A DNA stretch of 64,000 nt, from assembly GCF_017357105.1 (NCBI RefSeq), contig NZ_CP071596.1, forward strand, positions 1,550,001 through 1,614,000. Direction: 5' to 3'. The position numbers were made by a program, and so were the translations under genes. Under the pieces are notes generated by a model. That model saw nothing but the letters and a program-made list of their open reading frames with translations, made no database searches and was not told the origin of the DNA. The stretch comes from Natronosalvus caseinilyticus (GTDB lineage: Archaea > Halobacteriota > Halobacteria > Halobacteriales > Natrialbaceae). Shown here in pieces: positions 1-64,000 of this stretch (the stretch's first letter is position 1; every line of letters begins with the position of its first letter).

Positions 1-615
1 GAGCGGGCGAAGGAGAATCGACGACAGGCGTACGAGGACTACTGCACCGAGATCGATTCCATCGAATCGACGTTTCTTGAGACGTTCGGGCCCCTGTACG
101 AACAAGCGAACGAGGACGTGACGCCGACGTCGGAACTCTTTCACGTCGTCGACGTCGGCGATCCGAGCGAGACGGAGACGCGTCAGCTCTACCAGAACGC
201 GGCCGAAACCGTCTACGTGATTACGAACAGCTTCGCCTACTTCGAGGATATCGAAACGGCGATTTCGACCGCGAGCGAGCAAGGACTCGAGGTCTCGGTG
301 TTGTTCCTCGATCCCCGTAGACTTCCGTCGGAGAAGGCAGCGGTACAGGCGGATATCGTCGAGCGAATCGCCTCCGAGTATCCTGCTATCAGATATCGAT
401 TCAGCGAGGAGGTACTGCCCTGGCGCGGAACGTTTATCGACCCGAGTATGGAGTACGATTCTGGGAAAGCGATCTTCCTGGTTGAAGAGACCGACGTTCC
501 GAACCATCAGCGGCAAGCCGCGATTACGGAAAACGGCTCGTTCGTCGCAGGTATGAAACGGTATTTCGATTTGATCTGGCGGTACGAGAGTCTCGAGTCA
601 CGACCATATGTCTGA
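1..615 (+). CDS. TrmB-family transcriptional regulator, C-terminal part (5' truncated by window)
   Basis: The reading frame is open from base 1 and ends with TGA at 613-615, so only the last 204 residues are present and the N-terminal winged helix lies outside. What remains is the effector/phospholipase-D-like region typical of haloarchaeal TrmB-type regulators: a strand-helix pattern around VYVITNSFAYFEDIETAI followed by VSVLFLDP, and a C-terminal segment FVAGMKRYFDLIWRYES that closes this domain in the family. Such proteins sense sugars or other metabolites and control transcription. It lies 70 bp upstream of a glycosyltransferase, so control of the adjacent glycan genes is possible but inferred. 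Confidence 0.7.
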   Translation, partial: ERAKENRRQAYEDYCTEIDSIESTFLETFGPLYEQANEDVTPTSELFHVVDVGDPSETETRQLYQNAAETVYVITNSFAYFEDIETAISTASEQGLEVSVLFLDPRRLPSEKAAVQADIVERIASEYPAIRYRFSEEVLPWRGTFIDPSMEYDSGKAIFLVEETDVPNHQRQAAITENGSFVAGMKRYFDLIWRYESLESRPYV

Positions 616-652
616 ACGATTACAAACCATAACTGAAGACACTGGACCGCGA

Positions 653-660
653 GATATTTA
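653..660 (+). promoter_or_regulatory. TATA-like box for the GT4/flippase unit
   Basis: GATATTTA ends 25 nt before the ATG at 686, the spacing expected for a leaderless haloarchaeal transcript. It is the only AT-rich block in the 70-bp gap. Confidence 0.5.
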
Positions 661-685
661 GCCGAGTCTTCAGCATATTCAAACA

Positions 686-1795
686 ATGCGTATCCTCTAC
701 CTCACCGAGGAGCCTATCTCTTTCTCCGATGCGATGGTACGAGGTGGGGCGATACATGTCCGAAATGTCGTCTCAGGACTTCGAAAGCGAGGACACGACG
801 TTTATCTTCTCGACTGGAACTCCGAACCAGAACGTTCGTTTCAGGTTTCGGTTAATCCTCGGTCCCGATTCGTCGAAGGGCCTCTCAGAACGCTCATTCG
901 AGCGATTCGAATCGGACGGAGGCATGCCATCGACATCGTCATCTCGAAGACCCGAAAAACGTATCTTCCGGGACTGCTCGCAGCACGGAATCTCGGCGTG
1001 ACTCACGTCGTCCACGTCGGCTCGAGTCTCGATCCGCCGGTGGAGAGCCTCTTCGGACGAACGGATTTGGCGTCGTTCAAAGTGCGGCTTCGTGCGCCTC
1101 ACGACGGATATTTCGTGGTCTGTGACTACATCGGTTCCCAGCTCCAATCGTACAGTATCAATGGAGGCCGTATCTTCAACATACGTAACGCAGTCGACGT
1201 GGACAGATTCAACCCAGAATCAGCGCCTGTCGCGCTTTCCAGTCGATTTGAACGTCGAATTGACGATCTCGAAAGCGGTCTCCATTTGGGGTACGTCGGT
1301 GGACTCCAGCCGTACAAAGGCCTCGCTGATCTCGCCGCAGCCCTCGAGTCGGCCGATGCCGACTGCGACCTGATCGTTGCCGGTGATGGCCCGGAACGAA
1401 CACACCTCGAGAAGATTTTCGGAGAAACGGCTACGTTCCTCGGATCGGTGCCATACGAACAGATCCCCTCGCTGTATCATGAGTTCGACGCGTTCGTTCT
1501 TCCTTCCCATACTGAGGGGCTTCCGCGAGTAATACTCGAGGCGCAGGCAACGGCAACGCCGGTTGCGGCCACTCGAGTCGGCGGGGTCCCGGAAATCGTT
1601 CAGGACGGCGAGACAGGATTGCTCTGTGATCCCCATCGACCGGATCAACTGACGACGGCAATTGATCACCTCGCGACGGACGAACGCGAACGTGAGCGCC
1701 TCGGCGAGAACGGTCGAACGGCCGTCGAGGAGGGGTTCTCCTGGGACGAGTTGTACGATCGATACGAACGCGCTCTTCAACAGGTGATCGGGTGA
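686..1795 (+). CDS. Glycosyltransferase family 4 (GT-B fold)
   Basis: This 369-residue protein transfers an activated sugar onto a growing glycan, probably a lipid-linked oligosaccharide at the cytoplasmic face of the membrane. The N-terminal Rossmann half starts MRILYLTEEP and contains GGAIHVRNVV, typical of the acceptor domain. The C-terminal half has GYVGGLQPYKG and the EX7E motif (E277 and E285) in EGLPRVILE, followed by a loop that binds nucleotide sugar (VAATRVGGVPEIV). The length is normal for GT4. The flippase begins 4 bp downstream, so the two are co-transcribed. Donor and acceptor sugars cannot be read from sequence. Confidence 0.92.
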   Translation: MRILYLTEEPISFSDAMVRGGAIHVRNVVSGLRKRGHDVYLLDWNSEPERSFQVSVNPRSRFVEGPLRTLIRAIRIGRRHAIDIVISKTRKTYLPGLLAARNLGVTHVVHVGSSLDPPVESLFGRTDLASFKVRLRAPHDGYFVVCDYIGSQLQSYSINGGRIFNIRNAVDVDRFNPESAPVALSSRFERRIDDLESGLHLGYVGGLQPYKGLADLAAALESADADCDLIVAGDGPERTHLEKIFGETATFLGSVPYEQIPSLYHEFDAFVLPSHTEGLPRVILEAQATATPVAATRVGGVPEIVQDGETGLLCDPHRPDQLTTAIDHLATDERERERLGENGRTAVEEGFSWDELYDRYERALQQVIG

Positions 1796-1799
1796 CCAG

Positions 1800-3323
1800 A
1801 TGAGCGATAACGATCAGGCAATTCGGGACGTGGTCAAAGGCGCGAGTGTCATCTACGTTGGACTGTTTCTCGAGTTGGTTATCGCATTTGTAGCGCAGGT
1901 GCTGGCCGCGAGATACCTCTCGGTTAGTGAATTCGGAGGATTAACGACCGGGACTGCGCTTTTAAGCGTAGGCGCAATAATTGGAGGGCTTGGATTAGCC
2001 TCCGGTTTGGTACGGTACCTCCCCCGCGTAGATAATTCGGAAAAACGTGCGCTTACCCAGTTTGCGTTTAGTGTGGTTGCGATAGCCTCTCTGCCGTTAG
2101 GCCTACTAGTTTCGCTCAACGCAGAATTCGTCGCAGCGACCATTTTTGACGACCCAACAGTTGAGGCGAGCATTAGAGTCTTTGGGGCAGCAATTCCATT
2201 CGCTGCCCTTCTTAACGTTGCACTAAGCGGTTTACGTGGACAATCTGAGTCGGCCCGATACGCGTTTGTTCAGAACATTCTGCATACCAGCGTCCGACTA
2301 TTGCTTATCATCACCGCGGTCACTTTCGGCCTCGGCCAGTTTGGATTTGCCACTGCATACGCGATACCGTACACCGCCAGTCTCGTTGCCGCAGTTTATT
2401 TTCTTTATCGTGCGCTTCCAGAAGTTTCGGAATCGCTCGACCAGGACAGGAGATCCGAAGTGTTTCGATACTCTCTCCCATTTACTATTACCGAACTTTC
2501 GAGCTTCATATACAGAAGTGTTGATATATTCCTCGTGCTTCGTTTTTTAGGGAGCGCAGCGGTCGGAGTGTACGGAGTCGCGTACGCAGCTGTAGGTTTT
2601 ATGCAAATGTTCTCTACTGCCTTTAATTTCATCGGAACTCCGATGGCAAGCCGGCTCGAGAGTGAAGGTGATGTCTCGGGGATGATTAAGGTTTATCGAT
2701 CGATAGCCCGATGGCTAGCAATTGCAAGCGTATGTGCCCTTTTCCCCCTCGGTGTGTTCTCTACGGAGTTCATTAGCGTAATTTACGGTGGCGAGTATGC
2801 TGAAGGAGGATTAGTCCTCACAATTCTGGCAATTGGGTATGCCGCCAGTAACGTCCTGAACGTTCACGGGCCGCTCCTGCGGGCACTCGGAAAGTCGAAA
2901 CTTCTCTCTTTCAACAGTGCCGCTGCGGCGATCTCGAATGTCGCATTTAACATCATATTGATTCCTACTCTCGGTATCATGGGGGCTGCCATTGCTACAG
3001 GGGTATCGTTTATTATCCGTGATGGGATGGCAACGATACAGATCCACTATTACACAAATCGAACGCCTCTTTCCAGAGCGACATTAACTCCTGTTTTAAT
3101 ATCACTTCCGTTTGTTGCCCTCGCAGTACTCATTAGGCCTATTATCCCGGTTTCGTTCGTCTTTCTCGTCCTTATTTCTGGATTGTTTTCGATAGCGTAT
3201 GTACTGGTCATTTTGTCGATTACTGGACTCTTCCAGTATGAAATAATGATTCTCAGATCAATTGAGGAGAAGTATGAGATAGACTCCTGGATGCTCGATA
3301 TATTGATAAACCGGTTCTCATGA
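1800..3323 (+). CDS. Wzx/AglR-like oligosaccharide flippase (polysaccharide biosynthesis protein)
   Basis: A 507-residue, very hydrophobic protein with about 12-14 predicted membrane helices, beginning MSDNDQAIRDVVKGASVIYVGLFLEL. The early motif AARYLSVSEFGGLTTGTALL is characteristic of the MATE/Wzx flippase superfamily, which moves lipid-linked sugars across the membrane. In haloarchaea the related AglR is implicated in flipping dolichol-phosphate-linked sugar for N-glycosylation. It follows the GT4 gene by 4 bp. Codon use is visibly AT-richer than in genes beyond 14 kb, as often seen in exchanged glycan loci. The substrate is unknown. Confidence 0.9.
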   Translation: MSDNDQAIRDVVKGASVIYVGLFLELVIAFVAQVLAARYLSVSEFGGLTTGTALLSVGAIIGGLGLASGLVRYLPRVDNSEKRALTQFAFSVVAIASLPLGLLVSLNAEFVAATIFDDPTVEASIRVFGAAIPFAALLNVALSGLRGQSESARYAFVQNILHTSVRLLLIITAVTFGLGQFGFATAYAIPYTASLVAAVYFLYRALPEVSESLDQDRRSEVFRYSLPFTITELSSFIYRSVDIFLVLRFLGSAAVGVYGVAYAAVGFMQMFSTAFNFIGTPMASRLESEGDVSGMIKVYRSIARWLAIASVCALFPLGVFSTEFISVIYGGEYAEGGLVLTILAIGYAASNVLNVHGPLLRALGKSKLLSFNSAAAAISNVAFNIILIPTLGIMGAAIATGVSFIIRDGMATIQIHYYTNRTPLSRATLTPVLISLPFVALAVLIRPIIPVSFVFLVLISGLFSIAYVLVILSITGLFQYEIMILRSIEEKYEIDSWMLDILINRFS

Positions 3324-3636
3324 ATAGTCTTAGTGATTACCATCTTTCACTATTGGTCATATATTTGTTGGACCGATAAAACGATGCCGCGGGTACTGGT
3401 GTTCAACATACAGTCACTTTACGAGAATTCCGCTCGGTTGGTGGGGTATAAAATTGTGGTTATATATTAATACTTTATAAAATAACAGATATAAATAACA
3501 TTTCCATCAGTGGTCTCACTAGAGAGACTTGACGTAGATAATACTGGCTAGCAATTTGGCATATAACAGCGTTTCAGTAGCTGTCGAAGCACTATTAGTT
3601 TCGTACACTCTCCATGAACATCGTACTGAAATATTT
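3324..3636. other. AT-rich intergenic region without recognisable gene
   Basis: About 310 bp between the flippase stop and the IS6 target-site repeat. It is AT-rich, with tracts such as TATATATTAATACTTTATAA near 3460-3480. No open frame with haloarchaeal codon use and no tRNA-like fold was seen. Confidence 0.6.
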
Positions 3637-3644
3637 GATTTTCA
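3637..3644. repeat. Left copy of 8-bp target-site duplication of the IS6 element
   Basis: GATTTTCA directly abuts the left end of the element (which begins GACACTGTCTAG) and is repeated exactly at 4386-4393 next to the right end. Eight base pairs is the usual duplication length for IS6-family insertion. Confidence 0.8.
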
Positions 3645-4385
3645 GACACTGTCTAGATGAGAGTTTGAGGAACGAGCAGGTGGTGGCGAGAAGTGCTCAT
3701 GCAACTCGCCGACCTGCTCAGAGAAACCTTGAACGTGGACTGTGATGAGGGTTGGGAGAACGATCGCACCCCGGCACCCGTCAGGGTGTTTGGGGTGCGT
3801 CTGCACTCGATGGGATTGTCGGTTCGGGAGGTCGTCTCAGTGCTTGAATTACTCGGTATTGACCGCTCTCACGGCGCAATTTGGAACTGGACGCACACGC
3901 TGTCCGAGGCGCAGAGCGACCCGCCGACGGCCTCGCCGTCGCGGGTCGCGGTCGACGAGAAACAGATCGAGGTCGACGGCGAGAAAAAGTGGCTGTACGC
4001 CGCAATCGACACAGAATCGAAGCTCTTGCTGGAAATCGACGTGTTCAGCCGCCGCGGCACCGACCCCGCGGCGGCGTTCCTCTCACGCTTGAGGAGAAAC
4101 ACGATTTCGACGACACAGCGTTTCTCGTGGATGCTGGCGGCTATCTGACTGCCCTTGCTCGTCGGAAGTTGAACGGTCAGCTCGACTACAGCGAGCGAAA
4201 CACCATCGAAAAGTGGTTTCAGACAGTGTCGATGCGGATCGACCGCTTTCACTCGTTCTGGCGGGGCAGTCCAGCCAGCGCACGCCGCTGGCTGAGGCGC
4301 TTCAGACACCATTATAGCCACGATCGACCGAACCAGGCACTAAACGGCCGAACCCCTGTCGAGGAGGTGGGAACTAGACAGTACC
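3645..4385 (+). mobile_element. IS6-family insertion sequence (haloarchaeal ISH type), 741 bp
   Basis: The ends are inverted repeats: GACACTGTCTAG on the left and, read inward on the other strand, GGTACTGTCTAG on the right, matching at 10 of 12 positions. Exact 8-bp duplications GATTTTCA flank it. Size and the single transposase gene fit the compact IS6 family. The element is structurally whole, but its transposase is frameshifted, so it could move only if a relative supplied transposase. A second, more decayed copy in the same orientation lies at 6412-7147, and the two bracket a sulfatase gene. Confidence 0.85.
3699..4385 (+). pseudogene. Frameshifted IS6-family transposase
   Basis: Starting at ATG 3699 (MQLADLLRETLNVD), the first frame gives the N-terminal helix-turn-helix and the start of the DDE core (VAVDEKQIEVDG, AAIDTESKLLLEIDVFSRRGTDPAAAFLSRL). 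Near 4086-4094 the match jumps to another frame, which continues EEKHDFDDTAFLVDAGGYLTALA and then ERNTIEKWF with the catalytic Glu, ending RPNQALNGRTPVEEV. Together the two pieces make one normal-length transposase. The second frame also has no stop inside the element and runs past its right end. The gene is therefore broken unless the frameshift is a sequencing error. Confidence 0.85.
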
Positions 4386-4393
4386 GATTTTCA
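4386..4393. repeat. Right copy of 8-bp target-site duplication of the IS6 element
   Basis: GATTTTCA, identical to 3637-3644, immediately outside the right inverted repeat. Confidence 0.8.
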
Positions 4394-4670
4394 CTGCTTG
4401 TCGATCAACCCCAAATTCATCAGAGACTATATGATGGTGCCACGAGTCTCGTTACCTCTTCAGCGTTCTCCCAACTTGAAATATTCCTTACATAGACTGT
4501 GTCAAGTATCGTTACCTCCCTCTGAACACACTATGCAGGATAGAGTCAGCCGAATCCAGACGAACCGAAACATATTTAGTTGATAATGGTAACGCTCAAC
4601 TGTACAATCGAGATGTAGTTGATCGGCTAGACTGATACTTCGCTCGTACCGATCATTCAAATCCCGACTA
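4394..4670. other. AT-rich spacer before the sulfatase gene
   Basis: About 280 bp with no supported gene. Short open frames exist, but they are basic and lack haloarchaeal codon bias. No clear TATA box sits 25 nt before the sulfatase ATG at 4671. Confidence 0.5.
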
Positions 4671-6122
4671 ATGACACCGAATATTCTTCTCGTGGTTCTT
4701 GACTCCGTACGGGCACGGAACACGTCTCTTTATGAGTCCGATGCCGAGACGACTCCGTTTTTAGAAGAATTCGCTCAAAAGGCGACCGTTTACGAGCAAG
4801 CGCGTGCCCCAGGAACGGATAGCCTTCAGAGTCATGCAAGCATTTTCACCGGCCTGCACGTCGCTGAACACCAAATGCGAGATATCGGAGACCGGCTCCG
4901 ACCCGGCAACACCATTTGGGAAGAACTAGCCGCGGATGGATACGAGACAGGTGTGTTTTCGTACAACTCCTACCTAACTCAGGCCCCAGTTGGTCTATCT
5001 GATGCGTTCGAGACGGTAGTTTCAGGTGAAAACCACCGTGTACCCTTCCCTGGCGGGTTTGATCCCTCAAATCTCAATCGAGATGGTCTCAAGCGCTACT
5101 TAGAATTCATGCAGTGCGTTGTCAGTAGCGGGCGACCGCTACAGTCACTTGCGAACGGATTGGCACTCTGGGACGTCACGAGGCCATTGATTCCGTCGAA
5201 ATTCCAGGGGCTAAATATAGTCCCTGACAGCAAGTTTACCGACGAATTCGAGACCTGGGTCGATAACCGTAATGGTTCGTGGGCGGCCTGTGTCAACTAT
5301 ATGTGCGCCCACACGCCATACCTCCCTGATCCTGAGTACAACTTATGGGCCGACCAGACGGAACGTAAATTAATGTGTGATCTTAAGTCTCACAAATGGG
5401 AGTTCATCGCCGGATGCCGGCCCTGGAGCGAGCGGGCTGCTCTTGAGCGAGCATATAATGGATGTATACGCCAAGTCGATGCCGAGCTGAAGCGACTGCT
5501 TTCAACACTGTCCAGACATGGTGAGCTCAATAACACGCTTGTGGTCATTACTGCTGACCACGGCGAAGGATTCGGCGAAAAAGGTACCATTCGCCCCGTT
5601 CGGTCGGTTGCACATGGGACAACTGGTGGGCTTGAGGAAGAGATCCTCCATGTCCCGCTCGTAGTCAAGTACCCCAACCAAACTGAAGGTACGCGTATAA
5701 AGACTGTCGCATCCTTGACTGAGTTCCCGACGCTCGTTAGGCGAACGATTGCCGGTGAGCGGGACGAATCCGGATTCATCCCCGATAATGGTCTCGTTCT
5801 GGCCTCGGATAGCGGACTGTCCGAACAGAAACGTGATAGCGTGCCGGAATACGTTGAAGATGTTGAGGTATATGAACACGGTGGTAAGGCTGTATATCGA
5901 ACGACTCGAGACAAACGAATTCGAAAAGACGTCAAGTGGAACGGCAACACGATGGCGTTTGATTGCACCTCTCCAAGGGAGACAATTAGGCTCGACGATC
6001 CCGATCCAACGGTACTTCAGGAGGCATTCGCCGGACTTGAGCCTTCGAAGGCCGTCACATCGGACGATGTTGTGCCAGCTGACGATGTTAAAGCACGGCT
6101 CGAACAACTCGGCTACCGGTGA
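4671..6122 (+). CDS. Sulfatase-like hydrolase/transferase (alkaline phosphatase superfamily)
   Basis: A 483-residue soluble protein of the sulfatase fold. Metal ligands are visible: D11 in LVVLDSVRA, and D296/H297 in ITADHGEGFGEKG, followed by HGTTGG and the late VKYP lysine region. At the nucleophile position the sequence reads SLQSHASIFTG (S51), so a serine replaces the cysteine that becomes formylglycine in classical sulfatases. It could be an unmodified-type sulfatase or a phospho/sulfo-transferase acting on glycans. The C-terminus ends VKARLEQLGYR, a signature shared with other AP-superfamily genes here. It lies between two IS6 elements and is AT-richer than the window average, consistent with transfer. 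Confidence 0.85.
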   Translation: MTPNILLVVLDSVRARNTSLYESDAETTPFLEEFAQKATVYEQARAPGTDSLQSHASIFTGLHVAEHQMRDIGDRLRPGNTIWEELAADGYETGVFSYNSYLTQAPVGLSDAFETVVSGENHRVPFPGGFDPSNLNRDGLKRYLEFMQCVVSSGRPLQSLANGLALWDVTRPLIPSKFQGLNIVPDSKFTDEFETWVDNRNGSWAACVNYMCAHTPYLPDPEYNLWADQTERKLMCDLKSHKWEFIAGCRPWSERAALERAYNGCIRQVDAELKRLLSTLSRHGELNNTLVVITADHGEGFGEKGTIRPVRSVAHGTTGGLEEEILHVPLVVKYPNQTEGTRIKTVASLTEFPTLVRRTIAGERDESGFIPDNGLVLASDSGLSEQKRDSVPEYVEDVEVYEHGGKAVYRTTRDKRIRKDVKWNGNTMAFDCTSPRETIRLDDPDPTVLQEAFAGLEPSKAVTSDDVVPADDVKARLEQLGYR

Positions 6123-6127
6123 CCTAA

Positions 6128-6330
6128 TCAATCAAGGTATCCTAGCTCCCGAAATCGTTGTTTGACTGCTTTGTCTTCCTTTATATTCGAGAGGTCAGTA
6201 TCGGTCGTCTGCGCCATCTTTAGGTGTTCACTCATGACGGCCGTGAACCGATTGACGACCTCGGGATTATCGTCGCTCACGTCTCTTGTTTCGTTGGGGT
6301 CCGCCACCAGATCATACAGGTCAAACTACC
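6128..6330 (-). pseudogene. C-terminal remnant of a second sulfatase
   Basis: On the minus strand an open frame without a start reads LYDLVADPNETRDVSDDNP, continues through MSEHLKMAQTT, and ends VKQRFRELGYLD at the TGA 6130-6128. LYDL..DP.E..NV.DDNPE is the standard C-terminal stretch of sulfatases, and the RELGYLD end is the family signature. Upstream, an in-frame TAG and unrelated AT-rich sequence replace the rest, so only about 65 residues survive. It is tail-to-tail with the intact sulfatase at 4671-6122, 5 bp away, and between the two IS6 elements. Probably a relic of rearrangement. Confidence 0.8.
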
Positions 6331-6411
6331 TTTAGCCTGTCCCAAAGACCTTTTTAGTTAGGAGTATGGGCCGTAAGAATGTCAATTACTCCCTTGGACG
6401 TACAGATGACC

Positions 6412-7147
6412 GGCAGTGTCTAGTTAGGCTAGTTTGAGGAACGAACAGGTCATGGAGATAGTTTGGAACATTGCTCGCAGACCTGCTCAGCGAGTGGTAC
6501 GCAGCGGAATTTGATAATTGTTGGGAACGTGAGCGGACGGCGAACACCCTGACGGGCGTTCGCCGTCCGCTTCCACACAATCGGGTGTTCGCTCCGCGAA
6601 ACACGAGCAATTCTCCGCTTGCTCGGCGTTGAACGATCTCATCAAGCCATCTGGAACTGGGTGCATCGACTAGCTGACAACGTGCCAGATCCGTCGACGG
6701 CGAAGCCCTCGCGAGTTGTTGATGAGACCGCTGTCAAGATCAACGGCAATTGGTCTTGAGTGTACGCTGTAATCGATCTCGACTCTCGGTTGCTCCTCGA
6801 TGCCGCAGCCTTTAGACGATGAGGCACCGATCCAGCTGCCGCGTTCCTGCATCGATTGACCGAGAAACACAGTTTCGGAGAGCCCGTGTTTCTCGTCGAT
6901 AGCTACGGTTGTCTGACTGCTTTCACTCGATTAGGTGCTGATCGATCAGGTCGACTACGTCGAGCGAACTCTGTTCGAGAGGTGGTTTCACACGCTAAAA
7001 ATGCGGGTTGACCGCTTATTCCTCGTGGGTGAGCAGTCGGGCGAGCGTCAGAAAGTGGCTTGAACAGTTCGGACACTACGACACACAATGACCGTATCAG
7101 TCACTTAACGGATAGACGCCAGCAGAGGTGCTAGACTAGATAGTGCA
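6412..7147 (+). mobile_element. Degenerate IS6-family insertion sequence, second copy
   Basis: The left end GGCAGTGTCTAG resembles that of the element at 3645 and shares the internal stretch GTTTGAGGAACGAACAGG. The right end CTAGATAGTGCA is a decayed inverted copy. The length (about 736 bp) matches. No exact 8-bp duplication remains outside (AGATGACC against ATAGAACC), so the insertion is older, or the ends recombined. Same orientation as the first copy. Confidence 0.75.
6470..7135 (+). pseudogene. Decayed IS6-family transposase
   Basis: Recognisable transposase pieces appear in order: SHQAIWNW-like helix-turn-helix, RVVDETAVKINGNW, VIDLDSRLLLD, GTDPAAAFLHRLTEKH, VFLVDSYG and RWFHTLKMRVDRLF. 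In-frame TGA codons interrupt at 6757-6759 (expected Trp in the WSWVYA region) and 6820-6822 (expected Arg in RRRGTD), both explained by single transitions. At least one frameshift follows around 6930. The gene cannot make transposase. Confidence 0.8.
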
Positions 7148-7189
7148 ATAGAACCAAACTCTATTATGTATTTGATGTTATATCCTACT

Positions 7190-7732
7190 ATGGAAGATAT
7201 TCGTTTGGATTTAGGTGGTGGGGCAGACCCCGTAGAAAATCACTTAAATATTGATTTAAGGGTAACTGAATCCGTCGATATCGTTGCATCGGCGGACAAT
7301 CTTCCGTTTAAAGATGGAACCGTCAAGAGGATACATGCCAATAGCCTTGTTCCACATCTCCCTGATTTGAATAGAGCCATCGAAGAATGGTCTCGAGCAT
7401 TAGAGCCGGGTGGAGAACTTGAACTTGCTGCGACGCATGCCCACAGCACTGGCATCGTCGCTGATCCGGACCATTCCTTGTGGTCCTGGACATCTCAGAC
7501 ACCCGAATGGTACGATGCCGACAGTAAGTGGAACTACTTCTACAACGCCGAACTAGAACTGATTGATGTCTCGGTTGTTGGTTGGTTACGTCCGTATCGC
7601 TGGTGGCTTCGGCCATTTTCATACCTTTATGGTAATTTAATTGATATTATCGGGCATGATCTTGCCGATGAGTTAATGAAATTCCCATTCGCGGGTGGGC
7701 GGGTCCGTGCTCGATGGCGAAAACATGAGTGA
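7190..7732 (+). CDS. Class I SAM-dependent methyltransferase
   Basis: A 180-residue protein beginning MEDIRLDLGGGADPVENHLNIDL. RLDLGGG is the glycine-rich SAM-binding motif I; DLRVTESVDIVASADNLPFKDGTVKRI carries the acidic residue and the typical LPF.D segment of the SAM pocket, and ALEPGGELEL is motif post-II. The family includes small-molecule and sugar methyltransferases. Start 7190 is preferred over upstream codons because a TATA-like block (TATTATGTA, 7162-7170) sits about 20-28 nt ahead and the motif begins right after it. The gene lies immediately beyond the IS6 copy, so its promoter abuts the element's right end. A role in methylating a glycan sugar is inferred from context. Confidence 0.8.
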   Translation: MEDIRLDLGGGADPVENHLNIDLRVTESVDIVASADNLPFKDGTVKRIHANSLVPHLPDLNRAIEEWSRALEPGGELELAATHAHSTGIVADPDHSLWSWTSQTPEWYDADSKWNYFYNAELELIDVSVVGWLRPYRWWLRPFSYLYGNLIDIIGHDLADELMKFPFAGGRVRARWRKHE

Positions 7733-7744
7733 CTGAAAGGTTCT

Positions 7745-8548
7745 TTACCGTTCAGTTAGTTTCGTTAGTATATCGGTTGCAACGACAAATCGGTGGTCGG
7801 ACCAGTCGAAGAGCAGTTTGATGCGATCTCGGAACTCCTGGCCGTTGTTTTCCAGGTCTGAATGGTAGTCAATAGCATCGTATGGGTGCATGTACATCGA
7901 AACGACATTGTCAGTGTTCTCGAACAACCACTGCAGTGCACGCAATCCCGAGCACCCTCTTCGGTCGGTTCTTAGCGTGTGCGCCGTGGCAGTAATGTTA
8001 CCATTAGGGAACGTTCGAACCCAGACTCGGGAAGGTTTCGAGGGACGTGCATAAGTCGTTGGAAGTTCCATGAGATCCCCGTTGTAGATGAATGGTTCTG
8101 TACGCACCGTCATTGTGTCTGGCATATAGTTGCGATATCTGACATTAATCGAGGCGTCAATTTTGAATCCAATGTCCGTCAATACATCAAGCGTTGTTTG
8201 ACTGGCCTTGTGGCGGCCAGCACGGAAGGCAGTGAGTGTTTCGGGGGCCACCCCGGCAGCTCCAGCCACTGTCTTTCGGGTTTGAGAGATGAGTTCCCGT
8301 TGCCGGTCGCGAGAAAGTGCGGCGAGATCGTCTGCTTCGTGGCCGAATTCTTGAGGATGAACGTGAACACCAATTTCGTGATCCTCAGAGAGTGATTCAA
8401 CGACCTCAGGGAGTTCAGTTGCGATTTGCGAAGTCGTGTATACTGTCCCTCGTGGTATCACCTTGTCAAACCACCGCATTGCATCTCTAATTCCGTCAAA
8501 TGAACCGTCCTTGTTTGGTTCGAGGTCAACCGAGAACGCTAACTCCAT
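7745..8548 (-). CDS. Polysaccharide deacetylase family protein (COG0726-like)
   Basis: A 267-residue protein starting MELAFSVDLEPN, where the early Asp/Glu pair corresponds to the metal-binding motif 1 of the NodB fold. HEIGVHVHPQEFGHEADDL supplies the histidines of motif 2, LTAFRAGRHKAS resembles motif 3 (RAG), and MYMHPYD is the late His motif. No signal peptide is present, so it probably acts in the cytoplasm on an activated or lipid-linked amino sugar. It is the last gene of the minus-strand glycan operon, 36 bp after the GT4, and converges with the methyltransferase. Substrate unknown. Confidence 0.8.
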   Translation of the reverse strand: MELAFSVDLEPNKDGSFDGIRDAMRWFDKVIPRGTVYTTSQIATELPEVVESLSEDHEIGVHVHPQEFGHEADDLAALSRDRQRELISQTRKTVAGAAGVAPETLTAFRAGRHKASQTTLDVLTDIGFKIDASINVRYRNYMPDTMTVRTEPFIYNGDLMELPTTYARPSKPSRVWVRTFPNGNITATAHTLRTDRRGCSGLRALQWLFENTDNVVSMYMHPYDAIDYHSDLENNGQEFRDRIKLLFDWSDHRFVVATDILTKLTER

Positions 8549-8584
8549 CTGTTTAACTTTCCTATAGCGGGTACAAGACTTTTT

Positions 8585-9679
8585 TTACCAATCGCCGGTA
8601 GCCGCCGTCTTAAGAAGAGCCTCGGAGTATGCGTCTCGAAGGCGTTCAGGATCAAATTGGTTGTTGAGGTCCACCGGTTCATATTCCTGTTTGACGAGAA
8701 TTGGTAGTCGGTCTGAGTTTTCGTAAGTCATGCTTGCCGCGAGGGCACAGTCCCCCACGTCGCGGGCGAGCGTTGGCGTCCCACACGCGGCTGCCTCTAA
8801 TAGGACGTTTGGGAGTCCCTCAAGGTGTGACGGACAAACCACGAGGTCTGCTGATTGGTAGTACTGGGGCATCTCTGAATGTGGAACCCGCCCGACAGCG
8901 GTGACGTTTGGGAGCGAGTTTAATCGGTGGCGTAGTGGTCCATCACCGACAATACACCACGATATTGATGATCCGCGACGGAGAAGAGTCCGAGCGGCCT
9001 TCATTAAATCATTTGCACCTTTGCGTTGTGAGACCCGTCCAACAGTCAACAGTAGTCTCTCCGTTTGAGGTAACCCAAGTTTTGCTCTGATATCGGCGCG
9101 GCTTTCCCCCGATGCCGGCCTGAAACGGTCTCTGTTAACTGGCTGTGGGATCTCGTAAGTACGTGTACCGCCGTAGCTTAATATCTGTTTTCGGCCGTAC
9201 GGTCCAAGGACGATAGTTGCATCAGAATTTCGTACAGCAACTCGTCCGAGGACGTTATTTAATGCATATGTCCGCAACTTCTCTCCTGGGCTCTCTGAGA
9301 GGGTGTGTTCGCGAAAGTTATCGCCTGCGAACCGAGTCAGTACAGGAACGTTGGCACGCTGTCCTGCGACTGTTGTAGCGAATCCATGGGCTGGAAATTT
9401 CGTTATCTGCCATAGCAAATCTGGCCTATTGGCTTTCGCGTATCGGGTGAGCGCCTGGGATAGCGACAAAATCATTCCCACAGCTCGGTCTGTTTCGTTG
9501 AGACCGGGGTCTATGACGCTGTACTGCCATTCATCGGGAGCAGCATCTGCTCGCAGCAAAAGGTCAATTTTGAACTCGACTGGTGACTCAGACAAAATCT
9601 CCTGAATATTCCCTAAGAAAGTACGTACATTTCCGGGGAGCCGAGTCCCACCGACAATACCCACGTGAACGTCAGTCAC
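8585..9679 (-). CDS. Glycosyltransferase family 4
   Basis: This 364-residue GT-B enzyme begins MTDVHVGIVGGTRLPGNVRT. Its C-terminal donor domain shows LLTVGRVSQRKGANDLMKAA and the EX7E motif (E287, E295) in LEGLPNVLLEAAACGTP. Its start overlaps the end of the upstream deacetylase gene by 8 nt, which implies translational coupling in one operon with a phosphodiesterase-like and a second deacetylase gene. It presumably adds a hexose or related sugar to the lipid-linked glycan; specificity is not predictable. Confidence 0.9.
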   Translation of the reverse strand: MTDVHVGIVGGTRLPGNVRTFLGNIQEILSESPVEFKIDLLLRADAAPDEWQYSVIDPGLNETDRAVGMILSLSQALTRYAKANRPDLLWQITKFPAHGFATTVAGQRANVPVLTRFAGDNFREHTLSESPGEKLRTYALNNVLGRVAVRNSDATIVLGPYGRKQILSYGGTRTYEIPQPVNRDRFRPASGESRADIRAKLGLPQTERLLLTVGRVSQRKGANDLMKAARTLLRRGSSISWCIVGDGPLRHRLNSLPNVTAVGRVPHSEMPQYYQSADLVVCPSHLEGLPNVLLEAAACGTPTLARDVGDCALAASMTYENSDRLPILVKQEYEPVDLNNQFDPERLRDAYSEALLKTAATGDW

Positions 9680-10463
9680 TACTGTCTACCTCTGAAATCG
9701 GAACTGTCTCGTACTCCTCACTAAGGACTGAACAAAGTTTTTTGAATATAATTAACTCATCTGAAAGATCCATGCATCCGGGATGCGCGAGTATCGTCGC
9801 TGGCTGCCCCTTCCGATGACACACCTCGATCTCTTTCAGCACCCATTCGTGCCATTCTTCAATTGTGAACGACTCATCGCCGAAGGGCCCCGAAAATTCG
9901 TCCTCTGCGACGAACTTTGGCGTTCTAAACCCGTGATAGACATGTTCGTGGTCCGGGGGCGTATTGACAGGCACAACGGTTAAACCGCTTTCACAGCGAA
10001 CCTGTTCGCCCGGGCCGACGACGTCAGAAAAATGTGTAAAGCCGCGCTCTGCGAGCAGCGGTACAGTGTTGTTGTCGTGGCGGTAAGCGTGGTCGCGCCA
10101 AGCTGAAATATCGACCTGACGTTCGTTGAATGCTGCAATGGTCCGATCTATTTCCCACGCCTGGAACCTGCGCGGCCCGTTCCACGATCCGAGGAGGCCA
10201 CGAAATGCTTTGTGGGCAAGTGTCTCGAAGGCGTAATAGTTGTGGCCTCCGAGTTCGACGGTCTCCATCCCTATGAGACGGTCCACAAGTTCGGGCTCCT
10301 CGAGAACAACCTTCCCGGTCAAAAATAGCGTCACTGGAACGTCGAACTCAGCTGCGATTTCAGCATATTCGACAGCTGCAGCAGCCTCAGACCGACTCAT
10401 GTACGGCTGTTCACGGGTTTCAAGAGACATGTGGTGGACATCGCCAGTGAGACAAACCGTCAT
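9672..10463 (-). CDS. Polysaccharide deacetylase-like protein
   Basis: 263 residues. MTVCLTGDVHHMS gives the Asp-His start of a NodB-like barrel, VPVTLFLTGKVVLEEPELVDRL and VELGGHNYYAFETLAH match motif 2 with spaced histidines, SAWRDHAYRHDNNTVPLLAERGF corresponds to the motif-3 region, and ILAHPGCMD is the late His motif. It is a divergent member: the classical TFDDG is replaced by TGDVH. It overlaps the upstream AP-superfamily gene by 4 nt (ATGA) and the downstream GT4 by 8 nt, so the three are made together. It probably removes an acyl group from, or otherwise hydrolyses, a glycan intermediate. Confidence 0.75.
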   Translation of the reverse strand: MTVCLTGDVHHMSLETREQPYMSRSEAAAAVEYAEIAAEFDVPVTLFLTGKVVLEEPELVDRLIGMETVELGGHNYYAFETLAHKAFRGLLGSWNGPRRFQAWEIDRTIAAFNERQVDISAWRDHAYRHDNNTVPLLAERGFTHFSDVVGPGEQVRCESGLTVVPVNTPPDHEHVYHGFRTPKFVAEDEFSGPFGDESFTIEEWHEWVLKEIEVCHRKGQPATILAHPGCMDLSDELIIFKKLCSVLSEEYETVPISEVDSSD

Positions 10464-11974
10464 TCCAGATACCCGAGGTCTTCAAGTCTGTTCTGGACGC
10501 TCTGCCGGCCCGTCGAATCGACGGCCTCGAAGGGCAATGGGTCGCATTCATCGAAGCCGTCGTCGCCGAACAGAGGGAGCGGCGTGCCATCCATGTCCGT
10601 CGGAACTGCACAGCCGACGCTGTGGAGGACGGTTGGAGCGACGTCCGTGATTGACACGTCGCGATCAACGGCTGATGCCTCGATATCCGGACCGCTCGCG
10701 AGAAAGAGCCCCGTCCGGACGTTCTCGGCTTCCCACTGTCCGACATCGTCGAAAATCGGGTTCGATCCGATCGCTCCACTCGTGTGAACTCCCGGCCGCT
10801 GGTCGAAGACGATGTCCGGCGCTTCGTCAGTGTACGGCCCGCTATAGGCTTCGTCACTGCGCATCACCTCTCGAGCGATTGGATCGCCGTTCTCGTTGGT
10901 AAGTGCGGACAGATCGTTGATTATGGCATCGACCGTCTCGGGATCGTTATCGATGACGTAAATGAGGCCCTGGCCGCTGGCGATAGCTTGTGACCGTTCC
11001 CAATCTACCTTCTCGAGCTTCTGCTCGCGTTTGAACCCTTCCTCGTCTTCCGGGATCGAGTCCGTCAAACGGTCGGGCGCCAGCCGCGTTACGAGGTCGT
11101 GGACGCCGAGTTTGTGGGCCAGTTTCGAGATCCGCTTCTTGTTGATGCCGTACTTCGTGAGAAGATCCGACGTTTCGCTTTCGGTAACCAGGTACCCTTC
11201 GGCCTCGAGCCAGCTATTGGCGTAAAATACTGTATCGACGTTCTTGCAACCGTGGTCTGACATCAGGAAGAGGTTGCTGTCCGGATTCTCTTCCCGGAGT
11301 TGTCCGATATGTTCGTCGATGACCTCCCACGCTCGGCGGGTCGGCTCATTGCGCCAGAAGAAGTGTTGGAGAACGTTGACGTAGAACACTGTGCAGTGTG
11401 CTACGTCCGGGTCTTCCTCGTCGAGAAGGCCGCGAAACGTCTCCAGTCGGCGTTCGATGAGGTCAACGATGTTATCGGCCTCCTTGAGATCACCTTTTGC
11501 GGTAACCGGCCGGTCGGGATGGAGCGTGTATCCCTCGTCATCGAGACGTGCACCCAGATTGGGGGGATAGGCGTACTCTTTTTGCTCGCTTCCTGGCCCG
11601 CCTGCAACGAGAAATCGATCGACCTCAAACGGCGGGTACGTCATCGGAAGGTTGAGTATGCCCGCAGTTCGGCCCTGTTCGTTGAGGTAGTCCCAGTAGT
11701 TGGCACTCTTGAACGATCGCGAGTCGGGCGTCGTAAGCGTTCGCCTGTCTGTGTCGATGCGCTCCCACCAGAAAACGCCCAGTTTTCCCGGGTTCTTTCC
11801 CGTGGAATAACATCGCCAATTCGGGCACGTGACCGGAGGTAGACAGCTTTCCATATCTGTGAAGACGCCTTCGGATCGGAGTGCTTCGATGTTCGGAAGG
11901 CGCCCTTCTTCCAGCCACGGCTTGAGTAGCGCCCAGTTCGCCCCGTCGAGCCCAAGTACGATTGTTTCAGTCAT
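10460..11974 (-). CDS. AP-superfamily phosphodiesterase / nucleotide pyrophosphatase-like protein
   Basis: A 504-residue protein starting MTETIVLGLDGANW (metal Asp). VTCPNWRCYSTGKNPGK carries the Thr nucleophile position and LFLMSDHGCKN the second metal Asp-His. The third site reads YVNVLQHFF: N200 stands where members normally have Asp, with H204 retained, so metal binding may be altered. HTSGAIG supplies the late His. It ends VQNRLEDLGYLE. No signal peptide. Start and stop overlap both neighbours (TGATG with the GT4, ATGA with the deacetylase). Relatives hydrolyse or transfer phospho-esters; here a glycan or lipid-linked intermediate is the likely substrate (inference). Confidence 0.82.
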   Translation of the reverse strand: MTETIVLGLDGANWALLKPWLEEGRLPNIEALRSEGVFTDMESCLPPVTCPNWRCYSTGKNPGKLGVFWWERIDTDRRTLTTPDSRSFKSANYWDYLNEQGRTAGILNLPMTYPPFEVDRFLVAGGPGSEQKEYAYPPNLGARLDDEGYTLHPDRPVTAKGDLKEADNIVDLIERRLETFRGLLDEEDPDVAHCTVFYVNVLQHFFWRNEPTRRAWEVIDEHIGQLREENPDSNLFLMSDHGCKNVDTVFYANSWLEAEGYLVTESETSDLLTKYGINKKRISKLAHKLGVHDLVTRLAPDRLTDSIPEDEEGFKREQKLEKVDWERSQAIASGQGLIYVIDNDPETVDAIINDLSALTNENGDPIAREVMRSDEAYSGPYTDEAPDIVFDQRPGVHTSGAIGSNPIFDDVGQWEAENVRTGLFLASGPDIEASAVDRDVSITDVAPTVLHSVGCAVPTDMDGTPLPLFGDDGFDECDPLPFEAVDSTGRQSVQNRLEDLGYLE

Positions 11975-13137
11975 CAGTAGTTTCCTCTCGCCGTCGTCGC
12001 GAACGCCTCATATCGATCGACGACTGCCGATTTCAGTTGCTTCTCGAAGGCAGCGGTTGAGAACGTTTCGACTTCGGACCGAGGATCGCCGTCCAGTCCG
12101 TTCGATTCGAACCGTTCGACGGCGCCTTGAATTCCCGCCGGCGTTCCGCCGTGACGGTACCCGTTCTCACCGTCCTTGACGTAGATCCCCGGGAATCCGT
12201 CGTTACGCGCCAGAACGGCTTTTCCACTAGCGTTCGCTTCGATCGGGACGATCCCGAAGTCTTCATTCCGGCCGTTGAACACGACAGCGCGACAGGTCGC
12301 CAATAACTCTCGTTTCTCTTCTTCCTCGACGAATCCACGGTATTCGAGGTTCCCACTTCGCTTTATTTCCTCGACAACCGCGTCTTCAACGTCGCCACGT
12401 CCGCCGGCCAGTACCAACTGATGGTCAAGTTCCGCGAACGCTTCGACCACCTCCGGAACGCCCTTCTCCTCGTCAAGACGGCCAAGATGGAGATAGAACC
12501 CGCCGTCGTCGTCTTCGTGATAAGAGTCGACGGCGACGGGCGGATACAGCACCTCTGAATCACGTTTGTAGTATTTATGTAAGCGCTGCGCGATAATTGG
12601 ACTGTTTGCGAAGTAGCCGTCTACGCGCGGGTCGATCGTGTGATCGCGCATCCGAAGATATCGAATCAGGGGTCTGGTAAGCACCCCGGTTGTGGAGTCT
12701 TTCCGGTCGTGATAGAGGTCGTAAAACCAGCGCGGTGGTGAGTGGCAGTAGTTCAGATGCAAGGTCTCGGCCGGCGTAATGACCGAACGGGTCGTCGCAC
12801 CCGACGTGATCAACACGTCGGGAGATCCGTACTTGCGCCAATCGACGTCTTCCCAGAGAGCGTATTCAAAAGGTCGACCTACGTGCGCCTGAGCCTTCCG
12901 AAGCAGGCGGGGGGAGAGATCCTCCGTCACGTCCACGAACCGTACTTTTCCATACGGATTTGGATCATCGGGTTTGGGTTTTCCGATCGTGTATATTCGG
13001 TCCACATTCAGTACATCAGCAAGAATCGTTGCGAGATATTCCGCGCCTCCCCAGGCGTTGATTCCCCAGTGGGCGATAGCGATGTCGAGATCGCGGAGAC
13101 GCAAGTCGGTGTCCTCGTCCACTGAAGAGTCACTCAT
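11974..13137 (-). CDS. Glycosyltransferase family 4
   Basis: About 387 residues, beginning MSDSSVDEDTDLRL. DIAIAHWGINAWGGAEYLATIL is the typical GT4 acceptor-domain start (GGAE), FYLHLGRLDEEKGVPEVVEAF opens the donor domain, and NEDFGIVPIEANASGKAVLA holds the EX7E motif. The ATG at 13137 is preferred because CTTATA on the minus strand (13167-13162) lies 25 nt upstream. The stop overlaps the next gene's ATG as TGATG. It sits in the middle of the minus-strand glycan run. Sugar specificity is unknown. Confidence 0.88.
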   Translation of the reverse strand: MSDSSVDEDTDLRLRDLDIAIAHWGINAWGGAEYLATILADVLNVDRIYTIGKPKPDDPNPYGKVRFVDVTEDLSPRLLRKAQAHVGRPFEYALWEDVDWRKYGSPDVLITSGATTRSVITPAETLHLNYCHSPPRWFYDLYHDRKDSTTGVLTRPLIRYLRMRDHTIDPRVDGYFANSPIIAQRLHKYYKRDSEVLYPPVAVDSYHEDDDGGFYLHLGRLDEEKGVPEVVEAFAELDHQLVLAGGRGDVEDAVVEEIKRSGNLEYRGFVEEEEKRELLATCRAVVFNGRNEDFGIVPIEANASGKAVLARNDGFPGIYVKDGENGYRHGGTPAGIQGAVERFESNGLDGDPRSEVETFSTAAFEKQLKSAVVDRYEAFATTARGNY

Positions 13138-13161
13138 GTTTCTACCGAGCAAAGTCGGCTG

Positions 13162-13167
13162 TATAAG
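13162..13167 (-). promoter_or_regulatory. TATA-like box for the GT4/AP/deacetylase operon
   Basis: CTTATA on the minus strand, 25 nt before ATG 13137, within the 50-bp gap after the GT2 gene. It suggests a second, internal leaderless start for the downstream five genes. Confidence 0.45.
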
Positions 13168-13187
13168 CGTATCGGCAAGCGTTCACG

Positions 13188-14108
13188 TCAACGCCACTTC
13201 GTCATTCCATATAAGTAACCAAATCCAACAGCGCCGGTAAAGGCGAACAACATGATGAACTGAACGATCTTTTCCAAAGAGGGGTTCCGAACGAGGTCCC
13301 TCGTACGTGCTGGGACGAACTTACCGAAGAGTCGACCGAGAAAATCATATTCCTCGCCGGTCGATTCGGGGACCAGCACTTCCATCCCGCGCTTGGAGTA
13401 CCCCTGCCAGAATGCACGGTCGAGCAGCCACAGTGGTTTCGTCCGGTAATCGAACACCTTGTGGGCGACCTTCGCTTCAGGATTGTAGTAGACGCCTTGG
13501 CCGTACTCGCTACGAAGCCTGGCGCACAGTTCCGTTTCGCCACCTTGGAGGTTCTCATCCCCCTGACGACCGCCGATGGTTGTATCGAACCCGTCCAGCT
13601 CGAGGAAGATGTCGCGACGAAAGGAGATATTCGAGCCGAAAGTGTTTCGAACTTCACCTCGACCATCGGCGAATCCGCGCTGTGTAACGCCGACGAGAAA
13701 GTAGAACTCCTCGGGGAGAAAGCTTGGTCGTCCAGCAACCCAGAGTGGAATCATTTTCCCGCCCACAGAGATCGCATTCAAGTTCTCATACACCTCGACG
13801 AGCTCGGCCACCCATCCGGGATCGGCTACGGCATCATCGTCGAGGAACGCTACCACGTCCCCGGTCGCCACTTTGGCACCGTTGTTTCGACTTTCGAGAA
13901 GTCCGACGTTATTCTCGTTACAGTGTAATGAGACGTTTTCGTGGTCGTCGTATTCATCATAGAATTGCTGGCAGACTTCTTCGCTCCCGTCGGCTACCAG
14001 CACGAGTTCAATGTCGTCGTGGGTCTGGGTGAGAACGCTATCGGCCGCCTCTCGAAGGTCCTGGTACCGGTCTAGCGTATGTTCACAGATGACCACCGAG
14101 ACGCGCAT
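13188..14108 (-). CDS. Glycosyltransferase family 2, AglG/AglE-like, with C-terminal membrane anchor
   Basis: 306 residues from ATG 14108 (MRVSVVICEHTLDRYQDL). The GT-A nucleotide-sugar motif is clear: SVLTQTHDDIELVLVADGS, ATGDVVAFLDDDAVADPGW (DDD metal motif) and NTFGSNISFRRDIF, then GGETELCARL for acceptor/donor positioning. A hydrophobic segment near the end (IVQFIMLFAFTGAVGFGYLYG) should anchor it in the membrane. This layout matches haloarchaeal dolichol-phosphate-linked glycan transferases such as AglG. An AT-rich block around 14134-14150 lies at promoter distance. It heads the minus-strand glycan run. Confidence 0.88.
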   Translation of the reverse strand: MRVSVVICEHTLDRYQDLREAADSVLTQTHDDIELVLVADGSEEVCQQFYDEYDDHENVSLHCNENNVGLLESRNNGAKVATGDVVAFLDDDAVADPGWVAELVEVYENLNAISVGGKMIPLWVAGRPSFLPEEFYFLVGVTQRGFADGRGEVRNTFGSNISFRRDIFLELDGFDTTIGGRQGDENLQGGETELCARLRSEYGQGVYYNPEAKVAHKVFDYRTKPLWLLDRAFWQGYSKRGMEVLVPESTGEEYDFLGRLFGKFVPARTRDLVRNPSLEKIVQFIMLFAFTGAVGFGYLYGMTKWR

Positions 14109-14266
14109 ATACGGTCCTGCGAAACTCAGAGAGTTAGTTATTTCGTTAAAGCCCGGGCCAGCACCAGTAGCCGACAACCCTCACGATTGATTTCGAACCT
14201 ATTCATTTGACACGACAATCGTATCAGCGCTACTCGAGCTGTCGAAGGCAAAAAACGGAACGTGAG

Positions 14267-14275
14267 GTTATTTAA
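14267..14275 (+). promoter_or_regulatory. TATA-like box of the epimerase pseudogene
   Basis: GTTATTTAA, about 24-30 nt before ATG 14299. The spacing fixes that ATG, not the one at 14275, as the ancestral leaderless start. Confidence 0.5.
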
Positions 14276-14298
14276 TGAAACGAGCAGACCGTTGGTGC

Positions 14299-15213
14299 AT
14301 GGAAGGAAAACGCGTTCTGATCACGGGCGGCGCTGGATTTATCGGTTCCAACCTCGCAAATCAGCTTGTTTCTGACAACGAAGTAATCGCAATTGATGAC
14401 CTCTATCTCGGGACTACCGACAATCTCCTCGACGAAGTCGATTTCCGTAGCGTGAGCGTCCTTGATGATGATCTCCCGTCTGATGTTGATGTCCTGTTTC
14501 ACCTCGCAGCACTGTCCTCTCGGAATATGCACGAAGATGATCCTCGACGTGGATGCCGTGTCAACGTCGAGGGTTTTGTCAACGCGGTCGAGCAGGTTCG
14601 TAAACAGGGTTGCGAAAACGTCGTTTACGCATCCACATCGTCGATCTATGGTAGCCAGACCGATCCATCCGCTGAAAGCATGGATGTCGAGGCACACACC
14701 GGGTACGAAGCGTCGAAACTGGCTCGCGAACGTTACGCTGAATACTATGTCAATCACCACGGACTCTCGATGGCTGGCCTCCGTCTGTTCTCCGTCTATC
14801 AGGGATTCGGAGGTAACGAGAAACACAAAGGAAAATTCGCAAATACCGTCGCCCAGTTCGCTGACCGAATCGCCGCCGGTGAGTCGCCCAAAGTGTTCGG
14901 CGATGGCACATAGACACGAGATTTCACACACGTTGATGACGTCGTACGCGCGTTCGAACTCGCTGCAGATCACAAACTGAGCGGGGTGTATAACGTCGGG
15001 ACGGGCGATGCCTACAGCTTCAACAGGATGATCGAACTGATCAATGATGAACTCGGCACTGATGTCGAGCCAGAGTACATTGACTGTCCCTTTGACGATT
15101 ACGTCGAGCACACGTGTGCCGACCCATCGAAATTCTCTCGAGCAACGGGTTGGAGCCCATCGATCAATTTCGAGGATGGAGTGAAGATGGTGTGCCAGTC
15201 CTACCTTGACTAA
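14299..15213 (+). pseudogene. UDP-sugar 4-epimerase (SDR family) interrupted by in-frame TAG
   Basis: The frame encodes a full-length extended SDR: VLITGGAGFIGSNLANQL (NAD-binding TGxxGxxG), ALSSRNMHEDDP, SSIYGS, then YEASK with the catalytic Tyr/Lys and LRLFSVYQGFG. A TAG at 14911-14913 stops it after KVFGDGT. In the same frame the sequence resumes TRDFTHVDDVVRAFELA and runs to GWSPSINFEDGVKMVCQSYLD. Family members usually have Gln at this position (GDGTQTRDF), so a CAG to TAG change explains it. Translation would stop after 204 of 304 residues and lose the substrate-binding half. It lies next to aglB and would have supplied an epimerised UDP-sugar. Confidence 0.85.
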
Positions 15214-15385
15214 GTCAATAGGTTAGCCTGGAGCCTGAGAACTGGTACGGCCTGCTTCTCGACAGCGCTCGAGAATTCACTAAGCCGCGTTGGATACCAG
15301 TGTTCATCACTCGATACGGCGTACCCACCCGCGTTTGTTAATTTATCGGGTAATTCGCTCTTTGCGATCACTGGGACAAATCGCG
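15210..15385 (-). other. Possible gene remnant between epimerase and aglB
   Basis: The 280-bp gap holds a 57-codon stop-free minus-strand stretch with a protein-like composition (FVPVIAKSELPDKL, GGYAVSSDEHWYPTRLSEF, ending at TAG 15212-15210). It has no start codon and is preceded by an in-frame TGA. I do not recognise the family. Stop-free stretches of this length also occur by chance in G+C-rich DNA, so this is only a candidate remnant. Confidence 0.25.
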
Positions 15386-15455
15386 CTGGATACGGTCAGA
15401 TTCTCATTCGGTCAACTACACATGAAAACAGTCTCACCAATAGCTTCCAACAGTA

Positions 15456-15471
15456 GATAACAAAGTTTATT
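15456..15471 (+). promoter_or_regulatory. aglB promoter with GATAACAAAG element and TATA-like box
   Basis: GATAACAAAG (15456-15465) is followed directly by TTTATT, which ends 25 nt before ATG 15497. The first ten bases recur in front of other glycan-related genes in the window. Confidence 0.5.
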
Positions 15472-15496
15472 CGCCATATTGCACTGGTGGGACGTA

Positions 15497-18400
15497 ATGA
15501 GTACTGACACTGAACACGTCGACGAGGGAACCGAAACGCCCTCCACCCTCGAGACGTGGCAGGAGTGGTATCACCTTCCCCTGCTTGGGCTGGTGGTACT
15601 GTTCATGCTGTGGACTCGCCTCCGGTCCTACGAAAACTTCGTCGCCGACGGCTCGCCGCGTTTGTCCGGCGTCGACTCGTGGTACCATTGGCGGACGATC
15701 CAGTGGACCGCCGAGAATTATCCGTTCACGATGCCTTACGAGGTCTATACGGGATTCCCGACGGGACAGTACGTCGGCCACTTCGGAACCCTGTTCGACC
15801 AGCTCATCGTCACGGCAGCGATGATCGTCGGTCTCGGAAATCCTTCTCCTGAAACCCTCTATATGGTCGCCCTCGTGTCCATTCCGCTGATGGGCGCGCT
15901 CACTGCAATTCCCGTCTTCTACATGGGCCGTCGACTTGGCGGAACTATCGGAGGACTCGTCTCGGTCGTCCTCCTCGCGCTCGTGCCTGGCTCGTTCTTC
16001 TACCGATCGGCTGTTGGCCAGCTCGATCATCACATCGGTGAGGCGCTGTTCATGGCGATTGCGGTTCTCGCGATGATGGTCGCCGTCCGGGCAGGCGAAC
16101 GCGACCGCCCGATCTACGAACTCGTCGCCGACCGCGACTGGGATGCCCTTCGTCGCCCAACGATCTACTCGGTCCTTGCCGGTCTCGCGCTCACGCTGTT
16201 CATCTGGGTCTGGCCTTCGGCGGTATTGCTGATCGGCATCTTCGGCGTTTTCTTTTGCATCCAGCTTTGTGTCGACTACGTCCGTGGGATCTCTCCCGAC
16301 CACGTTGCCTTCGTCGGAGCCGTCAGCCTCGGTATGACAGCAATCGGATCCGCGCTACTGTTCGAACAGTGGTCCGGTAGCGTCTCCCACTTCGGCTACC
16401 TTCAACCGACGCTCGCGCTGGCTGTCGCCCTGGGCTGCGTGTTCATGGCCTGGCTCGCTCGCCAGTGGGACGACCTCAATGTCGACCGTCACTATTACCC
16501 GGCTGCGATCGGCGGCCTCCTGATCGTCGGACTCGGCGCGATGGCTGTCATTGTTCCTGACCTCTACAGCACGTTGATCAACAACGTCACGAGACGACTC
16601 CTGCCGCTCAACCCCTCGACCGGGGCACTTACGGTTTCGGAGGCTCAGCCTCCGGACGACTTCACCCAGTACGCCTTCGGCGAGTTCGGAGCCGCCTTTT
16701 ACACTATGCTCGGCGGACTCGCGTTCCTCATGCTCCGACCGCTGTTCGGTCGCGAGTGGCGCGCGGAGTACACTCTCGTGATCGTCTGGTCGCTATTCTT
16801 GATCAGTATGGCGGCAACCCAGACCCGGTTCTCATACTACCTCGCGATTGCAGTTGCGGTCGTTAACGCAGTCTTCGTCGCGGACATCGCCCGCCTCCTC
16901 AGCCTTGATTTCCATAGAACGGTCGACTCGGTTCGCGACGTCGAGACCTACCAAGTGATTGCGATCGTCCTCGTCGTCATGATGCTGTTCATGCCCTTGC
17001 TCCCGCCGATCGCGGCTGACGGCGCCACTACCTGGGAGCGCGGCGAGAACGTTGGGCCGAGCAGCGACGCGATGACCTGGGACGAGTCGACCCAGTGGCT
17101 CCTCGAGAGCACGCCCGAACCCGGAAACTGGGCGGGCGCGGGTAACCAAAGCGACCTCGAGTATTACGGAACTTACGACCGGCCCGCAGACGGCGACTTC
17201 GACTACCCGGGCGGCGCCTATGGCGTGATGTCGTGGTGGGACTACGGTCACCTGATCACGACCAACGGCGAGCGCATCCCGCACTCGAACCCGTTCCAGC
17301 AGAACGCGCAGTCGTCCTCGTGGTACTTGCTGGCCGAAGACGAAAGTCACGGCGAGGCGATTCTCGACGGTATCGCTGCAGACGTCCCTGTCGTCAACCA
17401 GCCGGAAGAGACGATTCGCAGCGACCTCGAGAATGCCGACAGCGCCGACGAGGGCGAGATGCGGTACGTCATGATCGACAACGAGATGGCCGGCGGGAAG
17501 TTCAGTGCGATCACGCAGTGGACTGACCCGGCGTACAGTCGGTTCCAGACCCAGGAGACGGCAAATCTCAGCGGCCAGGAGTTCGACGTGCCAACGACGA
17601 GCGAGGCCTACCACGACACGATGCTCGCCTCGCTGTACCTCCACGACGCGGAGGGAATGGAGCATTACCGACTGGTCCACGAATCAAGCTCGTACTCGAT
17701 CGTGGGGACGCAGTTGCTCCAGACGCCGAACGGGCTGTACCCGGTGACGACCCGCTCCGGTCGGGTTGGAGCCGTCGGTGACCAGGCGAACAACATCTCG
17801 GCGATGCTCGAGGAGGCACGGGCGGCCGACCAGGCGACAATGCCGTTTGGCGGATATGCAGTCGAACTCGGTGGCCGGTACTACCCCGCCTACGCCTACA
17901 ACGCGTATCTGGTCTCGGACGTCAAGACCTTCGAGCGCGTCGAGGGGGCGAACATCACTGGCTCGGTCGACGGCGAAGTCGCCGACTCCGACCGCGTCTA
18001 CGCGCAGATCGAACTCGAGACGGAGCCGGGACGAACGTTCACTTACACGCAACAGGCCAACGTGAGCGACGACGGCACGTTCGAGCTGACGGTGCCGTAC
18101 GCGACGAACGACGAGCTCGGGCCGGAAGACGGCTACACCGATAGCGCGGTCGAGGCGGTCGACGAGGAGTACGAAATCTTCGTCGGGACGCCCGAAGACG
18201 GCGAGATCGAGCGCCAGTACCTCGGGACCACGGCGGTTCCCGAGACGGCCGTCGTGGATGGCGAGACGCTCGAGGTGACGCTCGAGGAGGGTGACGGTGA
18301 GGTCGTGCCAGATCCGGATGCGGAGACCCAACCGTCCGAAGGTGAGGACGGGAACGAGAGTGACGGAGAGAACGAGGCGGACGATGACGACGGTGCCGAC

Positions 18401-18580
18401 GAGAACGAATCTGACGAGGACGGATCGGAGAACGTCACCGAGGACGGAAACGAGACGGATGCGGGTTCGGACGACGCCAACGAGACGGATACTGGTTCGG
18501 ACGACAACGAGACGAACGAAACGAACGACACGCCGGACGCTCCCGCACTGATGGACCCGGTGGCGCCTCGAGCGGGCTGA
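15497..18580 (+). CDS. aglB: AglB, archaeal oligosaccharyltransferase (STT3 family)
   Basis: This 1027-residue membrane enzyme moves the assembled glycan from dolichol phosphate to Asn of N-x-S/T sequons on S-layer and other exported proteins. Roughly a dozen membrane helices fill the first half, with a DxD-like motif in GVDSWYHWRTIQW and a second acidic site in QLDHHIGEA. The soluble C-terminal half carries the hallmark WWDYGH at residues 580-585 and a DNEMAGGKF motif. The end is an unusual tail of about 80 residues rich in Asp, Glu and Asn, with several NES/NET sequons. Start 15497 is chosen from the promoter spacing; an upstream in-frame TTG is unlikely. Confidence 0.95.
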   Translation: MSTDTEHVDEGTETPSTLETWQEWYHLPLLGLVVLFMLWTRLRSYENFVADGSPRLSGVDSWYHWRTIQWTAENYPFTMPYEVYTGFPTGQYVGHFGTLFDQLIVTAAMIVGLGNPSPETLYMVALVSIPLMGALTAIPVFYMGRRLGGTIGGLVSVVLLALVPGSFFYRSAVGQLDHHIGEALFMAIAVLAMMVAVRAGERDRPIYELVADRDWDALRRPTIYSVLAGLALTLFIWVWPSAVLLIGIFGVFFCIQLCVDYVRGISPDHVAFVGAVSLGMTAIGSALLFEQWSGSVSHFGYLQPTLALAVALGCVFMAWLARQWDDLNVDRHYYPAAIGGLLIVGLGAMAVIVPDLYSTLINNVTRRLLPLNPSTGALTVSEAQPPDDFTQYAFGEFGAAFYTMLGGLAFLMLRPLFGREWRAEYTLVIVWSLFLISMAATQTRFSYYLAIAVAVVNAVFVADIARLLSLDFHRTVDSVRDVETYQVIAIVLVVMMLFMPLLPPIAADGATTWERGENVGPSSDAMTWDESTQWLLESTPEPGNWAGAGNQSDLEYYGTYDRPADGDFDYPGGAYGVMSWWDYGHLITTNGERIPHSNPFQQNAQSSSWYLLAEDESHGEAILDGIAADVPVVNQPEETIRSDLENADSADEGEMRYVMIDNEMAGGKFSAITQWTDPAYSRFQTQETANLSGQEFDVPTTSEAYHDTMLASLYLHDAEGMEHYRLVHESSSYSIVGTQLLQTPNGLYPVTTRSGRVGAVGDQANNISAMLEEARAADQATMPFGGYAVELGGRYYPAYAYNAYLVSDVKTFERVEGANITGSVDGEVADSDRVYAQIELETEPGRTFTYTQQANVSDDGTFELTVPYATNDELGPEDGYTDSAVEAVDEEYEIFVGTPEDGEIERQYLGTTAVPETAVVDGETLEVTLEEGDGEVVPDPDAETQPSEGEDGNESDGENEADDDDGADENESDEDGSENVTEDGNETDAGSDDANETDTGSDDNETNETNDTPDAPALMDPVAPRAG

Positions 18581-18728
18581 TAGAGGTCGATAGCGCATAC
18601 CTGCGTCTTCAGGCGCAGGTCGAGCGATAGGCAGTGGGTTTCCCGTTCTCGAGAGTGACGTCGGGTGGATTTCCCTCGTTTACTTTCACTCCGCATGGCT
18701 GACGTACATGTCGTCCTGAGCCGTAGCG

Positions 18729-19979
18729 ATGAATACAGGAAGGATGGCTAAAGTCACGAAGACGCTGGAGGTACGCCTTGTCGACCCCAATGCCCACAAA
18801 GAGCGCAAGCTTCGTGAGACGCACAAGGCATACCAGCAGGCGCTTCAGGCAGCCTTCGACGCCGACTGTACCACCCCGTCCGCTACCAACGCCATCGTCG
18901 TCGAGTACGACCTCTCCGGCTACGCGAAAAACGCGCTCAAGAAGTACGTCCCGCAACTGTGTGGTGCCAGCTACAACGCGAAAGAGCTTCACGACGACCA
19001 TCCCGTCCGCTTCACGAACGAAGGGCCGAAACTCGACCACAAGCCCCAGAACGCTATCGAGTGGTACGTCAAAATCCCCCACCACGACGACTACAACCTC
19101 TGGGTGCCCGCCGAACCGAATCCTGAACAGCGGGAGTGGCTCAAAGCGTTGCACGCAGGGGACGCAAAGATGGGCGAGTGTCGGCTGTTCGACCGCGACG
19201 GCGAGTGGTATTTTCACATCGTCGCTACGCGAAACGTGGAGGAACGACAGACTACCAATTCGGAGGCAACGGCGATTGGGGTAGACATCGGGGAAGCCTC
19301 TTTGGTAACGGTGTGTCACCGTGACGAGCGTGGCTCCCCGGCTGCACCCACCCTCTGGAACGACGAAGGCAAGCGGGTCAGACAACTCCGTGAGACGTAC
19401 TTTACGGCGACGCGACGCCTTCAGAAACGCGGAAGCGAACGTATTGCAGAGTCCTACGGAGACTCGCTCTGGCGGCAGATAGACGACATACTCCACACGG
19501 TCACGTCGGAGGTCGTCGCCTACGCCGACCAATTCGAGAATCCCGTATTGGTCCTCGAAGACTTGACGCACATCCGCGAGAACATGGACTACGGCGCGTT
19601 CATGAACCGCCGGTTGCACGGATGGGGCTTTGCGAAGATGCACGCTCAGATCCGGTACAAGGCCGCTGAGAAAGGGATTTGCGTAGAGACAGTAAATCCC
19701 GCGTACACCTCGAAGACGTGCCACTGTTGCGGAGAACAGGGTTATCGCCCCGACCAGGCGACGTTTAGGTGTTCCAACTCGGAGTGTTGGATCTCAGCGT
19801 ACCACGCGGATATTAACGCCGCGCTCAATATTGCAGATCGCTACCTCAGCGGAGAGAGCCACTCAAGAGAACACACGAGTGGCAATGACTCGGCTGAGGG
19901 AGGGGGACGTTTGACCGTCCCACAAGACAGCCAAGCCGATGCTACCCAGCAAGAGACGCTTGGAACGAACGCGTCTTGA
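18729..19979 (+). CDS. tnpB: TnpB, RNA-guided nuclease of IS200/IS605 elements
   Basis: 416 residues (ATG 18744 is an alternative start giving MAKVTKTLEVRLV). All three RuvC acidic residues are present: D186 in IGVDIGEASL, E277 in VLEDLTHIRE and D361 in YHADINAALNIA. A four-Cys zinc ribbon, CHCCGEQGYRPDQATFRC followed by a further Cys, lies between them. TnpB proteins cut DNA matching the guide carried by an RNA transcribed from the element's right end, which helps the element persist. All catalytic residues are intact, so activity is plausible. No tnpA neighbour is seen, so movement would need TnpA in trans. Confidence 0.92.
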   Translation: MNTGRMAKVTKTLEVRLVDPNAHKERKLRETHKAYQQALQAAFDADCTTPSATNAIVVEYDLSGYAKNALKKYVPQLCGASYNAKELHDDHPVRFTNEGPKLDHKPQNAIEWYVKIPHHDDYNLWVPAEPNPEQREWLKALHAGDAKMGECRLFDRDGEWYFHIVATRNVEERQTTNSEATAIGVDIGEASLVTVCHRDERGSPAAPTLWNDEGKRVRQLRETYFTATRRLQKRGSERIAESYGDSLWRQIDDILHTVTSEVVAYADQFENPVLVLEDLTHIRENMDYGAFMNRRLHGWGFAKMHAQIRYKAAEKGICVETVNPAYTSKTCHCCGEQGYRPDQATFRCSNSECWISAYHADINAALNIADRYLSGESHSREHTSGNDSAEGGGRLTVPQDSQADATQQETLGTNAS

Positions 19980-19984
19980 AACCT

Positions 19985-20053
19985 TAGGGCCGAACTCGGC
20001 CTGAAATCCCATGGTGGGATTCCCGCGACTTGAGGCGCGAGAGGAGGTCAATC
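19985..20053 (+). ncRNA. Candidate 3' scaffold of the TnpB guide RNA (reRNA/omegaRNA)
   Basis: Just after the tnpB stop codon are two compact stem-loops: GGCCGA-AC-TCGGCC (19988-20001) and AATCCCA-TGG-TGGGATT (20005-20021), then GCGACTTGAGGCGCGAGAGG. In studied IS605 elements the guide RNA overlaps the end of tnpB and this right-end region, and the bases just outside the element act as guide. The guide here would start around 20050. Boundaries are inferred. Confidence 0.45.
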
Positions 20054-20170
20054 GGTCACGTTTCTTCTCGAACCGCGCGCTGTCGACTCGAGACGGACAC
20101 TCGACTCAGGGGCGAACTTTCGTCGACGTCGACCGCCGACGCTTTTGTGACGCGCATCGAGCAAACGGGC

Positions 20171-21241
20171 ATGGACGATCACGACCTGCTACGCATGACG
20201 CCCGGGCCCACGGAGGTCCCCGAACGCGTCCGCGAGCGCATGGCCGAACCGAGTCGGAACCCCGATGTCGAACCCGAGTTCGTCGACTTCTACCGCGACC
20301 TCACGGAAAAGCTCGAGCCGATCTACGGCGACGGTGACGTCGCCATTCTCGGCGGCGAGGGCATCCTGGGGCTCGAGGCCGCGGTTGCCTCGCTGGTCGG
20401 CCCCGGCGACGAGGTGCTGTGTATCGCCAACGGGCTCTACGGTGAGGGGTTTGCGGACTTCGTCGACCTGTACGACGGCGAGGCGACCGTCTGTGGTGGT
20501 GACTGGCGAGATCCGATCGACCTCGACGCGGTCGAGCAGGAACTCGAGTCCGGCGACTACGACGTCGCGACGATGGTCCACTGTGAAACGCCGACGGGTG
20601 TGCTCAACGACCTCGAGCCGGTACTCGACCGCCTCGCCGAGCACGACGTGATCAGCGTCGTCGACGCCGTCTCCTCACTCGGTGGAACTCCGGTGCCGAC
20701 CGAGCGCATCGACATCGTCCTCGGAGCGACCCAGAAGTGTTTCAGCGCGCCGCCGGGGCTGACCGTCTGTGCAGTGAGCGACCGCGCCTGGGAACGGATC
20801 GAAACCGTCGAAACGCGCTCGTTCTACGCGAGTCTCGAGCCCTGGCGAACGGTTATCGAGGACGAGTGGTTCCCCTACACGCACCTCACGGCGAATCTGC
20901 AGGCGCTCGATGCGGCGACTGACCTGCTGCTCGAGGAGGGTCTCGACGCCGTCTACGCGCGCCACGAGGCGGCCGCCGAGCGGTGTCGCGAGCGGGCCGA
21001 CGAACTGGGCCTCGAGGCGTATCCCGACGACTCGCTCGCGTCGCCGACGGTGACGGCACTCGACCTCGAGGGACGCGCGACGGAACTCCAGGTGCAGATG
21101 CGCGAGGACCACGATATCATCCTCTCGACGGGTCTGGGCGACCTCGAGGACGACATCCTCAGGATCGGGCACATGGGCCACAACGCCCGAACCGACCGGG
21201 TCGAGCGAACGATGGACGCCCTCGGAGCGGCGCTCGAGTGA
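20171..21241 (+). CDS. Class V aminotransferase (serine-pyruvate / alanine-glyoxylate type)
   Basis: 356 residues from ATG 20171 (MDDHDLLRMTPGPTEVPERV); the start MTPGPTEVP is diagnostic of this PLP-dependent family. The PLP lysine is K189 in LGATQKCFSAPPGL. SVVDAVSSLGGTP carries the Asp that contacts the PLP nitrogen. The C-terminal domain ends LRIGHMGHNARTDRVERTMDAL. The open frame extends 47 codons further upstream, but those residues are basic and unlike the family. It catalyses transfer of an amino group between small amino and oxo acids. Function in serine or glycine metabolism is likely. Confidence 0.88.
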   Translation: MDDHDLLRMTPGPTEVPERVRERMAEPSRNPDVEPEFVDFYRDLTEKLEPIYGDGDVAILGGEGILGLEAAVASLVGPGDEVLCIANGLYGEGFADFVDLYDGEATVCGGDWRDPIDLDAVEQELESGDYDVATMVHCETPTGVLNDLEPVLDRLAEHDVISVVDAVSSLGGTPVPTERIDIVLGATQKCFSAPPGLTVCAVSDRAWERIETVETRSFYASLEPWRTVIEDEWFPYTHLTANLQALDAATDLLLEEGLDAVYARHEAAAERCRERADELGLEAYPDDSLASPTVTALDLEGRATELQVQMREDHDIILSTGLGDLEDDILRIGHMGHNARTDRVERTMDALGAALE

Positions 21242-21248
21242 CTGGCTT

Positions 21249-21258
21249 GGGGGGGGGG
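21249..21258. repeat. Homopolymer of 10 G
   Basis: Ten consecutive G directly downstream of the aminotransferase stop codon, the longest homopolymer noticed in the window. It could be a slippage-prone tract, or its length may be mis-sequenced. Confidence 0.7.
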
Positions 21259-21427
21259 AGTCGGTGCCGACGGCTGGTTTGGAGGCCGTTCACTGGTGGT
21301 TCCGGCTACTCAAGTCGATAGAACAGGTTCCTTTTGACCTGCATGCGGGAGCCTCTATGCCAATTATTGTTGTAAAATATACATTAATGATCGATGTAAC
21401 TAATAACTTCATCAATCCACCCGAGAA

Positions 21428-21435
21428 TATAAATA
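21428..21435 (+). promoter_or_regulatory. TATA box of cstA
   Basis: TATAAATA within a short AT-rich block, 43 nt before ATG 21479. It predicts a transcript with a leader of roughly 20 nt, unlike the leaderless pattern of most genes here. The first 70 bp of the preceding gap are G-rich and featureless. Confidence 0.6.
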
Positions 21436-21478
21436 AGTATTAAGGTAATCGCTCACACTTGATGTGGGTGGGCTTGTC

Positions 21479-23332
21479 ATGACACAGGTAATTTGGATCG
21501 TTGCCGCGGTACTGGTAACGTTTACAGTGGGGTACGTGGGGTACTCGAGGTACCTCGCACAGTTCGTCGAACTCGACTCGAACCGAACCACACCGGCACA
21601 CAAGTACGAGGACGGCCAGGAGTACGTCCCGTCGAAGAAACCGGTGTTGCTGGGGCATCACTACTCGAGTATCGCCGGCGGGGCGCCGATCGTCGGCCCG
21701 ATTACGGCGGGTGCGGTTTGGGGTTGGGTGCCCGCGTTGCTGTGGATTGCCATCGGCAACCCGCTGATGGGCGCGGTTCACGACTTCGTCTCACTGTCGG
21801 GCAGTCTTCGACACGAAGGGAAGTCGATCGGATACATGATCGGAGAGTACGTGGGCGAACAGGGGAAAGACATGCTCCTGTGGTTCGCGTTCTTGACGAT
21901 TATACTGGTCGTGGCCGTGTTCGCGCTGGTCGTCGGCATCGTCTTCAACGCCTATCCGGAGGTGTCGACGGCGTCGTTCATCTACATCTTGCTCGCGCTG
22001 GCGTTCGGGGTGTACCTCTACCAGCTGAACGGTCCGTTCATTCCTGGGACGATCCTGTTCGTTCTGGGCGTATTCGGCGCTGTGTGGGTCGGAATCCAAT
22101 TCCCGGTCGCGATCTTCGAACCGACCGCCGAGCGGGTCGTCGAGAATCCCGATTTGACCCCGATCACGCTCCTGGGCGGCGACGGATCGTGGGTTCCCGG
22201 CGCGGCCGACCTCGGCGGGAACACCGCGGCGTGGATTCCCGTCGTGATGGTGTACGCGGCGATTGCGAGTGCACTCCCGGTCTGGGTGTTGCTCCAGCCG
22301 CGTGATTACCTCTCGTCGTTCCTGCTGTACACCGGGGTCGGCGGAGCGATCGTTGCGATCATCGTCGGCACGCTCCTCGGGACGTCGTCTCAACCGCTCG
22401 TCATCGACGAGTCTATCGGCGCGTTCCAGGGCTTCTGGGGCGTCGAAGGCGTCTTCTTGCCCCTGTTCCCGCTGTTGTTCATCACGATCGCCTGCGGGAC
22501 GATCAGCGGGTTCCACTCGCTGGTTTCCTCGGGGACGACCGCCAAACAACTCAACAAGGAGACTGACGCCCGACTGATCGGCTACGGCGGCATGCTCGGT
22601 GAGGGGCTGCTCGCCGCCGTCGCACTCTCGACGCTCGCCGTCTGGGGCTTCGCAAGCCCCGGTGGCGGAATCGGTGCGGCACTGCCGAATTTCGCTTCGG
22701 GCGGCGGCCTCATTCTCACGAGCCTCGGTATCCCAGAAACGGTCGGCGCCGTGTTCATGGCGCTCGTCCTCTGTAGCTTCCTGCTCACCTCGACCGACAC
22801 GGCCGTCCGACTCGGTCGGTACATGATGGAAGAGATCGTCGGCACCCCCGCGGGCCGGACCGACACTGGACTGAACGCCAACATCGGCTCGATCGCTCGA
22901 GGTCGGTACACCAACCCGATCGTCCAGGCCATTCCTGCGTACCTGCTCGTCGTCTCCGGCCAGTGGGTCACGCTGTGGGCGCTGTTCGGCGGCGCAAACC
23001 AGCTGCTCGCGGCGCTGGCGCTGCTCACCGCGACCGTCTGGCTCGCCAACTGGGACGACAGCAAGCAGCTCGTCTCCACCGGCGTCCCGATGGCGATCAT
23101 GGTGACGATCACCGTTCTCGGACTCTCGTGGCTGGCGTTCTACGAGAACCTCTACGTCAACCTGCTGAACGGCGGGGCAGACACAACGGAAGCGGTCGTC
23201 TCCTCGGCCGTCCAGATGGTACTCGCTATCGTTCTCATCACGTTGGCGCTGATGCTCGTCAGGCTGGGGTACAAGAATATCAGCAACGTCCGTCGCGGGC
23301 CTGAAACGCCCGCCGCACCGGGCGACGACTGA
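21479..23332 (+). CDS. cstA: CstA-type peptide/pyruvate transporter (carbon starvation protein)
   Basis: A 617-residue membrane protein with many hydrophobic helices. The family opening is clear: IAAVLVTFTVGYVGYSRYLA-like residues, then TPAHKYEDGQEYVPSKKPVLLGHHYSSIAGGAPIVGPI and LWIAIGNPLMGAVHDFVSL, the signature of CstA/YjiY transporters. TIACGTISGFHSLVSSGTTAKQL and LTSTDTAVRLGRYMMEE are further conserved blocks. It imports small carboxylates or peptides, notably pyruvate in characterised bacterial members. Start 21479 (MTQVIWIVAAV) is chosen; five codons upstream are also open. It is transcribed alone. Confidence 0.92.
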   Translation: MTQVIWIVAAVLVTFTVGYVGYSRYLAQFVELDSNRTTPAHKYEDGQEYVPSKKPVLLGHHYSSIAGGAPIVGPITAGAVWGWVPALLWIAIGNPLMGAVHDFVSLSGSLRHEGKSIGYMIGEYVGEQGKDMLLWFAFLTIILVVAVFALVVGIVFNAYPEVSTASFIYILLALAFGVYLYQLNGPFIPGTILFVLGVFGAVWVGIQFPVAIFEPTAERVVENPDLTPITLLGGDGSWVPGAADLGGNTAAWIPVVMVYAAIASALPVWVLLQPRDYLSSFLLYTGVGGAIVAIIVGTLLGTSSQPLVIDESIGAFQGFWGVEGVFLPLFPLLFITIACGTISGFHSLVSSGTTAKQLNKETDARLIGYGGMLGEGLLAAVALSTLAVWGFASPGGGIGAALPNFASGGGLILTSLGIPETVGAVFMALVLCSFLLTSTDTAVRLGRYMMEEIVGTPAGRTDTGLNANIGSIARGRYTNPIVQAIPAYLLVVSGQWVTLWALFGGANQLLAALALLTATVWLANWDDSKQLVSTGVPMAIMVTITVLGLSWLAFYENLYVNLLNGGADTTEAVVSSAVQMVLAIVLITLALMLVRLGYKNISNVRRGPETPAAPGDD

Positions 23333-23486
23333 CGATCGACGACCGCTGAACTTCGAACACACTTTTTGCCGTACGCTGCTCTCGAGTAGGCCGTGCTCAT
23401 CTCAACCTCGTCACTTTCTCCGGTACAAGCAGTTCGCTCCCATCCTGGCCGTTTCCCAGTCGATGAACGATGCGAATTTACGTCGT

Positions 23487-24104
23487 CTACCGCCAGAAAC
23501 GCTTTGCGAACCTCGAGAGAACGCCTTCGTCGGGCTCGCTGACGTCGTCCCAGAGGGTGAACGCCTCGGCGACATCGGCAGCCTCGCTGGCGACGTGGTC
23601 TTCCTCGTCGGGCACCACCACGGCGAGGTTCACGTCGTAGTGACCGTAGTAGCCGAACTTCAACAGCGTCCGGTCGCGAAAGCCCGAGACGTACTCGCGG
23701 ACGTCGCTCGGCAACTCGTCTGCGACGAGCACGAAGCTCACGTCCGTCCCGAAGTGTTCCTCGTCGGCGACGATCTTCTCGTCGGCCACGTCGTGGCCCA
23801 GCTCCAGGAGTCGCTCGAGTTCGGCGACCGTCGGGTGGGATTCGCGGCGGGCGAACAGGTACTCCTCGGCCTCGTGGTCGGCGTAGCTCAACGCGGGGTG
23901 GAAGAACTGCTTCTGGTTGAGCACGCGCATCTCGCCGTAGAGGTCCCAGCTCTCGCCAGCGGCGCGATGGTCTTTCTCGAGGTCGTAACTGTACATCAGC
24001 CGGTCGGAGACTCGATCGAGATACTCGTCGTCCCAATCGGGGACGGCCTCGCGAATCTCCGCGGGGAGTTCGTCGGCCTCGAGGAATTGTTCGCTGTCGC
24101 TCAT
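23487..24104 (-). CDS. Conserved acidic protein of unknown function, coupled to a cupin
   Basis: 205 residues from ATG 24104 (MSDSEQFLEADELPAEIREAVPDWDDEYLDRVSDRLMYSY). It is very acidic and largely helical, without membrane segments. Features worth noting are FFHPALSYADHEAEEYLF, SFVLVADELPSDVREYVSGF and YGHYDVNLAVVVPDEEDHVAS. I do not recognise the family. Its ATG overlaps the cupin stop codon (ATGA), so both are translated together and probably work in the same process. Confidence 0.75.
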   Translation of the reverse strand: MSDSEQFLEADELPAEIREAVPDWDDEYLDRVSDRLMYSYDLEKDHRAAGESWDLYGEMRVLNQKQFFHPALSYADHEAEEYLFARRESHPTVAELERLLELGHDVADEKIVADEEHFGTDVSFVLVADELPSDVREYVSGFRDRTLLKFGYYGHYDVNLAVVVPDEEDHVASEAADVAEAFTLWDDVSEPDEGVLSRFAKRFWR

Positions 24105-24490
24105 ACGTCGCTTTCGTCGTCGGGGTCGTATGCGTGGGCGTCGCCGTCTGTTGCCGGTGCGCCGATCGCCAGGACGGTTATCGGCCCTTCGGCGTCGGTC
24201 GGGTTGTACGCCCGTTGCGGGCTTCCCGGATCGACGACGAACAGGCAGTCGGCCGGCACCTCGTAGGTCTCCTCGGGCGTCTCGACGGCCATCGTCCCCT
24301 CGAGAACGTAGAACGCCTCCTGCTGGGTCTCGTGGTAGTGATACGCCAGCGGCAATTCCTCCCCTGGCTCGGCGCGAAACCGATTGATAGCCATGGTCTC
24401 GAGACCGCCCGTCTCGGACAGCTTTCGACACTCGCTCGGCCGATCGGGCGCGGGGTCGACGGCGCCCGGATCGACGATACGGTATCCCAT
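24101..24490 (-). CDS. Single-domain cupin protein
   Basis: 129 residues from ATG 24490 (MGYRIVDPGAVDPAPD). The cupin motif 1 appears as LAYHYHETQQEAFYVLEGTM, with His and Glu metal ligands, and motif 2 as DCLFVVDPGSPQRAYNPTD, where the usual His is replaced, so only part of the metal site remains. Small cupins bind sugars, metals or organic acids, or act as isomerases or dioxygenases. Further upstream codons are open but unlike the family. It is translationally coupled to the next gene. Confidence 0.8.
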   Translation of the reverse strand: MGYRIVDPGAVDPAPDRPSECRKLSETGGLETMAINRFRAEPGEELPLAYHYHETQQEAFYVLEGTMAVETPEETYEVPADCLFVVDPGSPQRAYNPTDAEGPITVLAIGAPATDGDAHAYDPDDESDV

Positions 24491-24619
24491 ATCACCCCGT
24501 ACCGACCGGGGGAGCAAATAGGCGTCGGTGACGGCGGTCTCGAGGCAGGCGTGAACGCCTCGAACGTGTGGGCGGTACGCTTTAGCCCCTGGAGACGGTA
24601 ACTCGTGACAGAGACTCTC

Positions 24620-24838
24620 ATGGGTGGGAAACAAACCGAATCCTGCGGGCGGTGTGCGATGTCGTCGGTCGTCGACGTCACCGGGTCAGACGGTGAGGGC
24701 GCCGACAACGATCCGTTCGGTGACGAGGCAATCGAGGTCGACGACGCAACGCTCCGTCGAGTTTCGCCCGCCGCGTGGCTGGAACGGGTGACCGATCGAA
24801 TCGACGACGCCGCTCGACGCGTTATCTACGGTCGATAG
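24620..24838 (+). CDS. Small haloarchaeal protein with CxxC motif
   Basis: 72 residues (MGGKQTESCGRCAMSSVVDV...), acidic, with one CGRC pair near the N-terminus and a C-terminal helix LRRVSPAAWLERVTDRIDDAARRVIYG. A GTG at 24605 in the same frame is an alternative start. It is divergent from the cupin gene. Codon use (third position G/C) supports a real gene. Function unknown. Confidence 0.55.
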   Translation: MGGKQTESCGRCAMSSVVDVTGSDGEGADNDPFGDEAIEVDDATLRRVSPAAWLERVTDRIDDAARRVIYGR

Positions 24839-24958
24839 TCAGTAGCGCTCGGCCGGCGGACGCTGCCTCGAATTCGTGCTCGAACCGCTGGTACCTCGCG
24901 TTCGTGCTGGAGCGACTGCTCCCTCGAGTTCAGGTCGCCCCGCCTCGAATCGAATCGG

Positions 24959-25180
24959 TCAGGTCATCGTCACGGCGTACGTCGCCGCAAACAGCAGTAT
25001 CGCCGCCGTCGCTACGTTGATCAGGGTGTACTCGACGATTCCGATAAACGAGAGCCCCCAGATGATCGACACGGCGAACAGCGTCGACAGGACGAGGTTC
25101 ATCACGAGGAGCACGCGGGGGTCCCCCTGTGACGACGACACGCCCTCGCTAAACCCCTCTGGCTCCTCGGCGTCAGTCAT
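24959..25180 (-). CDS. Small two-helix membrane protein
   Basis: 73 residues from ATG 25180 (MTDAEEPEGFSEGVSSSQGDP). An acidic head is followed by two hydrophobic helices, VLLVMNLVLSTLFAVSIIWGL and INVATAAILLFAATYAV. I do not recognise the family; such proteins are common in haloarchaea. It is divergent from the gene at 25238. Confidence 0.65.
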   Translation of the reverse strand: MTDAEEPEGFSEGVSSSQGDPRVLLVMNLVLSTLFAVSIIWGLSFIGIVEYTLINVATAAILLFAATYAVTMT

Positions 25181-25237
25181 ACCGGACAACGGACGGTTTC
25201 CCACTTAGCTTTTGTCGCTCGAAAGCGTTCGAACCGT

Positions 25238-25555
25238 ATGCGATTTCGGAATCGTGAGGGGGTGCCCGTCGATCCCGTCCCGTTTTTCGTCGTCGCGGGA
25301 CTCGCGTGTATGCTCGTGCTCTCGTTCGGCCCACTGTACGGGCAGGCCCTCGGTGCTGGTCTCGAGCGTTCGGCTGCCGGCTCCGTCATTATCTCGCTCG
25401 CGACCACCGTCGGAGCGTACTACCGGCAGGTCTGGACCGTCCGCCCGGAACTCCTCGAGACCGTTCCGGCCGGAATTCGCGCCGAGCGGCTATTTTACCT
25501 CATGGTCGTCCTCGCAGCGCTCATCGTCGGCCTCGCGATCCCGCTGATCCTCTGA
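25238..25555 (+). CDS. Small three-helix membrane protein
   Basis: 105 residues, starting MRFRNREGVPVDPVPFF. Three hydrophobic segments are visible: VVAGLACMLVLSFGPLYGQA, GSVIISLATTVGAYY and YLMVVLAALIVGLAIPLIL, separated by a loop VRPELLETVPAGIRAERL. A TTTTG block about 24 nt before the ATG could be its promoter. Family and function not recognised. Confidence 0.65.
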   Translation: MRFRNREGVPVDPVPFFVVAGLACMLVLSFGPLYGQALGAGLERSAAGSVIISLATTVGAYYRQVWTVRPELLETVPAGIRAERLFYLMVVLAALIVGLAIPLIL

Positions 25556-25700
25556 GGCGGTGCGAAATACGCCGTTCGAGCGATTTGAGGGCTCGAGCGG
25601 CTGCGAAGAGAGTCGAGTGATTCCGAAGACGGTCGACGGTCGTGCACCATTGATACACACTCACAAAGGGCTGGTAGTGCTGGAGCCAGAACACTCGAGT

Positions 25701-25882
25701 ATGGGTGTCATCGATTCGGTGAAGTCAGCGCTCGCGTCGCCGGAGTCGAACGCCCGTCCCACGGACGGCTCGCAGGTGCGTACTGGTGTGACGATTGCAA
25801 CGTCCGAATCAGGGACGTCGACCTCGAGGGCGACCCCGTCTGTCCGGACTGTGGCGAGGAGATGCGCTTCGAGCGCTCGTAG
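25701..25882 (+). pseudogene. Small zinc-ribbon gene disrupted by a one-base frameshift
   Basis: The first frame reads MGVIDSVKSALASPESN and then becomes non-protein-like. A different frame, entered near 25774, reads GAYWCDDCNVRIRDVDLEG and then CPDCGEEMRFERS before TAG 25880-25882, with two CxxC pairs that would bind zinc. Joined, they give one normal small CPxCG-type haloarchaeal zinc-finger protein of about 60 residues. The shift equals one missing base after TCGCA. Either the gene is broken, the base was lost in sequencing, or the shift is programmed; the first two are likelier. Confidence 0.75.
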
Positions 25883-25935
25883 CTGCGCCTGCTGAGAGAT
25901 CGTCTCCGTCTGTCCTCTGAGTTGCTCAGCCACCG

Positions 25936-27234
25936 TCAGCCGCCTCTCAGCACGGTCTCTTCGCCCTGGGCGACGGGGAAGGGTCCGTCGACGCCTTCGC
26001 TCCGCTCGTCGTCGGTTACGAGCGCGTGCGAGAGCTCCGCTCGGAGCGCTTCCTCGTCGTAGTCGGTACCGATGAACACGAGTTCCGTTCGGCGGTCACC
26101 GTGCTCGTCGTGCCACTCGAGGTCGGGTCGGTTCGACCTGAGCATGTCGCGCTCGACGGCGGGGAGGCTGGCGATCCAGGGGCCCTGTGCGGTGGCCCTG
26201 ACGGAGGGACCGGCCTGGGCGACCGTCACCCGCATCTCGTTGTCGGCGATCCAGGCAGTGCCCTTCGAACGGACGATTTCTGACGGTAACTCCCGGAGAA
26301 CGTCGGCGAACCGTTCGGGGTGGAAGGGACGGCGGCGGCGGAAGACGAACGAGGAGACGCCGTAGATTTCGTCGGGGTGGCGGTGGTCGTGGTTGCGCCC
26401 GTGGCCCCCATCTCCGTGGTGATCGTGGCCTCCTCCTTCGTGATGCTCGTAGCCTCCTCCTTCGTGATGCTCGTGATCGGAGTCGCGTTCCCCGTCGTCA
26501 TCGCGGGTCTCCGACCCTTCGTCGAGCGCACGCTTCCAGCCCGGCAGGTCGGCGAGACGGTCTGCATCGAACAGCCCCCTGCCGAGGAGTCGATCCGGGT
26601 CCACCGCGGAGAACTCCGTCCGAACCGTCTCCGCATCGGGCTGGAGCGCCCGGACGAGTTCGGCGGCGTGCTCGAGTTCGCCTTCGCTACACAGATCTGC
26701 CTTGTTGAGCAAGACCAGGTTCGAGACCTCGACCTGCTCGACCAGCAGGTCCGAGAGCGGCCGGTCGTCCTCGGTGCCGCGACGCTCCGGGACCTCGTCC
26801 CCGGCGAAGGCCTCGAGGAACGCGGGCGTGTCGAGGACGGTCACGAGCGTGTCGACGGCGTAGCGGGCGGCGACGCGGGATTCGGTCGTGAACAGTCGCG
26901 CGACGGGCGCGGGTTCGGAGATGCCCGAGGACTCGACGATCAGGTGGTCGAAGTCCCGGTCGCGAGCCAACCGGACGACGGCGGTCTCGAGGTCGTCCTG
27001 GAGTTCACAGCAGATACAGCCGTTCGAGAGCTCCGCGACGCCGTCCTCGAGGTCGAGTTCCGACCCCTCGGCGATCAGCTCGGCGTCGACGTTGACCTCG
27101 CCCATGTCGTTGACCAGCACCGCGAGCGACCGGTCCTCGGCGGTCGTCAGCAGGTGGTTGAGCAGCGTCGTCTTTCCCGCCCCCAGGCTCCCGGAGAGAA
27201 TCGTGACCGGAATCTGTTCGGTCTGCCCGTTCAT
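25936..27234 (-). CDS. CobW/COG0523-family GTPase, putative zinc or cobalt metallochaperone
   Basis: 432 residues. The P-loop GSLGAGKTTLLNHLL, the metal-binding NGCICC motif, ESSGISEP and LNKADLC are the defining G3E GTPase elements. The C-terminal CobW domain holds FVFRRRRPFHPERF. Between the domains (about residues 254-287) is a histidine-rich loop of repeated HEHHEGGG-like units, able to bind several metal ions. Such proteins insert metal into target enzymes using GTP. The neighbouring small zinc-ribbon gene, though broken, hints at zinc economy. The ArsA gene cluster is divergent. Confidence 0.92.
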   Translation of the reverse strand: MNGQTEQIPVTILSGSLGAGKTTLLNHLLTTAEDRSLAVLVNDMGEVNVDAELIAEGSELDLEDGVAELSNGCICCELQDDLETAVVRLARDRDFDHLIVESSGISEPAPVARLFTTESRVAARYAVDTLVTVLDTPAFLEAFAGDEVPERRGTEDDRPLSDLLVEQVEVSNLVLLNKADLCSEGELEHAAELVRALQPDAETVRTEFSAVDPDRLLGRGLFDADRLADLPGWKRALDEGSETRDDDGERDSDHEHHEGGGYEHHEGGGHDHHGDGGHGRNHDHRHPDEIYGVSSFVFRRRRPFHPERFADVLRELPSEIVRSKGTAWIADNEMRVTVAQAGPSVRATAQGPWIASLPAVERDMLRSNRPDLEWHDEHGDRRTELVFIGTDYDEEALRAELSHALVTDDERSEGVDGPFPVAQGEETVLRGG

Positions 27235-27352
27235 ACCGGCTACTGGTGCCGTGGTCCCTTGAATCCGATCCTCGAGGAGGACGAGATCCGGCTCTGGCTC
27301 GAATCTCCCACCGCCGCGATACCTTTTACCCGTCGGCCTCCCACATCAGGGC

Positions 27353-27649
27353 ATGGACCTGGCCGATCGTATCGAACGCTTTCGAGAGACGCTCGAGGAG
27401 TGGCTCCGTGGGCTCTACCACGGGATGATCACGCACCCGGCCTACGAGAAGATCGAGAAGGAAGCCGAGGACCTCGAGGACGCGTTCATGCTCGCGTGTT
27501 TCCCCGACGCGTTCGGCATCCCCTCACCCGTGTCGTACTACACCGCCGAACTCCTACCGTACCTCGAGACCGAGTTCGAGGCCTGGGAGCGCCGGCTGTG
27601 GGATCGCGACACCCTCATCGAACGCAAAGGCCAGCAGTATCACTTCTGA
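27353..27649 (+). CDS. Conserved small haloarchaeal protein upstream of the ArsA-type ATPase
   Basis: 98 residues, MDLADRIERFRETLEEWLRGLYHGM..., predicted helical and acidic, with a hydrophobic centre (FMLACFPDAFGIPSPVSYYTAELLPYL). A CCTTTTACC block about 24 nt upstream fits a leaderless start. It ends 7 bp before the ATPase gene, so they form an operon. Function unknown; a partner or adaptor of the ATPase is a reasonable guess. Confidence 0.75.
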   Translation: MDLADRIERFRETLEEWLRGLYHGMITHPAYEKIEKEAEDLEDAFMLACFPDAFGIPSPVSYYTAELLPYLETEFEAWERRLWDRDTLIERKGQQYHF

Positions 27650-27656
27650 TCGATCC

Positions 27657-28631
27657 ATGGAACCCTTCGTCTTCTTCGGTGGCAAGGGCGGGGTCGGCAA
27701 GACCACCGTCTCCTGTGCCTACGGCCTGCGGTGTGCCCGCGACGGGCTGCGGACGCTCGTCGTCTCGACCGACCCGGCCCACTCGGTCACCGACGTGTTC
27801 GATCAGCACTTCGACGACGATCCGACGCCCGTCGAGGGCATCGACGGCCTCGAGGCGATGCAACTCGACCCCGAGGAGGAGGTCACGCGCCATCTCGACG
27901 ACATCCGGCGGGACCTCTCCGAGCAGGTCTCGGCGGCGATGGTCAACGAGATCAATCGCCAGCTCGAGATGGCTCACGGGACGCCCGGGGCCTACGAGTC
28001 GGCGCTGTTCGACCGATTCATCGAGGTCATGCGCAATTCCGAGGGATACGACCGGGTCGTCTTCGACACCGCCCCATCGGGGAGCACGCTCCGCCTGCTC
28101 GGCCTGCCGGAGTTGCTCGAGGGCTGGATCGATCGGCTGATGTACAAACGCCGGACGAGCATCGACCTGTTCGAGAAGGCCGCCATCGGGAACAACGAAC
28201 CCCGGCGCGTGATGGACGGTGATCCCGTCCTCGCCCGTCTCCAGGAGCGCAAGGAGTTCTTCCGGTTCGCCGGAGACACCCTCGGTGACGACGCGGCCTT
28301 CTTCCTCGTACTCAACCCCGACGAACTCTCGCTGAACGAGACCGAACGCTCGATCGCCGACCTCGAGGAGAAGGACCTCCCCGTCCGCGGCCTCGTCGCC
28401 AACAAACTCACGCCCGAACCCGACGCCGACGAGAACGGACGGGGCGCGCGGTACCTCCGCGAGCGCGTGAAGACCGAGCGCGCACACCTCGAGACGATTC
28501 GGGAGACGTTCGGGCCGCCGCTGGTAGCCGAAATCGGCTGGCGGACCGCGGAGGTCAAAGGGAGCCTGCTCGAGGACGTCGCGAGCGAACTCGAGATCGA
28601 GACGGCGGTCGAACCGCCGACACACGTTTGA
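27657..28631 (+). CDS. ArsA/Get3 (TRC40)-family ATPase
   Basis: 324 residues, one ATPase domain. FFGGKGGVGKTTVSCAYGLRCA is the deviant Walker A with the signature lysine, VVSTDPAHSVTDVF is switch I, and VFDTAPSGSTLRLLGLPELL is switch II. Archaeal members act as homodimers; some resemble Get3 and target tail-anchored membrane proteins, others resemble arsenite pump ATPases. No ArsB or Cys-rich arsenic site is seen, so a Get3-like role is more likely. Confidence 0.9.
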   Translation: MEPFVFFGGKGGVGKTTVSCAYGLRCARDGLRTLVVSTDPAHSVTDVFDQHFDDDPTPVEGIDGLEAMQLDPEEEVTRHLDDIRRDLSEQVSAAMVNEINRQLEMAHGTPGAYESALFDRFIEVMRNSEGYDRVVFDTAPSGSTLRLLGLPELLEGWIDRLMYKRRTSIDLFEKAAIGNNEPRRVMDGDPVLARLQERKEFFRFAGDTLGDDAAFFLVLNPDELSLNETERSIADLEEKDLPVRGLVANKLTPEPDADENGRGARYLRERVKTERAHLETIRETFGPPLVAEIGWRTAEVKGSLLEDVASELEIETAVEPPTHV

Positions 28632-28821
28632 TACTCGAGCGGGGTCTGAGCGCGGTTCGAGCCTACCTCGACGGGTTCACTTCGTCGTTCCGTAGTCAGT
28701 ATGCTCGAGGAGCAGGTGAGGGACGATGACGACCCCTCAACCCGAGGCCGTGGCATGCCGTCCCCTTTCACACGACGACGAGAGCAAAAGCCGTTTAGCC
28801 AGGCCGTGCTCAAGAGGGGTA

Positions 28822-30021
28822 ATGACCAGCAGTTACCGGATCGGACTCGTCGGCAAACCCTCCGTCGGCAAGTCCTCCTTCTTCAACGCCGCCACGATGA
28901 ACGACGTCCCCGAGGGGGCCTACCCGTTCACCACTATCGACCCCAGCGTCGGCGAGGCCTACGTCCGCGTCGAGTGCGCCGCCCCCGAGTTCGACGAAAC
29001 CTGCACCCCCAACGTCGGCTACTGCGAGCACGGAACCCGCTTCGTCCCCACCAAACTCGTCGACGTCGCCGGCCTCATCCCCGGCGCTCACGAGGGGAAG
29101 GGCCTCGGGAACCAGTTCCTGACGGACCTCAACGAGACCGACGTGCTCGTCCACGTCGTCGACTTCGCCGGGGAGACGGACCTCGAGGGCGAACCCACCG
29201 AGGGTCACGACCCCCGCGAGGACATCGACTTTCTCGAGACCGAACTCGACCAGTGGTACCTCGGGGTGCTCGAGAAGGGGATCAACCGCTACTCGTCGGG
29301 CTACGTCACCGAGGACGACGCCATTGAGGAGGATCTGGCCGAGCAGATGAGCGCGTTCAAGACGAACGAGGACGAGCTCAAACTCCTCATCCGGCGCGTC
29401 GACATTGGTTTCGACCCCGAGGAGTGGGACGACGAGGACAAACTCGAACTGGCCCGCGAGATTCGCAAGGCCACGAAGCCGATGGTGATTGCGGCGAACA
29501 AGATGGATACGTCCGCAGCCCAGGCGAACTACGACGAGATCACGAGCGATCCCGAGTACGAGGACCTGACCATCGTTCCCTGCAGCGCCCACGCCGAGAA
29601 GGCGCTCAAGTCGGCCGACAAGGCCGGCGTCGTCGACTACCAGCCGGGTGACGATCACTTCGAGATCACGGGTGACATCTCCGAGAGCCAGGAGGAGGGC
29701 CTCGAGCAGATCCGCGACTTCCTCGACGCCTACGGCGCGACAGGTGTCCAGGCGGCGCTCGAGACCGCCCTGTTCGACGTCCTCGGCGTGACGCCGGTGT
29801 TCCCCGGCGGTGCGAACGGCCTGGGGAACGAACGCGGCGAGGTGCTCCCCGACTGTTTCCTGATCCCGCCGGAGTCGACCGCGGAGGACTTCGCGTACAG
29901 CCTCCACTCCGACATCGGCGACGGCTTCCTCTACGCCATCGACTGCCGGAGCAACCGCCAGTTAGGCAAGGACTACCCCGTCGAGGCTCGCGACGTCATC
30001 GAGGTCGTGACGACGAACTGA
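28822..30021 (+). CDS. ychF: YchF/OLA1-type Obg-family GTPase/ATPase
   Basis: 399 residues from ATG 28822 (MTSSYRIGLVGKPSVGKSSFFNAAT). G1 is GKPSVGKSS, G3 is VDVAGLIPGAHEGKGLGNQF and G4 is ANKMD. The N-terminal G domain is followed by a helical insertion and a C-terminal TGS-like domain (EVLPDCFLIPPESTAEDFAYSLHSDIGDGFLYAIDC). These proteins associate with ribosomes and stress responses. TTTAG about 21 nt upstream suggests a leaderless start; the open frame extends further but without family sequence. Confidence 0.92.
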   Translation: MTSSYRIGLVGKPSVGKSSFFNAATMNDVPEGAYPFTTIDPSVGEAYVRVECAAPEFDETCTPNVGYCEHGTRFVPTKLVDVAGLIPGAHEGKGLGNQFLTDLNETDVLVHVVDFAGETDLEGEPTEGHDPREDIDFLETELDQWYLGVLEKGINRYSSGYVTEDDAIEEDLAEQMSAFKTNEDELKLLIRRVDIGFDPEEWDDEDKLELAREIRKATKPMVIAANKMDTSAAQANYDEITSDPEYEDLTIVPCSAHAEKALKSADKAGVVDYQPGDDHFEITGDISESQEEGLEQIRDFLDAYGATGVQAALETALFDVLGVTPVFPGGANGLGNERGEVLPDCFLIPPESTAEDFAYSLHSDIGDGFLYAIDCRSNRQLGKDYPVEARDVIEVVTTN

Positions 30022-30105
30022 GTCTCGAACTGCGCGCGTCTCGAGTTGACTTCGGTCTGGCACGAGCATCACAGTAAACTCAATTTTGGCTCTGATAGCC
30101 CGTTT

Positions 30106-30996
30106 TCACACGCCGTTCGAGACTGGTGACTCGCTCTGTCGATCTGTTACGGTAACTTCGCCCGAGAGCAACTGTTCAGAAGGCGGAGCGAGCGTGATCT
30201 CTTCCTCCTCAAAGTGCCGTTTCACTAATCGACGGAAGTCCGACCGAATCGTCAAGATGTCCCTGTTATTCGGATCTTCGATCCACAACTCTGCTTGCAC
30301 CGTAATCGCGTTCTCCCCGAGCTCGAGAATCCGTGCGTTCGGCGCTGGATCATCGAGGATCGAATCATAATTGACCGCAATCTGTTGAATATCCATCATC
30401 GCCCGCTCGGTGTCCTCGTAGTAGGCGACGGACACCTGTTCCGTAATTCGGTACTGGTCCCGACCGTAGGGCCGGGTGAGCGCGTTGTTCGTGAGTTCAG
30501 TGTTCGGGACCGAGATCGTTTCGTTGTCCAGTGTCCGAACCCGCGTGACACGAAAGTCGACTGCTTCGATGGTTCCTTCCCCACCCGGCCACTCTATCCA
30601 GTCGCCAACGTTAAAGTCGGGATCAGCGACGAGAAACATCCCGCTGATCAGCGAACCGAACACGTGCTGCCCGGCGATACCGAGGACGAACGTGATGGCT
30701 GCAATGATGACCGCCGATTCGGAAAACACCCTTCCGTATCCGGCGGCAATTGTGCCCGTCAGGATCGCAAACCCTATCAGAACCACCTGAAGGTACGTCT
30801 TCGTTGCAGTCTCGATCGTGGGGTTATTGCGATTGCGCGATCTGACAACTCGAGTGACAAGCGGAACGAGAACGATCCGACCGATGAAATAGACGATCCC
30901 GAGGCCCAGAAGGAACCACAACAATTCTGACAACACCTGGTCGTACGCCGACAGTACATCTGTCACCCATTCTGGTGGAGAGGTCTGGCCGATCAT
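30106..30996 (-). CDS. MscS-family mechanosensitive channel
   Basis: 296 residues. Three N-terminal membrane helices (LLWFLLGLGIVYFIGRIVLVPLV; TYLQVVLIGFAILTGTIAAGY; SAVIIAAITFVLGIAGQHVFGSLISGMFLV) lead into the MscS beta domain (DPDFNVGDWIEWPGGEGTIEAVDFRVTRVRTLDNETISVPN) and an alpha-beta C-terminal part. The pore helix and the conserved beta-domain signature support a functional channel that releases solutes on osmotic down-shock. Single gene, convergent with ychF. Confidence 0.92.
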   Translation of the reverse strand: MIGQTSPPEWVTDVLSAYDQVLSELLWFLLGLGIVYFIGRIVLVPLVTRVVRSRNRNNPTIETATKTYLQVVLIGFAILTGTIAAGYGRVFSESAVIIAAITFVLGIAGQHVFGSLISGMFLVADPDFNVGDWIEWPGGEGTIEAVDFRVTRVRTLDNETISVPNTELTNNALTRPYGRDQYRITEQVSVAYYEDTERAMMDIQQIAVNYDSILDDPAPNARILELGENAITVQAELWIEDPNNRDILTIRSDFRRLVKRHFEEEEITLAPPSEQLLSGEVTVTDRQSESPVSNGV

Positions 30997-31238
30997 GCCG
31001 TACGGTTAGGGTTTGCCAATAAAAACACACTTGCTGGCTGCTCAATGCTCTCACGCGCATTGAGGTCATGCCGTTTTTCAGGCCATTGTACCAGACTCGC
31101 GCTGTGAATTCAGCACAGATAGCCGAATCACTTACATTCTGTCAGAAATGCTGTGACCGTCGCAGAGGATGAGTTCAGCACGACATCATCGTTTATTTCG
31201 CATTGACACCGGCGACCCATCCACTCACAACACCCTCT

Positions 31239-31688
31239 CTATCCATCGTCAGGTCGGCACGCATAGATGCCGTTCCCGATCATAGAAATGACAACTTCAT
31301 CGTTCTGATTGAGCCCTTCGATTCGGCTCTTCACGTAGCCGCGATCATCTCGGCTCTTCGAGAGTCGTTTCTCAATAACTTCGCTTCGCCGCCGGAGTGT
31401 ATCTCCTGGCCTCACAGGTGACTTCCATCTGATTTCATCGATACCGAACGAGCCGAGGAACGCGCTCTCCCCGTCGCTATTTACAACGCTCAGACGCATC
31501 ATGATGGACGCGGTGTGCCAGCCAGATGCAACGAGTTCTCCGAAGATAGACTCTTTCGCGGCGTCTTCGTCCAGGTGGAACGGTTGTGGGTCGTATTTCC
31601 GTGCGAACTCCTTGATCTCTTCTTTCGTGACTTCATACGTGCCGTACTCTTCTACGTCGCCGATTTCGATGTCTTCGTAATAGTGCAT
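31239..31688 (-). CDS. MaoC-like (R)-specific enoyl-CoA hydratase family protein
   Basis: 149 residues with a hot-dog fold. MHYYEDIEIGDVEEYGTYEVTKEEIKEFARKYDPQPFHLDEDAAKES contains the hydratase 2 motif with catalytic Asp and His (DPQPFHLDE), and GELVASGWHTASIMMRL the following helix. Such enzymes hydrate enoyl-CoA or related thioesters. TATAAAA lies directly against the ATG, too close to be its TATA box; an AT-rich block near 31755-31770 is a better promoter. Confidence 0.88.
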   Translation of the reverse strand: MHYYEDIEIGDVEEYGTYEVTKEEIKEFARKYDPQPFHLDEDAAKESIFGELVASGWHTASIMMRLSVVNSDGESAFLGSFGIDEIRWKSPVRPGDTLRRRSEVIEKRLSKSRDDRGYVKSRIEGLNQNDEVVISMIGNGIYACRPDDG

Positions 31689-31975
31689 TTTTATAACGGG
31701 TTCATTGGCTGGTTGCTGTGCTTCGTAATCCTGGGTGCCTGTGGAGGGTAAAGACCTTAAAATAAAACTTATTTTCTATAGTAATGCCGAGCCTCGATGG
31801 AACGGGCGATTTTCGCGTCGGCCGTCCCGAGCGCGCCTTCGAACCTCCCCCAACGCGGCTCGTACCCAATCTCGGCCGCTCGAAATCGTCGTCCTCGAGT
31901 CACCGCTCGTCGAAAATGGCCGGCGAAATCCGCCCGAACAGAAGCTATTTCCCCGCGGCTTCGGAACCTCGAGTC

Positions 31976-33340
31976 ATGACCGTGGACCTCGTTATTCACA
32001 ACGGGATCGTCCTCACACCTGCGGGTCGAAGCCCGAACTCGGGTATTGCCGTCGAGGACGGGAAAATCGTCGCCGTCGGCCGGAGCGACCAGCTTCCGAG
32101 CGCCCGAAAAACGATCGATGCCGGCGGGAACGTCATCGCCCCCGGCGTCGTCGACTGTCACATCCACAACCGCGAACCCGGCCTCGAGTACAAGGAAGAC
32201 TGGGAGTCGGCTACCCGGGCGGCCGCCGCGGGCGGCGTCACGACCGTCGTCGGCATGCCCAACACCGACCCCGTCATCGACCGGCCCGAGCACCTCGAGC
32301 TGAAACTCGAGCGCGGTGACGCGAGCGCCCACGTCGACTTCGGGAGCTACGTCGTCGTCACCTCCGAGAACCTCGACCGCATTGCCGCGTTGGACGAAGC
32401 GGGCGCGTTGGGGTATAAAATCTTCCTCGGTTCGACCGTCGGGGATGTCCCGCCGCCGAACGACGGCGAGATCCTCGAGGCGATGGAAATGATTCGGGAG
32501 ACGGGCAAGCGCCTCGGCTTCCACGAGGAGAACGGCGAGATCATCGACCACTACACTCGTCAGTTCCAGGACGCAGGGAAGAACCGGCCGATCGACCACG
32601 CTCACTCTCGACCCGTCATTGCCGAGTGCGAGGCCATCGAGCGCATGATCACCTTCGCCGAGGAAACCGGCGCGAAGATCCACATGTTCCACGTTTCCTC
32701 GGGGTCGGGTGCGGAGGCCGTCGCCCGCGGCAAGGAGCGCGGCGTCGACGTGACCGCCGAAACTTGCCCGCACTACCTCTGGTTCACCGAGTCGGTCCTC
32801 GAGGAGAAGGGCAACGTCGCCCGGATCCAGCCGCCGATCCGGGACGCCGACCAGCGCGACCGGCTCTGGACGGCCTTCCAGACGGGCGCCATCGACTGCG
32901 TCGCCACCGACCACGCGCCCCACACCCCCGAGGAGAAGCTGGTCGACGACCCCTTCGGGAACACCTGGGACGCTATCTCCGGTTTCGTCGGCCTCGAGAC
33001 GGAGGTCCCCGCGCTGCTCTCGTTCGTCGAGCAGGGACGGCTCACGCTCGAGGAGTGGGCCTACCATCACGCGACGCGGCCCGCCCAGGTCTGGGGGCTG
33101 TACCCACAGAAGGGGTCGCTGCAGGTGGGGACGGACGCCGATATTACGATCGTCGACCCCGACCTGGAGTGGACGCTCGAGGACGCCTCCGAGTTACACT
33201 CGAAGAACTGCGTGACGCCGTTCGAGGGCGAGACCTTCACCGGGAAGGCGGTGACGACGGTGGTCCGCGGCGAGGTCGTCTACGACGATGGCGAGGTCGT
33301 CGGGGAGTCGGGATACGGAGCCCGCGTTGAGCCGGTCTGA
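31976..33340 (+). CDS. Allantoinase/dihydroorotase-type cyclic amidohydrolase
   Basis: 454 residues from ATG 31976 (MTVDLVIHNGIVLTPAGRSPNSG). Metal site: HIH in DCHIHNREPG, the carboxylatable lysine in LGYKIFLGST, His in KIHMFHVSSGSG and ETCPHYLWF, and Asp in VATDHAPHTPEEK. The set is complete, so a binuclear metal enzyme is expected. Sequence around HNREPG and HEENGEIIDH leans towards allantoinase or a type I dihydroorotase; a hydantoinase is possible. No purine-catabolism or pyrimidine neighbours decide it. About 64 upstream open codons are basic and unlike the family. Confidence 0.85.
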   Translation: MTVDLVIHNGIVLTPAGRSPNSGIAVEDGKIVAVGRSDQLPSARKTIDAGGNVIAPGVVDCHIHNREPGLEYKEDWESATRAAAAGGVTTVVGMPNTDPVIDRPEHLELKLERGDASAHVDFGSYVVVTSENLDRIAALDEAGALGYKIFLGSTVGDVPPPNDGEILEAMEMIRETGKRLGFHEENGEIIDHYTRQFQDAGKNRPIDHAHSRPVIAECEAIERMITFAEETGAKIHMFHVSSGSGAEAVARGKERGVDVTAETCPHYLWFTESVLEEKGNVARIQPPIRDADQRDRLWTAFQTGAIDCVATDHAPHTPEEKLVDDPFGNTWDAISGFVGLETEVPALLSFVEQGRLTLEEWAYHHATRPAQVWGLYPQKGSLQVGTDADITIVDPDLEWTLEDASELHSKNCVTPFEGETFTGKAVTTVVRGEVVYDDGEVVGESGYGARVEPV

Positions 33341-34349
33341 AGCGGTGGACTCGAGGGATTCAGCGCAGAACGCGTACCGATCCGCGGGCGAGGTTCAGTA
33401 TCAAACCCGTGTTCACCTCACTGCATTCGAGATCATACTCGCTGTAATCGTCCGGAAGATGTGTGGTATGGTGGTCTGAGAACGAAACTAGGAAGACGGA
33501 GATTTGTGAGCAGTTTTTGCTCGAGATGGCGCTCAGAGCAGCGTCAGGATTGAACGGGAGAGAGAAGAATACCCGAAGGGATGTAAAGAGGAGGTATAAT
33601 CGTGCCCTCAATAAGTTCATAACCGGTTTCCGTATGGCGTTTTACGTATTGAGCGACGACCGATAGACGATGAACCGAATTGCTGGCTCAAGTCTGCTAT
33701 CCCGATTCGAATTCAGCGGTATGTAGGCCTCTATGCGGTGATTTGACCTGCCACCTCGACTCCGGAATATCTCATCAAATATTAGATACACGATTTCATA
33801 ATCGGTTTACTGCTACCGTTTTTGGAAATTTAATCTGTTGAGGTGACTGCGTAGATAGATCTTCAATACAGAAAGTGTAAACTACTCTCTTAGAGCGTCT
33901 CGGTCCGTTATTCAGGGAGAACGCTTCGAGAAAGACATCAGATGATCGGATGACGACGATGAGACATACCGTGCTTATCTGCCGATTCTGATTAGCCCTG
34001 TTATTTACCTAGGCGCCAATAAATTGCCTTGAGAGACTCCCTACCCAACGTTTGTGGAATTGAGCGCGTTCTTGAACGTGATCTCGATCTTGCAAATCCG
34101 CAGTTCGCCTCTTCCTAGATGCCCTCTAAAACACTCACTACACACATCTTCCGGACGAATAGCCCAATTATGAGCCATCTGAAAGACGGCCATAACTGTT
34201 CTCGAAGCCACTCTGCAGGGTAGACCGCAGTCATGCTTGCCGTATCGATTCGGGATTGCTGGACCGGCAGCAGCATGGTATATTCTCGAGTCGAGGGCTC
34301 CCTCTGAGCGATCGGCGAGGCGAGTCGATGTTAGTTAATCTCTCAATCG
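33341..34349. other. Gene-poor, AT-rich gap of about 1 kb
   Basis: No open frame has haloarchaeal composition. One basic 67-codon frame (33463-33666) is unlikely to be a gene. G+C falls clearly after 33500, with tracts such as ATCATCAAATATTAGAT near 33770. No tRNA, repeat array or recognisable transposase remnant was found. It may be a decayed insertion. Confidence 0.6.
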
Positions 34350-34373
34350 ACTCACGCTTTCGCGCGTGTGAGT
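34350..34373 (-). terminator. Hairpin downstream of the DUF1616 gene
   Basis: ACTCACGC and GCGTGTGAGT pair around a short loop, about 24 nt past the stop codon of the minus-strand gene. A modest T-rich stretch follows on that strand. It could act as terminator or mRNA end. Confidence 0.4.
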
Positions 34374-34396
34374 TCCGCCGTCACGGCGAGCGAGTA

Positions 34397-35761
34397 TCAC
34401 TCCTCGCCTTCGTCTGCATCCTCGTCTTCATCTTCATCGTCGTCCTCTTCGTCCTCGCCGCCGTCATCTGCAACATCGTCCTCTTCCTCTTCAGTCTCGT
34501 CTTCATCGCCGCCCTCGCCACCTTCTTCCTCGTCGCCTTCCTCCTCGTCTCCTTCATCGTCTTCACTTTCGTCTCCCTCCTCGCTCGAGTCCTCGTCGGA
34601 CTCAGCTTCGTCGCTCTCGCCGTCACCGCCGTCCTCGCCAGCGTCGTCCTCGCCACCGGTGTCGTCACCGCCGTCACCGCCGTCACCGCCGTCACCATCG
34701 TCAGCACCGTCAGCGTCGGCACCCGATTCCTCGCCGTCGTCTGCGCCACCGGATCCGGGCGCGTCCGGCGGCGTCTCCACCGTGACCCAGAAGTACGTGT
34801 ACTCCATGGCTTCCTCCATCGTGGCCGTCTCGGGGGCGTCACCCTCGAAGAGCATCACCGCGATGCGAACCGTCTCGCCGTCTCCAGCGGTCGGCGTCAC
34901 CGATCGCTCGGCGGTGATCTGTCCGCCGTCCTCGGACTGGCTGATCGCCGACACCTCCTGGTGGGTCACCCGATCGACGACCTCGCCGTCAGCGACCACC
35001 TGCTCTTGCATCACCACGGTGTACTCCATCTCGCGACCCTCCTCGTTGTGGATCTGGAAGGTAATCGGGATCGGATCACCGGGGGCGACCGTGTCGGGCA
35101 TCTCGGCCTCGAGGTCACCGTCGCCTTCTGCCGTGTAGATGGCCAGCTGGGTGAACCCCCCGGCAGCCATCGGCGCCGTGAACGAGTACAACAACACGCC
35201 GACGGCAGCGATGACCGCGAGTCCGAGCAGGAGCGACGAGGCGCGGGCCGCGCCGGTTTCGTTCGCGCTCGAGAAGCGACTTCGCAGGCCGGCCAGCGAC
35301 ACCGTAAAGCGATCCGCGGGCGGGACGCGGAGTCGGCGGACCACCGCGAGTTGGGCGGCCACAACGGTCACTACCGCGAGCGCGCCGACCGTCGAACCGA
35401 CTGTGAGGCCCCAGCGCGTCAGTGGGAGCGCCAGCACGACGATCGGGACGACCGCGATCGAGAGTCCCAGGCCGAGCGCCAGTCGTTCGACGGGGTCGAT
35501 ACCGCCTGGGCGGGCTTCGGCGGTCACCTGTGGTCCCGGGGCTCGTGCTCTGGCCTGAACCGGGAAGAGCATCGAGACGAGCGCGTAGCCCGGCAGGAAC
35601 GAGACGAACGCCAGCGCGGACAGTAGACGGGGACCGCTCCCTGGCGGTAGGTTCGTGACGAGCACGTACGCGAGGACCGTCGCGAGCGTGACGAACGCGA
35701 GGTCGGTCGGGTACCGACCCACCGCTCCGACGGTGTTCTGGGTCTTCGTGGTGAGACTCAT
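34397..35761 (-). CDS. DUF1616 membrane protein with long acidic C-terminal tail
   Basis: 454 residues from ATG 35761 (MSLTTKTQNTVGAVGRYPTDLAFVTLATVLAYVLV). Four N-terminal helices with the motif FLPGYALVSMLFP, then LALGLGLSIAVVPIVVLAL, are typical of DUF1616; a fifth helix precedes an extracytoplasmic domain (AIYTAEGDGDLEAEMPDTVAPGDPIPITFQIHN). The last 120 or so residues are almost pure Asp, Glu, Gly and Ser. DUF1616 proteins often sit in archaeal surface-glycan loci; function is not established. A GCCATAACAAAGGC element lies about 73 nt upstream. Confidence 0.8.
   Translation of the reverse strand: MSLTTKTQNTVGAVGRYPTDLAFVTLATVLAYVLVTNLPPGSGPRLLSALAFVSFLPGYALVSMLFPVQARARAPGPQVTAEARPGGIDPVERLALGLGLSIAVVPIVVLALPLTRWGLTVGSTVGALAVVTVVAAQLAVVRRLRVPPADRFTVSLAGLRSRFSSANETGAARASSLLLGLAVIAAVGVLLYSFTAPMAAGGFTQLAIYTAEGDGDLEAEMPDTVAPGDPIPITFQIHNEEGREMEYTVVMQEQVVADGEVVDRVTHQEVSAISQSEDGGQITAERSVTPTAGDGETVRIAVMLFEGDAPETATMEEAMEYTYFWVTVETPPDAPGSGGADDGEESGADADGADDGDGGDGGDGGDDTGGEDDAGEDGGDGESDEAESDEDSSEEGDESEDDEGDEEEGDEEEGGEGGDEDETEEEEDDVADDGGEDEEDDDEDEDEDADEGEE
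34400..34740. repeat. Low-complexity Asp/Glu-coding stretch
   Basis: Repeated TCC/TCG/TCTTC trinucleotides (minus-strand GAC/GAG/GAA codons) that encode the acidic tail of the DUF1616 protein. The stretch is prone to slippage, so tail length may vary between strains. Confidence 0.8.
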
Positions 35762-35833
35762 CGATTCCGCCTCCACAGGAGTCGGTCAGGGATACCGGAC
35801 ATACTCGAATCAGTGAATCGCTAGCGGTAGCCG

Positions 35834-35845
35834 GCCTTTGTTATG
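35834..35845 (-). promoter_or_regulatory. CATAACAAAGGC element upstream of the DUF1616 gene
   Basis: The minus strand reads GCCATAACAAAGGC. The core ATAACAAA is shared with sites before aglB, the acetyltransferase cassette, a deacetylase and an AP-superfamily gene. Distance to ATG 35761 is about 73 nt. Confidence 0.4.
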
Positions 35846-36394
35846 GCCGGGTTACCGTCCTCGAGTCGGCATCTGTCGTTCGTTTCCGACGCAGAGCGCG
35901 GTTGCGGTCGCCGGTCGTTCGGTCGTCGACCGGCAACCGTCATCGTCGGCCGTCGACCATCGACCACTGTGCCGCTCAATTGTCCGGGCAGAACACCGGG
36001 TAGCGTGCTAGCGCTCGGCGGCGGTGACCCGGGACGGGATCGGGAGTGCGAGGATGCTCGAGAGGAGAGGGTAGTCTCATCCGGTGGCCCGAGAAAGCCC
36101 ATCCAGGGATCTAGAGGACCCTCTTCCAGGGGCCTCGAGAAAGGGGTGTTCAGACGCCTCGAGCGACCTCGTTCAGGTGTTTGATCGACATGGTACCCGT
36201 CGGCGGTGGTCACGTCACTCGTCACTCGTCACTCGCCACTCATCACCCGTCGCTCGTCGTATATCGGCTATCGCCCGTTGTCGATCGGAAAATGGTGTCG
36301 GGGATCGTTCTGGGCGTCGTCCACCGTCCGCCGTTCGGCATTGGCCGACGGCTATCGTCTCGCTAATCGTCGTTCGGTGACGGCCACCGTCCCT
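35846..36394. other. Intergenic region with simple repeats
   Basis: About 550 bp of G+C-rich sequence without a credible gene; open frames are rich in Arg and Ser and lack acidic bias. It contains short imperfect repeats of TCGTCGACC-like sequence and the 7-bp array at 36214-36255. Confidence 0.5.
36214..36255. repeat. Tandem 7-bp repeat, six units
   Basis: GTCACTC occurs three times in a row, then degenerate units GCCACTC, ATCACCC and GTCGCTC. It lies about 140 bp downstream of the PadR stop codon. Confidence 0.8.
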
Positions 36395-36670
36395 CTAGAC
36401 GTCGACGTACTGGGCCTCCCAGTCGCGGCGCTCGCTGATCCGATCGAGCCCTTCGTCGGTAATCGCGTAATAGTTCGTTCGTCTGTCGAGTTGTCCCTTT
36501 TCGACCAGCTCCTTGTTGACGAGCGTATCGAGGTTCGGGTACAGCCGTCCGTGGTTGATCTCGGAGCTGTAGTACTGTTCAACTTCTTCTTTGACGGTTT
36601 GTCCGGACGGGCGGTCCGCGCCGGCGATTACGTATAGCAGGTCTCGCTGGAATCCGGTCAGGTCGTGCAT
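36395..36670 (-). CDS. PadR-family transcriptional regulator
   Basis: 91 residues: MHDLTGFQRDLLYVIAGADRPSGQTVKEEVEQYYSSEINHGRLYPNLDTLVNKELVEKGQLDRRTNYYAITDEG. The winged helix with YPNLDTLVNKELVEKG and the wing RRTNYYAIT is the PadR core; the C-terminal dimerisation helix is short, as in archaeal members. It is a DNA-binding repressor candidate; target unknown. Confidence 0.9.
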   Translation of the reverse strand: MHDLTGFQRDLLYVIAGADRPSGQTVKEEVEQYYSSEINHGRLYPNLDTLVNKELVEKGQLDRRTNYYAITDEGLDRISERRDWEAQYVDV

Positions 36671-36866
36671 TGCTCAATCACATGGACCGTTCCGTAGATT
36701 GGATATTTGTTATCCGCATCATACAGCCGTTGCTCGCTCTCGATTTTGTCAACCAAATGTACTGTTTTTACGCTTTGCTCGTCTTTCTCGCGTAAACTCG
36801 GGCCAACTCCCCCGAGAGCGCCACCCGTCGTGTTCCCCGATCTGATCGCAACGGCGGGTCGCGAAT

Positions 36867-37244
36867 TTACCGGTTACCGCCACGTCGCGCCTGCACGCTC
36901 GGTTCCGTTTCCGTGTCGTGGCCCGGCCCGGTCGAAACCGTGATCCCCGTCTCGCCGATCTCGACCTGCACGCGGTCGACGGTCGATTCGTAGGCCGTCG
37001 TGTGCGTCCCGTCCGGTTCGAACCGGATGCACTCCGCCAGCAACTCGCTCTCGAGGAGGTTGTTGATCCGTCGATAGATCGTCGCCGACGAGCAGTCGGT
37101 TCGTTCGGTCAGTTCTTTCGCGGTCCGTGGTCCCTCGCTGGCGGCGACGAGGATCGTTCGCGCACACTCGTCGCCGAGCACGTCGAGCTGAGCCGCCGGG
37201 TTGACTGTCGATTCTGTCGCCGTGTCGTTTACGTGAGTGGACAT
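36867..37244 (-). CDS. Winged-helix (ArsR-like) transcriptional regulator
   Basis: 125 residues. LDVLGDECARTILVAASEGPRTAKELTERTDCSSATIYRRINNLLESELLAECIRF is a clear winged helix-turn-helix with recognition helix SSATIYRRINNLLE, followed by a wing and a short acidic end. Family members in haloarchaea regulate stress and gas-vesicle or surface genes. A minus-strand TTATAAAATAC block near 37360 could be its promoter, giving a leader of about 90 nt. Confidence 0.82.
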   Translation of the reverse strand: MSTHVNDTATESTVNPAAQLDVLGDECARTILVAASEGPRTAKELTERTDCSSATIYRRINNLLESELLAECIRFEPDGTHTTAYESTVDRVQVEIGETGITVSTGPGHDTETEPSVQARRGGNR

Positions 37245-37717
37245 GTGTGGAATCTCCGTTGTGAGACGGTAATCGGGTCGTGGGGCAGCACCGACGTCAA
37301 CTGTCGACAGTGACAGGCCATCGGTACGTTCTAACCATCTAACCCGTAAGGAGGACTAGTATTTTATAACGGACAGCCTTACTCGGCGAAGGGCGCCCGT
37401 TCCGTCACGAAAGCTTGAATTTCCCGATGGAAAGTTCGAATTTCGGTGCCCGATATCGGCCTCCTAAACGGTGAATTCGAGCGAATCCGGGTAAATCCAG
37501 CCGGAAGTCGTCGGCCAGCACACCCGCACAGATCGGTCACAGCGGCCCAGACGCCGATAAAACAGCGTATTAACCGGTTCTACCCGCCCTGAGCGAACTG
37601 AACGGTCGGCCTCTTTTATTCGGATCTGACCACCTCGGTTGAGTACTGCTCGAGCGCTCCCTCGTTCGAGTGCGTGTACAGCCAGAACGACCGCATCGAA
37701 TCCCCCCTTTCCAATCC
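37245..37717. other. Divergent intergenic region
   Basis: About 470 bp between two divergent small genes. It holds AT-rich promoter-like blocks at about 37359-37369 (minus) and 37612-37621 (TCTTTTATTC, plus) but no convincing gene. An 86-codon minus-strand frame across 37464-37724 is not acidic and is rejected. Confidence 0.5.
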
Positions 37718-37909
37718 ATGACAACGACTCGACTCAACTGGACTCCGAACGAATCGTCGGCGACAGGTACGCGGTGTGAGAACTGCGGAACGCACGTGAC
37801 CCAGCAGTTCGCTCGCGTCTTCGGCGACAACGGCGACGTCGTACACGGCTGTCCCGCGTGTACGACCTACCGCGAGATGCAATCGGGCGGCCACCTTCCT
37901 TCTCGGTAA
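37718..37909 (+). CDS. Small zinc-finger protein (two CxxC)
   Basis: 63 residues: MTTTRLNWTPNESS, then CENCGTHVTQQFARVFGDNGD and CPACTTYREM. The two Cys pairs, about 28 residues apart, would hold one zinc ion. Proteins like this are abundant in haloarchaea and some affect motility, biofilm or transcription; this one's role is unknown. Start 37718 is preferred over an upstream codon encoding a basic extension. Confidence 0.75.
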   Translation: MTTTRLNWTPNESSATGTRCENCGTHVTQQFARVFGDNGDVVHGCPACTTYREMQSGGHLPSR

Positions 37910-38112
37910 CCGACTTTCGAGTCCGTTCCACGACGGTTTCACGACGCGATGGTGCGATCGTCGGTACGTGTCACGCCGTGTACGTTTCGTTCGCCCACAA
38001 CGTCTAGCACATTTTACATCAGATTGAAGGGTGCAGTACGCGAATTGAGAGGTATACGATGGTAGGTGGTGGAACGTCTTCCAGCGATATCCGCTGTCGA
38101 GGCAGCTGAATC

Positions 38113-38616
38113 ATGTCGGTACAGCAGAGCCGAACGGGATCGCTCGCCGAGAGCGACGTCTTTCACATTCTGGGCAACGATCGACGGCGGGCGATCGTTC
38201 AGTTGCTCGCTGACGAACACGGCCGACTCGACGTTTCCGACGTCGCCTCGGATATCGCCTCGGCGGAAACCGACGGTGGGTCCGTTCCAAACAACCTCTA
38301 CAAGAGTGTCTACGTCTCCTTACAGCAGACGCACCTGCCCCAACTCGAGGAAGACGGCGTGATCGAGTACGACTCGACGGCGAAGACGATCACGCCGGGG
38401 CCGACCTTCGAGACGGTCTACGGCTACGTCGACGGCGACCAGTCGACGGATCGGTCGGTCCTGATCGGCCACCTCCTCGTGGGCGTCTTCGGTCTGGTCC
38501 TGATCGCGGTGTCCGGCCTCGAGGCGCCCCTCGTCTCGAGTATCGATCCCGTGCTCTCGAGCGTGCTGGTCTTGCTCGCGGTGGCGGCGAGCAGTCTGTA
38601 TCGGCTGTTGAGTTGA
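38113..38616 (+). CDS. Membrane-anchored winged-helix protein (DUF7344-like), paralog 1
   Basis: 167 residues. The N-terminal domain, DVFHILGNDRRRAIVQLLADEHGRLDVSDVASDIA, continues with NNLYKSVYVSLQQTHLPQLEEDGVIEYD, the helix-turn-helix typical of this haloarchaeal family. Two C-terminal helices (LIGHLLVGVFGLVLIAVSGL; VLSSVLVLLAVAASSLY) tether it to the membrane. It could pass a membrane signal to transcription. A paralog with the same architecture faces it at 40912-41454 across a tnpB element and an Hsp20 gene. Confidence 0.82.
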   Translation: MSVQQSRTGSLAESDVFHILGNDRRRAIVQLLADEHGRLDVSDVASDIASAETDGGSVPNNLYKSVYVSLQQTHLPQLEEDGVIEYDSTAKTITPGPTFETVYGYVDGDQSTDRSVLIGHLLVGVFGLVLIAVSGLEAPLVSSIDPVLSSVLVLLAVAASSLYRLLS

Positions 38617-38718
38617 GGAATCGGCCAGGCTGGAGCCCCTTCTCGTCGATGCCACGTCCCGAATCCTACCGGTGACCCATAGCCGTTGCTCGCGGTCTAT
38701 AGATTGCAAGGCAGAGTA

Positions 38719-38740
38719 CCACGGGTCACTCGACCCGTGG
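38719..38740 (+). repeat. Left-end hairpin of tnpB element 2
   Basis: CCACGGGTC pairs with GACCCGTGG across a 4-nt loop (ACTC). The stem is identical to the right-end hairpin at 40144-40165. Confidence 0.85.
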
Positions 38741-38799
38741 GTGAATGCCAACAGCCCCCAATCAATACATTTACTAGTACATAAGACAAGTAACTGATA

Positions 38800-40134
38800 A
38801 TGCAAGATTCAGAACTAACCCAGACGCTCTCCTTTGGATTAACCATCCACGAGGGTAGTTCTGACAACTTGCTAGAAGGCTGTCTCGAAGCACGACGAAT
38901 CAGAAACGAGGTCAACCGTCTCGACCGTGAAGGCTGGGACTGGAACGACATCCACGACACGGTAGTGGACACCGCCACCCACGTCAAAAACACCACGCAA
39001 CTCCTCGTGCAGAAAGCACTCACGGAGATTGAAACGTACTTTGACCACAAAGACGATGGCTGGGGCCGACCGTTCCCCTACATTCACGAGCTGTATCCAA
39101 TGCGAATGAACCACGACGAAGGATACGCACTCACCGTGGACGACTCAGGAAACGTACGATTCCGTGTCAGTTATAAGCCATACAACTACGTCAAGGGCGT
39201 GCTTCGCGGTAGTCCTGGTCACCTCGACCGCGTGAAGAACGCACTTTCCTCGGATGCGTGGCGGGTGGGAGTTGCAGAACTCGTTCAGAAACACAACGAG
39301 TGGCGACTCCACGTCACCGTCACGCACAAACAGCGCACGGTTCGGGCGCCTGAAGAGGCTGGCACAGTGGTTGGCGTAGACATCAACGAAGACTGCGTTG
39401 CACTCGCCGCGATGGCTCGAGACGGAGACGTACTCGATTCACTCGTTCTTGAGTATCCAGACATCAAGCGTCTTCGCCACGAATACTTCACGAAGCGCAA
39501 GCGGATGCAGAAGGTTGGGCAGACTGCGTTCGAAACCGTGGTTCGGACGGAAGAACGCGACTTCGTTCACGACCACCTCCACAAAGTATCGCGTGACGTG
39601 ACTCAGTGGGTTTCGCAATTCAACGACCCGGTAATCGTCTTTGAAGACCTCAAAGACATGCGAGACTCCATCGACTACGGCACGCGAATGAACCGGCGCT
39701 TACACAGCCTCCCGTTCGCCGCACTTCGTGAGATGGTGACGTACAAAGCCGCTTGGGAAGCCATTCCTTCGGATGAAGTTGACCCCGAGTACACGAGCCA
39801 GCGGTGTCCACGGACGAAGTGTTTGCACACAGAGCGAGCGAATCGGTACAAGAAGCGATTCAAGTGCAACGAATGCGGGTTCCAAGACCATGCGGATAGG
39901 AAGGCAGCAGTTTGTGTGGCGCAAGACTGGTTTGACGAACAGGATGAAAATGTGCCGTCTCTCGACACCCTTCCGCGCGTGCGGAAGGTGAGACGGGCGG
40001 CATCGGGCCTGTGTGAAGAGGCCGACTCTCCCGGAGCAGTTTTTGCTTCGGGTGTTCACCGACACGGATCGTCGGCGCGAGGCAACCGCCAAGCGCGAGA
40101 GGAATTAAAGACTGTTGCGTCCACGGTGGATTAG
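38800..40134 (+). CDS. tnpB: TnpB, RNA-guided nuclease (second subtype)
   Basis: 444 residues, MQDSELTQTLSFGLTIHEGSSDN. RuvC residues are D194 (VVGVDINEDCVAL), E282 (VFEDLKDMRDS) and D366 (QDHADRKAAVCVA); a Cys ribbon (CPRTKCLHTERANRYKKRF then CNECG) precedes the last. The final motif has ADRKAA instead of the common ADINAA, and the protein differs widely from the copy at 18729, so the two come from separate lineages. The last 75 or so residues lack domain features and probably overlap the guide-RNA scaffold. Guide sequence would come from bases after about 40170. Confidence 0.9.
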   Translation: MQDSELTQTLSFGLTIHEGSSDNLLEGCLEARRIRNEVNRLDREGWDWNDIHDTVVDTATHVKNTTQLLVQKALTEIETYFDHKDDGWGRPFPYIHELYPMRMNHDEGYALTVDDSGNVRFRVSYKPYNYVKGVLRGSPGHLDRVKNALSSDAWRVGVAELVQKHNEWRLHVTVTHKQRTVRAPEEAGTVVGVDINEDCVALAAMARDGDVLDSLVLEYPDIKRLRHEYFTKRKRMQKVGQTAFETVVRTEERDFVHDHLHKVSRDVTQWVSQFNDPVIVFEDLKDMRDSIDYGTRMNRRLHSLPFAALREMVTYKAAWEAIPSDEVDPEYTSQRCPRTKCLHTERANRYKKRFKCNECGFQDHADRKAAVCVAQDWFDEQDENVPSLDTLPRVRKVRRAASGLCEEADSPGAVFASGVHRHGSSARGNRQAREELKTVASTVD

Positions 40135-40143
40135 ACACAGACG

Positions 40144-40165
40144 CCACGGGTCACCCGACCCGTGG
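40144..40165 (+). repeat. Right-end hairpin of tnpB element 2
   Basis: CCACGGGTC pairs with GACCCGTGG across ACCC. It differs from the left hairpin only in the loop. Confidence 0.85.
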
Positions 40166-40169
40166 TACT

Positions 40170-40691
40170 TCACCCGGGTGAGTCGATACGTCGGTTCGTT
40201 CTCGACCGGCGAACGCGGATTTCGAGGACGCCGTTGTTGAACCAGGCCTCGGTCGTTTCGGGCGACCGCCAGGGAATTTCGACGCGCTCGAGGACGGTTC
40301 CCTCCCGACCGATGACGAGTTGGTTCGTGCTCGAGTCGATTCCGACCGAGAGGTCGTCTTTGCTGGCCCCGGGAACGTCGGCGGTGACGAGAAACTCGTC
40401 GCCGTCGAGGCGGGTGTCGATCAGGTGGTCGGCCGTCGTTTTCCGTACCCGCTTGACCCGGGTGCGCTCCGGTTGGTCTTCCTGGCGCCGACGGTACTCC
40501 CCGCCGCCCTCGACGGTCGTCCGGTTGGCCGAGTTCACCGGGGGTGGTGATTCATCCACCGATACCTCCACCAGGTTGCCGAGCAGGGTCGACAGGGATC
40601 GCAACCCGGCTCTCAGTCGGAACGCGCGAGGCCGGTCTTCGGATTCGCTCGAGTTCGGATCGTTCGAGTCGTCTGTGTCCTCTTCGCTCAT
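40170..40691 (-). CDS. Hsp20/alpha-crystallin family protein (GvpH-like)
   Basis: 173 residues from ATG 40691 (MSEEDTDDSNDPNSSESEDRPR). The alpha-crystallin core is LIDTRLDGDEFLVTADVPGASKDDLSVGIDSSTNQLVIGRE and FNNGVLEIRVRRS. A long acidic, Ser-rich head precedes it, as in haloarchaeal GvpH, but no gas-vesicle genes are near. Such proteins hold unfolded proteins in soluble form. Its stop codon lies 5 bp from the tnpB element's hairpin, so the last residues (TNRRIDSPG) may be encoded by the insertion junction. Confidence 0.85.
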   Translation of the reverse strand: MSEEDTDDSNDPNSSESEDRPRAFRLRAGLRSLSTLLGNLVEVSVDESPPPVNSANRTTVEGGGEYRRRQEDQPERTRVKRVRKTTADHLIDTRLDGDEFLVTADVPGASKDDLSVGIDSSTNQLVIGREGTVLERVEIPWRSPETTEAWFNNGVLEIRVRRSRTNRRIDSPG

Positions 40692-40911
40692 GCGTGTGTC
40701 GAGACCGTGAGCCAGTCTCACGGCACGTGCCGTGTGCTAACACCTCGAAGGGGATAAGTGGCGCGCACCGCTGGGCGGGGACGATGTAGGGACCACTGAG
40801 ACGAAAGTTTGCGGAGGGGTTTTTGCTCGAGCTTGACCACGTCAGCCCCACTCCACCTGATCTTCTTCGCGTCCTGCGTACCCGTTCTGCGGGAGATTAC
40901 TCAGACGAAAA

Positions 40912-41454
40912 CTAGAGTCGTCTGCTCGCGAACGGAAGGCGGAACGTGGACCGACTGGACGCACGCTGGGCGATTGCGAGGACCAAAACGAGAATGCAAA
41001 GCCCCAGCGCGACGAACGGGACGAGCCCCGACGACAGGGTGCCGACGGAAAAGCCGGCCAGGACGGCGACGACGGCGCTGGCGACCGAGACCGACGCGTA
41101 GTACCAGTGCCAGGGCCGCTGGTCCTCGAGGTTCCGATCCAGGTACGGCTCGAACGTCTCCTCGTTCGGCACCAACTCGATGCGGTGGGCGTCGGGATCC
41201 CAGTCGACGATGCCGTGATCTTCGAGCATCGGCAGGTGCGTCTGGTAGAGCGAGATGTACACGCGCCGACGCTGGGCGCGCGTCACCTCGTCGGTCGTCG
41301 TGTCGTTCTCCCAGGCGGCGACCTGTTCGACCAGCGGTGCCAGATCGCAGGTCCCGTGATGGCGTTTGAGGTACTGTACCGTCTGTCGTCGTCTGGCGTT
41401 GCTGAACACGTCGAACAGCTCCGCCTGCGTTAGCGTGCCATCGGTCATGGTCAT
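40912..41454 (-). CDS. Membrane-anchored winged-helix protein (DUF7344-like), paralog 2
   Basis: 180 residues from ATG 41454 (MTMTDGTLTQAELFDVFSNARRRQTVQYL; ATG 41448 also possible). AQRRRVYISLYQTHLPMLEDHGIVDWDPDAHRIELVPN parallels YKSVYVSLQQTHLPQLEEDGVIEYD of the paralog at 38113. Two membrane helices follow (YYASVSVASAVVAVLAGFSVG; LVPFVALGLCILVLVLAIAQ). It is divergent from the acetyltransferase cassette and could regulate it. Confidence 0.82.
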   Translation of the reverse strand: MTMTDGTLTQAELFDVFSNARRRQTVQYLKRHHGTCDLAPLVEQVAAWENDTTTDEVTRAQRRRVYISLYQTHLPMLEDHGIVDWDPDAHRIELVPNEETFEPYLDRNLEDQRPWHWYYASVSVASAVVAVLAGFSVGTLSSGLVPFVALGLCILVLVLAIAQRASSRSTFRLPFASRRL

Positions 41455-41843
41455 CGATGTCCTCGAAACCGCTCCCAGGTGCCCGTCGTCGAGAGACTCA
41501 CGCACTCAGGTGCCACCGAGTGACACTTTACTATCTCGCGGCTACCGTCTCGAAATCGGTTTGTACCGGTCTGCTTCGGTGTTTCTCATCACTATCGAAC
41601 TGTCACGCACGCGTGAACGCGAAACCCCCCTCTCGTCGCCGAAAGGTCGGTCGTCTCGTCGGTCTCGAGCCAGTGCCTGTTCGGTCGTAGTGGCGCGCTA
41701 CCGGCGCTCAGGCCGGGGATAACAAAGCCCGATTACCGGATGATCCTACGTGATTACCCAACCGGGTATTCGATCTCCATGTACACTGACCGATATCGAC
41801 GGACGAACGACCGAACGGCATCGACGACGCGAGGTGACCGGTC
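41455..41843. other. Divergent promoter region before the UDP-sugar cassette
   Basis: About 390 bp with no supported gene. It holds a GATAACAAAG element at 41718-41727, inside GGGGATAACAAAGCCC, about 117 nt before GTG 41844. A 22-codon frame starting at ATG 41779 overlaps the cassette start in another frame and is probably chance. Confidence 0.55.
41718..41727 (+). promoter_or_regulatory. GATAACAAAG element upstream of the UDP-sugar cassette
   Basis: An exact match to the sequence before aglB (15456-15465) and before the AP-superfamily gene (51622-51631). It may be a promoter element or regulator site. Confidence 0.45.
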
Positions 41844-42440
41844 GTGGCGGTGACCGAAGCGACCTACACGGCGGGCGACCGGTGTTCGATCGACGACGGG
41901 GCGACCGTCGGCTACGGCGTCGACGACGCGTTCGAACCGACCACGCTGGGCGACGATGCGACGATCCGTCGGGGATCGATCGTCTACGGCGACGTCGTCG
42001 TCGGGAACGACTTCACGACCGGCCACGACGTCCTCGTCCGCGAGGAGACGACGATCGGCCACGACGTCCTCCTGGGAACGAAGACGATCGTCGACGGGCG
42101 AACCGACATCGGCTCGCACGTGAGCATCCAGTCGGCCGTCTACGTTCCGACGGACACGACGATCGGGGACAACGTGTTCGTCGGCCCCGGCGCCGTCCTC
42201 ACGAACGACCAGTACCCCATCCGAACCGAGGTCGACCTCGAGGGACCGACCGTCGAGGACGGCGCCTCGATCGGCGCGAACGCGACCATCCTCCCCGGCG
42301 TCACGATCGGCGAGAACGCGTTCGTCGGGGCGGGGGCACTGGTGACCGAGGACGTCCCCCCGGACACGCTCGCGATCGGCGCGCCGGCGGAATCGAGAGC
42401 CCTCCCGGCACCCCTCGAGGGGCCGAACCGAATCGCATGA
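41844..42440 (+). CDS. WbpD-like UDP-sugar N-acetyltransferase (left-handed beta-helix)
   Basis: 198 residues from GTG 41844. Hexapeptide repeats fill the protein: VGYGVDDAFEPTTLGDDATI, TIGHDVLLGTKTIVDG, DIGSHVSIQSAVYVPTDTTI, TIGDNVFVGPGAVLTND and ASIGANATILPGVTIGENAF. The VGPGAVLTNDQYP segment is typical of enzymes that acetylate the 3-amino group of UDP-2-acetamido-3-amino-glucuronate. First gene of a cassette in which each gene overlaps the next by ATGA. A GTG start with only an upstream ATG in another frame supports this choice. Confidence 0.88.
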   Translation: MAVTEATYTAGDRCSIDDGATVGYGVDDAFEPTTLGDDATIRRGSIVYGDVVVGNDFTTGHDVLVREETTIGHDVLLGTKTIVDGRTDIGSHVSIQSAVYVPTDTTIGDNVFVGPGAVLTNDQYPIRTEVDLEGPTVEDGASIGANATILPGVTIGENAFVGAGALVTEDVPPDTLAIGAPAESRALPAPLEGPNRIA

Positions 42441-43549
42441 CCGGCGACATCTCCATCGCCGACCCCGACCTGGGCGAGGGGGTCTACGATCGGGTCCACG
42501 CGATTCTCGAGAGCGGCCAGCTCGCAGACGGCCCCGAGGTCCGACGCTTCGAGTCCGAGTTCGCCGACTACTGCGGCGCCGAGCACGGCGTCGCGACGAC
42601 GAACGGGACCACGGCGCTGGTGACCGCCCTCGAGGCGCTGGGCGTCGAGGCGGGTGACGCGGTCGTCACCTCGCCGTTCTCGTTCGTCGCCAGCGCGAAC
42701 GCGATCCGGCTGGCTGGAGCGACGCCGGTCTTCGCCGACGTCGACCTCGAGACGTACACGGTCGACCCCGAGGCCGTCGAGGCGGTCGTGTGCGAGCGCG
42801 AGGACGTCGTCGGCATCCTGCCGGTCCACCTCTACGGGTTGCCCGCAGCGATGGGCCCCCTGTGCGAGATCGCCGAGGCGAACGACCTATTCGTCCTGGA
42901 GGACGCCTGCCAGGCCCACGGCGCGGCCATCGACGGTGAGCGCGTCGGCAGCCTCGGGGACGCCGCCTGCTTCTCGTTTTACCCGACGAAGAACATGACG
43001 ACCGGCGAGGGTGGCATGATCACGACCGACAGCCAGGACGTGGCGAACGCCGCCGCGAGCTACGTCAACCACGGCCGGGACGTGACCGGAACGCGCGGCT
43101 ACGACCACGTCTCCCTCGGCGGGAACCACCGCATGACCAGCCTCGCCGCCGCCATCGGCCGGGCGCAACTCGAGCGCCTGACGGACTTCACGGAGGCGAG
43201 GCAGGCGAACGCAGCGTACTACGACGACGGGTTGGCCGACGTGCCGGTGGAGACGCCGACCGTCCCCGACGGGATGACCCACGTCTACCACCAGTACACC
43301 GTCGCGACGACCGACCGGGACGACCTCGCCGCCTGGCTCGAAGAGCGCGGGATCGGGACGGGTATCTACTACCCGACGCCGATTCACCGCCAGCCGGCCT
43401 ACGAGACGGTGAGCACGGCGGCCGCGACGCTGCCGAACGCCGAACGGGCCGCCGAGCGCGTGCTGTCGCTGCCCGTCCACCCGAACCTCGAACCCGCAGA
43501 CCGCGAGCGGGTCGTGCAAGCGATTACCGACTACTACGACTCACAATGA
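42437..43549 (+). CDS. DegT/DnrJ/EryC1-family PLP aminotransferase (WbpE-like)
   Basis: 370 residues from ATG 42437, MTGDISIADPDLGEGVYDRV. Family landmarks: FADYCGAEHGVATTNGTTALVTAL, VVTSPFSFVASANAIRLAGATPVFAD, EDACQAHGAAIDG and FSFYPTKNMTTGEGGMI, where the PLP lysine is in PTKNM; HYNHR-type end seen as GGNHRMTSLAAAIGRAQL. It would aminate the 3-keto sugar made by the oxidase encoded next. ATGA overlaps join it to both neighbours. Confidence 0.92.
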   Translation: MTGDISIADPDLGEGVYDRVHAILESGQLADGPEVRRFESEFADYCGAEHGVATTNGTTALVTALEALGVEAGDAVVTSPFSFVASANAIRLAGATPVFADVDLETYTVDPEAVEAVVCEREDVVGILPVHLYGLPAAMGPLCEIAEANDLFVLEDACQAHGAAIDGERVGSLGDAACFSFYPTKNMTTGEGGMITTDSQDVANAAASYVNHGRDVTGTRGYDHVSLGGNHRMTSLAAAIGRAQLERLTDFTEARQANAAYYDDGLADVPVETPTVPDGMTHVYHQYTVATTDRDDLAAWLEERGIGTGIYYPTPIHRQPAYETVSTAAATLPNAERAAERVLSLPVHPNLEPADRERVVQAITDYYDSQ

Positions 43550-44532
43550 CGAAACAGACTACTTCGACGGAGACGGTACGGGCCGGCGTCATCGGCGTCG
43601 GCTCGATGGGAGAGAACCACGCGCGCGTCTACAGCGAGTGCCGGGACGTCGACCTCGTCGGCGTCAGCGACCTCGACGAGGCACTCGCGGAGACGGTCGC
43701 CGCCCGTTACGGCACCGCCGCCGTGCCGATGGACGACCTGCTCGCGAACTGCGACGTCGTCACCGTCGCGGTGCCTACCCACGCTCACTACGAGACGGTC
43801 TCGGCGTGTCTCGAGGCCGGCGTGCACGTGCTGGTCGAGAAGCCGATCGCCGAAACCGTTGAGCAGGGCCGCTCTCTTGCGCGGAAGGCCGAGGAGGCCG
43901 GCCTCGTTCTGCAGGTCGGCCACATCGAGCGGTTCAACCCGGCCGTCGACACTCTCGAGTCGGTCATCGCCGACCTGGACGTGATCGCCGTCGAGGCCGA
44001 GCGTCTCGGCCCGCCGGTCGATCGGACGGCGACCGACGGCGTCGTCCTCGACCTGATGATCCACGACATCGACGTCGTCGGCTCGTTGCTCGAGTCCCGT
44101 CCCGAGGTGGTCTCGGCGACGAGCACCGACGACGGCCAGTACGCGACGGCGACGATGACGGCCGACGACGTGATCGTCTCGCTGACGGCGAGTCGCCGCA
44201 CCCAGAAGAAGGTGCGACGGCTCACGGTGACCGCCAGCGAGTGCCTCGTCGAGGTCGACTACCTCCAGCAGTCGGTGCTGATCCACCGGGATTCTTACCC
44301 CGAGTACGTCACCGACGAGGGGACGAACCGCCACCGACACGAGAGCGTCGTCGAGCGCCCGCGCGTCGAGAACGGCGAACCACTCAAGCGCGAACTCGAG
44401 TCGTTCGTCGACGCCGTGCGAAACGGCGACGAGCCGGTGGTCACTGGCGAAGACGGCGTGGCCGCCCTCGAGATGGTCGAACGGATCGACCGGTTCGTCG
44501 CCGACGAGGATCAGGAGGTGGTCGCTCGATGA
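43546..44532 (+). CDS. Gfo/Idh/MocA-family oxidoreductase (WbpB-like)
   Basis: 328 residues. VRAGVIGVGSMGENHARVYSEC is the NAD-binding site (GxGxMG); VAVPTHAHYETVSACLEAGVHVLVEKPIAETVEQG contains the conserved EKP of this family; LQVGHIERFNPAV and DLMIHDIDVV are substrate-side motifs. In the UDP-diacetamido-glucuronate pathway WbpB oxidises the 3-hydroxyl of UDP-GlcNAcA. The cassette context fits that role better than inositol metabolism. Confidence 0.92.
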   Translation: MTKQTTSTETVRAGVIGVGSMGENHARVYSECRDVDLVGVSDLDEALAETVAARYGTAAVPMDDLLANCDVVTVAVPTHAHYETVSACLEAGVHVLVEKPIAETVEQGRSLARKAEEAGLVLQVGHIERFNPAVDTLESVIADLDVIAVEAERLGPPVDRTATDGVVLDLMIHDIDVVGSLLESRPEVVSATSTDDGQYATATMTADDVIVSLTASRRTQKKVRRLTVTASECLVEVDYLQQSVLIHRDSYPEYVTDEGTNRHRHESVVERPRVENGEPLKRELESFVDAVRNGDEPVVTGEDGVAALEMVERIDRFVADEDQEVVAR

Positions 44533-46019
44533 GTCGGGCGACGACGGCCCTCTATGGCGGGCCAGATACCGAGGCCGCGAAACGACGGGCGCTGACGAAC
44601 GGATCGGTTCCGATCGCGGTGTACGGCCTCGGCAAGATGGGGCTCCCCCTCGCCGCGGTCTTCGCCGAGGGGACGGGCGCCGTGACCGGCGTCGACGTCG
44701 ATCCCGCGATCGTCGAGTCGGTGAACGCCGGTCGGAGTCACGTCGGCGGCGAACCCGGTCTCGACGACCTCGTCGCCGAGCAGGTTTCACGGGGTCGACT
44801 GCGGGCGACGACCGACGGGGCCGCTGCTGCCAGCGAGGCGCGCGTCCACGTGATCATCGTCCCGACGCTGATCACCGACGACGACGAACCGGAACCGGAC
44901 CTCTCGATTATCGAGGCGGTCCTGGAGGACGTCGCCAGTGGGCTCGAGCCAGGCGACCTCGTGATCGCCGAATCAACCTTGCCGCCGGGCACGTGTCGGG
45001 ACGTCATCGCCCCACACCTGACGGCCCGAAGCGGGCTCGAGTCCGGCTCGTTCGGCGTCGCGTTCTGCCCGGAGCGAACCGCCTCGGGGACGGCCCTGCG
45101 GGACATCCGCGGGCAGTACCCGAAGGTCGTCGGCGGCGTCGACGAGGCGAGCGGCCGGGCGGCCGCGCTGATCTACGACGAACTCTCGGACAACGCGGTC
45201 CACCTGGTCTCGGACGCGACGACGGCGGAAGCCGTCAAGGTGTTCGAGGGGGTCTACCGCGACGTCAACATCGCGCTGGCGAACCAGCTCGCGGGCACCG
45301 CCGACGACCTCGGGATCTCGGTGCGCGAGGCGATCGAGACGGCCAACCACATCCCGATGTGTCACCTGCACGACCCGGGGCCGGGCGTCGGCGGCCACTG
45401 CATCCCCTACTACCCGCACTTCCTGCTCGCCCAGACCGAGGCCCCGCTCTCGATGGTCGAACTCGGTCGCGAGGTCAATCGCGAGATGCCCGCGCGCGCG
45501 GTGGCGATGCTCGAGGCGGCGCTCGACGGTACGGGCACGGACGAGAGTAAAAGCCGGGGGAAGGAACCCGCGGACAGCCTCGAGGACGCCACGGTCCTCG
45601 TCCTCGGGTTCACCTACCGACCGGGCGTCGAGGAGACGCGAGCCTCCCCCGCCATCGGCGTCGTCGAGTCCCTCTGCGAGCGCGACGCCGAGGTCTGGGG
45701 CTGCGACCCGCTGGTCGACCCGACCGACTTCGGCGCTCGAGCGATCGACGTCGAGGACCTGGCCTCGGGTCCCGCGTTCGATGCGGCGATTCTCGTCACG
45801 CCCCAGGACGCCTTCGAGCGAATCCCGTGGGCCGACCTCGAGCCGATGGTGGTCCTCGACGGCCGGGACGTGCTCTCGCTGTCGAACACGGACCACCGGG
45901 TCGTCACGCTCGGCGGCGCGCGCGACGGTCGGCCGACGGTCGTCGACGGCGACGTGCCGACCGAAACCGGCACCTCGACGATCGGTCGCCCGGCGGCGTT
46001 CGACGCGACCGGACGGTAG
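44529..46019 (+). CDS. Nucleotide-sugar dehydrogenase (WbpA/WecC-like UDP-GlcNAc 6-dehydrogenase)
   Basis: 496 residues from ATG 44529. IAVYGLGKMGLPLAAVFAEG is the NAD site, ESTLPPGTC and AEAVKVFEGVYRDVNIALANQLA the central helix with conserved Lys, and GPGVGGHCIPYYPHFL the catalytic cysteine motif. LVLGFTYRPGVEETRASPAIGVVESL begins the C-terminal UDP-binding half. A charged insert (DESKSRGKEPADSLED) precedes it. The enzyme oxidises UDP-GlcNAc at C6 to the uronate, the first step of the cassette's pathway, although it is encoded last. Confidence 0.92.
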   Translation: MSRATTALYGGPDTEAAKRRALTNGSVPIAVYGLGKMGLPLAAVFAEGTGAVTGVDVDPAIVESVNAGRSHVGGEPGLDDLVAEQVSRGRLRATTDGAAAASEARVHVIIVPTLITDDDEPEPDLSIIEAVLEDVASGLEPGDLVIAESTLPPGTCRDVIAPHLTARSGLESGSFGVAFCPERTASGTALRDIRGQYPKVVGGVDEASGRAAALIYDELSDNAVHLVSDATTAEAVKVFEGVYRDVNIALANQLAGTADDLGISVREAIETANHIPMCHLHDPGPGVGGHCIPYYPHFLLAQTEAPLSMVELGREVNREMPARAVAMLEAALDGTGTDESKSRGKEPADSLEDATVLVLGFTYRPGVEETRASPAIGVVESLCERDAEVWGCDPLVDPTDFGARAIDVEDLASGPAFDAAILVTPQDAFERIPWADLEPMVVLDGRDVLSLSNTDHRVVTLGGARDGRPTVVDGDVPTETGTSTIGRPAAFDATGR

Positions 46020-46048
46020 TTCGCGCTTTTCGTCGGTCGAGAGCGACG

Positions 46049-46155
46049 CAGGGACTGGTTAGCCAACGGCGAGCGAGCCGACAGGAACCGGTTAGCCGAC
46101 CGCAAGCTCCTCGTCGGTCGAGAACGGCGCAGGGACCGATTAGCCAACCGAGAGC
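46049..46155. repeat. Three imperfect 26-bp direct repeats
   Basis: Copies at 46049-46074, 46082-46107 and 46130-46155 share CAGG(G)AC.G.TTAGCC and end AGC. The first and third also share a preceding CGTCGGTCGAGA. They lie between the UDP-sugar dehydrogenase stop codon and the next gene. Confidence 0.75.
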
Positions 46156-46307
46156 CATCGTAGCCGGTCCTGACTCGCTGGAAGCCGAAGAATAACGAAA
46201 CCACCGCCAGTCGTCCGTCCGTTCATGACCGAACTGTTCGCGCTCGAGCGGGCCGGTGGCTGTCGCGTGGCCTCGACCTCGACTTCGAGGGATCGGCAGT
46301 GGTCGAT

Positions 46308-47816
46308 GTGAAGACCGTCGTCTTCGCGTTCGAGGGCGTGACGAACCGACACCTCGAGCGCTTTGCCGACGTGATGCCGACCGTTTCTGGCCTTCGAACC
46401 GACGGCGTCTCGGGGTCGCTCGAGTCGACCGTTCCGGCCAGTCCGGCGAGCGCCTGGGCGTCGCTCTTGACGGGGACCGACCCGAGTTTCCACGGCGTCT
46501 TCGACGACGCCGTCCGCGCGAGCTACCCCGACGACGATTGTCGGCCAGCCTCCGCCATCGACGTCCGCCGGCCGACCCTTTGGGCGTACCTCACCGGCGA
46601 GGGGGGCTCCACGGTGGCCTGTGGAGTACCGATGACCGACCCGCCGGGACCGGTGAGCGGCGTCGTGGTTCCCGGACGGCGCCCCGCGGGGTCTGTCGAC
46701 GGCCGTCTGTCGGATGATCCCGCGGACGCGAGACTCCCGTCCGGCTCACCCGGCTCGCCGTGGACGCTCCGGGACCTCGAGGACCCCGCCGAGGTGCCGA
46801 CGCTCCTCGAGACGCGACGTCGCCTCGCTTGCGATTTGCTCGAGGCCGAGCCATGGGAGCTGGCGCTCGTCCACGTTCCGGTCGCCGATCCGGACCTCCT
46901 CGAGACCGTCGACGCGGACGTTGGCGACCGCGCCCTCGAGGCCGCGTGCCGGGCTGCGGATCGACTCGTCCGGGACGTCCTCGAGGTCGCTCCCGAGGAA
47001 TCGACCGTCATCGGGTGTTCGCCGCTCGGCGTCGAGCGCTCGCGAGGGTATCGCGTCCACGTCAACGAGGTGCTCGCCGATCACGACCTGCTCGAGCGGA
47101 ACGCACGAAACTGTCGGTGGCGACCCGGCGTCCTCGAATCGGTGCTCAGCGTCGTCTCTGGGGCGCTCGGTGGCGGTTTTCACGCGAACAGAAAGGACGT
47201 CGACGGGTACCGGTGGGCGACCTCGGAGGCGTTCTTCCCGAGTGCGACCGGTGCAGGGGTCCGTCTCAACGTCGCCGGCCGGGAGCGCTACGGTCGAGTC
47301 GTCAACTCCACGTACGAGGAGACCCGGTCGCGGGTGCTCGAGGCGCTGGCCGACCTCGCGGATCCGGACGGGAACCCCGCCCTCGAGTTCGCCTGCCGAC
47401 GTGAGCACCTCTACGAGGGGCCGTTCGCTCGCGAAGCACCCGATGTCCTCGTCTCCACGGCGGGGACGAACTGTACGGTGTCGGCCGCTCCCGCGAATCG
47501 GGTATTCACGCGGCTCGAGGGCGTGACGCGAACGGGTGTCGGGACGTTCTTCGCGTCCGGGCCGACGATCCAGGTGTCCCCGGAACCGGTTTGTCTCACC
47601 GCCGCGGACGTCGCGCCGCTGGTGATGGCGACGCTGAGTCGCCCGGTTCCCCGTCTGATGACCGGGCGCGATCCGTCGGCGCTGACGACTGCCCCTGTCG
47701 GATACGGCACATACGCGAACGTCGCGCACGGCACGGCCTGTGACGACCCCACGTTCGACGATGCGCGCCTGGGGGAGCGCCTCGAGGAGTTCGATTACCG
47801 GTCTCGAAACAACTGA
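46308..47816 (+). CDS. AP-superfamily protein lacking key metal ligands (probable pseudoenzyme)
   Basis: 502 residues from GTG 46308 (KTVVFAFEGVTNRHL; GTG 46299 possible). The fold matches the AP/phosphodiesterase neighbours: TVPASPASAWASLLTGTDPSFHGVF around the nucleophile, APDVLVSTAG, GVGTFFASGPTI and LTAADVAPLVMATLSRPVPRLMTGRDP. But the first metal Asp is Glu (FAFEGV), the SDHG motif is GCSP (residues 236-239), and the DxxxH pair is incomplete (VADPDLLETV). It may be catalytically dead, or act with another chemistry. It ends LGERLEEFDYRSRNN, a weak form of the common C-terminal signature. An AATAACGAAA element lies about 115 nt upstream. Confidence 0.75.
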   Translation: MKTVVFAFEGVTNRHLERFADVMPTVSGLRTDGVSGSLESTVPASPASAWASLLTGTDPSFHGVFDDAVRASYPDDDCRPASAIDVRRPTLWAYLTGEGGSTVACGVPMTDPPGPVSGVVVPGRRPAGSVDGRLSDDPADARLPSGSPGSPWTLRDLEDPAEVPTLLETRRRLACDLLEAEPWELALVHVPVADPDLLETVDADVGDRALEAACRAADRLVRDVLEVAPEESTVIGCSPLGVERSRGYRVHVNEVLADHDLLERNARNCRWRPGVLESVLSVVSGALGGGFHANRKDVDGYRWATSEAFFPSATGAGVRLNVAGRERYGRVVNSTYEETRSRVLEALADLADPDGNPALEFACRREHLYEGPFAREAPDVLVSTAGTNCTVSAAPANRVFTRLEGVTRTGVGTFFASGPTIQVSPEPVCLTAADVAPLVMATLSRPVPRLMTGRDPSALTTAPVGYGTYANVAHGTACDDPTFDDARLGERLEEFDYRSRNN

Positions 47817-47915
47817 AACGGGTTACACACTGCCGCCGATACCTCTGGCTACCAGGGGATGAAATGACGTCCAGTGGCTACTATCGCTCGAGGCCGAGGT
47901 ATCCTGGCCGTCGAA

Positions 47916-48671
47916 CTATCGGTCTCTCATACTATCCGCCTCGAACGCCTCGAGCGCGTCTCCGGTCACTCCCTCACGTGAGAGCAGCGTCAGAAGGTCG
48001 TCGGGTTCGATCTCGGTATCGCCGCGGGGAGTCAACACGGCGTCGTCGCGCTCAATGGCGATCACGAGTACGTCGTCGGGGAGGACGCCCTCCCTAGCGG
48101 CGCGCTCGAGCGAGAGCCCCGCGATGGGGGCCGATTCGGCGACGGTCACCTCGACGACCTCGGCGCCGCCGGTCAGGCTGATGTAATCTGAGAGTGGCTG
48201 TGGCGTCCGGTCGTCGGGGCCGAAGGGGCGGTAGGCCTGGTAGTGTTCGGCCTGGAGCAAGTCCTCGTCCTCGATGTCGATTCCGAGGGAGGCGATCTCG
48301 CGGGCGATTCGGCGCAGATCGTTCGTGTCCGTACCGACGGCGAGCACGTGGAGGTTTCGTCGACCGGTCATGAGCTCGCGGACGTTGATCACGCCGGGAA
48401 TCAGTCGCACCTGGTGGGCCATGCGCTCGCGGTCGTCGACCGGGGCGTTACAGAGGTAGAGATTCCGTAACCGGCCGTCGCCGCGCTCGAAGTCGACGTT
48501 CGCGTGATAGCCCTCGATCACGCCCGCCTCCTCGAGTTGCCCGATTCGGTTGCGGATCGTCGCCGCCGAAACGCCCACCTCGTCGGCGATCATCGGCGCC
48601 GAGGTGGACCGCGCGTCCTCCATGAGGGCGTGGATGATGCGCCTGTTGACCTCGTCCAGACGAATGTCCAT
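47916..48671 (-). CDS. Lrp/AsnC-type regulator with C-terminal RCK (TrkA-C) domain
   Basis: 251 residues. MDIRLDEVNRRIIHALMEDARSTSAPMIADEVGVSAATIRNRIGQLEEAGVI is the AsnC helix-turn-helix; an Lrp-like ligand domain follows (VRLIPGVINVRELMTGRRNLHVLAVG), then a TrkA-C domain from about residue 165 (GGAEVVEVTVAESAPIAGLSLERAAREGVLPDDVLVIAIERDD). RCK domains sense nucleotides or ions, so it may link potassium or second messengers to transcription. TTAATAC about 21-29 nt upstream fits a leaderless start. Confidence 0.9.
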   Translation of the reverse strand: MDIRLDEVNRRIIHALMEDARSTSAPMIADEVGVSAATIRNRIGQLEEAGVIEGYHANVDFERGDGRLRNLYLCNAPVDDRERMAHQVRLIPGVINVRELMTGRRNLHVLAVGTDTNDLRRIAREIASLGIDIEDEDLLQAEHYQAYRPFGPDDRTPQPLSDYISLTGGAEVVEVTVAESAPIAGLSLERAAREGVLPDDVLVIAIERDDAVLTPRGDTEIEPDDLLTLLSREGVTGDALEAFEADSMRDR

Positions 48672-48723
48672 ACGGTCCGTTCACGCGACAGTATTAAGGA
48701 GACTGCGTTTCGCTTCCTCGAGA

Positions 48724-48927
48724 TCAATCGATGGGGTACTCGACGATCTCGTCGTGGTCGCAGTGGGGACACCGACTCGTCTTCGGGTCGACCGTGGTCC
48801 CACAGTTTCGACACTCGTAGACGACCGTCGTCGGCCCGTCCACGTGGGCGCCGCGTGGCGCGTCGGGTGACTCCGGCTCGGTGTCTGTCCCCGGCAGGAG
48901 TCCAGTGAATAGATCGGAGAGTGACAT
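48724..48927 (-). CDS. Small zinc-ribbon protein
   Basis: 67 residues from ATG 48927 (MSLSDLFTGLLPGTDTEPES). The C-terminal half YECRNCGTTVDPKTSRCPHCDHDEIVEYPID has two CxxC pairs, a rubredoxin-like knuckle pair for one zinc. Other haloarchaeal proteins with this layout are single-domain and of unknown function. A minus-strand CTTATAC lies about 33 nt upstream. Confidence 0.78.
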   Translation of the reverse strand: MSLSDLFTGLLPGTDTEPESPDAPRGAHVDGPTTVVYECRNCGTTVDPKTSRCPHCDHDEIVEYPID

Positions 48928-49254
48928 TGATCGTCCTGACAGCCGCTTCAATGTTCACCAGTATAAGCGTTTCGTCGGCTATCGATAGAGGGTATTTATA
49001 TTCGATTGTTGGAGCCGAAACTCCCGATACCCTTGAGTTCGTCAACCGGCCCAGGTGTGACTCGCGTCTGACGGACGTCGCTCGACGCTCGAGGTCGATG
49101 CTCGAGGTCGACGCTCGAGGCTCCGTTCGACGTCGAGACTCGCCTCGAGTTGGGTCCGGTCGAGCCCCGAAACCGGGGGCGACTCGATACAGGTTCCTGC
49201 CTCGAGGCGAAGGCCGTCCCTAACAAAGCGCGTTCCCGGTGGTCTCTCGGTCGA
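48928..49254. other. Divergent intergenic region with 13-bp repeats
   Basis: About 330 bp. A 13-bp unit GACGCTCGAGGTC is repeated nearly three times (49084-49120). CTAACAAAGC, a partial match to the GATAACAAAG element, begins at 49220, 35 nt before ATG 49255, with its end at TATA distance. No gene is supported. Confidence 0.5.
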
Positions 49255-50217
49255 ATGGACGTACTCACGCTCACGAACGCCGCGGACGCGCCGTTTTTGA
49301 ACCAGCAACAGGCTGCCCTCGAGCGCTGCGGCGTTCGATTCGAGACGCTGTCGGTCGCCGGCGACGTGACCGGCGAGAACGCTCGCGGGCCGCTCGAGTA
49401 CCTCCAGTTCTTCCGGACGGTGCGCCGCGAACTGGATCGCGAATACGACCTGATCCACGCCCACTACGGGCTCACGGCCCCGATGGCGCTCGCCCAGCGA
49501 CGGGTGCCGGTCGTCTGCTCGCTCTGGGGATCGGACGTCCACGGCCCCGTCGCACCCGTGAGTCGCTTCTGTGCACCCTTCTGTGACGAGGTGATCGTCA
49601 TGTCCGAGGCGATGGCCGACGCGCTCGGTCGGGAGTGTCGCGTGATCCCCGACGGCGTCGACCTCGAGACCTTTCGGCCGGGGTCACAGGCGGCCGCTCG
49701 TGACCGCGTCGGCTGGCCCACCGACGAGCACGCGGTCCTGTTCCCATACGCGCCCGACCGGTCGGTGAAGAACTACCCGCGGGCGAAACGGATCGTCGAC
49801 CGCGCCGACGGCCGCCTCGAGCGGCCCGTCTCCCTGCGGACGATTACGGGCGTCGACCACGACGAGATGCCCCACTACATGAACGCCGCCGACGCCCTCC
49901 TGGTGACCTCCCACAGTGAGGGTTCGCCAAACGCGGTCAAGGAGGCGATGGCCTGTGACCTCCCGGTGGTCGCCGTCGACGTCGGTGACGTGCGCGAACG
50001 CCTCGAAGGTGTCTCCCCGTCGTGCGTGGCCGACGCGGACGACGTCCTGGTCGAGGGACTGACGACGATCCTCGAGTCGGGGGCCCGGTCGAACGGCCGC
50101 AAGGCCGCTCGCGAGGTGAGTCTGGAGCGCACGACCGACGCCGTCCTCGAGGTCTACGAGTCGGTAACGGGGCTCGAGCGCGCAGACCAGCGGCGAACGC
50201 GAGTGGCGCGGTCCTGA
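49255..50217 (+). CDS. Glycosyltransferase family 4
   Basis: 320 residues from ATG 49255 (MDVLTLTNAADAPFLNQQQAALE). HAHYGLTAPMALAQRRVPVVCSLWGSDVHG is the GT4 acceptor-side motif; VIPDGVDLETFRPGS and FPYAPDRSVKNYPRAKRIVD start the donor domain; SEGSPNAVKEAMACDLPVVAVDVGD carries EX7E (E222, E230). It is shorter than most GT4 enzymes but complete. Together with the deacetylase and AP genes it repeats the trio in the first glycan locus. Confidence 0.9.
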   Translation: MDVLTLTNAADAPFLNQQQAALERCGVRFETLSVAGDVTGENARGPLEYLQFFRTVRRELDREYDLIHAHYGLTAPMALAQRRVPVVCSLWGSDVHGPVAPVSRFCAPFCDEVIVMSEAMADALGRECRVIPDGVDLETFRPGSQAAARDRVGWPTDEHAVLFPYAPDRSVKNYPRAKRIVDRADGRLERPVSLRTITGVDHDEMPHYMNAADALLVTSHSEGSPNAVKEAMACDLPVVAVDVGDVRERLEGVSPSCVADADDVLVEGLTTILESGARSNGRKAAREVSLERTTDAVLEVYESVTGLERADQRRTRVARS

Positions 50218-50385
50218 ACGCAGGGCGACCGTAGACGATTCTGAACACGGGCGGCCTGCACGCGTAAGTGGTCCCTAACCGAAGTCCAAAACTATTATTT
50301 CTATAGTTATAACCAGGATCTCATCGATAGGCCGTCCACGTCACGGGAACGACCACGTCGTTCCCGATACCGGTCGCGGACCTGA

Positions 50386-51378
50386 TCAGTCGTCGCCACC
50401 GACGGTTTGCGTGATACTCGTCTCGATCCCCTCCTCGTCCGCGTTCTCGCTTTCGTCGGCGTCCTCGGCCGACTTGCCGACTCGAGCGGCGACCTCGTCC
50501 ATCGTCTCCACGGTGAGGTCGGTTTCTCGACGCTGCTGGTCGATGTAGGCGAGGATTGCCCGCATTCGCTCGTCGTCGCGGTCGGTCGTGAGGTTGTTCG
50601 GGTGGAGCCAGAGGTGACAGAGCCGGTCGTCGTCGGCCGCGACGGCCTGATCGATCGCCCGGCGGGCCGTGACGACCATCGGGTCGGTCCAGACGGACTC
50701 GGCGACGGTGCGGGCGACGCTCTCGAATCCGAAGCAAAACAGCGAGGCCGGCACGTTCACCAGGCCGTGCTCGTCGACCGTTGGTTCGACTAGCACCGAG
50801 CGCCCGCCCAGGCCAGTCTCGAGGACCGCCCGGAACCCCTCCGGCGTCGACGTTCGGCCCCGGTAGGCGGTGAACCCCGCCTCGGCGAGCGCGGCCCGGT
50901 GGCCGACGTTGTTTCGCGGGTAGACGAACGACGAGCACTCGAGGCCCCACTCGTCGGCCAGGTCGAGCGCCCGCTCGAACTCGGCGCGAGCCAGTTCCCG
51001 ATCGGTGCTCGGCGCGCCGAAGAGGACGTGAGAGAAGGAGTGACTCGCGAACTCGTGGTCGACCGGCGACTCGAGCACGGACCGGACCAGGTCGGGACCG
51101 AACCGGAGGTCGGGGCGATCCTTCCAGTCGGTCCGCTCACGCTCGAACCAGCCAGCCGGGGCGGGGTGGTCGACGTGGCGGCCGTCGCAGTCTTCGAGCA
51201 TGAGGTGGCCGACGACGGCCCACGTGGCGGGGACGTCGTAGGCCTCGAAGGCCTCGCGGAGGGCGTGCCAGCCGCGTCGGCAGCGCTCGATGCGGTCGGC
51301 CGGTGGTGGGTGGAGGTCGAGAAATCCCCAGCCGAGCTCGGCGTCGACCGAGACGACGACGCTACCCACGACGGTCAC
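50386..51378 (-). CDS. Polysaccharide deacetylase (NodB-like)
   Basis: 330 residues, GTG start at 51378 (MTVVGSVVVSVDAELGWGF), with the metal Asp in SVDAE. Motif 2 is DHEFASHSFSHVLF (HxxxH), motif 3 FVYPRNNVGHRAALAEAGF, and LCHLWLHPNNL the late His motif. The set is complete for a zinc-dependent deacetylase. No signal peptide, so it acts inside the cell, as with the other two in the window. The last 30 residues are acidic. A CATAACAAAA element lies about 74 nt upstream on its strand. Confidence 0.85.
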   Translation of the reverse strand: MTVVGSVVVSVDAELGWGFLDLHPPPADRIERCRRGWHALREAFEAYDVPATWAVVGHLMLEDCDGRHVDHPAPAGWFERERTDWKDRPDLRFGPDLVRSVLESPVDHEFASHSFSHVLFGAPSTDRELARAEFERALDLADEWGLECSSFVYPRNNVGHRAALAEAGFTAYRGRTSTPEGFRAVLETGLGGRSVLVEPTVDEHGLVNVPASLFCFGFESVARTVAESVWTDPMVVTARRAIDQAVAADDDRLCHLWLHPNNLTTDRDDERMRAILAYIDQQRRETDLTVETMDEVAARVGKSAEDADESENADEEGIETSITQTVGGDD

Positions 51379-51451
51379 CTGCCACCCGCTCGCGGTCGCG
51401 ACTCGTGGCGTCGACGGGAGCGAACATAGCTGGTGGATTCTCCCGTAATGG

Positions 51452-51461
51452 TTTTGTTATG
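51452..51461 (-). promoter_or_regulatory. CATAACAAAA element upstream of the deacetylase
   Basis: It reads away from the element serving the AP gene. The distance to the GTG start (74 nt) is nearly the same as for the DUF1616 gene (73 nt). Confidence 0.4.
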
Positions 51462-51621
51462 GATGGCCTGCCACCGCGCTGTGGCCGTTCGTACTCGGCT
51501 GGGCTCGAACGAACACCTCTGGCGTGCTTCCCGCCGAATCCCGCGGTAGTACCCATCGAGTGAACCGTCTCGAGCAGGAGAGTATGTTCCGTTCGTGGCG
51601 GTTTCCCGATCGCAGTCGCTG

Positions 51622-51631
51622 GATAACAAAG
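51622..51631 (+). promoter_or_regulatory. GATAACAAAG element upstream of the AP-superfamily gene
   Basis: An exact match to the aglB and UDP-sugar cassette elements, 55 nt before ATG 51687. Confidence 0.45.
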
Positions 51632-51686
51632 GCGTCAGTGTGCCTTGTCAGCGACAGCAGGCGTCACCAACGCCTCGAGTATCATC

Positions 51687-53282
51687 ATGAGCGGATCTAC
51701 ATCGACGACGGCGTCCGAGCGAGCGTTCGTGCTCGGGCTCGACGGCGTCCCCTGGAACTTGATCGAACGCTGGACCGACGAGGGCGAGCTCCCGAACTTC
51801 GCCCGGCTGCGTGAGGAGGGGGCATCGGGCCCGCTCGACAGCACGCGCCCGGCGACGACGCCACTGGCGTGGCCGTCGATTGCGACCGGTGTCTGGCCCG
51901 ACAAACACGGCATTTACGGCTTTCAACAGCTCTCTTCGTCGTACTCACACCGGATGTACACCAGCCGGGACTGCAAGCAGCCGCCGCTGTGGGAACAACT
52001 CGGCCCTGCGGTCGTCGGTAACGTCCCGATGACGTACCCGGCGACCGCCATCGACGGCGAGGTGGTCTCGGGGATGATGACGCCCTCGCTCGAGCACGAC
52101 TTCACCCATCCACCAGAACTCGCCGACGAGGTCGTCGACCGGATTCCCGACTACCAGATCAGCCTCAACTACCCCGACTACGCCGACCGCCTCGACGAGT
52201 TCGAGGTCGCGGTCTCGGACATCCTCAGAAAGCGCCGGGAGTTGATGCGACTGTTGATGGAGCGTCGAGACGACTGGGAGCTGTTCTTCTTCGTCTACAC
52301 CGCCCCCGATCGCTTTCAGCACCTCATCTGGGACGAAGACCGCATCCTCGAGCAGTACCGCGCGCTCGACGACATTCTCGGCGAGGTGATGGACTACACC
52401 GACGAGCACGACGCTGACCTCTACGTCGTCTCCGACCACGGGTTCGGGCCCATCGACGAACTCGCCTACCCGAATCACTTCCTCGAGCGGGAGGGCTACC
52501 TCTTCGAGGAGGAAGACGACGGAACTCGCGGCGCGCTCGCGAGCCTGGGGATCTCCCGGGAACGCGTCTCGAGTGCGCTGAACCGGGTCGGCATCTCCGA
52601 GGAGTTCCTGGTCTCGAAGCTGCCGCGTCAGCTACTGGACTCCGTCGCCGAGCAGATACCGGGCCAGCACGCCCTCTACGACGTGGACTACGAGCGAACC
52701 GTCGCGTTCGTCCACGACGCGGGTAACCTCTACGTCAACGACTCGGATCGGTTCGACCACGGCGTCGTCTCGCCGCGGGAGATTCCGGCGCTCAAGGCCG
52801 AACTCACCGACCTCTTCGAGTCGATCACCGATGACGCGGTCGAGCGCGTCTTCGTCGTCTACGACGGCGACGACCTCTTCCCGACGGACCCCGATTCGCC
52901 GGACCTCATCGTCAACGGGACGAACCGTTACGAGGGGCGCAACGCCGTCACCGACGAACCGTTCGGCGACCCGTCGCCGACCGCCGCGAGCCATCGCCCC
53001 GAGGGGATCATGCTCTGTCGCGGCCCGTCGATCGAACCCGGGGCGACGCTGCGGGGTGCACGGGTCGTCGACGTCGCCCCCACGTTGCTCCACGGGATCG
53101 GCAAGCCCGTCCCCACGAACGCCGACGGCCGGGTTCTCTTCGACGCGTTCCGACCGGACGCCGAACCAACCGGGACCAAGGTCGCCCGCCGAGACGTCAC
53201 GAGCGAGCGCGACCAAGAGAGCGTCGACGACGACTTTTCGGGCGTCGAGGACCGATTGAAGGGCCTCGGCTACATGGAGTGA
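51687..53282 (+). CDS. AP-superfamily phosphodiesterase/nucleotide pyrophosphatase-like enzyme
   Basis: 531 residues from ATG 51687 (MSGSTSTTASERAFVLGLDGVPWNL). All metal ligands appear intact: Asp in LGLDGV, Thr nucleophile in TTPLAWPSIATGVWPDKHGI, D/H in TAPDRFQHLIW, SDHG in YVVSDHGFGPIDE and late His in TAASHRPEGIM. DVAPTLLHGIGKPVPTNADGR is the usual C-terminal block. It ends VEDRLKGLGYME. No signal peptide. Neighbours suggest it acts on a glycan-linked phospho-ester; activity on nucleotide sugars is possible. Confidence 0.88.
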   Translation: MSGSTSTTASERAFVLGLDGVPWNLIERWTDEGELPNFARLREEGASGPLDSTRPATTPLAWPSIATGVWPDKHGIYGFQQLSSSYSHRMYTSRDCKQPPLWEQLGPAVVGNVPMTYPATAIDGEVVSGMMTPSLEHDFTHPPELADEVVDRIPDYQISLNYPDYADRLDEFEVAVSDILRKRRELMRLLMERRDDWELFFFVYTAPDRFQHLIWDEDRILEQYRALDDILGEVMDYTDEHDADLYVVSDHGFGPIDELAYPNHFLEREGYLFEEEDDGTRGALASLGISRERVSSALNRVGISEEFLVSKLPRQLLDSVAEQIPGQHALYDVDYERTVAFVHDAGNLYVNDSDRFDHGVVSPREIPALKAELTDLFESITDDAVERVFVVYDGDDLFPTDPDSPDLIVNGTNRYEGRNAVTDEPFGDPSPTAASHRPEGIMLCRGPSIEPGATLRGARVVDVAPTLLHGIGKPVPTNADGRVLFDAFRPDAEPTGTKVARRDVTSERDQESVDDDFSGVEDRLKGLGYME

Positions 53283-53485
53283 CCGGTCTCGGACTCGAAT
53301 CGAGTCCTCCGAACCCGATCGTTGCACCGGAACGAAACGTCGGTAACGTCTCCGTAACCCGGTTGCATGCATGTCCGGGAACCGATATATAGGTTCCAAT
53401 TCGTACCTGGTAACGCAATGAAACCAGTTTGCGACTACCGATCGAATCGTTCTACGACTGCCCACGGAATCGAGGTGAGCGCCTG

Positions 53486-53899
53486 ATGTTCGAGTCTGCC
53501 GGCGCCGACGTGGCGTTCCTGCTCGCGCGCGTGATCTTCGGTGGCGTCCTCGCGTTTATGGGGTTCAACCACTTCCTCGACGTCGAGAGGATGGCCGGCT
53601 ACGCGGAGTTCAAGGGCCTGCCAGCACCGAAGGCGTCTGTCGTGCTGAGTGGCGTCCTCCTCGTTCTCGGCGGACTCTCGCTCATCGTGGGGGTGTTCCC
53701 CGCGGTGGGCGCCGGCGCGCTCGCGGTGTTCCTCGTCGTCTCGGCGCTGAAGATGCACGACTTCTGGAACGCCGAAGGCGAGGAGGCCCAGAACGAGATG
53801 ACGGCGTTTCTCAAGAACGTCTACGGCGCGGGTGCGGCCCTCGCGTTCCTCGCGGTTAGCAACGCTGCCTGGCCCTACGCGCTGAACATCGGGCTTTAG
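53486..53899 (+). CDS. DoxX-family membrane protein
   Basis: 137 residues from ATG 53486 (MFESAGADVAFLLARVIFGGVLAFMGFNHFLDVERMAGYAEFKGLPAPKASVVLSG). Four membrane helices and the F.H..DVERMAGYAEFKGLP motif fit DoxX/DUF6653-like proteins, which act in quinone or thiosulfate redox metabolism in some archaea. An in-frame extension to 53429 is unlikely. TATATAGG near 53384-53391 is an AT-rich promoter candidate. Confidence 0.85.
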   Translation: MFESAGADVAFLLARVIFGGVLAFMGFNHFLDVERMAGYAEFKGLPAPKASVVLSGVLLVLGGLSLIVGVFPAVGAGALAVFLVVSALKMHDFWNAEGEEAQNEMTAFLKNVYGAGAALAFLAVSNAAWPYALNIGL

Positions 53900-54140
53900 G
53901 CACTCGAGGCCGAGGGCGATACGACGTTCCTCGGATGGGCTGGTCGATCCCGTTCCGAGCACGTCCGCCGAACTCGAGCAGCACCATATTGATGGGTAAC
54001 TGACACCTGTTCTCACGCTGCTCTCGAAGTAATTCAGGAGTGACTGTAAACGGATTGAATAAGAACAATACGTAACAACACAGTATTATCTGGCGGAATA
54101 TTGATGATTGATCGTCAGACAATCACTGTCGTGTCACATA

Positions 54141-56591
54141 GTGAAACGGCGTACATTCATTAAAACTGTCACGAGCACGCTCGCGGGATTGGCTGCGACC
54201 CAACCCACGCAGGCCGCAGATTCCGCCCTCGATTGTGGCGTCTGGTACGACGCCGAGATCACCCGCGTCGTCGACGGCGACACCTTCGACGTCTACGTCT
54301 ACGAGACCGGTGAGGAGTACAACGTCCGTACGCTCGGGCACGACACGCCCGAGAAAACGGGAAACACCACGTACGAGAAAATCGAGGAGTGGGAGTTCAT
54401 CGAGGACGAGTCCCACCTCGAGCACTGGGGTAACGAGGCCACCAACTTTGCCGAGACGGAACTCCCGGCGGGTTCGGCCTGCCAGGTCCAGGTCGACTGC
54501 GCATCCGAGGAAATCGACCAGTTCGGCCGTCTCCTCGCGAAGATCAGGTACGATCGAAACGGCGACGGCGCCTACACGGTGTACAACAAACTCACCCTCG
54601 AGGAGGGGTACGCCCGTGTGTACGCCGCGAGCCTGACGAACACCGACGAGTACCTCGAGGCCCAGGAGGCCGCCCGAGCGGCCGGGCGGGGGCTCTGGGT
54701 CGCCGACGACGGCTACGTCTCGGAGTGGCGAAACGACGACGTCGCGGCGACGTTCCACCCCCACGCCTCGAGCGTCAGGACGACGGATGGCCCCGTTCCC
54801 GACTCACGAGTGCCGGTCTGGGCCGAGGACACCGCCGTCCAGGAGAACACCACCGCGAGCACCGTCGACTACGACGCGATCCCGATGGTCGGCGTCGACG
54901 AGTCGTGCAACCTCGCGTACTTCGGCGGCTGTACGATCAACGAGCGCTGGGAGGGCGAGTCGGCCGACCTGGACCACTTCACGTTCGTCACGAACCTGAT
55001 CGATCATCTGCACGGGAGCGACGATCCCTCCGGGCCGGTGCTGGTCGACGGCGGCCACCGGACGTTCGAACAGGACAACGCGGTTTCGGCGGAGGACACC
55101 GCGTACTACCAGCGCCACCTCGAGGGGCTCGGTATCGAACTCCACAGCATCAACGCCTACGGGAACGGACGCGGGTACAGCCTGTCGGATGCTCGCGCGC
55201 TCGTCGCTTCCTGTAGCCCGGAGGCGTGGACCGGGGCGGAAATCGCGGAGGTACAGGAGTTCGTCGACCAGGGCGGCGTCGTCCTCCTGCTGGGCAGCGG
55301 CAGCGAGACTGCCGGGGAACGAGCCAACCTCGACGACCTCGCCGCGGGTCTCGGATCGGACCTCCGCCTCAACTACGACGACGTTCGAGACGATACGAAC
55401 TACGCCGGTGGCAGTCGAAAGCTCCTCCAAACGGGGCGGCTGAACACGACCGACTTCGACCTCTGGTCGGCTTACGAGAGCGGGAAGGGCGTTCGGACGG
55501 ACGTCCTGCGAGCGTCGCCGAACGATCCCACCGTCGCCGCGGACCACGTCTGGACGCTCGCGGACTCCGCCGACGAGTTCAACGGCGAGGTCGACACGAT
55601 CACCGTCGACTACCCTGACGGGACCAGTCTAGACGGCCTCACGAACGACGACGTGACCGTCTACCTGGACCGCGACGGCGATGGCACGGTCGACGAGATT
55701 CCGGTTAACTCCGATTCCTACGCTGGGAGCACCGCCACCTTCGACCTCGACGGTCGGTACAATACGTCAGTCGAGGGCGAGGTGCGCGTCGAGATCGCCG
55801 GCGTCGCGAATCCGGAGTCGGGCGAGTACGTCGCGACGGAGACGCTCGAGGGCGACGACACCCTCTCGGTCGACGTCGAGTACAACGTGACCGACCTGCG
55901 GGTCGCGACGGATTCGGCCACTCGCGTCGGCGAGACGTCCGCGACGCTGAACGGAACGCTCGAGGACCTCGACGGCGCGGACTGGGGTGAAGTGTACTTC
56001 GAGTGGGGGCCAACGGGCGACCTCGAGATGACCACTCCCTCCCGCTTGCTCGAGGAAACGGGATCGTTCAGCGAAGATATCGACGGTCTCGAGGCCGGTC
56101 AGGAGTACGAGTTCCGCGCCGTCGTCGAGTCGAACCACGGCTACACGGCCTACGGTTCCGTGCGGTCGTTCACCGCTCGGAGCGACGTTCGGACGGACGT
56201 CCTCGAGGCCGACCCGGCAACGGCGGGTACGGAGTCGTACCACACGTGGACCCTCGCGGACCTGTCCGCCGACTTCGACGGCGAGGTCGACACGATCACG
56301 GTCGACTATCCTGACGGAACCAGCGTAGACGGGCTCACGAACGACGACGTGACCGTCTACATGGACCGCGACGGAGACGGGACGGTCGACGAGATCGCCG
56401 TCAACTCGAACGAATACGCCGGAAGCGCCGCAACGTTCGACCTCAACGGCGTCTACAACACGTCGGTCGAGGGCGAGGTGCGCGTCGAAATCGATGGTGT
56501 GACCAATCCCGTGTCGGGCGAGTACGTCGCTAACGAGACGCTCGAGGGGGAGGATTTCCACTCCGTCGACGCCGAATTCATCGTGGACTGA
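54141..56591 (+). CDS. Tat-exported mosaic protein: staphylococcal-nuclease domain plus surface modules
   Basis: 816 residues from GTG 54141. The N-terminus KRRTFIKTVTSTLAGLAATQ is a Tat signal. Residues about 35-195 form an SNase domain with DGDTFDVYVYE, VRTLGHDTPEKT (Arg, Asp, Glu) and QFGRLLAKI, the full catalytic set. Residues about 250-450 resemble a GATase-like/DUF4350 domain (VLVDGGHRTFEQDN, VVLLLGSGSE). Two related modules of about 130 residues start VRTDVL at 452 and 683 and flank a fibronectin-III-like piece. Probably a secreted nuclease anchored or folded outside the cell. The combination is unusual. Confidence 0.85.
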   Translation: MKRRTFIKTVTSTLAGLAATQPTQAADSALDCGVWYDAEITRVVDGDTFDVYVYETGEEYNVRTLGHDTPEKTGNTTYEKIEEWEFIEDESHLEHWGNEATNFAETELPAGSACQVQVDCASEEIDQFGRLLAKIRYDRNGDGAYTVYNKLTLEEGYARVYAASLTNTDEYLEAQEAARAAGRGLWVADDGYVSEWRNDDVAATFHPHASSVRTTDGPVPDSRVPVWAEDTAVQENTTASTVDYDAIPMVGVDESCNLAYFGGCTINERWEGESADLDHFTFVTNLIDHLHGSDDPSGPVLVDGGHRTFEQDNAVSAEDTAYYQRHLEGLGIELHSINAYGNGRGYSLSDARALVASCSPEAWTGAEIAEVQEFVDQGGVVLLLGSGSETAGERANLDDLAAGLGSDLRLNYDDVRDDTNYAGGSRKLLQTGRLNTTDFDLWSAYESGKGVRTDVLRASPNDPTVAADHVWTLADSADEFNGEVDTITVDYPDGTSLDGLTNDDVTVYLDRDGDGTVDEIPVNSDSYAGSTATFDLDGRYNTSVEGEVRVEIAGVANPESGEYVATETLEGDDTLSVDVEYNVTDLRVATDSATRVGETSATLNGTLEDLDGADWGEVYFEWGPTGDLEMTTPSRLLEETGSFSEDIDGLEAGQEYEFRAVVESNHGYTAYGSVRSFTARSDVRTDVLEADPATAGTESYHTWTLADLSADFDGEVDTITVDYPDGTSVDGLTNDDVTVYMDRDGDGTVDEIAVNSNEYAGSAATFDLNGVYNTSVEGEVRVEIDGVTNPVSGEYVANETLEGEDFHSVDAEFIVD

Positions 56592-56628
56592 CGGGGCACG
56601 AGAGCGTCGTCACCCGAAAATCGATATC

Positions 56629-57693
56629 TCACTCGAGGTCGGCCCCAACAGCCTCTTCGATCGACGAAAACCCGTCCTCGCGGAGCAACTCGAGGAGCCC
56701 ACGATTGATCTCCCGGGCCGTCGACGGCCCGTTGTAGACGAATCCGGTGTAGAGTTGCACCAGCGAGGCCCCGGCGCGAATCTTCTCGTAGGCTGCCTGC
56801 GCGGAGTCGACGCCGCCGACGCCGACGATGGGCACCTCGCCGTGATCGGCGAGCAACCGGATCACGCCCGTCGAGCGATCACGCAGCGGCGCACCGCTTA
56901 GCCCACCCCACTCCTCGCGCGCGGGCGAGCGCAAGCCCTCGCGCGTAGTCGTCGTATTCGTCGCGACGATGCCGTCGACTCCCTGGTCCTCGACGATCTC
57001 GAGCAACTCGAGGACCGATTCGTCGGGCGAATCGGGACCGATCTTCACCAGGAGGGGGACGTCGCCGTCGTTCTCGGCGTGGAGGGTTTCGAAGATGGCT
57101 TCGAGGTGCTCGGGCGAACTCTCGTCGAACTCGTCGGGCGTGTTCGGACAGGAGACGTTGACGACGACGTAATCGGCGAACGGCGCCAGTCTGGTGAACA
57201 CGCGGCGGTAGTCCTCGATCGCCTCGCGCTCGGTCGAAATGTTCATCTTCCCGACGTTGACGCCGAGGGGAATCCGGGGCGTGCCGTCCGCCTCTAGCCG
57301 TTTTCGGACTCGATCCATCCCGTCGCCGTTGAACCCCATCCGGTTGACCATCGCCTCGTCCTCCTGGAGGCGGAACAGGCGCGGGCGCTCGTTGCCGGTC
57401 TGGGCGTACGGCGTGACGGTCCCGATTTCGACGAAGCCGAATCCGAGGGCGGCCAGAGCGTGCGTACACTCCGCGTTCTTGTCGAAACCCGCGGCCACAC
57501 CGACGGGGTTGGGGAACGTCGTCCCGAACCGCTCGACCTCGAGGGCGGGGTGTTCGTATCGGTAGGCGGCCTCGAGGGCCCACCTGGTCGGCCGCGTCGA
57601 CTGAGCCGCCCGGAGGGCTGTCTTCCCGGCGTCGTGAGCCGTTTCGGGCGGCAGCGCGAACGCCAGCGGCCGGAGCCGCGAGTACAGCGTCAT
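56629..57693 (-). CDS. pyrD: Dihydroorotate dehydrogenase (class 2-like)
   Basis: 354 residues from ATG 57693 (MTLYSRLRPLAFALPPETAHDAGKTALRAA). The extended N-terminal helices are those of membrane-associated, quinone-linked class 2 enzymes. VGVAAGFDKNAEC, FVEIGTVTPYAQTGNERPRLFRL and MVNRMGFNGDGM are FMN-site blocks. The base position reads NVSCPNTPDEF: C182 is where class 2 enzymes have Ser and class 1 enzymes Cys. DGIVATNTTTTREGL and VGVGGVDSAQAAYEKIRAGASLVQLYTGF complete the barrel. It performs the fourth step of pyrimidine synthesis. Confidence 0.93.
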   Translation of the reverse strand: MTLYSRLRPLAFALPPETAHDAGKTALRAAQSTRPTRWALEAAYRYEHPALEVERFGTTFPNPVGVAAGFDKNAECTHALAALGFGFVEIGTVTPYAQTGNERPRLFRLQEDEAMVNRMGFNGDGMDRVRKRLEADGTPRIPLGVNVGKMNISTEREAIEDYRRVFTRLAPFADYVVVNVSCPNTPDEFDESSPEHLEAIFETLHAENDGDVPLLVKIGPDSPDESVLELLEIVEDQGVDGIVATNTTTTREGLRSPAREEWGGLSGAPLRDRSTGVIRLLADHGEVPIVGVGGVDSAQAAYEKIRAGASLVQLYTGFVYNGPSTAREINRGLLELLREDGFSSIEEAVGADLE

Positions 57694-57970
57694 CGAGTAT
57701 CGCCTAGTCCTCCAGCGGGAACACACCTAAAGGACTCGAAACATCCACTCCCGGAAACGCGTTCCGGAACCCGAAAAAATCCCCGTTCCATCTGGCGGAT
57801 AACGAAATAGTTTTCCTGTGGCTACCGCTTGAGTCGACTATCAGACAACAGCGCCATGAGTAACGAATATCGCACGCGTTCGAGCGTCGTCTTCGGGGCC
57901 GGATCGGGGGCCGGAACCCGGGCGACTCGAGCGTGTCACCCGCACGTGCGCTCGACCGGAGGGAACCGCC
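57694..57970. other. Divergent promoter region before the Mrp operon
   Basis: About 280 bp. It contains GATAACGAAAT at 57798-57808, a near match to the GATAACAAAG element. A 42-codon frame (ATG 57856) overlaps the mnhE start and is very Gly/Arg-rich; it could be a leader peptide but is probably chance. CGGAGGG lies shortly before GTG 57971. Confidence 0.5.
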
Positions 57971-59128
57971 GTGGCGGCTGACCGCCTGCTCGTCCCGCTC
58001 TCTGAGTCGTCCACCGTCCGCCAGACGGTCGCCTACGCGGTCCAGTCGAGTCTCGAGTCCGCGTCCGGCCCCAGGGAACTCGTCTGTCACCTCGTGGTCG
58101 CCGTTCCCTTCGAGGCCGACGTCCCCGAGGAACGTGCGGAACTCGAGGCCGCCGAGCGTTTGCTCGAGCGGGCGGCGACGTGGGTCGGCGAGGACACCGA
58201 CGACGTCGAGGCGACCGTCACCGTCGAGACGGCCATCATCGGCGCCGACGAGTACCTCTTCGGCCCGAAGGACTACGCCGACGCGTTCGCGGCCTACGCC
58301 GAGGCACACGACCTGGACCGACTCGTCCTCGATCCGGAGTACCAGCCCGGGGCGACCGCGCCGCTGTTGCAACCGCTCGAGCGCGAACTGACACGGATCG
58401 ATCTGCCCTTCGACGAAGCGCCGGTCGACCGGCCAGCCCAGCACGCGCGATTCGTCGGCACTGGCGGCTGGCGTCGTTTCTTCGGCCTCTTCGGCATCTC
58501 GTTCATTTTCTACCTGGTCCTCGGCGATCCGACCTACTGGTTCGACCTCGTCACCGGCGTCGCCGTCGCCGGAATCGTCTCGCTGACGCTCTCGCAGGTC
58601 ACATTCATCCGCGAGCCGTCGATCACGCGTGGCCCCGTGTTGTTGATCCGCTTTCTCCTCTACATTCCGTACCTCCTCTACGAGATCGTCAAGGCCAACG
58701 TGGCCGTCTCGATCGCCATCCTTCGGCCCTCGATGCCGATCGAGCCCACGATGACACGCGTCGACGCCCGCGTCAAGAGCGGCCTGCCGCTGCTCGCGCT
58801 GGCCAACAGCATCACGCTCACGCCAGGGACGCTAACCGTCCGGGCGAACGACCAGTCGCTGATCGTCCACACGCTGATCCCCGCCGCACAGGACGATCTG
58901 TTCGACGGCAGCCTCGAGCGAGCGATCCGGTTCGTCTTCTACGGCCGGGGGTCCGCGGCCATCGCGTCGCCTCGAGAACGGGGGGACGCTGAGGTCGTCT
59001 ATCCGGAGCCCACTCCCGCTTCGGCCCCTGCCCTCGACGCGGACGCTACCGCTGACGCAGATGCCGATTCGGACCCGAATTCGAACCCGGACGCCGCATC
59101 TCCCACCGAAGGGGGTGACGAGCGATGA
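57971..59128 (+). CDS. mnhE: Mrp antiporter subunit E fused to a universal-stress-like domain
   Basis: 385 residues from GTG 57971. Residues 1-150 or so resemble a UspA-like fold (RLLVPLSESSTVRQTVAYAVQSSL, then LDRLVLDPEYQPG). From about 165 the MnhE domain begins: GWRRFFGLFGISFIFYLVLGDPTYWFDLVTGVAVAGIVS, FLLYIPYLLYEIVKANVAVSIAILRP, PLLALANSITLTPGTLTVR. The C-terminal 50 residues are Ala/Asp/Pro-rich. The Mrp complex exports Na+ in exchange for H+. Start supported by GGAGGG 8 nt upstream. Confidence 0.9.
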   Translation: MAADRLLVPLSESSTVRQTVAYAVQSSLESASGPRELVCHLVVAVPFEADVPEERAELEAAERLLERAATWVGEDTDDVEATVTVETAIIGADEYLFGPKDYADAFAAYAEAHDLDRLVLDPEYQPGATAPLLQPLERELTRIDLPFDEAPVDRPAQHARFVGTGGWRRFFGLFGISFIFYLVLGDPTYWFDLVTGVAVAGIVSLTLSQVTFIREPSITRGPVLLIRFLLYIPYLLYEIVKANVAVSIAILRPSMPIEPTMTRVDARVKSGLPLLALANSITLTPGTLTVRANDQSLIVHTLIPAAQDDLFDGSLERAIRFVFYGRGSAAIASPRERGDAEVVYPEPTPASAPALDADATADADADSDPNSNPDAASPTEGGDER

Positions 59129-59406
59129 CGCCGACCGACCTCAGCGAAATCTTCCTCGTCGCCGCCGCGGTGTTCGTCGTCCTCGCCATCGTCATGTTCT
59201 ACCGGGCGGTCGCCGGCCCGACGACCCAGGATCGCCTCCTCGCGGTCAACGTCCTCGGGACGAACACGGTCGTCATCCTCGCGCTGCTCTCGGTGGCGCT
59301 CGAGCAGCCGTGGTACCTCGACATCGCGTTGATCTACGCCCTGTTGAACTTCCTGATGGCAATCGCCATCTCGAAGTTCACCGTCGAACGAGGTGGAGTG
59401 CTGTGA
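59125..59406 (+). CDS. mnhF: Mrp antiporter subunit F
   Basis: 93 residues with three membrane helices: IFLVAAAVFVVLAIVMFYRAVAGPTTQDRLLAVNVLGTNTVVILALLSVAL. The motif RAVAGPTTQDRLLAVN is diagnostic of MnhF/MrpF. ATG overlaps the E subunit stop codon (ATGA) and its TGA overlaps the next GTG. Part of the small-subunit core of the Na+/H+ antiporter. Confidence 0.93.
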   Translation: MTPTDLSEIFLVAAAVFVVLAIVMFYRAVAGPTTQDRLLAVNVLGTNTVVILALLSVALEQPWYLDIALIYALLNFLMAIAISKFTVERGGVL

Positions 59407-59756
59407 TCGAAACGATCCGCGTCTGGGCCATCGTCGCTCTCGTCGGCGCGGGCGTGTTCTTCACGCTCGTCTCGGCAGTCGGCGTCATCCGCCTTCCAGA
59501 CGTCTACACGCGCGCGCACACGGCGTCCCAGACGGACACCCTCGGCGCAGGCTTCACGCTCGCGGCAGTCGCGCTGGCGCTGGGATGGCAACACGCGACG
59601 GCGTACACCGTCCTCCTGCTGTTCTTCGTGTTCGTCACGAACCCGACGGCCGCCCACGCCATCGCGCGGTCGGCCTCCGACGTCGGTATCGAGCCGTGGA
59701 CGGCCGACGACGCCCGCGAGGACACCCACGACGACACAGGAGGTGATTCGCGATGA
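59403..59756 (+). CDS. mnhG: Mrp antiporter subunit G
   Basis: 117 residues from GTG 59403 (MIETIRVWAIVALVGAGVFFTLVSAVGVIRLPDVYTRAHTASQTDTLGAG). GVIRLPDVYTRAHTASQTDTLG is the MnhG signature. Three helices; the last 25 residues are acidic. The GTG start is embedded in the F-subunit stop (GTGA). No other in-frame start fits. Confidence 0.92.
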   Translation: MIETIRVWAIVALVGAGVFFTLVSAVGVIRLPDVYTRAHTASQTDTLGAGFTLAAVALALGWQHATAYTVLLLFFVFVTNPTAAHAIARSASDVGIEPWTADDAREDTHDDTGGDSR

Positions 59757-60292
59757 GCGCCGTCGCTTACACACTCGCCGTCTTCGTCTTGCTGTCAGCC
59801 GTCGCGACCGCATTGTTCCGGGACGTCCTCTCGGTCATCGTCGTCTTCGGCGCCTACAGCCTGGGAATGGCGATCCTGTACGCCTTCCTCCTCGCGCCGG
59901 ACGTGGCCATGACCGAGGCTGCCATCGGCGCCGGCGTGACGACGGTGCTCCTGTTGCTCACCATCGCCCGGACGGCCCGCCCGACGGCCGAGGACCGCTT
60001 CGAGTCGATTCACGTGCCCTCGCTCGTCGTCGTCGGGGCGTTCGTCCTCGTCCTCGCGACGGCGGTCCTGCCCGAGATGTACGCCGTCGGCTCTCAGGAA
60101 GCGCCCATCTGGGCGAACGCCGAGGTGACTCAGGCGTACCTCGAGTCGGCGTACACGGACACGGGGGCCGAAAACGCGGTGACGGCCGTCCTGGCTGCCT
60201 ACCGTGGTTTCGACACCTTCGGAGAGGCGGTCGTCGTCTTCGCGGCTGGCGTCGCCACCCTGCTCGTCCTGAAACGGGAGGTGTTCGTCTGA
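59753..60292 (+). CDS. Mrp subunit with DUF4040 and MrpA-C/MbhE-like region
   Basis: 179 residues. MSAVAYTLAVFVLLSAVATALFRDVLSVIVVFGAYSLGMAILYAFLLAPDVAMTEAAIGAG is the DUF4040 (MbhD-like) module, with the conserved acid in AMTEAAIG. The second half, AENAVTAVLAAYRGFDTFGEAVVVFAAG, matches the C-terminal piece of MrpA/MbhE. In bacteria these parts lie at the end of the large MrpA protein; here they are a free gene. Both ends overlap neighbours. Confidence 0.9.
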   Translation: MSAVAYTLAVFVLLSAVATALFRDVLSVIVVFGAYSLGMAILYAFLLAPDVAMTEAAIGAGVTTVLLLLTIARTARPTAEDRFESIHVPSLVVVGAFVLVLATAVLPEMYAVGSQEAPIWANAEVTQAYLESAYTDTGAENAVTAVLAAYRGFDTFGEAVVVFAAGVATLLVLKREVFV

Positions 60293-60789
60293 TGAGCGAT
60301 CGAGAACCCGTCAACGGTGGGTTCGAGGACACCTACACCGAGAGCCAGGTGATCCTCGTGGCGGTCAGGATCATCGCCCCGTTCACGCTCACCTATGGCC
60401 TGTTCATGACGCTCCACGGGGCGAACACGCCCGGCGGGAGCTTCCAGGGCGGCGCCATCGTCGGCGTCACCATCCTGATGATCGCCTTCGCGTTCGGGAT
60501 CGAGCCAACCCGTCAGTGGCTCGCGAACAGCGTCATCGTCGCGCTCGTGACCGGCGGCGTCGCCGTCTTCGTCGGGATCGGCCTCGCGACTATCGCGCTT
60601 GACGGCGCGTTCCTCGAGTACGCGCGCTTCGAGTCGATCGGCATCGCGAAAAAGTGGGGGATGGAGGCCATCGAGGTCGGCGGCATCGCCCTGATCGTCT
60701 CGGGCGTGATCGTCACGCTGTTCTTCGCGACGGCAGCCGGCTTCGCCACCGATGGATTCGACGAGACGGAGGAACCTACCGATGATTGA
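60292..60789 (+). CDS. mnhB: Mrp antiporter subunit B
   Basis: 165 residues from ATG 60292, overlapping the previous stop by one base. SQVILVAVRIIAPFTLTYGLFMTLHGANTPGGSFQGGAIVG contains the MnhB motif HG..TPGGSFQGG. Four membrane helices and an acidic tail. It contributes to the membrane core of the antiporter. Confidence 0.93.
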   Translation: MSDREPVNGGFEDTYTESQVILVAVRIIAPFTLTYGLFMTLHGANTPGGSFQGGAIVGVTILMIAFAFGIEPTRQWLANSVIVALVTGGVAVFVGIGLATIALDGAFLEYARFESIGIAKKWGMEAIEVGGIALIVSGVIVTLFFATAAGFATDGFDETEEPTDD

Positions 60790-61144
60790 GTTACTCGCAA
60801 GCCACTACGCCTACGTCCTGGTGTTCGCCGTACTCGGCATCGGGCTCTACATGACCATCGCCAGCCAGAACCTCGTGAAGAAGCTCATCGGCGTCAACCT
60901 GTTCCAGTCGGCGATCTTCCTGTTCTTCGTCGCCACGGCCTACGTCGAGGACGGCCGGGCGCCGATTCTCAAGACGGGGACGGACGCGCCGCTGGCGAGT
61001 CCGCTCCCGCAGGTGATCGTGCTCACCGCCATCGTCGTCGGCATCGCGTTGACGGCGGTCGGGCTCGCGCTCATCGTCCGCATCCACAGCGAGTACGGGA
61101 CGCTTCGGGAGGACACCCTCCGGGAGGTGCGCACCGATGAGTAG
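60782..61144 (+). CDS. mnhC: Mrp antiporter subunit C
   Basis: 120 residues from ATG 60782 (MIELLASHYAYVLVFAVLGIGLYMTIASQNLVKKLIGVNLFQSAIFLFFV), homologous to NuoK. NLVKKLIGVNLFQSAIFLFF and ASPLPQVIVLTAIVVGIALTAVGLAL are the MnhC hallmarks. Start overlaps subunit B by 8 nt. In the complex it lies between B and D in the proton and sodium path. Confidence 0.93.
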   Translation: MIELLASHYAYVLVFAVLGIGLYMTIASQNLVKKLIGVNLFQSAIFLFFVATAYVEDGRAPILKTGTDAPLASPLPQVIVLTAIVVGIALTAVGLALIVRIHSEYGTLREDTLREVRTDE

Positions 61145-62693
61145 CCTCGAGACGCTCGTCGTCTTGCTGATCGTCGGGCCCATCCTGTTGTCGCTGGCGC
61201 CGATTGCGCTCGGCCTCCGATACGACCGCGTCGGCTGGCCGGTCGCGACGATCACGACGGCGGGGTTGTTCGCCGCCGCGCTCGCGCTGGCGTCGGATGT
61301 CTTCGGCGCCGAGGGGACGAACCGCGAGATCGCCCGGATTCACGTGCTCGGCAACTTCGATGCCCCGATGGGGATCGAACTCGTCGCGGACCCGCTCTCG
61401 ACCCTGATCGCCCTCCTGATCACCGGAACGGCGTTCGCCGTCCTCCTCCACACCCGGACGAACGGGCCGCGAGGAAACACGTTCTACACCGCCTACCTGC
61501 TGCTCGTGGGCGGCCTGCTCGGCATCACGCTCACCGGCGACGTGTTCAACCTGTTCGTCTTCCTCGAGATCACGAGCCTCGCGACCTACGCGCTGGTCGC
61601 CAGCGGCGACGGCCCCGAGTCGGCGGTCGCTGCCCTGAAGTACCTGATCCTGGGGACGGTCGCGGCCTCGCTGTACCTCATGGGCGTCGGCCTCCTGTTC
61701 ATGGGAACCGGGACGCTCAACATGGCCGACCTGGCCGCGACGATTCCCGAACTCGAGGGCCAGAACGTCACCCTCGCTCGCGCGGGATTGGCCTTCATCG
61801 TCATCGGCTTCGCGATCAAAGTCGCCCAGTGGCCGCTGCACAGCTGGCAGCCAGACGCCTACCAGCACGCCCCCGACGGCGTGACGCCGGTGATCGCCGC
61901 GCTCGTCTCGACGGCCTCGGCGTACGCGCTCGGGCGCGTCCTCTTCGGAGTCTACGGCCCCGAATTTATCGCCTCGACGCCCAATGCGTCGGCAGTCGTC
62001 GTGACCATCGGCTGTCTCAGCGTCGTCGCCGGGAGCACCCTCGCGGTGATCCAGCGCGACGTCATGCGACTGCTGGCGTACTCCTCGGTGTCCCAGTTCG
62101 GGCTGATCGTCGCCGCTTACGGCGTGCTCACCGAGCAGGCGCTCTCTGGCGCGCTCATCCACCTCGTCGGCCACGGCCTGACGAAGGCCGGCCTGTTCGT
62201 CGCCGTCGGCTGGATCGCCATCGCTCACGGCGCCCGAACGGTCGACGAGTACGCCGGCCTCGCCGGTCGACAGCCGTTCGTCGCCGGGGCGGTGGCCGTC
62301 CTCTTGCTTTCGCTCGTCGGCATCCCGCCCTCGGTCGGCTTCGTCGGCAAGTGGTACATCGCCCTCGGCGCCGTAGAGGCCCAGGCCTGGCCCGTCGCCG
62401 CCGTCATCCTCTTCAGCACCATGCTCACCCTCGCCTACGCCGCCCGGTTGCTCGAGACCATGTACGTTACTCCACCCCTCGATTCGACGGTCGAACCGGC
62501 CCACGACACCCCGGCGGCGACCGACGGGGGGCACTCGAAATCGAGTATCGCGACCCGGAAGTCGGTCCCGCTCGGCACTCTCACGGTGCTCGTTCTCGCC
62601 GCCGTCCTCGCCGTCGCGCTCGGGTTCGCCGGTGAGCTGTTCGTCGACGTGCTCGAGCCGTTCCTCGAGAGCGTCCTGGAGGTGTCTTCCTGA
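61137..62693 (+). CDS. mnhD: Mrp antiporter subunit D (NuoN/M-like)
   Basis: 518 residues, about 14 membrane helices. The proton-antiporter core has the TM5 glutamate (LFVFLEITSLATYALVA) and K228 in GFAIKVAQWPLHSWQPDAY. The next helix reads VIAALVSTASAYALGRV: position 259 is Thr where relatives usually have Lys (LVKVG). RDVMRLLAYSSVSQFGLI and GHGLTKAGLFVAVG supply later conserved sites. The end is hydrophilic before a last helix. It overlaps subunit C by 8 nt and the next gene by one. Confidence 0.93.
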   Translation: MSSLETLVVLLIVGPILLSLAPIALGLRYDRVGWPVATITTAGLFAAALALASDVFGAEGTNREIARIHVLGNFDAPMGIELVADPLSTLIALLITGTAFAVLLHTRTNGPRGNTFYTAYLLLVGGLLGITLTGDVFNLFVFLEITSLATYALVASGDGPESAVAALKYLILGTVAASLYLMGVGLLFMGTGTLNMADLAATIPELEGQNVTLARAGLAFIVIGFAIKVAQWPLHSWQPDAYQHAPDGVTPVIAALVSTASAYALGRVLFGVYGPEFIASTPNASAVVVTIGCLSVVAGSTLAVIQRDVMRLLAYSSVSQFGLIVAAYGVLTEQALSGALIHLVGHGLTKAGLFVAVGWIAIAHGARTVDEYAGLAGRQPFVAGAVAVLLLSLVGIPPSVGFVGKWYIALGAVEAQAWPVAAVILFSTMLTLAYAARLLETMYVTPPLDSTVEPAHDTPAATDGGHSKSSIATRKSVPLGTLTVLVLAAVLAVALGFAGELFVDVLEPFLESVLEVSS

Positions 62694-64000
62694 TGGTAGA
62701 ACACGCCGTCGCCGACCCGCGACCGCTGGCGGCCGTCCTCGTTTCGGCCGTCACCGTCGCCTTGATTATCGCCTCGTATCGCCACCCGAACGTTCGCGAG
62801 GGCTGGTCCGTCCTCGCCGCGATCTCGAAGTTCGCCATCGTCGCGAGCATGCTCCCCGGCGTGATGGACGGGACCGTCTACGAGTGGCGTCTCAGCGAGG
62901 CGACGGGCTACACGTTCGTCTCGGGGATCGACTTCACCCTGCGGGCCGACCCGCTGGGTCTCTTCTTCGCCCTGCTCGCGAGCTTCCTGTGGATCTTCAC
63001 CTCCTTTTACGCCGCGGGCTACATGCGCGGACTGGACGAGCACGCCCAGACGCGCTTTTTCGCCGCGTTCGCGGCCAGCCTCTCGACGGCCGTCGGCATC
63101 GCGTTCGCCGGCAACCTGGTCACCATCTTCGTGTTCTACGAACTCCTCTCGCTCGTGACCTACCCGCTGGTCGCGCACAACGAGGACGACGAGGCCAGAA
63201 TCGCCGGCCGGAAGTACCTCTTCTACACGTTCTTCGGCGGCGGCGTCCTCCTGCTCGCGGGCACGGTGTTGGTCTACTGGCTCACCTCGGGCGTCGGGGA
63301 ACCCACGCTCGCCTTCGAATCCGGCGGCATGTCGGCACTCGCCGACGCCGCCGCGGCCGATCCCGCGATGGCCCAGGCCGCCTTCTACCTCCTGATCGCC
63401 GGCTTCGGCGTCAAAGCCGCGGTGATGCCGCTTCACTCCTGGCTCGCCGACGCGATGGTCGCGCCGACGCCCGTCTCCGGCCTGCTCCACGCCGTCGCCG
63501 TCGTCAAGTCCGGGGCATTCGGCGTCGCCCGCGTGATTCTCGAGGTGTACGGCCCCGAGACCATCCGCGACCTGCCGCTCTCGGTCCCCGGCGTCGGCGA
63601 GGTGGGACTCAACATCCCCGTGGCGATCATGGCCGCGTTCACGCTGACCGCGGCGAGCATCATCGCCATGCGGAAGGATCACCTCAAGCGCCGGTTAGCG
63701 TACTCGACGACGGCTCAGCTCTCGTACATCGTCCTCGGGCTCTCGCTGTTGCACCCGTGGACGATCTTCGGCGCGCTGTTCCACATCCCGGCCCACGCGT
63801 TCGGCAAGCTCACGCTGTTCTTCTGCGCCGGGGCCATCCACGTCGAGACCCACACCGACTACATCAGCGAGATGGCTGGCATCGGCAAACGGATGCCGCT
63901 CACCCTGTCGGCGTTCACGATTGGCGCGGCTGGCATGGCTGGCATGCCCCTGGTCGCCGGCTTCGTCAGCAAGTTCTACATGCTGATCGGCTCGGTCAGA
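62693..64000 (+). CDS. Second Mrp subunit D/A-like antiporter protein (3' truncated by window)
   Basis: The frame runs from ATG 62693 to the last base without a stop (436 codons shown). VTIFVFYELLSLVTYPLVAHNEDDEARIAGRKYLFY, GVKAAVMPLHSWLADAMVAPTPVSGLLHAVAVVKSGAFGVARV and RKDHLKRRLAYSTTAQLSYIVLGLSL are NuoL/M/N-type motifs, with the TM5 Glu and both lysines (GVKAA and VVKSG) intact. It belongs to the operon; the remaining large subunit probably follows outside. Confidence 0.9.
   Translation, partial: MVEHAVADPRPLAAVLVSAVTVALIIASYRHPNVREGWSVLAAISKFAIVASMLPGVMDGTVYEWRLSEATGYTFVSGIDFTLRADPLGLFFALLASFLWIFTSFYAAGYMRGLDEHAQTRFFAAFAASLSTAVGIAFAGNLVTIFVFYELLSLVTYPLVAHNEDDEARIAGRKYLFYTFFGGGVLLLAGTVLVYWLTSGVGEPTLAFESGGMSALADAAAADPAMAQAAFYLLIAGFGVKAAVMPLHSWLADAMVAPTPVSGLLHAVAVVKSGAFGVARVILEVYGPETIRDLPLSVPGVGEVGLNIPVAIMAAFTLTAASIIAMRKDHLKRRLAYSTTAQLSYIVLGLSLLHPWTIFGALFHIPAHAFGKLTLFFCAGAIHVETHTDYISEMAGIGKRMPLTLSAFTIGAAGMAGMPLVAGFVSKFYMLIGSVR

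Follow-up and report, generated by a model that had tools for sequence, protein, structure and literature searches.

Gene content of the locus

The 64,000-nucleotide stretch of DNA analysed here (the window) comes from the genome of Natronosalvus caseinilyticus, which we call G000. It contains a cluster of nucleotide-sugar genes whose members were assigned from profile matches and synteny. The cluster begins with four genes on the forward strand, encoding a hexapeptide acyl/acetyltransferase (WbpD-like, 41844–42440, PF00132), a DegT/DnrJ/EryC1 aminotransferase (WbpE-like, 42437–43549, PF01041 at 7.6e-121), a Gfo/Idh/MocA oxidoreductase (WbpB-like, 43546–44532, PF01408) and a UDP-sugar 6-dehydrogenase (WbpA-like, 44529–46019, PF03721/PF00984/PF03720). 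This WbpD/E/B/A-like series presumably corresponds to a UDP-diacetamido-uronic acid set.

The next gene, which is the subject of this work, encodes a 502-residue, degenerate NPP-like protein (PF01663; 46308–47816, + strand, from the reading frame and the profile match). It starts with GTG, and a second in-frame GTG lies upstream, at 46299; the orthologs keep the start position at 46308. The frame (46299/46308–47816) is open throughout in G000, and its GC3 of 0.83 is within the range of most neighbours (0.79–0.93), in agreement with an earlier reading made from the sequence alone, which had described a gene of normal codon use devoid of stops and frameshifts. The 288-base gap that precedes it (46020–46307) contains imperfectly repeated GGTTAGCCRACCG-like units, which vary among sister genomes, followed by about 120 well conserved bases up to the start of the gene; TRF called no tandem repeat array in this upstream region.

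Downstream, and convergent with the degenerate gene, is a gene coding for an Lrp/AsnC regulator with a TrkA_C domain (47916–48671, − strand, PF13404 and PF02080). This HTH–TrkA_C fusion gene is syntenic in at least nine genomes and its product may regulate the cluster. Then come a GT4-type glycosyltransferase (49255–50217, + strand, PF13439/PF13692), a polysaccharide-deacetylase-like protein (50386–51378, − strand, marginal match to PF01522), and a second PF01663 protein, which we call type B (51687–53282, + strand) and which, from profile, alignment and synteny, is an active enzyme with all seven catalytic residues. The gene order from the acetyltransferase to type B is entirely or largely kept in G114, G112, G117, G116, G111, G115 and G086. 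In Natronoglomus mannanivorans (G007) the synteny reaches the glycosyltransferase and extra genes precede type B, while the degenerate copy of G121 is cut by the end of a contig. The synteny thus spans the genus and two other genera.

Three other reading frames were named by eye or by their general appearance. Just upstream of the operon, 38800–40134 (+ strand) encodes a TnpB-like protein bearing a zinc-finger region of the CxxC type, and a second TnpB-like frame may lie at 18729–19979. Adjoining the cluster on the other side, 54108–56591 (+ strand) codes for an exported-looking protein with a thermonuclease-like N-terminus and repeated domains, conserved in two sister genomes.

Fold and catalytic positions of the degenerate protein

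The 502-residue protein belongs to PF01663, which it matches at 62.3 bits (the curated cut-off is 23). Its AlphaFold2 model has a pLDDT of 87 and a pTM of 0.87, and the best match of this model among solved structures is the Xac NPP (2gsn), with a Z score of 28.8 and an rmsd of 3.8 over 342 aligned residues; an active relative scores nearly the same against Xac NPP (Z 29.9). The protein is therefore predicted to have an intact alpha/beta fold of the AP superfamily (NPP type), as the sequence-only reading had supposed. It is probably cytoplasmic, and the insert found at about 262–340 in the active homologs is shortened. The only resemblance to phosphonoacetate hydrolase PhnA (TIGR02335) is a weak N-terminal match, whose 17 bits are far under the cut-off of that family (407), and the catalytic site is lost.

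Seven positions define catalysis in the NPP family: a first aspartate (D1), the nucleophile threonine, the Asp and the His of a DxxxH pair, the Asp and the His of an SDHG motif, and a C-terminal histidine. The positions D, D, H, D, H and H are metal ligands. We assigned them from an alignment with close active relatives and from a profile alignment to ENPP4 and ENPP1, in which D, T, DxxxH and SDHG line up. The active homologs read D-T-D-H-D-H-H, whereas the window protein reads E-P-D-L-P-L-R. Six of the seven positions have thus changed, the nucleophile and the three histidines among them, and this is what separates the protein from the NPP family (Xac NPP, ENPP1–7), with which it shares the profile match, a predicted fold over about 340 residues and the framework motifs around the nucleophile and SDHG.

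The metal-ligand Asp D1 is replaced by Glu9 (46332–46334), and the DxxxH pair is broken, since its Asp194 (46887–46889), the sole unchanged residue of the seven, has no partner His; both changes had been recognized earlier. The loss of SDHG had also been seen, as GCSP at residues 236–239. The motif is indeed destroyed, but that register was two residues out: the C-S-D-H-G of the active relatives aligns to C-S-P-L-G, so that Pro239-Leu240 (47022–47027) replace the Asp and the His. The claim that the nucleophile region is kept applies to the surrounding framework (P43, S48, A49, W50, S52 and TG 55–56), but not to the nucleophile itself: the threonine that is invariant among active relatives (WTGSAW) is Pro46 (46443–46445). 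This substitution and that of the C-terminal metal-ligand His (HKxxG) by Arg408 (47529–47531) had both been missed.

Compared with an active NPP/AP enzyme, the window protein has a proline in place of the Thr or Ser nucleophile, and E9, D194, no His, P239, L240 and R408 at the positions of the six metal-binding residues D, D, H, D, H and H. We infer that it has no phosphodiesterase activity and binds no metal; H189, C105, C237 and H251 are candidate residues for an alternative metal site, to judge from the alignment.

Homologs that share the loss

Homologs were searched in the family (125 genomes) and in the order (392 genomes). Used alone as the query in a scan of contigs, the protein retrieved no relatives; an alignment used in its place gave 286 matches. 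The loss of catalytic residues is common to 11 homologs from Natronosalvus and related Natrialbaceae. At the seven positions they read EPDLPLR in G000, G112 and G114, EPDRPLQ in G117, EPDFPTQ in G116, EPTLPRS in G115, DITLPAR in G111, CPASTHR in G086, -PDWPYR in G121, DSDQSHH in G007 and DVEGTRL in the second copy of G085. None of the 11 has the DxxxH His or the SDHG Asp; the other catalytic residues were replaced at different times, lineage by lineage. The G007 copy retains D, S, D, H and H, and might, from its residues, still bind metal. The gene was not found in Natronosalvus hydrolyticus AArc-curdl1 (G113), whose assembly is broken on both sides of the locus (the Gfo/Idh gene ends contig C38 and type B starts contig C36).

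In a tree built with the seven columns masked, the 11 degenerate copies form one clade, with a support of 100/100 against 53 active rows. The clade holds at 99 when masks of 17 columns are placed around each motif and the longest row is removed. It is sister to the active enzymes that we call type A, and its stem branch is long (1.04 changes per column); the control for long-branch attraction, by a mixture model and the removal of the longest row, is a partial one. Several independent losses are disfavored by the trees obtained with narrow and wide masks. The active rows nearly all read DTDHDHH, the rest showing one gap, without any catalytic substitution, and in a separate collection of 65 further homologs 59 read DTDHDHH, six are gapped and none is substituted. 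Being common to 11 homologs in one clade, and without counterpart among the active homologs, the loss is not an artefact of sequencing or of chance.

The type A parent and the type B enzyme

The closest active relatives of the degenerate protein, type A (for example L048, L049 and L051), are mostly 35–41% identical to it and have the same domain layout. They differ from it by their intact D-T-D-H-D-H-H, by their longer helical insert (about 262–340), and by the Wzx-like flippase gene that the active type A gene typically adjoins. In the operons of G049, G050 and G119, an active type A gene stands where other genomes have the degenerate one. In G085 (L047:6942–12405) an active type A gene, a Wzx-like flippase gene and a degenerate copy follow one another in a single run, which is likely a snapshot of the original duplication. 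G111, G115, G116, G121, G086 and G007 have the active type A and the flippase elsewhere, at another place or on another contig.

An active type A and a close flippase are both missing from G000, G112, G114 and G117; among these four, only G114 has a flippase match, at 31% identity. A hidden active type A was sought in the window genome, which has only more distant paralogs, with 42–43% identity to the active type A used as query, and which lacks a close flippase. Since the degenerate copy stays where type A and the flippase are missing, the dead copy has outlived the active one in these genomes.

The sequence-only reading had named the enzyme at 51687 as the active paralog of the degenerate protein. 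Type B does have the seven catalytic residues, but it forms a separate subfamily, is only 22% identical to the degenerate protein, and is not its parent: both the tree and the alignment designate type A, which is closer. The same reading had proposed that the degenerate protein may be a scaffold or regulator of this enzyme, and one may ask whether it is a dedicated regulator of type B, or a subunit of a hetero-oligomer with it. Type B is found in every genome that has a degenerate copy; in most of them both genes belong to one syntenic block, with type B some 4 kb downstream, and in G007 the distance is about 10 kb. However, it occurs equally in G049, G050, G119, G076, G082 and G103, which have no degenerate copy, so that the pairing does not appear to be specific, and in G085 about 750 kb separate the two genes. 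A tie to the 51687 enzyme is conceivable but disfavored, and a dedicated partnership, against which the low identity of the two proteins also speaks, is improbable.

The window contains another PF01663 paralog (10460–11974, − strand), which reads D-T-N-H-D-H-N, with Asn in place of the DxxxH Asp and of the C-terminal His, and with SDHG and the nucleophile intact. Its homolog in G195 reads D-T-M-H-D-H-N. From these residues, the two may represent a one-metal variant family.

Selection on the degenerate gene

We estimated dN/dS among G000, G112 and G114 with HKY-weighted sites, uncorrected for multiple hits. The degenerate gene gives 0.26–0.30, the highest value of the cluster. Its neighbours range from 0.03 to 0.27 and are mostly below 0.2; the active 51687 enzyme is at 0.04–0.08, and an HTH regulator (40912–41505), at 0.22–0.27, comes close to the degenerate gene. 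Among G111, G115 and G116, the degenerate gene is 43–50% identical, as compared to 64–84% for the neighbours and 65–72% for the active type A; the acetyltransferase of G116 was misassigned in this comparison, for the contig of G116 ends before that gene. The identity of the degenerate gene between genomes is thus 20–30 points below that of the neighbours. These comparisons show the gene to be clearly under purifying constraint, although weaker than that on most neighbours, and its higher dN/dS and lower identity indicate that relaxed selection accounts for some of the change.

It may then be asked whether the gene is decaying slowly toward loss, being open only by chance or from a recent need. 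It is the fastest-evolving gene of the cluster, and its catalytic positions vary among lineages. On the contrary, the frames are open in all 11 copies over about 500 codons (that of G121 ends at a contig edge) despite only about 38–54% identity between genera, no internal TAG or TGA stop was seen when the homolog frames were read directly, and dN/dS is far from the value of about 1 that neutrality would give. In addition, the structural core positions W50, TG55–56, R170, W183, N253, N321 and R325 are unchanged. Slow decay is thus very unlikely; the open frames and the dN/dS also rule out a pseudogene or a frameshift artefact. The idea of a maintained pseudoenzyme, initially put forward from one sequence, is supported by the loss of residues throughout the clade, the undisrupted orthologs, their dN/dS and the predicted fold.

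The former active site and the proposed role

The term "pocket" refers below to the sequence neighbourhood of the catalytic motifs and not to a site in three dimensions. Near the old active site, several positions have acquired a new residue common to the seven copies of the genus: A7, C105, G106, R124, W152, H189, P191, P239, T384 and T387. Conservation of the pocket columns in the degenerate copies is 0.56, against 0.50 for the remaining columns, a difference without statistical significance (p 0.17), and well below the 0.74 of the pocket columns in active sets matched for divergence. As read from the alignments, this pattern fits a pocket that is reused rather than simply abandoned; drift after a burst of change on the stem branch would be an alternative explanation compatible with the same values.

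The shared residues raise the question of a new activity, either independent of metal or with different ligands, involving H189, C105, C237, E9, R124 and H251. C105, G106, R124, W152, H189, P191, T384 and T387 are common to 7/7 genus copies as a set that the active homologs do not have, H251 is invariant in the genus, and C237 is invariant in the degenerate and active groups alike. However, the new set is missing from the deeper degenerate lineages (G007, G085, G086 and G121), so that the clade as a whole is not defined by one new catalytic set, and dN/dS is above that of the neighbouring enzymes. We consider a neofunctionalized enzyme to be unlikely.

We favor the hypothesis, with a probability of about two in three, that the gene codes for a duplicated phosphodiesterase that has turned into a non-catalytic component of a surface-glycan pathway, in which it would probably bind a ligand or form a complex. 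The gene has been retained by its relatives over a long evolutionary span and its product keeps the fold but has lost nearly all its catalytic and metal-binding residues, so that the protein probably has a non-enzymatic function in the production of cell-surface sugars. The ancestor would be a metal-dependent phosphodiesterase or pyrophosphatase of type A; the active type A gene adjoins a Wzx-like flippase gene and, in several genomes, lies inside or next to a nucleotide-sugar operon. Type A would have been duplicated in Natrialbaceae, and one copy would have ceased to need its two-metal site and been retained for a non-catalytic role. Its vestigial pocket would most likely still bind a ligand of the nucleotide-sugar or lipid-phosphate type, or contact a partner enzyme, and in either way would tune or assemble the surface-glycan pathway encoded nearby. 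Ligand binding or complex formation is suggested here by synteny, by the conservation of the pocket and by the loss of catalysis.

More tentatively, in Natronosalvus the old active site could have been rebuilt as a metal-free ligand pocket, for example that of a sensor of the UDP-sugar which the neighbouring operon produces, a proposal that we regard as possible but doubtful. If it is true, a nucleotide-sugar receptor has evolved from a nucleotide-cleaving enzyme, and has outlived both the active enzyme and the flippase beside which it originated.

Significance

Pseudoenzymes that derive from duplicated enzymes have already been described; dead myotubularins, for instance, regulate active ones (PMC11314389). 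The present case is alike in that the fold is kept, catalysis is lost and the duplicate is retained. In the literature that we searched, the coverage of which was partial, we found no case of an AP/NPP-superfamily pseudoenzyme in an archaeal glycan operon. To annotate the degenerate gene as an "alkaline phosphatase family protein" would mislead.

In related archaea the locus presents a graded series, which runs from the active enzyme alone, through adjacent active and dead copies, partial loss, and complete loss accompanied by a re-fixed pocket, to genomes in which the dead copy has survived the active one. The transition from enzyme to pseudoenzyme in the NPP/AP superfamily thereby becomes testable, and the series also opens a search for a non-catalytic component of haloarchaeal surface-glycan synthesis.
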